Positions 1-33,783 of a stretch of 33,783 nt of DNA are shown here, piece by piece. The stretch spans positions 1 to 33,783 of the forward strand of contig JALSJZ010000010.1 of NCBI GenBank assembly GCA_026989135.1. The letters run 5' to 3'. Made by a program: the position numbers and the translations under genes. The notes beneath the pieces are model-generated. The model was not told where the DNA came from, did no database searches, and saw nothing but the letters and a program-made list of their open reading frames with translations. The first letter of the stretch is position 1. Each line of letters starts with the position of its first letter. Source of the DNA: Sedimenticola sp. GTDB taxonomy: Bacteria; Pseudomonadota; Gammaproteobacteria; Chromatiales; Chromatiaceae.

Positions 1-1
1 T

Positions 2-1108
2 GAGGTGATTCAGGGCGCGGCCAGGATCATCTCCCCCTGGAAGGTGGATGTGGATGGAGAGGTGCTGAGCAGTAAAAACATTGTCATTGCCACCGGTGCG
101 CGACCCTTCGTTCCACCCCTGCCGGGACTGGAGCAGATTGCCTATCTGACCTCAGATACCCTCTGGGAGATCCGTGAACTGCCAAGGCGACTGCTGATTC
201 TGGGTGGCGGCCCCATTGGCTGCGAGCTGGGTCAGTGCTTCGCCCGTTTTGGCAGCGAGGTCACCATTGTAGGGCCTCGCCTGCTCCCCAGAGAGGATCA
301 GGAGGCAGGTGATCTGCTGGCTGAGCGCCTGCGCAAAGAGGGGGTGCGGCTGATGCTGGGGTATCGGGCAAAGGCCTTTCGGGTGGAGGAGGGGGCGCAG
401 CTGGCGATCTGCCAAAACGGGGAAGATGAGCAGCGGCTTGAATTTGACCAACTTCTGCTGGCTCTGGGTCGTACGCCCAATACCTGCGGATTTGGCCTGG
501 AGGAGCTGAAGATTCCCCTTACCCGCACAGGCACCATTGAGACCAATGAGTTTCTACAGACCCGTTTCCCCAACATCTTCGCCTGCGGTGATGTGGTCGG
601 CCCCTACCAATATACCCATGCTGCGGCGCATCAGGCCTGGTATGCCGCTGTGAATGCGCTGTTCGGCTCTCTGCGCCGCTTTCGCGTGGACTACAGCGCC
701 ATCCCTCATGCCACCTACACCGAGCCGGAGGTGGCCAGGGTGGGGTTGAGTGAGAGGGAGGCGCGGGCGCAGGGTGTGGAGTATGAGGTAACCCGCTTTG
801 ATCTTGCCGAGCTGGATCGGGCCATTGTCGATGAGGTGGCAGAGGGTTTTGTCAAGGTGCTCACGGTGCCGGGCAGGGATCGCATCCTGGGGGTCATGAT
901 TGTCGGTGAATACGCCGGAGAGCTGATCACCGAATTTGTCACTGCCATGCGTCATGGACTGGGGCTGAATAAAATCCTGAGAACCGTCCATGCTTACCCG
1001 ACCTTGAGTGAGGCCAATAAATATGCAGCAGGTGTCTGGAAACGTGCCCATGCGCCAGCGAGGGTGCTGGCCTGGGTTGAACGGTTTCATGGCTGGCGGC
1101 GCAGTTAG
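2..1108 (+). CDS. FAD-dependent pyridine nucleotide-disulfide oxidoreductase, MerA/Lpd-like (5' truncated)
   Basis: This is the C-terminal ~370 residues of a flavoprotein of the dihydrolipoamide dehydrogenase/mercuric reductase superfamily; the reading frame is open through the window edge, so the start lies upstream. Visible in order are the ATGARP segment closing the first FAD region, the NAD(P)-binding GGGPIGCELG motif, the ALGRTPN segment, the second FAD motif ACGDV, and the dimerisation domain. The redox CxxxxC pair would lie upstream. In the C-terminal HxHPTxxE motif, where dihydrolipoamide dehydrogenases carry the catalytic base, this protein reads HAYPTLSE, so the second His is Tyr, as in MerA-like relatives. 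True lipoamide dehydrogenase activity is therefore unlikely. Similar proteins are sometimes fused to an N-terminal TVP38/DedA membrane domain, which cannot be checked here. It converges on the hexaheme gene with a 37 bp gap and no obvious terminator. The family call is firm; the substrate is unknown. Confidence 0.85.
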   Translation, partial: EVIQGAARIISPWKVDVDGEVLSSKNIVIATGARPFVPPLPGLEQIAYLTSDTLWEIRELPRRLLILGGGPIGCELGQCFARFGSEVTIVGPRLLPREDQEAGDLLAERLRKEGVRLMLGYRAKAFRVEEGAQLAICQNGEDEQRLEFDQLLLALGRTPNTCGFGLEELKIPLTRTGTIETNEFLQTRFPNIFACGDVVGPYQYTHAAAHQAWYAAVNALFGSLRRFRVDYSAIPHATYTEPEVARVGLSEREARAQGVEYEVTRFDLAELDRAIVDEVAEGFVKVLTVPGRDRILGVMIVGEYAGELITEFVTAMRHGLGLNKILRTVHAYPTLSEANKYAAGVWKRAHAPARVLAWVERFHGWRRS

Positions 1109-1145
1109 ACCCTCTCACCAAACCAAAACAAAAAGTTGGCTGTGG

Positions 1146-2330
1146 CTATTCCTTCTTCTTTTTTGGCTGGCCGATATGTATCAGCGCGCCATTGACCTCG
1201 ACCCCTTTTGCCTGGCTGTGGCAGCGCTTGCAGTCAGCAAAGGTGAAAGAGACCTTGCCATGACAGTAGCCACAGTTTTCACCTTTTGACATGCGCACCA
1301 TTTTCACCTTGTTTGTCAGGCTCTCTTTAAAAATGGCAGGATGGCAGGATTCACATTTAATCCAGCTTGAGTGCACATTGTGGCTGAAAAGCACATTTTC
1401 GAGTTTGCTCTTTGAGACAAAAAGGATCTGGTTGTCACGAATCTTCTGCTTATAATCCTCTTCCAGAGATTCGATAGGCTTAAAAACATCCTCTTTTTTT
1501 AGCAACAGCCAGTCAATGAAACCATGTTCATCAATGGGTATGCGGCTGCCAGGCAGTTTGTCAGCGTTCCATTCGGCGCCAACCTGTTTGGCGATGTCGG
1601 CAATGTGCTGGTTATCAATCTGGTTGGCATTATGCAGCCGTTCCGCTTCGGGTTTTCCGGCAATATGGCAGCGGTCGCACTCCTCCTCGTTATTGGCACC
1701 AAAGGCGATGGTTCCATTGTGGCAGACGCCACACTGTTGGCCGGCCTGGATCTTCTCTTTGGTGATGTCATTGCGCCACCGCTTCATTATAAAAATATCC
1801 TGGTGGCAGACAGAGCAGTCATACCAGATGCGGTGAACCCAGTGTGGATAGATGACGGGTGCCAGCCCTGCCTCCTCAAGCTCTTTCTCGTGGGTTTTCA
1901 TGACGAAGTTACCGAGGAACCGCTCCTCTTTTTTCCACTTCATCAGCTCTGCTGTGCGCTCAGCCTCTTTCTTAAGCTCTTTTTTGATGAGTTTGTCTAT
2001 TTTGCGGATGAATTTTTTCCCACCACCGTGATAGTGCTGGTAACCGGATGCCATTGCGCTTGCCGCATCCAACAGGAACATCCTTTTTCCAATAGAGATG
2101 TCATCGTCCATTGCGTCTATGATCAGGCTGAAGATCTCATCAGCCATAATATCCCCGCTTTTGCGGATTAGATTTTCTTGTGCCTTAAACTGGAATGTCT
2201 TGTAGTTATTGATAAATTTTGTGCGAAATTCACTATCTTCTGCGTTGCAGAGAGAGGCGAATATAGAGAGAAGAAGGAGCAGACAACATGAAAAAGTGTA
2301 TTGGATTGGGGATGATGATCTCGTATGCAT
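1146..2330 (-). CDS. periplasmic hexaheme c-type cytochrome, c7-like double triheme (paralogue A)
   Basis: This is a predicted exported 394-residue electron carrier. I place the start at the ATG at 2330, directly before a signal peptide (hydrophobic core about residues 11-26, cleavage near CNA-ED); the reading frame runs further upstream but adds no sensible leader. Six CXXCH haem motifs begin near residues 172, 200, 218, 326, 353 and 367, as two groups of three. Each group opens with a PHxxH or SHxxH element before its first haem, the arrangement of cytochrome c7/c3-type triheme modules. A helical, charged N-terminal extension (about 31-160) contains YHGGGK. The linker carries the GFIDW motif common to all four hexahemes in this window, and the C-terminus is lysine-rich (KKKKE). 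It is a clear full-length paralogue of the 6728-7909 protein but stands apart from the main cluster, beyond the transporter and cupredoxin. It probably moves electrons through the periplasm; the partner is unknown. Confidence 0.9.
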   Translation of the reverse strand: MHTRSSSPIQYTFSCCLLLLLSIFASLCNAEDSEFRTKFINNYKTFQFKAQENLIRKSGDIMADEIFSLIIDAMDDDISIGKRMFLLDAASAMASGYQHYHGGGKKFIRKIDKLIKKELKKEAERTAELMKWKKEERFLGNFVMKTHEKELEEAGLAPVIYPHWVHRIWYDCSVCHQDIFIMKRWRNDITKEKIQAGQQCGVCHNGTIAFGANNEEECDRCHIAGKPEAERLHNANQIDNQHIADIAKQVGAEWNADKLPGSRIPIDEHGFIDWLLLKKEDVFKPIESLEEDYKQKIRDNQILFVSKSKLENVLFSHNVHSSWIKCESCHPAIFKESLTNKVKMVRMSKGENCGYCHGKVSFTFADCKRCHSQAKGVEVNGALIHIGQPKKKKE

Positions 2331-2483
2331 GTTGTTATTCCGGAGCTTTGCATGGGGGCTGGTCTGGATGATACGACAATGCGACCCAGATAGTGCTTTT
2401 GTATGATTATTAAAGACAGTAGCTTTTATCTTTTGTTTGTTGAATAGTAACAAATTGCGAATTGTTGAGAAGAGCTAATTTAT

Positions 2484-2785
2484 GGGTCTATGCCATATTG
2501 AGTGGGCAGGCCAGCTATTTTTTATAGACACAGAGACCACAGAGTTTGAAAGAGTGCAGTAAGAAGCTATCAGAAATAGTGACAGGTCAGAACCTCTTGC
2601 AAAGTTCCAAGCACAAACAACAAGCCAATGGCTTACCGTAGCCAACTTACGGTAAGCCATTGATTCTTTGTGGTCATAAAACAGTTTTGCAAGAGCCCCA
2701 TTGGTCAATGGGATTAAACATTATAAATGGCAACTACTCTGTGGTCTCTGTGTCTATTTATTGTCCACTCAATATGACATAGCCC
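2484..2785. repeat. ~300 bp long inverted-repeat (MITE-like) element with central hairpin
   Basis: The 585 bp gap between the hexaheme start (2330) and the cupredoxin (2916) holds a large imperfect palindrome. The outer arms share CATATTGAGTGG (2494-2505 and the complement near 2766-2777) and a stretch reading ATAGACACAGAGACCACAGA on the left near 2524, with its complement near 2734-2755. Further in, CTCTTGCAAA near 2593 faces its complement near 2686-2695. The centre is a perfect 15 bp stem with a 7 nt loop (2626-2640 and 2648-2662). I see no credible coding sequence inside. The structure suits a non-autonomous mobile or repetitive element; no target duplication was identified, so the exact ends are approximate. 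Confidence 0.7.
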
Positions 2786-2824
2786 CTAATTTATGATTGG
2801 CTCTGCATTAACACAGTAAAAATA

Positions 2825-2854
2825 TTGAACTGCTGTTTTTTAGTGTGATATAAG
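2825..2854 (+). promoter_or_regulatory. possible sigma70 promoter of the cupredoxin gene
   Basis: TTGAAC at 2825-2830 and TATAAG at 2849-2854 are separated by 18 bp and lie about 60 bp before the cupredoxin start, just outside the inverted-repeat element. The match is moderate and rests on inspection only. Confidence 0.35.
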
Positions 2855-2915
2855 GCATCTGCGTAGTTGCTGGGGCTGCCCCAAAACCCAGTGGGGATAT
2901 TGGAGTCGGATTGTT

Positions 2916-3272
2916 ATGAAAAAACGCATCTCAGTATGTTATTTATTCTGCTTGAGTATGTTCATCAGTGCCGGGCAGCTGGCAGCAGAAGGGGTTGTAC
3001 ATAATGTTGTGGTTCCTGATGGTGAGGATCAGTTTGTGCCAGCAATTATAACCATATCGGCTGGGGATACGGTTCGCTGGGTTAATAACGATACTCATCG
3101 GCCATCACATGATTTTGCCAGCCTTCCCGGGCCTAACCCAGAAAACAGAGAGCTGAAGGTGGTAGAGTTAAAGCCTGGTGAGGTATTTGAGCATACCTTT
3201 GAACGCCCAGGTGAATATATCTATTTCTGCTATATCCACAAAGGGATGATTGGTAAGGTTGTTGTGAAATAA
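2916..3272 (+). CDS. exported cupredoxin (plastocyanin/amicyanin-like blue copper protein)
   Basis: This is a 118-residue periplasmic type I copper protein, expected to shuttle single electrons or bind copper. A signal peptide covers about residues 1-24 (cleavage near LAA-EG). The C-terminal copper loop reads CYIHKGM, giving Cys, His and Met ligands with the short C-x2-H-x2-M spacing of amicyanin-like proteins; a His in the THRPSHDF region supplies the fourth ligand. The start is the ATG at 2916, with GGAG about 10 bp upstream. It is divergent from the hexaheme cytochrome across the repeat element and precedes the anion transporter on the same strand. Its place among cytochromes suggests a role as soluble electron carrier in the same chain, but that is inference; copper handling or stress functions are possible. 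Confidence 0.88.
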   Translation: MKKRISVCYLFCLSMFISAGQLAAEGVVHNVVVPDGEDQFVPAIITISAGDTVRWVNNDTHRPSHDFASLPGPNPENRELKVVELKPGEVFEHTFERPGEYIYFCYIHKGMIGKVVVK

Positions 3273-3424
3273 GTTGGGCTGATATTGCTCCCGCTGCACG
3301 TTCAAATCCGCTTCCCCATCACTTTCCGAGTCGTTATGATGCTTGCCCGCATTGCCCCATCAGTAGAAGGCGGCAATAATCGACCCTGAGTCCAGTGGTA
3401 ACTGGGAAAGAAAAATTCTGCTTT

Positions 3425-4873
3425 ATGACCAATATAAAAAATATTGCCAGGGTGCTTGGCCCTGTACTTGCCATTGCTTGCCCTCTGCTGATTGATATTC
3501 CTGGCCACCCGCAAGCCGCGTTCATGTTGGGTATCGCTTTATGGATGGCGCTGTGGTGGCTAACGGAGTGTGTTCCTTTGGCGGTTACCGCCTTGATTCC
3601 TCTTATCGCCTTTCCGCTGTCGGGGATTGCCACGGCCAAAGAGACGGCACCGCGTTACATGACCAGTATCATGTTTCTGTTTGTCGGTGGGTTTTTGATT
3701 GCGCAGGCGCTGGAGCGCACGGGTCTGCACAAGCGCCTGGCACTGGTGGTGCTCTCCCGCTTTCATCACAGCCCGTTTCAGATTCTGGTTGGCTTTGCCT
3801 TCACTACTGCCTTTCTGTCGATGTGGGTCTCCAACACCGCGACCACCATGTTGATGGTGACCATTGCAATAGCGGTACTCAGCCGTCTGGACAAGCTCTT
3901 TAGTTCAGCTCAAATGAGCGCTTTTGCCACTGTACTGCTGTTGACCATTGCCTATAGCGCCAATATTGGCGGTATGGGTACGCCGGTTGGCACTGTTCCC
4001 AATCTGGTCTTTCTAGAGAATGTTCGTACCACCTCACCTGAGCTGGTGCCCAGTTTCATGCAGTGGATGATGGTCGGTGTGCCGATGGTTATTGTCGGGT
4101 TGACTGTTGTGCTTTTGCTGCTGGGGCGCAAGGTTCGCTCACTGCATTGGCAGGCAGGCTCGGTTGATCATCTGCATGCTGAACTGCATACGCTGGGGCC
4201 ACTCAAGCGGGATGAGAAGTTTGTTGGCTGGGTTCTGGGGCTTACTGCTGTGGCCTGGATGACGCGCCAGGGGATCAAGGGGGATGAGTTTACTATTCCG
4301 GGCTGGTCATCACTGCTGCCACACCCTGGCATTGATGACGGCACCGTTGCCATTTTTTCTGCACTGTTGCTGTTTCTGATTCCGGTTCGCCAGGGGCAGC
4401 CCATACTCAGTAAAGATGCGATTGGCAAGCTGCCGTGGGATATTCTTATCCTGTTGGGTGGTGGTTTTGCGCTGGCGATGGGGATGAAAGGCTCGGGTCT
4501 CTCTCTGTGGGTGGGCGAGCAGTTGAGTTTTCTCTCAGTGGTGCCATTGCCGTTGATGCTGCTGGGCATTGCGGCGGTGATCATCTTCCTGACGGAGATC
4601 ACCAGCAATACGGCCACCACTCAGGTCATGTTGCCGGTACTGGCTGGTGTTGCGATTGCCACAGAGCAGGATTTGATCGCCCTGCTGTTGACGACTACTC
4701 TGGCGGCCTCTTGTGCCTTTATGTTGCCCGTGGCCACGCCTCCCAATGCGATTGTTTTTGGGACGCAACGCATTCAGATTCAGGATATGATCAAAGCGGG
4801 TATTCGGCTTAATCTGGTGATGTTGGTTGTCGTGGTTGGGGTGGTCTGGTTTCTGCGTCCCTTGCTGCCTTGA
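3425..4873 (+). CDS. DASS/SLC13-family sodium:anion symporter
   Basis: This is an inner-membrane transporter of 482 residues, normal for the divalent anion:Na+ symporter family, with about 11-13 hydrophobic segments. Both halves carry the family's SNT-type substrate/sodium motif, here SNTATTMLM in the first half and SNTATTQVM in the second, a clear internal pseudo-repeat. I prefer the ATG at 3425; the frame is also open from a GTG at 3395, and neither has a perfect ribosome site (a GGGAAAG lies about 14 bp before 3425). Known substrates of the family include dicarboxylates, citrate, sulfate and related oxyanions; sequence inspection cannot choose. It sits between the cupredoxin and the convergent triheme gene, with only 5 bp separating the two stop codons. 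Supply or export of an organic acid or oxyanion linked to the neighbouring respiratory system is plausible. Confidence 0.9.
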   Translation: MTNIKNIARVLGPVLAIACPLLIDIPGHPQAAFMLGIALWMALWWLTECVPLAVTALIPLIAFPLSGIATAKETAPRYMTSIMFLFVGGFLIAQALERTGLHKRLALVVLSRFHHSPFQILVGFAFTTAFLSMWVSNTATTMLMVTIAIAVLSRLDKLFSSAQMSAFATVLLLTIAYSANIGGMGTPVGTVPNLVFLENVRTTSPELVPSFMQWMMVGVPMVIVGLTVVLLLLGRKVRSLHWQAGSVDHLHAELHTLGPLKRDEKFVGWVLGLTAVAWMTRQGIKGDEFTIPGWSSLLPHPGIDDGTVAIFSALLLFLIPVRQGQPILSKDAIGKLPWDILILLGGGFALAMGMKGSGLSLWVGEQLSFLSVVPLPLMLLGIAAVIIFLTEITSNTATTQVMLPVLAGVAIATEQDLIALLLTTTLAASCAFMLPVATPPNAIVFGTQRIQIQDMIKAGIRLNLVMLVVVVGVVWFLRPLLP

Positions 4874-4878
4874 GCAGG

Positions 4879-5223
4879 CTATTTGTCCTTGGCCGTTGGC
4901 AGAACCTCATGGCAATAATCGCACAGATAGAGTGGAAAGGCGTAGGCGCTATTATGGCAGCCGGCATAGCCGCACTGCTGCTCAGTCATGTTTTTTTGCA
5001 TGTTCATGTCGTTGCCCCCTTTTTTGTCGATGAAGATCTTTGGGTGGCAATCGTCACATTCGTACAGCTGCTCATGTAGCTTGTGCGGGTATGTGACAGC
5101 GCCTAAGCCAGCCGCTTTCATGCTCTCTACTTTTGAGTCAAGGATGATGTCAATGGTGTCAATAGCGAATGCGGGTGCGGAGAGTGCGATAAGCAGGAGT
5201 GCAGAGTGTAAAACCTTGGTCAT
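4879..5223 (-). CDS. small periplasmic triheme cytochrome c (single c7-like module)
   Basis: This 114-residue exported cytochrome corresponds to one half of the hexaheme proteins next to it. A signal peptide spans about residues 1-20 (SAPAFA-ID). The opening YPHKLH element supplies distal His ligands. The haem motifs are CDDCH (56-60), CGYAGCH (84-90) and CDYCH (101-105). The middle motif has four residues between the cysteines (CX4CH), whereas the equivalent haem in all the hexahemes is a plain CXXCH. CX4CH sites are known in cytochrome c3-type proteins. It is the last gene of the leftward cluster, 59 bp after the hexaheme stop, with a weak ribosome site. It is probably a small soluble shuttle between larger cytochromes. 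The family call is firm; the partner is inferred. Confidence 0.88.
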   Translation of the reverse strand: MTKVLHSALLLIALSAPAFAIDTIDIILDSKVESMKAAGLGAVTYPHKLHEQLYECDDCHPKIFIDKKGGNDMNMQKNMTEQQCGYAGCHNSAYAFPLYLCDYCHEVLPTAKDK

Positions 5224-5282
5224 TATATTGGTTATCCATTACTAAATATGGTAGTCATTGTATGGGGTTTGCCACTTTTGGG

Positions 5283-6254
5283 CTAGAAGAAATCGCTATC
5301 CACCGGCTCTTGCACTACAGGTTTTTCAATGGGGTCGGCAGGGGTTTGGGGCAGGGGGGCTTTAAGCGGGCGCACCAGGATATTTTCGTCGATGGGTTTG
5401 CCTTTTGGATGGTTATGGCAGCGAACACAATCGCTGATGGGGAAGCCGACCTTGTCATGGCAGCGGGCGCACCATTTCCCTTGGCCAATGCCGATCATGG
5501 TGACGTTGTTGGCTCCCAGCTCATCAATAAACATGGGGCCGCCCTGGGTGTCATGACAGATCCTGCACTCCAGCCAGTAGCTGTGGATGTCATGTGGGAA
5601 GATAACGTCGGGCATGCTCTCTCCCTTGGAGATGAACAGGATGTCGGTATCCCTCAGTTCGTGTGCTGATATATCAACCTTTGGGTCGAGGCTCCAAAGT
5701 GGCTGGACGATCTTTTTTCGTACGGCAGCGGCCCAGTCTACCAGGCCGTATTTGTCCAGTGGCAAGCCGCTTTTTGATAATGCCAAAGGGTGCCAGCCGG
5801 AGCCTATTTCCATGATTTTTGAGTAGGGCTTGGCTATTGATCCTGTTTTCCCAAGCAGGATGTCCCGTTTTTCATCCTCTCTGACAGAGTGTTGAATGAC
5901 GCCAGGGCTCCACCCCTCTTCCAGGGAGTGGCAGCGCTCACACTCCAGAGGTTCCCAGGCCACGAGGCCATCGTGGCAGGCGCCGCACTGCCTTTTCTCT
6001 TCTGTGATGGTTGACATGGAGATCTCATTTGCCCCGGCCTCTATCTTGAAGAGGCTTTCGTGGCAGACACTGCAGCGGAAACGAATGCGATGAAACCAGT
6101 GGGGAAAGACGACATCATCAACCTCGGCTTCACGCATGGCATCAGCTGTTTTATTTAAGACAATATCGCCATATTCAGCGTGGAGGTCAGCTGATAGCAT
6201 AATCAGACAGCAAAACAGAAATTTTGCAGGATGTGATATCAAATGCCTTAACAT
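5283..6254 (-). CDS. periplasmic hexaheme c-type cytochrome (paralogue C)
   Basis: This is a 323-residue exported cytochrome with signal peptide about 1-26 (ADLHA-EY). Six CXXCH motifs start at residues 61, 90, 105, 230, 262 and 276, forming two triheme modules. They are preceded by FPHWFH and FPHDIH, where the His residues are probable distal haem ligands. The inter-module linker (about 110-215) carries the GLVDW motif shared with the other hexahemes. It lacks the long helical N-terminal extension of the 1146-2330 and 6728-7909 proteins and most resembles the 9209-10222 product. It starts 24 bp after the stop of the small hypothetical gene, which supports co-transcription. The likely role is bulk electron transfer or charge storage in the periplasm, as known for multi-triheme c7-type cytochromes of metal-respiring bacteria. 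No substrate site was recognised. Confidence 0.9.
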   Translation of the reverse strand: MLRHLISHPAKFLFCCLIMLSADLHAEYGDIVLNKTADAMREAEVDDVVFPHWFHRIRFRCSVCHESLFKIEAGANEISMSTITEEKRQCGACHDGLVAWEPLECERCHSLEEGWSPGVIQHSVREDEKRDILLGKTGSIAKPYSKIMEIGSGWHPLALSKSGLPLDKYGLVDWAAAVRKKIVQPLWSLDPKVDISAHELRDTDILFISKGESMPDVIFPHDIHSYWLECRICHDTQGGPMFIDELGANNVTMIGIGQGKWCARCHDKVGFPISDCVRCHNHPKGKPIDENILVRPLKAPLPQTPADPIEKPVVQEPVDSDFF

Positions 6255-6278
6255 GTAGAGCGCTGCTTTTGAGATGAG

Positions 6279-6701
6279 TCAGCTACATTCGTTGATTTTC
6301 AGCCGGTAGGTGAGCTTACCGCTCTTGGTTCCTGCTTTTGCTTCACTCTCTTCTTTAACCTCTTCGCCAGAGATGTCTCGTAAGCCATGCACCATTACGC
6401 GGATGTAATCCAGCTCATCCTGGTCTGTATCCTTCCATTCACCAGAGTCAGCCTCGATGGCTTTTAGCTCCGCCATCATCTCGTTCAGGGCCTCTTTTTC
6501 ATCCAGTCGAGTCTCTTTTTGAGCCAGAAGTTTAAGAATGGTCTTTTTGAAAATGACGTTCCTGAACAGAAAAAGGCGCTTCCGAAAAAAGCTGGCATCT
6601 TTGGCCAGGTTTTGATGGATGGAGGCGAGTTGCTGCTTGGTCAGCTGTATCAGTTTCTTATAGAGATGCAGATCTTGTGGATGGTTGATTGTACTGCTCA
6701 T
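6279..6701 (-). CDS. hypothetical protein, charged and helical, within the cytochrome cluster
   Basis: I do not recognise this 140-residue protein. It has no signal peptide, membrane segment, cysteine pair or haem motif. It is rich in Lys, Glu, Leu and Gln and looks all-helical, with a likely coiled-coil stretch around residues 15-90 and an acidic/basic tail. The start ATG at 6701 is supported by GAGG about 8 bp upstream. It lies 26 bp after the hexaheme B stop and 24 bp before the hexaheme C start, so it is almost certainly co-transcribed with exported cytochromes although it appears cytoplasmic. A role in assembly or regulation is conceivable, but nothing in the sequence shows it. Confidence 0.7.
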   Translation of the reverse strand: MSSTINHPQDLHLYKKLIQLTKQQLASIHQNLAKDASFFRKRLFLFRNVIFKKTILKLLAQKETRLDEKEALNEMMAELKAIEADSGEWKDTDQDELDYIRVMVHGLRDISGEEVKEESEAKAGTKSGKLTYRLKINECS

Positions 6702-6727
6702 AATGGTGACCTCGGTTAAGATGAAAT

Positions 6728-7909
6728 TCAGGATTTTTTCTTTTTCTTCTTTGGCTTTCCTATGTGGAGCAGGGCACCGTCGAACATGACGCCTTTCTCC
6801 TGTATATGGCAGCGTGTGCAGTCTGCAAATGTAAAAGAGACCTTGCCGTGGCAGTGGCCGCAGTATTGCCCCTTTGACATTCTGACCATCTTCACATTGT
6901 TGGTCAGCGTTTCGCTGAATACCTCAGGGTGACAGGATGAACATTTGATCCAGCTTGAGTGTACGTCATGGCTAAAGAGGACGTTTTTGGCCTTGCTTTT
7001 GGATTCAAAAAGAATCATGTTGTCCCGAGTCTCAGGTTTATAATTTTCATCCAGCGAGTGTATGGGGTCAAACACCCCGGCTTTTTTCATCGTCAACCAA
7101 TCTATAAACCCAAACCGATCTACAGGAAGACGTCTGCCGGGCAGTCTGCTGGCATCCCATTTGGCACCAACCTTGTCGGCAACTGCGGTGATTGCCCTGT
7201 GATCAATGCGGCTTGCATCGTGTAGTCTGTCCGCCTCTGGTTTGCCGGCAAGATGGCAGCGGTCACAGTTCTCTTCGGTGCTGAAGGCAAGCTCTCCATC
7301 GTGGCATTTTGCGCACTGTTGCCCAGCTTCAAATTTCTCATGGGTGATGTCATTGCGCCACCGTTTCATAATGAAGATATCCTGGTGGCAGACTTTGCAC
7401 TCAAACCAGATGCGGTGCACCCAATGGGGGTAGATCACAGGGGCCAGCTTTTTCTCTACCATCTCTTTTTCGTAGGTTTTCATGACGAAGTTGCCGAGAA
7501 ATCGCTCTTCGTTATTCCACTTCATCAGCTCGGCGTTCTTGGCCTTCTCCTTTTCCAACTCTGCTTTTATGAGTTTGCCAATTTTTCGAAGCAGCCTTTT
7601 TCCGCCACCGTGGTAGTAGTTATAGCCACTGGCCATGGCGTTGGCGGCATCCAGCATGAACATTCTTTGCCCCTGGCTGAGGCCTTCGGCCATGGCATCA
7701 TTGATCAGGCTTTTGATCTCGTCCGGCATGATGGCCTTGCTCTCTTTTATGAGCTCTTCCTGCGCTTTGAACTGAAATGATTTGTAGTTGGTGACAAATT
7801 CAATGCGGAAGGGGGTGTCTTCTGCGTAACTTGCAGTGTAAGGAAAGAGGGTGAAGGGCAGGGTGGCAAAAAGCCACAACAGCAGATGAAGTAACTTCTG
7901 TTGCTTCAT
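6728..7909 (-). CDS. periplasmic hexaheme c-type cytochrome (paralogue B of 1146-2330)
   Basis: This 393-residue exported protein is collinear with the 1146-2330 product along its whole length. The signal peptide is about 1-29 (ASYA-ED); a helical region at about 30-160 carries YYHGGGK and the ERFLGNFVMKT segment. CXXCH motifs begin at residues 171, 199, 215, 323, 350 and 364. PHWVH precedes haem 1 and SHDVH precedes haem 4. The linker contains GFIDW, and the tail ends in a run of lysines. It sits inside the cluster, 73 bp downstream of the duplicated helical protein. Two near-identical hexahemes in one locus suggest a recent duplication and possibly interchangeable carriers. The helical N-terminal domain is unlike a plain c7 module and could be a docking region; that is inference. 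Confidence 0.92.
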   Translation of the reverse strand: MKQQKLLHLLLWLFATLPFTLFPYTASYAEDTPFRIEFVTNYKSFQFKAQEELIKESKAIMPDEIKSLINDAMAEGLSQGQRMFMLDAANAMASGYNYYHGGGKRLLRKIGKLIKAELEKEKAKNAELMKWNNEERFLGNFVMKTYEKEMVEKKLAPVIYPHWVHRIWFECKVCHQDIFIMKRWRNDITHEKFEAGQQCAKCHDGELAFSTEENCDRCHLAGKPEADRLHDASRIDHRAITAVADKVGAKWDASRLPGRRLPVDRFGFIDWLTMKKAGVFDPIHSLDENYKPETRDNMILFESKSKAKNVLFSHDVHSSWIKCSSCHPEVFSETLTNNVKMVRMSKGQYCGHCHGKVSFTFADCTRCHIQEKGVMFDGALLHIGKPKKKKKKS

Positions 7910-7982
7910 CGGGTGAACTCGAGCAGTGAATCATGATTTGTCATGGCTAAATAATCGCTCTTCAATGCTTTGTTGGTGTGAT

Positions 7983-9179
7983 TTATTCGTTGGATCTCTG
8001 CCACTCTCTCGCTGATGCAATGGATTTTTTCAGGAACTCAGTTGAAAGCTGGTAGCCTTTTGATGCCCATTTATATTGCGCTTTTGATTCGGCATCAATA
8101 GCATCGGTGCGTTCAGTTTCTGCGCGTTTAAAAAGCTCTAGGGCAACTGTGCCGCCTGCACCTTCGTGAATCCCCCTCTGCCTTGCCCGTTCAAGATAGG
8201 CATCGCTGGTAATGCGTGCACTGTCCATTTCGTTCTTGTCATTTCTGGCTTCTGTCTCTTTGGCGCGTGCCAGTTTCATTGCGTTTTTCAAGGATTTGGC
8301 AAGTTTTTGCAGTGCCCAGTAGGCCTCTTCGTACTGCTCTTCGTCAATCTTGCTTGCAATGGTGTTGATGCGTTTCTGCCCTCTGGCAAAAAGGGTTATG
8401 GCTTCACTGTTTTCGCTCTCTTTTATTTTTTGGGCGTTTTTGTCTGACAGCTGGCGGGTATCAATATATTTGAACTGCCGGATAACGGATTTTTTTAGTT
8501 TTTCCGGGGTCATTCCTTTGGGGAGGGTTCTTTTCTCCTCTTTGTTGGTTTTGCTGCTGCTATAGCCCTGCTGTTTTGAGGTGGCAATGGCCTTTTTCAA
8601 CAGCTCCATTGAGCTGAGATAGATGGCTGTAGCATCTTTATATTTTTTATTTTTTTCAAGCAGGCTGGCCTCTTTGCGCTTCTCTATAGCCTGTTTGTAT
8701 AGTTTGTGTGCATCTTCACCCCCATTGCCATCATGAATGCTGCGCTGTTTGGCGCGCTCTTGGTAAGCGTCGCTCTTTATCCTTGCGCTGTCCAGATCAT
8801 CCTTTATTTTTTTGGCAGAGAGCCCTTTTGCACGGACAAGTTTTGCGGCACTTCGCAGTGAGTTGCCAAGATCTTTTAGTGTCCAGTAGGCGGCCTCTAT
8901 TTCACCTTTTTCAATCTGTTTGGCAATAAGATCGCGTGTTTTTTTGCTCTCGTTCAGAATGGAGATGGCCTTGTCGTTACCACTGTTCAGGATCTGTTCG
9001 GCACTTTTTCCTGCAAGAAGGCGCTTATCAATATATTTAAGCTGGCGATGGACAGATTTTTCCAGCTTGGCTGGGGTCATTTTCTTGGGAAGGGTTCTCT
9101 CCTGCGCAAAAGCAAGAGGAGCGGTGCATGAGAATAAGAAGAGTGTGATGGTTAAACATCTCAACATTGTATTCATCAT
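7983..9179 (-). CDS. exported protein with two ~175-residue helical repeats, function unknown
   Basis: I do not recognise a named family. The 398-residue product has an N-terminal export signal ending near LAFA-QE; an LFSC sequence just before could alternatively act as a weak lipoprotein site. The rest is an internal tandem duplication: residues about 28-200 and 217-392 share RTLPK-MTP-KL-KSV-RQ-KYID, EAYW-L--L--SL--A-KL-RAK, DSARI-SDAY-ERA-QR-IH-G-GG and a closing LLKK/FLKK-IA segment. The repeats look all-helical, TPR-like in character, with no cysteine or haem motif. I chose the ATG at 9179 because GGAG lies 5-8 bp before it (an adjacent ATG at 9176 is equally possible); the ATG at 9194 has no ribosome site. 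Embedded between two hexaheme genes, it may be a periplasmic scaffold or docking factor for the cytochromes. That role is inference from position. Confidence 0.8.
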   Translation of the reverse strand: MMNTMLRCLTITLFLFSCTAPLAFAQERTLPKKMTPAKLEKSVHRQLKYIDKRLLAGKSAEQILNSGNDKAISILNESKKTRDLIAKQIEKGEIEAAYWTLKDLGNSLRSAAKLVRAKGLSAKKIKDDLDSARIKSDAYQERAKQRSIHDGNGGEDAHKLYKQAIEKRKEASLLEKNKKYKDATAIYLSSMELLKKAIATSKQQGYSSSKTNKEEKRTLPKGMTPEKLKKSVIRQFKYIDTRQLSDKNAQKIKESENSEAITLFARGQKRINTIASKIDEEQYEEAYWALQKLAKSLKNAMKLARAKETEARNDKNEMDSARITSDAYLERARQRGIHEGAGGTVALELFKRAETERTDAIDAESKAQYKWASKGYQLSTEFLKKSIASAREWQRSNE

Positions 9180-9208
9180 GCCCGCTCCAGCCATTTTACA
9201 GTGCCTGC

Positions 9209-10222
9209 TTAGTCAAAGGTGCAGTCATCGCTTGCCTTACATGCGGCAACCTTTTCTCGGTTGTGGCACTTTTCGCAATCCTCCAGTGGAAAGGCAACCT
9301 TGCCATGACACTCGCCACAGTACTTGCCCTTGGCCATCTCCCTCATGGTCATGGGGGTGTCGCCTGCTGTACGCACGAAGCGGTGTGGGTGACAACTTTT
9401 GCAGTTCAACCACCAGGTGTGCAGGGTATGGGGAAAGAGCACTTCAGCAATGGTTTTGCTCTTCACCTTGATCACCATATCTTCGATATCCTCATCACCA
9501 TCAGGGTCGAAGGCATAGTGGACTGGTGATTCATACAGTGGATCATCAGGGTCGATTGAACCTTTTGGCAGCAGCATGCCGTTCTTTGTGATCTTGATCC
9601 AGTCTACGAGACCGTATTTGTCCTTTGGCAGACCCGCCATGGAGAAGGCACGTGGCTGCCAGCCACCGCCCCACTTGAAGGCGTTGCCTGATGGTTTGCG
9701 GCGATCACCTTTACCGGCCATTTTGCCACTGCGTCCAGCAAACAGCAGGTTGGCAGGGTTGGTATCTTCGGGTGGTGGAGCGGCTTCAGCATCCAGCTGT
9801 TCCATCGGGTAGTAGTGGCAGAGTTCGCACTCAAGTGGATCCCATGCAACGGAGCCATCGTGGCACATGCCGCACTGCTCGCCGGCGCTGATCTGATCCA
9901 TATCAACGTTGTTTTCACCTTTGTTGGTTACAAAGGTATCTTCGTGGCAGACTTTGCAGCGAAAACGAATTCGGTGGAACCAGTGTGGAAATACAACGGC
10001 CTCTACTTCACCCTCTTCCATACCTTCTCTGGTTCTGGTCATGATGATATCACCGTATACAAGATTTACGGTCTCATAGTCCATCACGGGATCAGCAGGG
10101 GCGGCTGCCTTGGGTGCAGGCGCAGGCGCTGCTTTTTCAGCAGAATGAACTGCACCGGTAAATAAGAATAGGCCTATAGTCAAAATAACTGACAGTAGCC
10201 CTGAGCTACGTATCTTCAGCAT
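9209..10222 (-). CDS. periplasmic hexaheme c-type cytochrome (paralogue D)
   Basis: This is a 337-residue exported cytochrome. The signal peptide is about 1-28 (VHSA-EK), followed by an Ala/Pro-rich spacer at 29-46 that probably acts as a flexible tether. CXXCH motifs start at residues 89, 117, 132, 274, 302 and 316, two triheme modules preceded by FPHWFH and FPHTLH. The linker is longer than in paralogue C, Pro/Gly-rich, with an acidic patch around 225-250, and contains GLVDW. A strong ribosome site (GGAGG) precedes the ATG at 10222. It follows the monoheme gene after an 85 bp gap that holds a perfect hairpin. The last residues include two non-haem cysteines (AACK and DDCTFD) that could form a disulfide. 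It is the cytochrome closest to the molybdoenzyme genes and a likely first soluble partner; the order of transfer is inferred. Confidence 0.92.
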   Translation of the reverse strand: MLKIRSSGLLSVILTIGLFLFTGAVHSAEKAAPAPAPKAAAPADPVMDYETVNLVYGDIIMTRTREGMEEGEVEAVVFPHWFHRIRFRCKVCHEDTFVTNKGENNVDMDQISAGEQCGMCHDGSVAWDPLECELCHYYPMEQLDAEAAPPPEDTNPANLLFAGRSGKMAGKGDRRKPSGNAFKWGGGWQPRAFSMAGLPKDKYGLVDWIKITKNGMLLPKGSIDPDDPLYESPVHYAFDPDGDEDIEDMVIKVKSKTIAEVLFPHTLHTWWLNCKSCHPHRFVRTAGDTPMTMREMAKGKYCGECHGKVAFPLEDCEKCHNREKVAACKASDDCTFD

Positions 10223-10261
10223 TACGCTACCCTCCCGGATATATATTTATTATGGTGTAAC

Positions 10262-10293
10262 TACTCAAGGGGGCACTGAAGCCCCCTTGAGTA
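10262..10293 (-). terminator. perfect 13 bp hairpin between cytochrome genes
   Basis: TACTCAAGGGGGC (10262-10274) and its exact complement (10281-10293) enclose a 6 nt loop. On the minus strand the hairpin lies just after the monoheme cytochrome stop and before the hexaheme ribosome site. No U-run follows, so it may be a partial terminator, an RNA-processing or an mRNA-stabilising structure that tunes expression inside the operon. The structure is certain; the role is not. Confidence 0.6.
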
Positions 10294-10307
10294 TTAAATG
10301 TGGCTGG

Positions 10308-10745
10308 TTACTTCTCAAAGCCACGGATGATGTGAACCATAATCCAGCCTTCCTCTTCGGAGATCTCCTTGCCTTTTTTTGCGATACCTGCTTTCCAGCC
10401 TTTCATTTCGGTGCCTTTGCTGCCATTCATGGTGAGCCAGTAGAGTTGGCCATCAGTGGCAGGTGATCCGGCTGTCCAGTCAGGTGGCGGTGGCTCCATC
10501 CCTTTGGCACCTGGCCCCTTACCATTGCCTTTGGAGCCATGACACTTTTTGCACTTCTTTTTGTAGGCCTTTTTCATGACCGTTTTGATGGCATCTTCAT
10601 CGGCTTCAACCGGATTGGTCAGAGCAGCTGCATCGGCGGGTACTTTTGCCAGGGTTGCCTCAGAGGTGGCAGCAGCAAACCCAGCGGCCAGACTCATGCT
10701 CAGTGCAACGGTTGCTATGGTAATACTCTTTTTCAATCGCTTCAT
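10308..10745 (-). CDS. exported monoheme cytochrome c (class I-like)
   Basis: This is a 145-residue periplasmic cytochrome with a single CKKCHG haem site. The signal peptide is about 1-26, with cleavage near the Ala-rich AAGFAAA. After the haem motif comes a Gly/Lys-rich loop (GSKGNGKGPGAKGMEPPPPDW), then WLTMNGSKGTEMKGW, where a Met probably serves as sixth haem ligand, as in class I cytochromes. The C-terminal WIMVHIIRGF helix is typical of that fold. I chose the ATG at 10745, which has GGAGG at a 6 bp spacing; an in-frame GTG at 10757 would place that ribosome site inside the gene. It follows the pentaheme gene by 167 bp and precedes hexaheme D. It is a likely small electron shuttle between the membrane-bound pentaheme and other redox partners. 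Confidence 0.88.
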   Translation of the reverse strand: MKRLKKSITIATVALSMSLAAGFAAATSEATLAKVPADAAALTNPVEADEDAIKTVMKKAYKKKCKKCHGSKGNGKGPGAKGMEPPPPDWTAGSPATDGQLYWLTMNGSKGTEMKGWKAGIAKKGKEISEEEGWIMVHIIRGFEK

Positions 10746-10912
10746 AGTTTCCTCCACGGATACTTGATAGTTCGAAGAAATACAAGTTGATAGCGGTATT
10801 TCCCCCGCTGGTTAACACTATATCCAGCACAAGGTATTTATGCAGGATAGAGCTTTAGAGTCGCCCAACTATGGATAAGTTAATGTCCATAGCTGAGCCA
10901 CACATTTTGTGG

Positions 10913-11578
10913 TTACTCCTCTTCCATCTCAGGCCATGCAACGTCTGCATGAACAAGGTTGTAGTGACAGTTGATGCAGGAGAGACCTTTTTCATCCATG
11001 GTTTTGTGTTGGCCAATATCCTGCCACCATATGCTCTCTGTTTTGTGGCATGTCAGACACTTTTCACTCTTGTCTTCAACCATCTGCTGGCGTACTTTTG
11101 CGGCCTGTGCAGGTCGAAGTTCGTTCTCCCACATCTCTATATCACGCAGGCTGCTGGAGACAGCATGGAATGGACTCTCTCCTATGACACCCCGGTTAAG
11201 ATATATAAATTTCCAGTGCAGGATTTCGCGTACGCTATGTGGATCATGACAGCCTACACAGCCTGGGCGTACTCCAAGCTCGTTGTCGTAGTGAGCGGAC
11301 TCGCGGTACTCCTCGTAGGGGTAGGCGTGGCACTCTGCACAGCCAGCGGTTACATCGAAGGCACCGGGTTCGAAGATCTCTTTGGGGTTGTAGTCTTCGA
11401 TGTCTTCGCTTGCGGTTCCCATGGGTTTATATTCGTCAAATTCGACGAATACCTCATGGCAGATGGTGCATGCGCTGATTCGAGTAAACCGGTCGCTGGT
11501 ACAGCTCAGACCTGAAAAGAGCAGAACCAGGACGATGGCACCGATGATGATAAGCACACCTTTGGTTGTTGAGTTCAA
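10913..11578 (-). CDS. membrane-anchored pentaheme cytochrome c, NapC/NrfH-like quinol oxidase type
   Basis: This 221-residue protein has an uncleaved N-terminal membrane anchor (about residues 7-25) followed by five CXXCH motifs: CTICH, CAECH, CVGCH, CLTCH and CINCH. NapC/NrfH proteins usually carry four haems and oxidise membrane quinols, delivering electrons to periplasmic partners. The C-terminal GLSCINCHYNLVH matches the usual last-haem context of that family. I place the start at the TTG at 11578 because GGAGG lies 8 bp before it; a further TTG at 11608 lacks a ribosome site. It follows the molybdoenzyme gene by 42 bp. Inference: it connects the quinone pool, or the NrfD-containing complex, with the periplasmic multihaem cytochromes. 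The family call is good; the fifth haem and direction of flow deserve attention. Confidence 0.87.
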   Translation of the reverse strand: MNSTTKGVLIIIGAIVLVLLFSGLSCTSDRFTRISACTICHEVFVEFDEYKPMGTASEDIEDYNPKEIFEPGAFDVTAGCAECHAYPYEEYRESAHYDNELGVRPGCVGCHDPHSVREILHWKFIYLNRGVIGESPFHAVSSSLRDIEMWENELRPAQAAKVRQQMVEDKSEKCLTCHKTESIWWQDIGQHKTMDEKGLSCINCHYNLVHADVAWPEMEEE

Positions 11579-11620
11579 TCTTCCATCCTCCGTTATCGTA
11601 TCTATCAAGAGAGCAGGGGA

Positions 11621-13972
11621 TTAACCCATTTGTCTCTTATATATGGCTTCATGTTTGGCGTTATCGACTTTGATGTCGCCATATTTGTCGCCCGGTTCTG
11701 AAGGTGAAATCGTCACCACCGTATCATTCCAGGCCTGTGCTCCAGATACTGGATCAATGGCCAGTGGAATGATGTCGTTGGGGTTGATGCCACCATCTCT
11801 CCACCAGAGGTTGGCAGAAATATCCTCATCTATCTGTGATTCCGATGCCAGAGGTGTGGTTGCGGCTGGGTTTGCCTGGGCAACCCGGCCATAGGCTGAA
11901 CGCCCAACAGAGGTAGAGAAGCCGATGACCTGAGGATGAATGCCCTGAGTCAGCCAGGCCTTGGTGACCAGATAGCCAACCTCGCTTTTGACTCTGACCA
12001 GTTCACCGTCACCAATGCCCAGTTTTAACGCAATATCCTTGTTTATCCATAGCGGATTGGAGTGCCACAGTTCGGACAATATCTTCAGGTTGGAGGTGCG
12101 AGAGAGACTCTGATAACTCACTTTGAAGGTGGTTAACACAAACTCGTTTGACTTGATGCCAGAGAGTCGTGGGTTTTCTGTCCAGGTTGGCGCAGAGACC
12201 TCAATCTTGCCAGAGGGGGTGGCAAATCCGACCGACTCGTAGGTCTTGTATGCAACCGGGACAGGCTCGCCATTTTTGACAATCTTGCGTGTGTTGAGGT
12301 CGATCTTGCCATAGGCAGGGTAGACGCCTTTCTTGAGCTTTTTATAGCCTTTTTGCTCCAGACCGGCGGTACCTTCAACCTCTTTTTTGACCCACTCTTT
12401 GGCATTTTTAAAAGCCCAATACTGCTTCATGCCACGACTGCCGTCCGCATCAATGGTTTCGACAATCTTCTTCAGTGTTTCGCGAACGTCCTGTGCCTTG
12501 CCTCGGGATGGAACACCGGGAATGGTCATGGTGGCCCAGGGGAGCAGTGCGGTTGGGCTGCTGCCAACATCGTGGCGCTCGATGGATGTCACATCTGGCA
12601 GGATAATGTCTGCCAACTCAGATGTTTCACTCATAAAGGGGCTGAAATCAACCAGGTAGGGAACCAGTTTTTCATCTTTCAGCAGATCACGCCAGATGCT
12701 TGCCGCTGGAGAGGAGTAGGCTGGGTTGCTCATGTGGTTGAACAGTACTGCGACCTTGCGCTGGCCGCCTTTAACCTCGAATGGAAAGGTGTGGTTCAGC
12801 TGGCGTGAGTTGCTGCCAGATGGGGCGGGGGCGGGTTGAATAGAGGCAATATCGAACTGACGTGGCAGGCAGTTACCGCCTTCGATGTCGATATTCCCGG
12901 TTATGATGGCTAGCAGCTGGCAGGCCGCTTCGGCATCTACGCCACCCTGATGAAAGCTCAGACCATTTTGACTGACGACAGTGGCGGGCTTGTTTTTGGC
13001 AAACTCAATGGCGATGCGTTTGATGTCATTGGCTGAAACACCACTCGCTTTCTGCGCCTTGGCCGGTGTGTAGGCCTTCAGTTGCTGAGCCAGTTCAGCT
13101 GCAGTGGTATTGGTCCAGCTGTTAATGAAGTCAACGTTTGCCAGCCCCCTCTCCATGATCACATTGGCCATAGCCAGTGCGATGAGGCCGTCGCTGCCTG
13201 GGAACACTGGAAGCCATTCATCACTTCTACCGGCGGTGTGCGACATGCGCACCTCAAAGGTGACGAGTTTAAGCCGGTTGTTGACAATGCCATCGGTCAG
13301 CCGTTGAGCCAGTGGCATGGCCGTTTCAATGATGTTGGCACCAAAGTTCAGCACATATTTGGTGTTTTCAAAGTCCGGCAGGGTGCTGTCCACACCAAAG
13401 GTCTTTTTAAGTACCACCTGTTTGGCAACACTGCTGATGGAGGGAACCCGGCTGCGGATCACAGAGCTTGAACCCAGCGTATCCATGAAGCGGATTGTGC
13501 CGCCATCTTTAAAGGCACCTTCATTCAGATGGATGCTGTCCGGGTTGCTGTCCAGTGCCGCTTTTACCTTTGCGGAGACCTCGGCGATCGCCTCATCCCA
13601 ACTGATCTCTGTCCATTGGCCAGAGCCGCGTGGGCCGGAGCGCTTCATGGGGGCGAGGATTCTGTCGGGATCAGAGGCACCAAAGAAGGAGGCCAGCCCT
13701 TTGGAACAGAACTTGCCGCGTGTTGCGATATGGTCGGGGTTGCCCTCGACCTTCTCTATTTTACCGGCTTCTTCATAGCAGAACCCGCCATCGAAATAGG
13801 GACACATGGTGCAAAGATAGGTTGTCTTTTTGCGCTCATGAAAGGTCCTGATTTGATGGAAGTCGGCACCGCCCAGCTTAAGCTCCATGGCTGACCCCAT
13901 GGAGGGGACTGCCACAGCAGTAGTGGCAACTGCGCCTGCTTTCAAGAAGTCTCGTCTGTTGATTTTTGACAT
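11621..13972 (-). CDS. Tat-exported molybdopterin oxidoreductase, catalytic subunit (DMSO reductase superfamily, Psr/Phs-like complex)
   Basis: This is a 783-residue catalytic subunit. The start ATG at 13972 gives a twin-arginine signal (NRRDFLKAG, residues 5-13) and has GGAGA 8 bp upstream; longer in-frame starts overlap the NrfD gene. An N-terminal iron-sulfur segment has Cys54, Cys57, Cys65 and Cys89, followed by SKG. The spacing C-x2-C-x7-C-x23-C differs from the usual C-x2-C-x3-C, and Asp61 sits where the third cysteine is expected. Around residues 176-181 (VPSISS), where polysulfide/thiosulfate reductase relatives have SICH with the Mo-binding Cys, this protein has Ser. The remaining molybdopterin domains and the C-terminal cofactor-binding domain (FVLTTFKVSYQS onward) appear complete. 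It forms an operon with ferredoxin and NrfD subunits, so it should face the periplasm and exchange electrons with quinone. Candidate substrates such as a sulfur, selenium or arsenic compound cannot be separated by eye. Confidence 0.9.
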   Translation of the reverse strand: MSKINRRDFLKAGAVATTAVAVPSMGSAMELKLGGADFHQIRTFHERKKTTYLCTMCPYFDGGFCYEEAGKIEKVEGNPDHIATRGKFCSKGLASFFGASDPDRILAPMKRSGPRGSGQWTEISWDEAIAEVSAKVKAALDSNPDSIHLNEGAFKDGGTIRFMDTLGSSSVIRSRVPSISSVAKQVVLKKTFGVDSTLPDFENTKYVLNFGANIIETAMPLAQRLTDGIVNNRLKLVTFEVRMSHTAGRSDEWLPVFPGSDGLIALAMANVIMERGLANVDFINSWTNTTAAELAQQLKAYTPAKAQKASGVSANDIKRIAIEFAKNKPATVVSQNGLSFHQGGVDAEAACQLLAIITGNIDIEGGNCLPRQFDIASIQPAPAPSGSNSRQLNHTFPFEVKGGQRKVAVLFNHMSNPAYSSPAASIWRDLLKDEKLVPYLVDFSPFMSETSELADIILPDVTSIERHDVGSSPTALLPWATMTIPGVPSRGKAQDVRETLKKIVETIDADGSRGMKQYWAFKNAKEWVKKEVEGTAGLEQKGYKKLKKGVYPAYGKIDLNTRKIVKNGEPVPVAYKTYESVGFATPSGKIEVSAPTWTENPRLSGIKSNEFVLTTFKVSYQSLSRTSNLKILSELWHSNPLWINKDIALKLGIGDGELVRVKSEVGYLVTKAWLTQGIHPQVIGFSTSVGRSAYGRVAQANPAATTPLASESQIDEDISANLWWRDGGINPNDIIPLAIDPVSGAQAWNDTVVTISPSEPGDKYGDIKVDNAKHEAIYKRQMG

Positions 13973-13988
13973 TGTTCTATTCTCCAAA

Positions 13989-14894
13989 TCAATAGAAGGA
14001 CTGTATGTATTGACCGCCCATAACCCACCAGACCCGCATGCCGTATACACCAACAGCGACTAGAAAGGCGGCACCATAGACGCCAATCCGTGTGCGCTTG
14101 AGTGGTGTTACCAGCAGGATGAGTGGGATAAGCAGGCCGATAACGATCTCCAGCCAGATGTAAGGTGTGAAGAAGATCTCCATCAACACCGTACCGTGGG
14201 CGAGGTATTCGCTTGCCGTGCCGTACTGAGTCTGCATGAAGTCAAGAAAGAGCAGGAAGAAGTCAAATACGATGCCGTACATCATATATTGCGCCATCTC
14301 CTCCATGAGTTCCCACTTGATCCTCTTCTCTGGCCGCGTGAACTGGTTCTGAATCCACAGCACCAGAATCATCAAACCAATGCCCGATATAAAAGCACCT
14401 GTAAGAAACAACAGTGGTGCGAGCGGGGTATGGTTGAGGTATCGGCCAGGGTTTAGCTCCATAACAACACCGGTATACCAGTGCGTTGATAGGGCGAGAA
14501 CAATGGCGATAATGCCGGTTATCTTTGCCCACTTCTGGTTGTTTTTAATGACAAAGTAGGTGTAGACAAACATCGAGAGTGGGTAGCTCAGGATCAGCAA
14601 AGTACCCCAGGACATGGGGGCTGTGCCGTGCCAATATCCCGGTAACATGAGGTAGATGAAGCGGAATGGTTTGCCCAGATCCCAGATCAGCAGAACCGGG
14701 ACGATCATCAACATGACGATAGCCAGTATGGATGCAGTCAGAGCCAGTGGTTTGTAGCGTTTGATGCCGAATACCCAGCCGAATGCGGAGAGCACAAATG
14801 AACCGGCACTGGCGCCAACAAGCCAGAAGTAGATGGTAATAGGCGTCCCCCACGGATTGTGGTGGACGGCGTTATACGTAATGATGGTTTCCAT
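13989..14894 (-). CDS. NrfD/PsrC-type membrane subunit, quinone-interacting
   Basis: This 301-residue integral membrane protein has eight hydrophobic segments (near residues 20-43, 50-75, 94-116, 121-145, 154-180, 206-228, 242-265 and 273-296), as in the NrfD/PsrC family. WDLGKPFRF after the second segment is a family hallmark; the VVMELNPGR segment lies near the expected quinone region. It would anchor the ferredoxin and molybdenum subunits and exchange electrons with menaquinone or ubiquinone. It sits 15 bp after the ferredoxin gene and 16 bp before the catalytic gene, giving the order FeS-NrfD-Mo. No haem ligands are expected. The call is confident; energy coupling (proton transfer) is uncertain for this family. 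Confidence 0.92.
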   Translation of the reverse strand: METIITYNAVHHNPWGTPITIYFWLVGASAGSFVLSAFGWVFGIKRYKPLALTASILAIVMLMIVPVLLIWDLGKPFRFIYLMLPGYWHGTAPMSWGTLLILSYPLSMFVYTYFVIKNNQKWAKITGIIAIVLALSTHWYTGVVMELNPGRYLNHTPLAPLLFLTGAFISGIGLMILVLWIQNQFTRPEKRIKWELMEEMAQYMMYGIVFDFFLLFLDFMQTQYGTASEYLAHGTVLMEIFFTPYIWLEIVIGLLIPLILLVTPLKRTRIGVYGAAFLVAVGVYGMRVWWVMGGQYIQSFY

Positions 14895-14909
14895 TTGTAG
14901 TATCCCCCC

Positions 14910-15788
14910 TTATGCAAACAGCAGCTTTTTGAGCGCTGCGACCACATCGAAAAATTTATGTGGTATCGACGCCAGGAAGTCGGACATGTTTTTGCCTACA
15001 TGGTACATAGTGTTCTCACCCTCAACGATATCTCCAAAAGCATCGCCGTGATGATTGCGCTTGTAGGTGTTGAACTCCTCCTTCTGCTGTGCTGTACGGT
15101 GTTTGTAGTTGTGGGGCTCATCCATAATCTCCCAATCACCACCGATGTAGTAGACGGATGGACTTGTTCCCAGTTCAGGTTTGAGTACCGTCAGCTTCTC
15201 TCTGGCGACAAGTCTTGCTACTTCGCTCTTGGGGTCGTTAACATCACCAAATATGCGAGCACCGCCTACGCAGGCCTGTACACATGCAGGTACCAGCCCC
15301 TTCTTGACCCGGTGGATACAGAAGGTGCATTTATCGACAACCAGTACAGGCAGGTTGTTATTGGTGCGTTTGGCAGGGAGGAAATGTCTGGCGTTATACG
15401 GGCATGCAATGACGCAGGTTCGACACCCAATGCAGCGGTTATAGCGTTGCAGCACAAAGCCCTCTTCATGTTTGAAGGTGGCCTGTGTGGGGCAGTTGCG
15501 TACGCAGATGGGGTAGTCGCAGTGGTTGCATAGGCGCGGCATAAAGATGCGCCTGCTATCGGGATACCTTCCCTTGTCTGCAACCATAACCCAGGTTCGC
15601 CAGACACCCAGAGGGACGCCATATTCGGCTTTACAAGCTACTACACAGGACATGCAGCCAATGCATTTCCTGAGGTCGATGACCATTGAGTAGCGCCTTT
15701 TGCCGGGGATACCCTTTGTTCCCGGCGTTTGAGATCCATACTCGCGTAGAGCGTGAGCAGGACTCTTTTGTTTGCTTTCTGTTGTCAT
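14910..15788 (-). CDS. four-[4Fe-4S] ferredoxin-type electron transfer subunit (PsrB/NrfC-like)
   Basis: This is a 292-residue iron-sulfur subunit. Its cysteine blocks are CIGCMSCVVAC (about residues 42-52), CNHCDYPICVRNC, CIGCRTCVIAC and CTFC followed by a CVQAC block, the set that binds four [4Fe-4S] clusters in DMSO-reductase-family complexes. It has no signal peptide of its own; such subunits are normally exported with the Tat-tagged catalytic partner. A C-terminal extension of about 70 residues after the last cluster (HNYKHRTAQQ onward) is longer than a minimal PsrB and may contact NrfD. The start ATG at 15788 has GGGAG 6 bp upstream and it is the first gene of the leftward operon. It passes electrons between the NrfD quinone site and the molybdenum subunit. 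Confidence 0.93.
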   Translation of the reverse strand: MTTESKQKSPAHALREYGSQTPGTKGIPGKRRYSMVIDLRKCIGCMSCVVACKAEYGVPLGVWRTWVMVADKGRYPDSRRIFMPRLCNHCDYPICVRNCPTQATFKHEEGFVLQRYNRCIGCRTCVIACPYNARHFLPAKRTNNNLPVLVVDKCTFCIHRVKKGLVPACVQACVGGARIFGDVNDPKSEVARLVAREKLTVLKPELGTSPSVYYIGGDWEIMDEPHNYKHRTAQQKEEFNTYKRNHHGDAFGDIVEGENTMYHVGKNMSDFLASIPHKFFDVVAALKKLLFA

Positions 15789-15834
15789 TTAGACTCCCGT
15801 TTGCAGTTTTGGGCACTGAAATTTGGGTGTGGTT

Positions 15835-15864
15835 ACAATATGGATAAACACATGCCGTTGGCAA
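15835..15864 (-). promoter_or_regulatory. possible promoter of the molybdoenzyme-cytochrome operon
   Basis: Read on the minus strand, TTGCCA (15864-15859) and TATTGT (15840-15835) are 18 bp apart and about 50 bp before the ferredoxin-subunit start. The 335 bp gap 15789-16123 contains no gene. It also holds the small palindrome TTCTT-CGC-AAGAA (15901-15913) and an inverted pair TACCAC/GTGGTA (15915-15920 and 15935-15940) that could be regulator sites. The assignment is by eye and moderate at best. Confidence 0.3.
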
Positions 15865-16034
15865 GGGATATTTCTCTTGTGTTGCTCTGTAAGGCTATGA
15901 TTCTTCGCAAGAAATACCACTTAGGTGATACAGGGTGGTAGCTGTGCAACGTCTTGTAAACAAAGATGAATATATATCTACGGGCAGGGAGTTGTATGGT
16001 GGGTAAGCTGCAATTGGGTTATTTGGTGGTATCC

Positions 16035-16056
16035 CCTTTTTCCCGACTGAAAAAGG
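16035..16056 (-). terminator. weak hairpin downstream of the serine protease gene
   Basis: CCTTTTTC (16035-16042) and GAAAAAGG (16049-16056) form a perfect 8 bp stem with a 6 nt loop, about 70 bp after the protease stop. The stem is A/T-rich and no clear U-run follows, so termination is uncertain. Confidence 0.3.
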
Positions 16057-16123
16057 CAGGATATGGCAGTTGCAACGGCTGCAAAGGGCGGCTTCAGTGA
16101 GCCATTATGCAAGGGAGGTGTCG

Positions 16124-16894
16124 TTATCTATCGAGCAATCGACGAACATATTTAACAGGGATGGCGTAGCTGATCCCGGTTGGATTGGTCAGTGCGGACT
16201 CCTTGGTATTCTTTACCAGAACGCTGTTTACCACCCCCAGCACATGACCTGTATCTACAGAATACAGCGGGCTGCCACTGTTGCCCGGGTAGGCTGTGGC
16301 ATCTAATTGAAAGACATTGAACGGGTTTTTCATACGGCGAATATGTTTTACCTCCAGCTGCCGCGAATTCAGTGCGGGAATGACAATGGGGGTAATGGCA
16401 GAGACAATGCCGCGGTGGGTGACTGGATAAAGCCCCAGTACCATGCCGATAGGAAAGCCGGTGAAAGCATACAGCTCGCCCTCGCGCACGGTTGCAGAGT
16501 CCCCCAGTTTCAGTGCAGGCAGTGGCGCGCCGGTAATAGCCAGCAGGGCAAGGTCATGAACCGCATCGGTAGCCACTACTGTGGCTTTACGCCCTTTGGC
16601 TTGTTTTCCACGGCCTGTAAATATGGCCAGTGTCTCCCGCCGGGCATAGTCCACTATCTTCGGGATTACATGATGGTTGGTGATGATATGGCGTCCATCC
16701 CCTACGACAAACCCGGTGCCCATGAATTGAGCTTTAGGGCTGCGGGTAGGCATGATGGTTCCTATGGCTACGATGCTTGGGCGAACGCTGTCTACGGTAT
16801 TGGGGAGTTCACTTGCAGTAGCGAGCAGTGGAGAGAGCAATATCATGACCCAGGCGATGTTGCCATACAGTAGTGAATTTTGCTTTTCAGCCAT
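16124..16894 (-). CDS. exported trypsin-like serine protease (S1C/HtrA-like, no PDZ domain)
   Basis: This is a 256-residue protein with a hydrophobic N-terminal signal (about residues 10-28, LLATASE). The catalytic triad is visible: His in TNHHVI, Asp in HDLALL and Ser in GNSGSPL. DegP/HtrA proteases carry one or two C-terminal PDZ domains, whereas this chain stops soon after the protease fold (YVRRLLDR), so substrate selection must differ. The start ATG at 16894 has AGGG about 10 bp upstream. It reads in the same direction as the respiratory operon, 335 bp ahead of it, so it may be separately transcribed. A periplasmic quality-control or processing role near an exported redox system is possible but unproven. 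Confidence 0.85.
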   Translation of the reverse strand: MAEKQNSLLYGNIAWVMILLSPLLATASELPNTVDSVRPSIVAIGTIMPTRSPKAQFMGTGFVVGDGRHIITNHHVIPKIVDYARRETLAIFTGRGKQAKGRKATVVATDAVHDLALLAITGAPLPALKLGDSATVREGELYAFTGFPIGMVLGLYPVTHRGIVSAITPIVIPALNSRQLEVKHIRRMKNPFNVFQLDATAYPGNSGSPLYSVDTGHVLGVVNSVLVKNTKESALTNPTGISYAIPVKYVRRLLDR

Positions 16895-17145
16895 AATTAT
16901 TATCCCTGAATTCAGTTTGGTATCTGCAAGCAGCCATGCCGGAAATTATATTCTCTGCGTGAACCAGCCCGTAGTGTAGCTCATTATCCCTGCAAGCCAA
17001 ATCCAGCAGCCCCACTGCAGTGGATATTGGAAAAAAGAGTGGCAGCATCCTGTGGGGCACCTGGGATTCTTTTTCCTCAACTGGATGATTTTACTTGTAT
17101 TTTTTTGATGTGTCGTAGAGCCGCTGTAGAGATGTTCTCTTTATG

Positions 17146-17173
17146 ATTGAAAATTCTGCTGTTGCCCCCATCT
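17146..17173 (+). promoter_or_regulatory. sigma32-type heat-shock promoter of htpG
   Basis: ATTGAAA (17146-17152) is separated by 13 bp from CCCCATCT (17166-17173), a near-consensus sigma32 promoter (CTTGAAA, then CCCCATNT). It lies about 75 bp before the htpG start in a 354 bp gene-free gap (16895-17248) in which nothing else was recognised. The gene it precedes is a classic heat-shock gene, which strengthens the call. Confidence 0.75.
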
Positions 17174-17248
17174 ATAGGCCACTGGCAGCGTCTGCCTGAA
17201 ATTTATTACACCCTAATTTACCAACGTATCCGGAGGATTGACACGGTC

Positions 17249-19186
17249 ATGACAGTTGAAGCACATAAGGAAACCCTGGATTTCCAGGCAGAAGTGAGTC
17301 AGGTTCTGAACCTGATGGTTCGCTCCCTATATAGTAATAAGGAGATCTTTCTGCGCGAGTTGATCTCAAATGCCTCTGATGCTGCTGAAAAACTGCGCTT
17401 TGAAGCGCTGACGGATGAGGCACTGTTTGAGGATGATCCTGAGCTGAAGATTCGGGTCGAGTTCGATAAAGAGAAACGTACAGTCACCATCTCTGATAAC
17501 GGTATCGGCATGAATCGCCAGGAGGTGACAGAGACCATTGGCACCATTGCCAACTCTGGAACCCGGCAGTTTATCGAGGCGATGACGGGCGATCAATCCA
17601 AAGACAGCCAGCTCATTGGCCAGTTTGGCGTGGGTTTTTACTCCTCTTTTATCGTGGCGGACAGAGTGACGCTGATCACCCGCCGGGCCGGTCTGGGTGC
17701 TGAGCATGGCGTGCGCTGGGAGTCGGATGGCAAGGGCACCTATACCCTGGAGACTGTCGATAAACCTGGGCGTGGAACCGATGTCATCCTCCATCTGCGT
17801 GAGGATGAGAGTGAGTTTCTTGAGAGCTATCGGCTGCGCTCTGTGATCAGCAAATTCTCTGACCATGTTGCGATACCGATTGAGATGCTCAAAGAGGTCT
17901 ATCCCACGCCACCAGGTGAAGAGGGAGAGGAAGAGGAGAAGAAGGAGGAAGAGGCACCTGAATATGAGGTGGTCAATAAAGGATCAGCCCTCTGGATGCG
18001 TCCTAAATCTGAGATCTCTGATGAGGAGTATGCCGAGTTCTACAAGCATGTTTCGCATGATTTTGAAGAGCCGCTGGCGCATGTCCATAACCGGGTAGAG
18101 GGCAGCAACGAGTACTCTTCGCTGCTCTATATTCCAAAGCGCGCCCCCTTTGATCTGTGGGACAGGGATCAGAAGCACGGGATCAAACTCTATGTGCGCC
18201 GCGTCTTCATTATGGATGAAGCGGATAAACTGATGCCGCACTACCTGCGGTTTGTGAAAGGCATTGTGGATTCGGATGACCTGCCGCTGAATGTCTCGCG
18301 TGAAATCCTCCAGCACAGTCGCAAAATCGACACCATTCGCACCGCCAATACCAAGCGCATCCTGGGTCTGCTGGAGAAGATGGCCAAGAATGAGGCTGAG
18401 AAATATGCAACATTCTGGGAGCAGTTCGGCCAGGTGATGAAGGAGGGGCCGGGAGAGGATGTGCCTAACCGAGAACGTATCTCCGGCCTGTTGCGCTTTG
18501 CCAGCACCCACAATGAGAGTGATGAACAGAATGTCTCGCTGGATGATTATATTGAGCGCATGAAAGAGGGGCAGGATAAGATCTACTACATCACTGCCGA
18601 CAGCATGCCTGCGGCGCGCCACAGCCCGCACCTGGAGGTGTTCCGCAAAAAGGGCATCGAGGTGTTGCTGATGATTGATCGTGTGGATGAGTGGCTGGTA
18701 TCGCATCTTATGGAGTACAAAGGGAAGCGGTTGCAGTCAGTGGCCAAGGGCGAGCTGGATCTGGGTGAACTCGAGGATCAGGAAGAGAAGAAGGAGCACG
18801 AAGAGGTTGCCAAAGAGCATGCCGGGCTGATCGAGCGGCTAAAGGGTGCACTGGGTGAGGATGTGGTGAAAGAGGTGCGGGTCAGCTCGCGTCTGACAGA
18901 CTCCCCGGCCTGCCTGGTGGTTGAAGATACCGATATGAGCGCCAATCTTGAGCGGCTGCTGAAATCCGTGGGTCAGGAGGCACCCTCGACAAAGCCGATC
19001 ATGGAGATCAATGTCGGCCATCCACTGGTTGACCATCTGGAAAATGAACCGGATGAAGAGCGTTTTGCCGATCTGTCAAAGATCCTGTTTGATCAGGCGC
19101 TGCTGGCCGAGGGCGGGCAGCTGAAAGATCCTGCAAGCTTTGTCAGTCGCCTGAACGGGCTGATGCTGCAGTTGGTAAAGCAGTAA
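17249..19186 (+). CDS. htpG: molecular chaperone HtpG (bacterial Hsp90)
   Basis: This 645-residue cytoplasmic ATP-dependent chaperone starts at the ATG at 17249 ([16 protein letters not shown]); GGAGG lies 12 bp upstream. The open frame extends to 17147 but that part overlaps the promoter. N-terminal ATPase motifs are clear: [15 protein letters not shown] and GQFGVGFYS. The middle domain has the conserved stretch around [11 protein letters not shown]. An acidic Glu/Lys-rich insert of about 20 residues at about 220-240 lies between the N and middle domains, resembling the charged linker of eukaryotic Hsp90 and absent or shorter in the 624-residue E. coli protein. It is monocistronic between a heat-shock promoter and a strong terminator. 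Confidence 0.97.
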
Positions 19187-19197
19187 CAAGCCGCAAC

Positions 19198-19232
19198 AAA
19201 AAGGCGCCTCATACTGCATGAGGCGCCTTTTT
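19198..19232. terminator. strong Rho-independent terminator after htpG
   Basis: AAAAAGGCGCCTCAT (19198-19212) and its perfect complement (19218-19232) form a 15 bp stem with a 5 nt loop, ending in TTTTT. The A-run on the left makes it potentially bidirectional. It starts 12 bp after the htpG stop. Confidence 0.93.
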
Positions 19233-19292
19233 GCGTTAACCTCTTATGAGGTGTCAGGGTATCTGTGGAGCAAAGGTATCCGTTCACGCCAT

Positions 19293-19602
19293 TGTGCCTT
19301 GCCCCTCTGCCACCACAAGTGCGCGCTCCATCCCGTCCAACTGCAGATTTCAGGATCATCCTAAATTCCGCAGTTGACCGCTATGGGGATAGATCAACAT
19401 ATTGATATGCATAATATTTTATGCCTTTGTCCAGCTCACCCGCTGAGTGAATTACGCTACGGGGCAGATTGCACGCTTGCGGCGGCGTATGGCCGCGTTG
19501 CAACTACTTGGAATAGAACAACTATTCTACGTTGTTGCGCCTTGCCATACACCCCCGCAAGCGCACACTCCACCCCGTCCAACTGCGGATTCTAGGATTA
19601 TG
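19293..19602. repeat. pair of ~68 bp imperfect direct repeats, one carrying a 39 bp palindrome
   Basis: The 413 bp htpG-dnaE spacer (19187-19599) contains two related copies, 19293-19360 and 19534-19602, sharing TGCGCCTTGCC-like, GCGC-CTCCA-CCCGTCCAACTGC and GGATT/AGGAT segments. In copy 1 the end is doubled as a palindrome: CAACTGCAGATTTCAGGAT (19338-19356) opposes 19358-19376 with 16 of 19 pairs matching. Copy 2 has only one half-site (19580-19598), which runs directly into the dnaE start codon. Between the copies are two further small palindromes in AT-rich DNA (19393-19406 and 19409-19424). This looks like a REP-type or mobile repetitive element. Confidence 0.7.
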
Positions 19603-22600
19603 CAACCCACATTTGTCCACCTTCGCCTCCACTCAGAGTACTCTCTGGTTGATGGAGTAGTGCGTATCAAACCGCTGGTCAAAGCGGTGGCCGATGCGGG
19701 GATGCCCGCAGTAGCCATAACGGATCAGTGCAACCTCTTTGCCATGGTGAAGTTCTACCGGGCGGCACTTGCTGCGGGTATCAAACCCATTGTGGGGGTG
19801 GATATCTGGCTGCGCAATGAGGCCGATGCCAACAAACCTTTCCGGCTGGTGCTGCTGGTACAGGACAGCGAGGGGTATCGAAACCTGACCCGACTGGTAT
19901 CCAAAAGTTACCTTGAAGGGCAACACCTTGGTCGCCCCATGCTGGATCGCAGCTGGCTGGAAGGAACCTGTGATGGGCTGATCGCCCTCTCTGGTGGGCG
20001 GGATGGTGATGTGGGGTTTGCGCTGCAAAATGGTGACGATGATCAGGCCAGGCGGCTGCTGGATGGCTGGTTGGCGCTGTTTGGGGATCGCTACTACCTG
20101 GAGCTCAGCCGTACCGGGCGGGATCGGGAGGAGGAGTCACTACATGCCAGTGTCGCACTGGCCGAGGCCTGTGGTGTGCCGGTGGTGGCCACCAATGATG
20201 TCCATTTTCTCCGCGCAGAGGAGTTTGAGGCGCATGAGGTGCGCGCCTGCATCCACGAAGGCCGTACCCTGGATGACCCGCGCCGCCCCAAAAACTTCAG
20301 CAACCAGCAGTATCTGCGCACCCCGCAGGAGATGCAGCAGCTGTTTGCCGATATTCCCGAGGCGCTGGAGAACAGCCTGGAGATTGCCAAACGCTGTAAT
20401 CTGGAGCTGACCCTGGGGCAAAGCTACCTGCCTGATTTTCCGGTACCGGAGGGGATGTCCATTGGTGAATTTCTGGCCGCCGAGTCCTGCCGGGGGCTGG
20501 AGCAGAGGCTGGAAAAAATCCTGGATAGCGCCGCAGACGATTATGCAGAACGGCGCAAGATCTACGATGATCGGCTCAAGATAGAGCTGGATGTGATCAT
20601 TTCGATGGGTTTCCCCGGCTACTTTCTGATTGTGGCCGACTTCATCCAGTGGGCCAAGGATAACGATATACCGGTTGGGCCGGGGCGTGGATCAGGTGCC
20701 GGTTCGCTGGTGGCCTATGTCCTCAAGATCACCGATCTGGATCCCATCGAGCATGAGCTGCTGTTCGAGCGCTTTCTCAACCCTGAACGCATCTCCATGC
20801 CCGATTTTGATGTGGACTTCTGCATGGATGGCCGCGACCGGGTGATCGACTATGTGGCCCGCCGCTATGGGCGGGATGCCGTCTCCCAGATCATCACCTA
20901 CGGCAGCATGGCGGCCAAGGCGGTGATTCGTGATGTAGGGCGGGTGCTGGGGCACCCCTACGGCTTTGTCGACCGCATCGCCAAGATGATCCCGTTTGAG
21001 ATCGGCATGACGCTGGAGAAGGCACTGAAGGAGAGCGATGACCTCAGGCTGGCCTATGCCGAGGAAGAGGAGGTGCAGCTGCTGATTGATATGGCCAGGT
21101 CGCTGGAGGGGCTATCGCGAAATGCCGGAAAGCATGCCGGTGGGGTGGTGATTGCCCCGACCGTGCTGACCGATTTTGCACCGCTCTACTGTGAAGCGGG
21201 GGGCGAAAATCTGGTCACCCAGTTTGATAAGGACGATGTGGAGGCGGTGGGGCTGGTCAAGTTTGATTTCCTCGGCCTGCGCACCCTCACCATTGTCGAC
21301 TGGGCGCTGAAGAGCATCAACCGGGAGCGGCAGGAGCGAGGGGAGCCCCCCATCGACATCACTGCCATTCCGATGGATGATGAGGCCGCCTTCCGGCTGC
21401 TTAAATCCGCTGGCACCACAGCGGTATTTCAGCTGGAATCGCGCGGCATGAAGGATCTGATCAAAAAGCTTCAGCCAGACTGTTTCGATGAGATCACCGC
21501 ACTGGTGGCGCTGTTTCGTCCCGGCCCGCTGGGTTCCGGCATGGTGGATGATTTCATCAACCGCAAGCATGGCCGCTCCAAGGTGGACTACCCGCATCCC
21601 GATCTGGAACCCATCCTGAAGCCCACCTACGGTGTCATCCTCTATCAGGAGCAGGTGATGCAGATCCCGCAGCTGCTGGCGGGGTATACCCTGGGTGGTG
21701 CCGATATCCTGCGCCGTGCGATGGGCAAGAAAAAGCCGGAGGAGATGGCCAAACAGCGTGCTGTCTTTACCAAAGGGGCGCTGGAGCGAGGGGTCGACGA
21801 GGAGGTCGCCACCCGCATCTTTGATCTGATGGAGTACTTCTCCGGCTATGGTTTCAACAAGTCCCATTCGGCCGCCTATGCGCTGGTCTCCTATCAGACC
21901 CTCTGGCTCAAGGCGCACTACCCGGCGGCCTTTATGGCTGCCGTACTCTCTGCGGATATGGATCACACCGACAAGGTGGTGACCATGATCGAAGAGTGCC
22001 GGGAGATGAAGCTGAAGGTGGAGTCACCCCACGTCAACTGCTCTGAATACCGATTTACCACCAGCGGTAATGAGACTGTGATCTATGGGCTGGGTGCCAT
22101 CAAAGGGGTAGGGCAGGCCGCTATCGAAGGCATCATCGAGGCACGCAAACAGGGGGGCTGTTTCACCGATCTGTTTGATTTTTGCAGCCGCATCGACCTG
22201 CGTAAGAGCAACCGCCGGGTGCTGGAGTCATTGATCCGCGCCGGTGCCCTGGACAAGCTGGGCGCCAATCGAGCCACGCTGATGCTGAACCTGCCCACGG
22301 CGCTCAAGGCCGCGGAACAGCAGGTGGCCGACCAGGCCGCAGGCCAGAATGACCTCTTTGGCATGGGCGGCAGCACCCAGCAGGCCACCCAGGCCAGGCC
22401 GCTGCCACTGGCAGAGAGTGAAGAGTGGAGTGAAAAAGAGCAGCTCCAGGCAGAGAAGGAGACACTGGGGCTCTATCTGACAGGGCATCCCATTGGTCGC
22501 TACGAAGCGGAACTCGCCTCCATTGTCACGGCCCGTATCGGTAGCCTGGACGGGATAGCAGAGAGCGCAAAGGGTGGTGGCCGCCGCAAAGGCGGGGTTC

Positions 22601-23139
22601 GTGTGGTGGTGGCAGGGCTGGTACTGAGCATTCGCCAGATCCAGACGCAGCGGGGGCGCATGGCGTCGCTGTTGCTGGATGACCGCAGTGGCCGGATAGA
22701 GGTGACACTCTTTTCAGATGTATTTGAAGATAACCGGGGGCTGCTGGCCATTGATAAGGTATTGGTGGTTGCGGGTGGACTCAGTTTCGATGATTTCCGT
22801 GGCGGGCTGAATATCCGCGTGGATCAGGTTTTTGATTTTGAGCAGGTGCGTGAAACCCGTGCCCGGCACCTGCTGCTCAAGTGTGATCACAGTCTGCTGG
22901 ATGAAAAGGGGTTGTCAGCAAATAATTTCAGCCAGAAGTTAAAGCAGATCCTGGAGATTTATCGTGGCGGCAACTGCCCGCTTCGGATCGCCTACCAGTC
23001 ACAAGATGCCAGGGGCAGCATCGATCTTGGAGCCGAGTGGCATATCCACCCCACAGACGAGCTGCTGTTCAGCCTGGAGCGACTGCTAGGTCGAGAAAAT
23101 ATTGAAGTGGTTTATGGGGCACGCCATCAAGGGGTGTAG
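19600..23139 (+). CDS. dnaE: DNA polymerase III alpha subunit
   Basis: This is the replicative polymerase catalytic subunit, 1179 residues (E. coli DnaE 1160). I start it at the ATG at 19600, giving MQPTFVHLRLHSEYSLVDG, the expected N-terminus of the PHP domain; the frame is open back to 19447 but that part is repeat sequence. The catalytic motif PDFDVDFCMDGRDR places the metal-binding Asp residues at 402 and 404. The palm, fingers, a helix-hairpin-helix region, the beta-clamp-binding region and a C-terminal OB-fold domain (about 1000-1080) follow in normal order. The ribosome site is weak and formed by the repeat half-site (GCGGA or AGGAT just before the ATG). accA follows after 80 bp, the common gammaproteobacterial order. 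Confidence 0.97.
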   Translation: MQPTFVHLRLHSEYSLVDGVVRIKPLVKAVADAGMPAVAITDQCNLFAMVKFYRAALAAGIKPIVGVDIWLRNEADANKPFRLVLLVQDSEGYRNLTRLVSKSYLEGQHLGRPMLDRSWLEGTCDGLIALSGGRDGDVGFALQNGDDDQARRLLDGWLALFGDRYYLELSRTGRDREEESLHASVALAEACGVPVVATNDVHFLRAEEFEAHEVRACIHEGRTLDDPRRPKNFSNQQYLRTPQEMQQLFADIPEALENSLEIAKRCNLELTLGQSYLPDFPVPEGMSIGEFLAAESCRGLEQRLEKILDSAADDYAERRKIYDDRLKIELDVIISMGFPGYFLIVADFIQWAKDNDIPVGPGRGSGAGSLVAYVLKITDLDPIEHELLFERFLNPERISMPDFDVDFCMDGRDRVIDYVARRYGRDAVSQIITYGSMAAKAVIRDVGRVLGHPYGFVDRIAKMIPFEIGMTLEKALKESDDLRLAYAEEEEVQLLIDMARSLEGLSRNAGKHAGGVVIAPTVLTDFAPLYCEAGGENLVTQFDKDDVEAVGLVKFDFLGLRTLTIVDWALKSINRERQERGEPPIDITAIPMDDEAAFRLLKSAGTTAVFQLESRGMKDLIKKLQPDCFDEITALVALFRPGPLGSGMVDDFINRKHGRSKVDYPHPDLEPILKPTYGVILYQEQVMQIPQLLAGYTLGGADILRRAMGKKKPEEMAKQRAVFTKGALERGVDEEVATRIFDLMEYFSGYGFNKSHSAAYALVSYQTLWLKAHYPAAFMAAVLSADMDHTDKVVTMIEECREMKLKVESPHVNCSEYRFTTSGNETVIYGLGAIKGVGQAAIEGIIEARKQGGCFTDLFDFCSRIDLRKSNRRVLESLIRAGALDKLGANRATLMLNLPTALKAAEQQVADQAAGQNDLFGMGGSTQQATQARPLPLAESEEWSEKEQLQAEKETLGLYLTGHPIGRYEAELASIVTARIGSLDGIAESAKGGGRRKGGVRVVVAGLVLSIRQIQTQRGRMASLLLDDRSGRIEVTLFSDVFEDNRGLLAIDKVLVVAGGLSFDDFRGGLNIRVDQVFDFEQVRETRARHLLLKCDHSLLDEKGLSANNFSQKLKQILEIYRGGNCPLRIAYQSQDARGSIDLGAEWHIHPTDELLFSLERLLGRENIEVVYGARHQGV

Positions 23140-23219
23140 CCTCAATGGTGCAGAAAAAACTGTTAAATATTGCCTGATCTCCCTGTTACAACCTCGGTGA
23201 ATCCGGTATATTTCCGCGC

Positions 23220-24179
23220 ATGAATCTGAATTTTCTGGAATTTGAACAACCCATCGCCGAGCTCAAGGCCAAGATCGAAGAGCTGCGCATGGTGGGTGAT
23301 GACAACGAAATCAACCTTCAGGATGAGATAGACCGCCTGAAGAGAAAGATGCAGGGGCTGACCGAGTCCATCTACTCCTCGCTCACCCCCTGGCAGATCG
23401 CCCAGATTGCACGCCACCCCCAGCGCCCCTATATGTTCGACTACATCGAGCGTATGTTTGACGGGTTTGAAGAGCTGCACGGCGACCGCGCCTATGCGGA
23501 TGACCATGCCATCGTCGGCGGAATTGCCCGCTTCAATGGCCGCCCCGTGATGGTGATTGGTCACCAAAAAGGCCGTGATACCAAAGAGAACATCCACCGC
23601 AACTTTGGCATGCCGCGTCCAGAGGGATACCGCAAGGCACTGCGCCTGATGAATACGGCAGAGCGCTTCAAGATGCCGATCATGACCTTCATCGACACCC
23701 CCGGCGCCTACCCCGGCGTGGGGGCTGAGGAGCGCGGCCAAAGCGAGGCCATCGCCCGCAACCTGCTGGTGATGGCCGGACTCAAGGTGCCGGTCATCTG
23801 CACCGTAATGGGTGAGGGTGGCTCTGGCGGCGCACTGGCAATCGGTGTGGGTGATCGGATACTGATGCTGCAATACAGCACCTACTCCGTGATCTCTCCG
23901 GAGGGGTGCGCCACCATCCTGTGGAAGAGCGCCGAAAAGGCCTCGCTGGCGGCAGAGGCCATGGGCGTCACCTCGGATCGCCTGAAAGAGCTGGAGCTGA
24001 TCGACGAGATTGTGCCTGAGCCACTGGGCGGTGCGCACCGTGATATGGATGCCATGGCCGGCACCCTGAAGCAGGTGCTGGCTGAGCAGCTTGCGCAACT
24101 GGAGGGGATCAGCACCGAAGAGCTGCTGGAGCAGCGCTATAACCGGCTCATGAGTTACGGACACTTCACCAGCCAATAG
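23220..24179 (+). CDS. accA: acetyl-CoA carboxylase carboxyltransferase subunit alpha
   Basis: This 319-residue subunit has the same length as the E. coli protein. With AccD it transfers CO2 from carboxybiotin to acetyl-CoA, the committed step of fatty acid synthesis. The N-terminal helical region ([21 protein letters not shown]) and the crotonase-like core are typical: [14 protein letters not shown], the [23 protein letters not shown] segment and the [12 protein letters not shown] oxyanion region. The ATG at 23220 lacks a strong ribosome site but matches the family N-terminus. It sits between dnaE and tilS, 8 bp before the latter. Confidence 0.98.
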
Positions 24180-24187
24180 CAATCTCT

Positions 24188-25519
24188 ATGGCCTTTTCCC
24201 CGGCCCACCTTCTGCAAATCCTGAATGAACTGCCGTCCCCCCGGCGCTACCTGATTGCCCTGAGCGGCGGTTGTGACTCTGTCGTGCTGCTGCACGCCAT
24301 GGCGGCGATACGCGATGAACTTCCCGCAAAGTTGGTTGCCGTGCATATCAACCACGGGCTACAGCCTGACGCGCCTGCCTGGGCTGCGCATTGCGCACGA
24401 CTCTCTCAGCAGCTTGGCATCGAATTGATTCAAATAGCGCTGGGCCTTCAAATTGCTAAAGGTGAAAGCCTGGAGGCAGCGGCCCGTGATGCACGTTACC
24501 GTGCCATCAAGACCCATATAGTGGCGGGTGATATGCTGCTTACCGCACAACATCAGGATGACCAGGCCGAGACGCTCCTGCTGCAACTGTTACGCGGCAG
24601 CGGCCCCAGTGGGTTGGCGGCCATGCCTCGATGCACCTCTTTTGGAGCCGGCCTTCATGCGCGCCCACTGTTGGCCTTTACCCGCAAGCAGCTGCACCAG
24701 TATGCGGTCGAGCAGGGGTTGCTCTGGATGGAAGACCAGAGTAATCAGGATCTGCGCTTTGATCGGAATTTCCTAAGACAAGAGATTATGCCGCTGCTGG
24801 CTCAACGCTGGCCTGCCATATCCCGAACCCTGAGCCGTAGTGCGCGGCACTGTGCAGAAGCGCAGCAACTGATTGATAGCATGGCTATTGATGATCTTAA
24901 AAAGGTGGAGCAGTCAGAGGGCAGGCTGTCCGTTCAGGGGCTGGCTGCGCTGCCTGCACCACAATGCCGTGCGGTATTACGGGTCTGGATTCAGCGGGAA
25001 GGATTCCAGCTGCCTGATACGCGGCATCTGGATCGCATTCACAAAGAGATGCTGCACGCTGCACCAGATCGTAACCCGCTGGTTAGCTGGGCAGGCTGCG
25101 AACTGCGGCGCTATCGTGAGCAGCTGTATCTAATGCCTCCATTGGCACCACATGATCCCGGTATTGTCCTGAGCTGGGATGGCGAGACGCCTCTGCAGCT
25201 GCCTGCCAACCTGGGGCTTCTTACAAGCGGGGAGGGCGATCAAGGCATTGACCCGGCAACATGGCAAAATGGCAACATTGAGATCCGTTTTCGCCAGGGG
25301 GGGGAGCGCTGCCAGCTGGTTGGACGAAACCACCGCCACAGCCTGAAAAAGCTCCTTCAGGAGAGAGGCGTGCCCCCGTGGGAAAGGGGTCGAATACCGC
25401 TGGTTTTTATCGACAACCAACTGGCTGCCGTTGCCGGTCTCTGGGTCTGCAAGCCATTTGCAGCCCAAAACAACCGATCTGGAATAGTAATCCTCAAAAC
25501 ATTGAATAATCCACGATAA
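24188..25519 (+). CDS. tilS: tRNA(Ile)-lysidine synthase
   Basis: This 443-residue enzyme converts cytidine 34 of tRNA-Ile(CAU) to lysidine, so the tRNA reads AUA. The N-type ATP pyrophosphatase motif SGGCDS is at residues 26-31. HQDDQAETLLLQLLRGSG is the second nucleotide/tRNA-binding motif. MEDQSNQDLRFDRNFLR is also family-typical. The C-terminal domain has LVGRNHRHSLKKLLQERGVPPWERGRIPLV, split here by function into the tRNA-recognition lobe. The start ATG at 24188 follows the accA stop by 8 bp, so translation is probably coupled. It is the last of the core genes before the polysaccharide cluster. Confidence 0.96.
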   Translation: MAFSPAHLLQILNELPSPRRYLIALSGGCDSVVLLHAMAAIRDELPAKLVAVHINHGLQPDAPAWAAHCARLSQQLGIELIQIALGLQIAKGESLEAAARDARYRAIKTHIVAGDMLLTAQHQDDQAETLLLQLLRGSGPSGLAAMPRCTSFGAGLHARPLLAFTRKQLHQYAVEQGLLWMEDQSNQDLRFDRNFLRQEIMPLLAQRWPAISRTLSRSARHCAEAQQLIDSMAIDDLKKVEQSEGRLSVQGLAALPAPQCRAVLRVWIQREGFQLPDTRHLDRIHKEMLHAAPDRNPLVSWAGCELRRYREQLYLMPPLAPHDPGIVLSWDGETPLQLPANLGLLTSGEGDQGIDPATWQNGNIEIRFRQGGERCQLVGRNHRHSLKKLLQERGVPPWERGRIPLVFIDNQLAAVAGLWVCKPFAAQNNRSGIVILKTLNNPR

Positions 25520-25560
25520 GTCCCTATAGTTCTGAAAAACAGAACGTAAAGGGGTCTGCG

Positions 25561-26127
25561 TTGAATAGTATTTTTGGTGGGTTAATCACATCCAAAACAC
25601 GCATTCGGATATTGATGCGTCTCTTTCTTAACCCCAACCAGCATGCCTATCTGCGTGAGATGGCCGGCGAGTTTAACCTCTCGCCAAGCCAGGTACGCGA
25701 AGAGCTGCAACACCTAAACAGTGCCGGGCTGCTGGAGTGTGAAAAGTCAGGTCGCCAAATCAACTATCGGGCAAACCAAAATCACCCGCTTTTTCCTGAG
25801 CTGCACTCCATGGTTCAAAAAGCACTGGGTATGGATCGAATACTCGATAGCATCATAGAGCGGCTGGGTGATCTGGAGCTGGCCCTTATCACTGGAGATT
25901 ATGCGGAAGGGAAGGACACCGGCATTATTGATTTGGTGCTGGTAGGCAACCCGGATGCTGGAAATCTGCTTGATCTTACACACAAGACAGAGCGATATAT
26001 TGGGCGAAAAATACGGGTACTGGTATTGAGTATTAAGGATTATTCCAAAATGGCAGACACAGATGCTCTCCAGCCGGGATTACTTCTTTGGCAGCGGAAG
26101 GGTGGCACCTGTGGGGAGGCATCTTAG
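25561..26127 (+). CDS. winged-helix (ArsR-like) regulator with degenerate nucleotidyltransferase-like tail
   Basis: This 188-residue protein starts at a TTG at 25561, with AAGGGG about 6 bp upstream. Residues about 10-75 form a winged helix-turn-helix: HAYLREMAGEFNLSPSQVREELQHL is the recognition region and GLLECEKSGRQINYRAN the wing. Residues about 105-150 carry LITGDYAEGKDTGIIDLVLVG, which resembles the glycine- and aspartate-containing signature of minimal nucleotidyltransferases but lacks a clear second catalytic Asp pair, so catalysis is doubtful. Such regulators are often found at the head of surface-polysaccharide clusters. It precedes the MBL-fold gene by 25 bp and probably controls the cluster; that role is inferred. 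Confidence 0.75.
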   Translation: MNSIFGGLITSKTRIRILMRLFLNPNQHAYLREMAGEFNLSPSQVREELQHLNSAGLLECEKSGRQINYRANQNHPLFPELHSMVQKALGMDRILDSIIERLGDLELALITGDYAEGKDTGIIDLVLVGNPDAGNLLDLTHKTERYIGRKIRVLVLSIKDYSKMADTDALQPGLLLWQRKGGTCGEAS

Positions 26128-26152
26128 ACGTGGGCAAACGCATGGGTGTTGA

Positions 26153-26938
26153 GTGACTAATCAGGTTCAAAAAATAATTTCAGTTACAGCATTAGGCCAA
26201 ACAGGTTTTAGATTGGTATTTGGTGGCACCGTTGTCTATATCGACCCGTACCTTAGTAATCATGTTGCTCAAATAGAAGGGGAAGGTATGGAGCGCATGT
26301 TTCAGGTGCCATTTGCGCCTGATAGCATCGTTGATGCTGACTGGGTTTTCATCAGCCATGATCATATTGATCATTGTGATCCTTTGACTATAAAGCCGTT
26401 GTCATCAGCTTCCCCGAAGTGTGGTTTTGTTTGCACGCCAAGAGTGGCTGAAAAATTACTGGAATGGGGGGTTACTGAGAGCCGTATTATCTTAGCTATG
26501 GAAGGTGAGTGGATTACCTTGTCGTCAATGCTGCGTGTTACTACAGTCCCGGCAGCACATCCAGAAATCTGTCGTGATGGTAATGCTTTTGCGCGATGTG
26601 TTGGCTTTATTATTGAGTATAAAGGGCGGTGTTTATACCATGCTGGGGATACAGCCATTACAGATGAATTCTTGAGTATCCTTAAACGGTTTATGCCTAT
26701 TGACGTGGCCTTTCTGCCGGTTAATGAACAAAACTACTTCCGTGAGCGGCGGGGGATTATAGGCAATATGACTATTCGAGAGGCCTTTGGCCTGGCAGAA
26801 GAGATAGGTGCTCGTATTGTGGTGCCGACGCATTGGGATATGTTTGCATCCAATCAAGTATATCGTGAGGAAATTGAGTTGCTCTATAAGCTGATTAACC
26901 CGAAATTTAAACTCTCTATCTATCCGCAGACACTTTGA
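26153..26938 (+). CDS. MBL-fold metal-dependent hydrolase (UlaG-like)
   Basis: This is a 261-residue cytoplasmic metallo-beta-lactamase-fold protein. The metal-binding signature is SHDHIDH, followed by AAHPE, HAGDT and PTHWDM, the ligands of the UlaG/RNase Z-type subgroup. The start is a GTG at 26153 with a weak ribosome site; no better in-frame start was found. Base composition drops from here on. Its position, 25 bp after the regulator and directly before a glycosyltransferase, suggests hydrolysis of a phosphorylated sugar or lactone in sugar precursor synthesis, but the substrate cannot be read from the sequence. Confidence 0.82.
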   Translation: MTNQVQKIISVTALGQTGFRLVFGGTVVYIDPYLSNHVAQIEGEGMERMFQVPFAPDSIVDADWVFISHDHIDHCDPLTIKPLSSASPKCGFVCTPRVAEKLLEWGVTESRIILAMEGEWITLSSMLRVTTVPAAHPEICRDGNAFARCVGFIIEYKGRCLYHAGDTAITDEFLSILKRFMPIDVAFLPVNEQNYFRERRGIIGNMTIREAFGLAEEIGARIVVPTHWDMFASNQVYREEIELLYKLINPKFKLSIYPQTL

Positions 26939-26946
26939 TTATCGGC

Positions 26947-27828
26947 ATGAATGTAAGCATTATCATACGAACTTATAACGAGGAGAAACACCTCAGAGAT
27001 CTGTTGCAGAGCATACAGAATCAGGATTGCAATGGGATAGATTATGAGGTAGTGATTATTGATTCAGGCTCGACAGACCAGACGCTGGATATTGCGCGTC
27101 AGTTTAAGACCCGAACCATTCATATTTGTAAAGATGAGTTTTCATTTGGGCGATCACTTAACATGGGGTGTGAGGCCGCTTCTGGTGAGATTCTTGTATT
27201 TATAAGCGGCCATTGCATCCCTGCATCCCGGGTTTGGTTGCATGAATTGATCAGTCCGCTTGGCAGTAATTCCATTGTATACACTTATGGATTTCAGCAT
27301 GGTAATGAGATCAGCAGATTTAGTGAATGCCAACTGTTCGCAAAAAACTTTAGTGCCAGAAGTCGAATTCCTCAGGATGGAATCTATTGCAATAATGCTA
27401 ATGCTGCATTATTGAAAGAGATATGGCATCAACACAGATTTGATGAGGAACTAACCGGCCTGGAAGATATGCACCTTTCCAAACGATTGGTGGGGCAGGG
27501 CTACAAGATTGGTTACGTTGCTGAAGCGCCGGTATACCACCTGCATCATGAGAAGTGGGCACAAATAAAGCGACGTTTTGAACGTGAAGCAATCGCTTTG
27601 CGACATATCATGCCAGAGATACAGATCTCATTTTTTGATTTTCTTCATTATTTTTTTAGCGCGGTTATTCTTGATATGCGAGTTGCATTTCAGCAGCGTT
27701 TATTTAGCAAAAAGGCAGGGGAGATATTAATGTACCGGCTAATGCAGTTTTGGGGTTCCTACCGTGGAAATCACCTCCACCGAAAGCTCTCCAAACAGAG
27801 AAAAGAAGCCTATTTTTACCCCAGATGA
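26947..27828 (+). CDS. family 2 glycosyltransferase
   Basis: This 293-residue GT-A enzyme adds a sugar to a growing glycan at the cytoplasmic membrane face. The N-terminal MNVSIIIRTYNEE and VVIIDSGSTDQT are the GT2 nucleotide-binding segments. At the usual DxD position it reads FISGHCIP, a variant seen in some GT2 subgroups. CNNANAALL and LTGLEDMHLSKRL (ED acidic pair) supply the acceptor/catalytic region. No transmembrane helices are obvious, although a hydrophobic stretch lies near residues 230-245. I use the ATG at 26947; a TTG at 26935 overlapping the previous stop by 4 bp is possible. The donor and linkage are unknown. Confidence 0.87.
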   Translation: MNVSIIIRTYNEEKHLRDLLQSIQNQDCNGIDYEVVIIDSGSTDQTLDIARQFKTRTIHICKDEFSFGRSLNMGCEAASGEILVFISGHCIPASRVWLHELISPLGSNSIVYTYGFQHGNEISRFSECQLFAKNFSARSRIPQDGIYCNNANAALLKEIWHQHRFDEELTGLEDMHLSKRLVGQGYKIGYVAEAPVYHLHHEKWAQIKRRFEREAIALRHIMPEIQISFFDFLHYFFSAVILDMRVAFQQRLFSKKAGEILMYRLMQFWGSYRGNHLHRKLSKQRKEAYFYPR

Positions 27829-27853
27829 TTATGGGATATCAAAGTAACTCATT

Positions 27854-28561
27854 ATGATTAATGAAATAAAACAAATTGTTGCTTTGCTGCCCATGAAGGC
27901 TAATAGTGAACGTGTCAAAGATAAAAACTTTCGTGATTTTTGTGGCAAACCCCTTTTTTGCTGGATACTCGATACCTTATTGGAGGTTAAAGAGATCGAT
28001 AAGATTGTTATCAACACCGATGCTCGCCATATTCTTGCTGAAAAAGGGGTGATTGAGACTGACCGGATAATGATTCGTGATCGGAAGCCTGAAATATGCG
28101 GTGATTGTGTCTCAATGAATCTGGTACTTGCTGATGATGTTGCCAATGTTGATGCTGATATCTATCTTATGACACATACCACCAATCCATTAATGAGTGT
28201 GGATACCATTTGTGGTGCCCTGAGAGCCTTTCAAGAGGCGCGGGCTACAGGGCAGACAGACTCTCTTTTTACGGTTGATAAAGTACAGGCCCGCTTCTAC
28301 CGTGCTGATTGCAGTGCCGTAAACCATGATCCAGATAACCTCATTCGCACCCAGGATCTTGAACCCTGGTTTGAGGAAAACTCCAATCTGTATATCTTTA
28401 CCCAAGAGAGCTTTGGTAAAACCAATGCGCGCATTGGTAAACAACCAATGATGTATGAAGGGCCGCGTTTTGAATCAATCGATATTGATGATCAGGAGGA
28501 CTGGAACTTTGCGGTCATTGCTGCTCACTACCTTCTTGAGCAGAGAGGGAATGGCTCATGA
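27854..28561 (+). CDS. cytidylyltransferase, CMP-sialic acid synthetase-like (NeuA family)
   Basis: This 235-residue nucleotidyltransferase should activate an acidic sugar with CTP. The N-terminal LLPMKANSERVKDKN corresponds to the CTP-binding loop IPARGGSKRIPxKN of NeuA/KdsB-type enzymes, with a diverged first half. VINTDARHI and YLMTHTTNPL fit the family. The tail SIDIDDQEDWNFA, with its Asp pair, matches the metal-binding end of CMP-sugar synthetases. No sialic acid synthase (neuB) or epimerase is within view, so the sugar may be made elsewhere or be unusual. It overlaps the next gene by 4 bp (ATGA), so the two are co-translated. Confidence 0.83.
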   Translation: MINEIKQIVALLPMKANSERVKDKNFRDFCGKPLFCWILDTLLEVKEIDKIVINTDARHILAEKGVIETDRIMIRDRKPEICGDCVSMNLVLADDVANVDADIYLMTHTTNPLMSVDTICGALRAFQEARATGQTDSLFTVDKVQARFYRADCSAVNHDPDNLIRTQDLEPWFEENSNLYIFTQESFGKTNARIGKQPMMYEGPRFESIDIDDQEDWNFAVIAAHYLLEQRGNGS

Positions 28562-29490
28562 AGGTACTGATAACCTGTCCACCGATGCTGGGCATGATCG
28601 ACAACTTCCGCCCAATCTTTGAGCGGCACGGTGTTGAGCTGACCACCCCCGGAGTTGTACAGACCCTCTCTATTGAAGAGCTTATGCAGTTGGTGCCGCA
28701 GCATGATGGCTGGATTATAGGGGATGATCCGGCAACCCACGAGGTATTCACTGCTGGCAAGGCTGGTTGCCTTAAAGCAGCTGTAAAGTGGGGGGTTGGT
28801 GTTGATAATGTCGACTTTACAGCGTGCAAAGAGCTTGAGATCCAAATTGCAAATACTCCCAACATGTTTGGGAATGAAGTAGCTGACATTGCTATGGGCT
28901 ATGTTATTGCCTTGGCCAGGGAGACCTTTGAAATTGATCTCGGTGTGCGGGCAGGGGAATGGCCTAAACCTAGGGGTATCTCTCTTGCCGACAAGGTTGT
29001 CGCCCTTGTGGGCTTTGGGGATGTTGGAAAAGCCACTGCCAAGCGTCTGTTGGCAGCTGGTATGCGCGTTATTGTATATGATCCTAATGCTCAAGCAGAG
29101 CCTCGGTTATCGGTTGAGAGAGCCGTTTGGCCTAAACATATTGAAGAGGCTGACTTTATTGTCATTACATGTTCTTTGACGCCTGCCAGCCGATATATGG
29201 TGAATACAGTCGTGCTGGATATTGCCAAGGCAGGTGTGCGGATAGTCAACGTGGGTCGAGGCCCTGTTATTTGTGAGCCAGATCTTGTAGCGGCATTGCA
29301 GTCTGGAAAGGTCTATTCCGCAGCCCTGGATGTTTTTGAAGATGAACCATTGCCCTTAGACTCACCTCTTCGACAGCTTCCTCATTGTCTGTTTGGTTCT
29401 CATAATGCATCCAACACTGTTGATGCTGTTGAACGCACCAGCCACGCTGCTATTCAAAAACTGTTTAGTTTTCTTGGGGTTCGCTCATGA
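28558..29490 (+). CDS. D-2-hydroxyacid dehydrogenase (phosphoglycerate dehydrogenase-like)
   Basis: This 310-residue NAD-dependent dehydrogenase has the dinucleotide motif GFGDVG (about residues 150-155), and the catalytic residues Arg in NVGRG, Glu in FEDEP and His in GSHNA. It lacks the C-terminal ACT domain of serine-pathway SerA. Overlaps of 4 bp on both sides, with the cytidylyltransferase and the SDR gene, tie it to sugar-nucleotide synthesis, where it may oxidise or reduce a hydroxy-acid sugar precursor. The substrate is unknown and a role in amino acid synthesis is less likely from context. Confidence 0.88.
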   Translation: MKVLITCPPMLGMIDNFRPIFERHGVELTTPGVVQTLSIEELMQLVPQHDGWIIGDDPATHEVFTAGKAGCLKAAVKWGVGVDNVDFTACKELEIQIANTPNMFGNEVADIAMGYVIALARETFEIDLGVRAGEWPKPRGISLADKVVALVGFGDVGKATAKRLLAAGMRVIVYDPNAQAEPRLSVERAVWPKHIEEADFIVITCSLTPASRYMVNTVVLDIAKAGVRIVNVGRGPVICEPDLVAALQSGKVYSAALDVFEDEPLPLDSPLRQLPHCLFGSHNASNTVDAVERTSHAAIQKLFSFLGVRS

Positions 29491-30230
29491 GTCAACGCAC
29501 TGCATTTATAACGGGAGCAAATGGTGCCATTGGGCAGGCATTGTGTTCTGCTTTTCATGATGCCGCTTGGCGAGTAGTCGCCAGTGATAAAGCTAAATCT
29601 GCTGCGTTTGATGTTGATGCTTATATTCCTGTGGATCTTAAACAGCTTTGTTGCAATGACGCGTATCAAGATGAAGTTTTTGCTGGATTGAGAGAAGAAC
29701 TGCATGATAGTGGCCTACATCTGCTCATTAATAATGCTGCTGTCCAAATCGTTGCCCCCGTTGAGCAATTGTCTGCCAATGATTGGCATACTACATTGGA
29801 TGTTAATCTTGTTGCGCCCTTCTTGCTGACGAAAACCCTTCTGCCTGAGCTAAAAAAAGGCAATGGTTCAGTTATAAATATTGCGAGTATCCATGCGCAG
29901 TTGAGCAAACCACACTTTACTGTTTATGCCGCCAGCAAAGCTGCTTTAGTGGGTATGACGCGCTCACTGGCTGTTGAGTTGGGCAGTTATATCCGTGTTA
30001 ATGCTATCTCTCCAGCAGCTATAGCCACCCCAATGCTTAAAGCAGGATTTAAAGATAATCCACAAGGACTTGCCCTGCTCAGCAGCTACCATCCCAGCGG
30101 CTGCATAGGTGCAACCAAGGATATTGTAGAAGCTGCGCTATATCTTGCTGAAGCTGAAGGTGCTTTTCTTAATGGAACGGTTATCAGCCTTGATGGTGGT
30201 ATTGCTTCAAGATTGCATGACCCGGTCTGA
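29487..30230 (+). CDS. short-chain dehydrogenase/reductase (SDR)
   Basis: This is a 247-residue classical SDR. TGANGAIG (residues 9-16) is the cofactor-binding motif, NNAA the structural motif, and Ser in NIASIHAQ with YAASK gives the catalytic Ser-Tyr-Lys set. ISPAAIATPM and the DGG end are typical of the family. It is translationally coupled to the preceding dehydrogenase by ATGA. It probably oxidises or reduces a keto group of the sugar handled by the two upstream enzymes. It belongs to the FabG-like group by sequence but the operon argues against fatty acid synthesis. Confidence 0.9.
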   Translation: MSQRTAFITGANGAIGQALCSAFHDAAWRVVASDKAKSAAFDVDAYIPVDLKQLCCNDAYQDEVFAGLREELHDSGLHLLINNAAVQIVAPVEQLSANDWHTTLDVNLVAPFLLTKTLLPELKKGNGSVINIASIHAQLSKPHFTVYAASKAALVGMTRSLAVELGSYIRVNAISPAAIATPMLKAGFKDNPQGLALLSSYHPSGCIGATKDIVEAALYLAEAEGAFLNGTVISLDGGIASRLHDPV

Positions 30231-30258
30231 TCAGTAACATATTAGACTGATATTCCCA

Positions 30259-31665
30259 TTGACTAATACCCCTCATAAAATCTGGCACTCCCCAACTTTA
30301 ATGACTTGGGGTAATCTGGGCTCCAGAGTGCTGGGTTTTGCAATTTTATTGCCTTTAGTTCTTGGAAATTTAACTGTTGAAGAGGCCAGCCTTTGGCTGT
30401 TGTTTCAGGCGGTGCTGGCTCTTCAGGGTATGGCTGATTTTGGGTTTTCACCAACCTTTATTCGGATCATTTCGTATGCCAGGTCAGAAAAAAACGCATC
30501 AAAAATAACATCGGATAAAATTAATTTACTCAGTATTAATGATGCTTTAATGCATCGAGTCATAGGCACTATGCGCTGTGTCTACAATCGCTTGAGCTGG
30601 GTGGTTTTTTTCCTAATGACTCTGCTTGGCTCCTTAGTAGTGATGAAGCCGATATTGCTGCTTGAAGATATCACAATTGGTTGGTCTGCCTGGACTGTGA
30701 TTGCGGTTAGTAGTGTTCTGATATTTCGGGGTGGAATGTTTGGAGCCTACATGCAGGGAGCTGATCAGATAGCATTGTACCAGCGCTGGCAAATTGTCAC
30801 AGGCATGGTGTCGCTCATCGGAGCGATTATTGCACTTCTCATGGGTGGAGGTCTTTTTCTCTTGGTGTTGATTGTACAGGCTGGTGGTGTTGTGAGTGTT
30901 TTTGTAACACGCAGATTGGCTATTCAGCATGCACCCAAGGGATCATGGTTTGACCCTGCAATAAAAGACTCAGAGGTTATGCAAACTGTATGGCCAGCTG
31001 CATGGCGGAGTGGACTAGGTGTTGCTGTAACCTGTGGCACCATACAGGGAACAGGAGTTGCTTATGCTCAAATTGCACCTGCGGCAGATGCTGCTGCGTT
31101 CCTGTTAGCTCAGCGTGTGGTGCGAACTCTAAGTGCATTTGCAAATGCGCCATTCTATACATGCATTCCTCATATGTCGCGAATGTATGCTGAAGGAAGA
31201 TTGGCCGAATTGGTTGAAAGTGCAAGAGTCGGCATGCTGCAAGCCAACTGGATACTGGTTGGTGGCATTATAGTGGTTGGTTTCACAGCAGAGCCATTGC
31301 TAGTATTCATTGGTAGCCAGACGACATTTGTGTCAACGGGTGTCTGGTGGATGCTAGGGCTGGCAACGCTTATTGAACGGATTGGTGCAATGCACTTACA
31401 GTTATATAGTACGACTAATCATATTGTTTGGCATATTGTTGCCAGCATTACGGGTGGGATAATGTTGTTTACTATCCCCATATCATTTCAATGGTTAGGT
31501 GTTATTGGGCTTCCTCTTGGGATTCTAATAGCTTATACCATGTTTTTTACCCCTTATAATCTTAGCCGTAGCTATTCCGCTTTTCATATGAATCCTGCAC
31601 ATATGGATGGGGTGGCAAGTATGATACCAGTAACACTATTAATAATAATGCTGATATTTGCATGA
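30259..31665 (+). CDS. polysaccharide flippase (Wzx/MATE-like, MOP superfamily)
   Basis: This 468-residue inner-membrane protein has about 12 hydrophobic segments and short charged loops, as in lipid-linked oligosaccharide flippases. Hydrophobic helices start near residues 20, 45, 110, 150 and 185 and continue to the C-terminus. The start is taken as the TTG at 30259; an ATG at 30301 is an alternative and neither has a clear ribosome site. It follows the SDR by 28 bp. It would carry the assembled repeat unit across the membrane. No polymerase or ligase is visible in the window. The family call rests on topology and context more than on a diagnostic motif. Confidence 0.78.
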   Translation: MTNTPHKIWHSPTLMTWGNLGSRVLGFAILLPLVLGNLTVEEASLWLLFQAVLALQGMADFGFSPTFIRIISYARSEKNASKITSDKINLLSINDALMHRVIGTMRCVYNRLSWVVFFLMTLLGSLVVMKPILLLEDITIGWSAWTVIAVSSVLIFRGGMFGAYMQGADQIALYQRWQIVTGMVSLIGAIIALLMGGGLFLLVLIVQAGGVVSVFVTRRLAIQHAPKGSWFDPAIKDSEVMQTVWPAAWRSGLGVAVTCGTIQGTGVAYAQIAPAADAAAFLLAQRVVRTLSAFANAPFYTCIPHMSRMYAEGRLAELVESARVGMLQANWILVGGIIVVGFTAEPLLVFIGSQTTFVSTGVWWMLGLATLIERIGAMHLQLYSTTNHIVWHIVASITGGIMLFTIPISFQWLGVIGLPLGILIAYTMFFTPYNLSRSYSAFHMNPAHMDGVASMIPVTLLIIMLIFA

Positions 31666-31751
31666 ACCGTTGGGCACTTATTGGTTTTTCTCTTAGCGCT
31701 CCGCCAAGGTGATAAGGTGGAGATTTATGGCGAGTGAGGGTTGAGGTCATT

Positions 31752-32567
31752 ATGAAGATAATGAATTTTATTTATCTGTTAAGAGTTTGGAGGAATCTTG
31801 GCTTGTCTGCATTTTTGAGCGTTATATATGGTGCGGTTAGAAATATGCCAGTTTGCATACCGTTAGGCGACAGGAAATACTTGGTTAATTCAGAGCAAGC
31901 AACAACCTACCATCTGGTAAATTCGCTTTCTAAACTGACCAAGCTTGTCCAGGCGATTCCAAGTGTTGAGTCACCTGTGATTTTAGATGTTGGTGCAAAT
32001 TGTGGTTTATTTAGTGCCTTAGCAGCTCAGCGTTTTCCGTCAGCTAGGATCTATGCATTTGAGCCAGCACCAGACTTGTCTATATTAGCCAAAGAGAACC
32101 TGAAGGATCATGGTTGCACTGTAGTTCAAAAAGCTGTAGCCGATAAAACCGGAAAATCAACCTTGTTTATTAATAAAAAAAGCCAACAAACCAATTCTAT
32201 CATTCGTGATGCTGTAGCGGCTGTTGGAGAGGTATCCGGTGAGCATGAAGTAGAGACCATCTCTTTGGATGACTTTGTAAGAATTGAAGGGATAGATAAA
32301 ATTGATGTGTTAAAAATAGATGTGCAAGGAGCAGAGTCAGCAGTGCTGGCAGGAGCGGTTGAAACTTTGAAAAAAACGCATGCTCTCATTGTTGAAATCA
32401 CGTTTCTAGACCCTGGAGCGCAAGAATTAATGCAATTGCTGACCAGGTATTTCCCAATATGGCGCCCTATAGCTCCGGTTTTATTTGGTGCAGATATTTT
32501 ATTATTACGTGATAATGAAGGTGAAAATGCATATACACAAAAACATAACTGTCAAAACATTAGGTGA
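31752..32567 (+). CDS. FkbM-family SAM-dependent methyltransferase
   Basis: This is a 271-residue methyltransferase. The SAM-binding motif ILDVGANCGLFS, the FEPAP segment, and LKIDVQGAE (the acidic motif IV equivalent) are the FkbM signature. These enzymes methylate hydroxyl groups of glycans or polyketides. I chose the ATG at 31752, with GAGG 6 bp upstream; the frame is also open from a GTG at 31734. The N-terminal 60 residues include a basic, hydrophobic stretch that may contact the membrane. The 86 bp gap after the flippase contains a short GC-rich hairpin with no U-run. Its role is most likely O-methylation of the surface polysaccharide made here. Confidence 0.88.
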   Translation: MKIMNFIYLLRVWRNLGLSAFLSVIYGAVRNMPVCIPLGDRKYLVNSEQATTYHLVNSLSKLTKLVQAIPSVESPVILDVGANCGLFSALAAQRFPSARIYAFEPAPDLSILAKENLKDHGCTVVQKAVADKTGKSTLFINKKSQQTNSIIRDAVAAVGEVSGEHEVETISLDDFVRIEGIDKIDVLKIDVQGAESAVLAGAVETLKKTHALIVEITFLDPGAQELMQLLTRYFPIWRPIAPVLFGADILLLRDNEGENAYTQKHNCQNIR

Positions 32568-32631
32568 ATTATAAAGTGTAGCATGCTCTAAAGTTTGTTG
32601 CTTTAAAGGCTAATTAAAACAGGGTGGCATA

Positions 32632-33549
32632 ATGCAATATGTGTTTTTAAATCCGGAGAAATTGATAAATACTTCACAGTTTGAATTCATTACGGATTTT
32701 ATTAATAGTACAGGTAGAACTCAGCTTGGGTGGCACTATGTGATAGATTTAACCTGGATCTATTCCCAGATAAAAAACTGGCCAGTCGGCTATAGAATTC
32801 TTGATGCTGGCGGGGGTGGTGGGCCAACGCAATTTCTTTTGGCAGAGCTTGGCTTCAATGTTACTAACCTGGATCTTTTTTTAAGCCAGCCAGCTCATCG
32901 CCTCAGAAACAGGTATCAAATAAAATTTGAAACAGCTGGTAGTTATGAGAAAACAGCTTACGTTGACCATCTTGAAAAAAACTCTGTTAAGCACCGAGCG
33001 CTTAAAGTTATAAAACAACTTGTCACTGGTTCAGAGCTTTACCGATATGCCTCAACAGGAAGATACCAGCGGCTTCATGATAAATGGCGCTCTAACAATG
33101 AGATTGCCAATGATATTGGATGCTTGACATGGATGCGAGCTAACTTGTGCAATGTTCCAGAAATTGATTCAAACACTTTTGATGCTGTTGTCTCACTATC
33201 TGCAATTGAACATATCCCGCTTGATACATTACCGATGGCCTGGGAAGAAATTTTGCGAATTTGCAAGCCAGATGTAAAAGTTGCCATTACAACTTCAGCC
33301 ACAGAGCAGCAGACAACTTGGTTTCATCAGCCATCACAAGGCAACTGCTTCTCAGAACATGATCTAAATTTATTATTTGATGCGCAAGCAGCTGAAGATA
33401 CTTTGCTGGCAAGTGATATGCCAGAGATGTATCGTTTTTGCCATTATCTTAAAAATAACCTGGCTCACTTCTACAGCAAATCAGGAGGCAATGGCATGCC
33501 GTGGGGCAAGTGGGATCCAAAGTATTTTCCAGTGGGATTGTTTCAGTAG
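32632..33549 (+). CDS. class I SAM-dependent methyltransferase
   Basis: This 305-residue protein has a Rossmann methyltransferase core: ILDAGGGGGPTQF is motif I, VTNLDLF the acidic end of strand 2, and FDAVVSLSAIEHIP motifs II-III. A long insertion (about residues 100-155) with helical, basic character separates motif I from the rest, longer than in minimal Methyltransf_11-type proteins. It is AT-rich like its neighbours, and the IS21 end begins ~50 bp after its stop. It probably modifies a glycan or a sugar nucleotide; the substrate is unknown. Confidence 0.8.
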   Translation: MQYVFLNPEKLINTSQFEFITDFINSTGRTQLGWHYVIDLTWIYSQIKNWPVGYRILDAGGGGGPTQFLLAELGFNVTNLDLFLSQPAHRLRNRYQIKFETAGSYEKTAYVDHLEKNSVKHRALKVIKQLVTGSELYRYASTGRYQRLHDKWRSNNEIANDIGCLTWMRANLCNVPEIDSNTFDAVVSLSAIEHIPLDTLPMAWEEILRICKPDVKVAITTSATEQQTTWFHQPSQGNCFSEHDLNLLFDAQAAEDTLLASDMPEMYRFCHYLKNNLAHFYSKSGGNGMPWGKWDPKYFPVGLFQ

Positions 33550-33596
33550 CATCAGAGCCGCAACAAACCAGCAAAAGTTAATTTATGGTCATGGGT

Positions 33597-33783
33597 TGTT
33601 AATGGCCAATTAAACTGACCCACCTACGGCCAATAATTTTGACCCACCCCAGGGTATTATTTTGGCCAAAAGGCCATAACCTTCCTGCCAGGTTTTTCAG
33701 GCGGGAGCAGAATATTGGTAAGGTGGACAATGATTCATAAAATCAAAGCGTTATACGATGATGGCAAAGGGCTCTCCAAGCGA
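33597..33783 (+). mobile_element. left end of an IS21-family insertion sequence
   Basis: Two 21 bp direct repeats with the form GGCCAAT...TGACCCACC lie at 33604-33624 and 33628-33648, the multiple-repeat end typical of IS21-like elements. A TG dinucleotide at about 33597 could be the terminus. They are followed by a partial istA gene. The other end is outside the window. Confidence 0.75.
33730..33783 (+). CDS. istA: IS21-family transposase IstA (N-terminus only, cut by window end)
   Basis: The reading frame from the ATG at 33730 gives MIHKIKALYDDGKGLSKR, matching the opening helix-turn-helix region of IS21-type IstA transposases. AGGTGG lies about 3-9 bp upstream as ribosome site. Only 18 codons are visible, so intactness cannot be judged. 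Confidence 0.7.
   Translation, partial: MIHKIKALYDDGKGLSKR

Follow-up and report, generated by a model that had tools for sequence, protein, structure and literature searches.

The window analysed here, a 33,783-nt stretch of Sedimenticola sp. DNA (contig JALSJZ010000010.1, assembly GCA_026989135.1), carries eleven genes between positions 4879 and 15788, all on the minus strand (Table 1). They are separated by gaps of 12-85 bp, with a single exception of 155 bp before the monohaem gene, and together with a detached hexahaem cytochrome they account for 33 haem sites, 32 of them CXXCH and one, in the gene at 4879-5223, CX4CH. Both the eleven same-strand genes and the 33 haem motifs of a preliminary description of this DNA are thus borne out by our counts. 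The identical eleven-gene order is found in loci L026, L029, L030 and L032, so that the arrangement is not a matter of chance. In a promoter scan, the 11 sites found did not exceed the mean of 15.4 for shuffled sequence. Terminator-like sites were in excess (35 versus 18.7 in shuffled sequence), but mostly within genes and on the plus strand.

Table 1. Genes of the locus, the detached cytochrome and the codon at the metal-ligand position.
Feature	Position	Strand	Evidence
FeS subunit, NrfC/TtrB type, four-cluster ferredoxin, 292 aa	14910..15788	-	NCBIfam TtrB 217 bits, below cut-off of 416
NrfD/PsrC-type membrane subunit, quinone module, 301 aa	13989..14894	-	NCBIfam DsrP and NrfD matches, both below cut-off
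Putative pseudo-Mo subunit, Tat signal, no Mo-ligand Cys, 783 aa	11621..13972	-	PF00384, PF10518
Ser207 codon (ORF numbering; Ser180 from likely start)	13433..13435	-	Aligns with Mo-ligand Cys of relatives
NapC/NirT-type membrane pentahaem cytochrome, 231 aa	10913..11608	-	PF03264, 89.7 bits
Monohaem class I cytochrome c, signal-like N-terminus	10308..10757	-	PF00034 27 bits, cut-off 21.3
c7-type hexahaem, two trihaem modules	9209..10222	-	TIGR04257 129 bits
All-helical protein, 403 aa, signal-like N-terminus	7983..9194	-	Tandem duplicate of ~200-aa unit
c7-type hexahaem, long N-terminal region	6728..7909	-	TIGR04257 123 bits
140-aa protein without family match	6279..6701	-	No Pfam/NCBIfam match
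c7-type hexahaem	5283..6254	-	TIGR04257 102.5 bits
c7-type trihaem, two CXXCH and one CX4CH	4879..5223	-	TIGR04257 55 bits
Detached c7-type hexahaem, resembles 6728-7909	1146..2453	-	PF14522 89.5 bits

The first four genes (FeS, NrfD, pseudo-Mo and pentahaem) form what we call the core; the mechanical open reading frame of the Mo-type subunit runs from 14053, its likely start being the ATG at 13972. As for the rest, the four c7 proteins of the locus score above cut-off with PF14522 and with TIGR04257 alike, and the detached hexahaem, scanned with Pfam alone, does so with PF14522; an 87% identical homologue of the latter adjoins an LpdA homologue in L028. The CX4CH of the trihaem is retained in the 5 homologues inspected, and the genome holds five further c7 proteins. 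Homologues of the monohaem, with 32-39% identity, lie near the core in loci of the Magnetococcales class and of family f137. Both f137 loci have a homologue of the 140-aa protein after the core; the matches in L171 and L173 are of 47% and 49%. The duplication within the 403-aa protein was seen by alignment; its predicted model (pLDDT 85.8, pTM 0.37) had no PDB match at E<=0.001.

A molybdenum-type subunit and its lost ligand

The Mo-type subunit passes PF00384 comfortably (93.1 versus 24 bits) and its fold matches those of ArrA and PsrA in structure comparison, but no cut-off of a characterised family that we tried was reached. The best NCBIfam model is PhsA, with 258.9 bits against 694, and TtrA (94.6/1750), ArrA (107.8/1600), the large subunit of arsenite oxidase (TIGR02693, 29.9/359) and QrcB (157.9/440, where a Desulfosarcina protein scores 551) remain well short. 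The preliminary description had proposed placing this subunit in a tree with characterised enzymes. In our tree, whose references do not include AioA, ActB or characterised SrdA and PsrA, it falls in a clade of 21 loci that forms one branch with a support of 100 and groups with sister group C43 at 99. The PhsA reference comes from a plasmid record of E. coli, a PhsA family search of 150 phylum genomes at E<=1e-100 having given no match anywhere, controls included, and the TtrA-type reference is the single strong match, below cut-off, from a search of 150 genomes. We label the sister groups, C43 and C36, as Srd-like, in part from gene order. The other basis of the label is the grouping of TtrA with SrdA in the literature (PMC7331816, PMC10100899). 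A joint clade with QrcB-type subunits is rejected (p-AU 1.3e-49; 28 chosen rows, LG+G4), and membership of Qrc can be discarded on both the QrcB model score and the tree.

What sets the clade apart is the position of the Mo ligand. Cysteine is found there in 26/26 sister-group sequences, in 14/14 chosen Psr-, Arr- and Ttr-type sequences and in 61 of 110 Mo-like sequences overall, the remainder being clade members, Qrc-type, distant or partial sequences. Among the 19 clade members that cover the column (L173 and L195 both lack the N-terminal half) there is not a single cysteine: eleven have Gly, seven Ser and one Asn. A cysteine lies five residues ahead of the column in L192-L194, and directly after it in L188. 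Other conserved positions have gone too. In a hand-chosen alignment of 12 clade and 38 comparator sequences, from which L062 and L063 of C43 were left out (both are part of the later count of 26), His201 is replaced by Ser, Arg363 by Asn and Arg510 by Thr or Ser in all 12 clade sequences, and Arg180 by Ala in 11 of them. Given the tree, the loss of the ligand in this clade looks separate from that in QrcB.

From these replacements we infer that the large subunit of the clade probably carries no Mo cofactor. It could be argued instead that it is an active molybdo- or tungstoenzyme in which the metal is held by two pterins alone, the cytochromes being its electron partners. AioA and IdrA are described as holding Mo without a protein ligand (PMC10100899), and the Tat signal is kept in our protein, as are the fold, the cysteines of the first cluster and 87% of 65 widely conserved columns, so that a pterin may still be bound; in other families, moreover, serine is reported to bind Mo (PMC7331816). 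The AlphaFold model, with a pLDDT below 50 across the ligand loop (residues 176-180), is uninformative on that site. However, His and Arg positions that the Cys-type relatives conserve are replaced, the arsenite oxidase model scores as poorly as seen above, the subunit is less conserved than its NrfD and FeS partners, and a TorD gene was not found. Altogether we regard a pterin-only enzyme as distinctly unlikely. As to TorD, a gene of this type lies at 15/16 C43 and 9/10 C36 sister loci; at the 20 distinct clade loci (25 rows) none was detected with three related references, which a distant chaperone could escape, and the only PF02613 match of the window genome is clustered with a gene of NarG size.

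The same observations bear on the sulfur or metalloid chemistry suggested in the preliminary description, that is, on a Mo-dependent respiratory enzyme for such compounds with a cytochrome pool. The grouping of the relatives with Cys-type reductases and the PhsA model as best match speak for it; the loss of the ligand (19/19) and the failure to find a TorD gene led us to drop it as the main interpretation. Its neighbours are also unlike those of the Cys-type sister loci, and away from the c7-type loci the core is most closely linked to cytochrome cd1; such an enzyme is very improbable.

Conservation and neighbours of the core

The rest of the core is well kept. All 16 cysteines of the window's FeS subunit are invariant in 19/19 clade sequences, and so are, in 21/21, the pentahaem's five CXXCH motifs; Tyr22 of NrfD is kept in 19/19 clade and 9/9 sister sequences. 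The pentahaem scores 89.7 versus 24.1 bits with the NapC/NirT model and has a hydrophobic N-terminal stretch; the NrfD subunit, which has its FeS partner, shows 7 hydropathy peaks in a simple scan, compared with the 8-10 helices of the NrfD family, and its family matches are below equivalog cut-offs. For pairs of loci whose Mo-like subunits have an identity of 0.50-0.60, the NrfD proteins reach 0.73 within the clade (39 pairs), compared with 0.32 within C43 (27 pairs, each across two subclades); this comparison leaves aside the window, L026 and L027 (near-copies), two partial loci and L153, which had no FeS protein to compare. The Mo-like subunit of the clade is less conserved than NrfD and FeS, to which, judged by sequence, the strongest conservation has shifted.

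The gene order FeS-NrfD-Mo is common to the locus and to the C43 sister loci, but the company it keeps is not. Genes of c7 type adjoin the core in 8/8 distinct other loci (13 c7-type rows in the neighbourhood table, five of them second copies of loci already counted), and the 26 sister-group loci read have none alongside. Of 12 loci from the Magnetococcales class and f137, 11 have a cytochrome cd1 gene at a distance of 83-1949 bp from the core, 10 of these on the same strand. All 11 cd1 proteins pass PF02239; the three tested had no NCBIfam match naming them nitrite reductase, and siroheme decarboxylase-type genes are close by in L197. The window genome has its cd1 genes on other contigs, so that the cd1 link is drawn from the relatives alone. 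The comparison of neighbourhoods, also put forward in the preliminary description, shows gene neighbours that differ from those of the Cys-type sister loci. Across loci, the quinone module of NrfD and FeS recurs as one unit with a NapC-like cytochrome and with c7 carriers.

A putative quinol:cytochrome c oxidoreductase

These comparisons suggest to us that the four-gene core is probably a periplasm-facing, Mo-free quinol:cytochrome c oxidoreductase, working in the manner of Qrc or alternative complex III and with an origin of its own. The earlier idea of a quinone-linked chain joining a periplasmic Mo site to cytochromes survives in part: the data give good support to a cytochrome chain linked to quinone, and do not support a working Mo site, with the ligand and other conserved positions lost and no TorD gene found beside the core. 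The ancestor of the large subunit would be a Cys-ligated reductase akin to Srd, Ttr or Psr; the subunit would since have lost its Mo catalysis and become a scaffold and electron relay. Quinol would be oxidised at NrfD, on the periplasmic side. The pentahaem would receive the electrons by way of the FeS subunit, and perhaps also of the Mo-like subunit's cluster, and hand them on to the monohaem and the c7 hexahaems, from which they could be distributed within the periplasm to reductases or passed outward. For the relatives of the Magnetococcales class and of f137, cytochrome cd1, presumably a nitrite reductase, would be the likely acceptor.

The direction from quinol to cytochromes is what we infer from the cd1 linkage in 11/12 relatives, which points to quinol oxidation. 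The same Mo-free complex could run in reverse, with a periplasmic or external donor supplying electrons to the cytochromes and these reducing quinone, as Qrc does with cytochrome c3. Qrc itself, with its cofactor-less Mo-like subunit, NrfD-type and FeS subunits and multihaem cytochrome, is a quinone reductase (PMC6303296, PMC13059093), and the five further c7 proteins of the window genome would suit such a role. Against this stand the cd1 linkage and the lack of a match to the MtrB/PioB porin family in that genome, in a search without a strong positive control, and we consider reverse flow to be unlikely. As MtrB/PioB is the one porin family covered, this result speaks neither for nor against the extracellular transfer raised in the preliminary description.

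It is somewhat more likely than not that we are dealing with a separate class of Mo-free quinol:cytochrome c oxidoreductases, derived from a Cys-type reductase independently of Qrc. Its periplasmic sinks would differ: cd1 nitrite reductase in the Magnetococcales class and one gammaproteobacterial family, and networks of c7 hexahaems in a Chromatiales relative and in the family of the window. Its likeness to QrcABCD, the menaquinone reductase of sulfate reducers, lies in the subunit types and in the exchange of electrons between periplasmic cytochrome and quinone (PMC6303296, PMC13059093). However, the locus has a NapC-type pentahaem where Qrc has QrcA, an NrfD of 301 aa with 7 hydropathy peaks where QrcD has 10 helices, a core linked to c7 or cd1 genes, and a Mo-like subunit from another clade. 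Alternative complex III also passes electrons from quinol to periplasmic cytochrome c by means of a Mo-free Mo-like protein, FeS, NrfD-type and multihaem components (PMC6303296, PMC8076601), but with an ActB that fuses the Mo-like and FeS parts and with two NrfD-type subunits, where the locus has a separate FeS gene and one NrfD-type gene. Clusters resembling alternative complex III near nar genes are described with a different gene set (PMC10732223). With SrdBCA, TtrBCA and PsrABC the subunits are homologous; the locus differs in lacking the Mo-ligand Cys, in that no TorD gene was found, and in its added pentahaem and cytochromes. With the NapC/NirT quinol dehydrogenases the pentahaem has PF03264 in common, but here it is accompanied by an NrfD/FeS/Mo-like module. 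In the open-access literature we found no title or abstract opening describing this complex, and PMC10734462 gave us nothing on the locus.

Few respiratory complexes are known in which the scaffold of a Mo enzyme has been turned into a pure electron conduit, and, if this case is separate from QrcB, such an evolutionary path would seem repeatable. Were our reading true, the annotation "molybdopterin oxidoreductase" could mislead metabolic reconstructions, and the core would serve to recognise a route of quinol oxidation parallel to bc1, one that may feed nitrite reduction in the Magnetococcales class and in sediment bacteria. A match to the C-terminal domain of cytochrome b, as of bc1, is present in 14/14 clade genomes tested, weakly in one, so that the proposed complex would not be their sole route.

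Ligand site and relationships of the Mo-like subunit

The complex built around the window-type Mo-like subunit (MoA) is real and conserved, and the alignment indicates that this subunit departs from ordinary Mo enzymes. None of the 19 clade members covering the site has a cysteine at the alignment position of the Mo-ligand Cys: the residue is Gly (11), Ser (7) or Asn (1). It is Cys in 26/26 sequences from the sister groups (C43, C36 and sequence L055) and in all 14 chosen Psr-, Arr- and Ttr-type sequences. Because the residue varies, a protein ligand is hard to reconcile with the clade, although Ser is a Mo ligand in other families (PMC7331816). Two residues are inserted directly before the site. 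A Cys occurs in this region in three members, and directly after the ligand column in one. Moreover, of the 153 columns with identity of 95% or more in both C43 and C36, 24 are mostly replaced in the clade, including His201, Arg180, Arg363 and Arg510, which conservation and nearness suggest to be catalytic; position 363 adjoins, in the PsrA alignment, a substrate arginine of PsrA. First-cluster Cys81, Cys84 and Cys116 are retained; most members, like many Cys-type relatives, have Asp as the third cluster ligand.

A TorD-type gene adjoins the Mo gene in 15/16 C43 and 9/10 C36 loci; BLAST with three sister-group references found none beside the core in 20 distinct clade loci. Four TorD-type proteins were confirmed as PF02613, and the single PF02613 match in the window genome is clustered with a NarG-size gene. 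The replaced cysteine, the replaced His and Arg and the missing TorD gene together speak against the periplasmic Mo active site proposed in the preliminary description.

The tree of the Mo subunit suggested there gives the clade its own branch, with Psr/Phs-, Arr-, Ttr- and Qrc-type rows elsewhere. In this quick search the nine clade rows come together on one branch (SH-aLRT 100), which joins C43 with support 99; C43 itself is a separate branch at only 77 and may therefore contain the clade. The ligand Cys is found in 0/12 Qrc-type rows, and grouping these with the clade was rejected (p-AU 1.3e-49), so the Cys loss looks independent of QrcB's. ActB is placed near Arr in the literature (PMC10100899). 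Many gammaproteobacterial loci (L075-L104, e.g. L076 of Bacterium MnTg04 and L101 of Biocath_Gamma_008) have pentahaem, Cys-less Mo-like and FeS genes, and those included in the tree cluster with QrcB. Qrc itself was described from sulfate reducers.

Gene order and distribution

The eleven-gene locus stands as first described, family scans agree with the earlier gene labels, and counting the CX4CH motif in the smallest cytochrome brings the haem motifs to 33. Gaps given as mostly 15-85 bp are 12-85 bp, but one is 155 bp. Comparing neighbourhoods around the Mo subunit, as had been proposed, we found FeS-NrfD-MoA-pentahaem to be a constant core in the loci read, two being cut by contig ends. Four loci (L026, L029, L030, L032) have all eleven genes in the window's order; L027 and L028 are one short among genes picked (contig end, or not picked), and the series stops early in L031 and L071. 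Flanking genes vary among the genera read, and the unit is therefore the eleven genes. The 403-aa protein has a helical structure model, without a PDB match at E<=0.001.

Features of the window and of other contigs in the window genome
Feature	Position	Strand	Remarks
Eleven-gene locus	4879-15788	minus	
FeS	14910-15788	minus	
NrfD	13989-14894	minus	
MoA	11621-13972	minus	
Pentahaem	10913-11608	minus	NapC/NirT-type
403-aa protein	7983-9194	minus	tandem duplicate; single unit of ~200 aa in L032 and L071
Symporter-type gene	3395-4873		sodium:sulfate type, PF00939; adjoins cupredoxin
Small cupredoxin	2916-3272		PF00127
Stem-loop	2625-2663		16 pairs; between detached hexahaem and cupredoxin genes; scans as terminator on both strands
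Detached hexahaem	1146-2453		
Trypsin-like protease	16124-16894		PF13365; upstream of FeS gene; likewise in L026 and L027
cd1 gene, then 939-aa protein	contig C186 (L206:9826-14500)		939-aa protein with NapC/NirT and ethylbenzene-dehydrogenase-type domains
Second c7 cluster	contig C121:12839-19335 (L184)		

Among titled records, the closest Mo-like subunit (98% identity) is from metagenome genome D96SM.bin.13, labelled Candidatus Polarisedimenticolaceae but falling in the window's genus by genome search; that of S141_33 (Gammaproteobacteria, metagenome) is 94% identical, and those of two metagenome genomes labelled Sedimenticola 69-71%. We call the window's group "Sedimenticola-like" as a working name. 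In the order, 195 genomes were covered: 53 give some match at E<=1e-30, and in eight (counting that of the window) identity is at least 69%; the eight include 5/6 listed genomes of the window's genus. A class-level sample of 369 genomes added two matches at E<=1e-200, both in one genus of family f137, and ten of 48 genomes from the class of a Magnetococcales locus match at E<=1e-150. The clade thus counts 21 distinct loci, the window and one Chromatiales locus (L071) included, as samples rather than totals.

Conserved modules and proposed electron path

The FeS subunit keeps 16 cysteines in 19/19 clade sequences, the pentahaem its five haem motifs in 21/21, and NrfD has 139 residues invariant among 19. 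At MoA identity 0.50-0.60, NrfD identity is 0.73 in the clade versus 0.32 in C43, the latter solely from comparisons across two subclades, in which an exchange of NrfD may have taken place; at 0.75-0.85, C43 NrfD (0.69) is below the Mo subunit (0.81; 31 pairs). Clade NrfD identity exceeds that of MoA in the three lower bins; in the single clade pair at 0.83 the relation is reversed. Such conservation is consistent with a quinone module that does the work of the complex.

Taking Qrc and alternative complex III as analogues (PMC6303296, PMC8076601, PMC13059093), we propose that quinol is oxidised at NrfD and that FeS clusters pass electrons to the pentahaem, which would hand them on to the monohaem and the c7 carriers. 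All 14 clade genomes tested carry a bc1-type cytochrome b domain (weak in G107), so the complex would be an added branch. A search of the window genome for the MtrB/PioB porin family gave no match, a soft absence since control genomes gave just one weak match. With its cofactor presumably lost, the complex would be a new form of Mo-free NrfD complex; the open-access literature searched yielded no description of it.

Cytochrome partners

A cytochrome cd1 gene (PF02239) lies 83-1949 bp from the core in 11/12 Magnetococcales-class and f137 loci, on the core's strand in 10 of the 11; the twelfth (L189) has none in ~6.7 kb on one side and extends just 456 bp beyond the core on the other. Homologues of the window's monohaem (32-39%) lie near the core in these loci, adjoining cd1 in most. 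In L197 siroheme decarboxylase-type genes follow, as expected for d1 haem. NCBIfam named none of three cd1 proteins tested nitrite reductase; the D1 domain and the neighbours are thus the basis for presuming that function. A magnetotactic coccus paper mentions two nirS genes, and a term search of it returned neither NrfD nor polysulfide reductase (PMC6783814).

No cd1 gene was found beside the eight distinct c7-type loci; in the window genome, cd1 matches lie on contigs C79, C186 and C74, and five further c7 proteins are encoded beyond the window. Its second c7 cluster has a cytochrome b561-type protein (PF01292) flanked by a hexahaem and a trihaem, both with apparent membrane helices; next come three c7 proteins of the trihaem kind and a hexahaem that shares 50% identity with the detached hexahaem.
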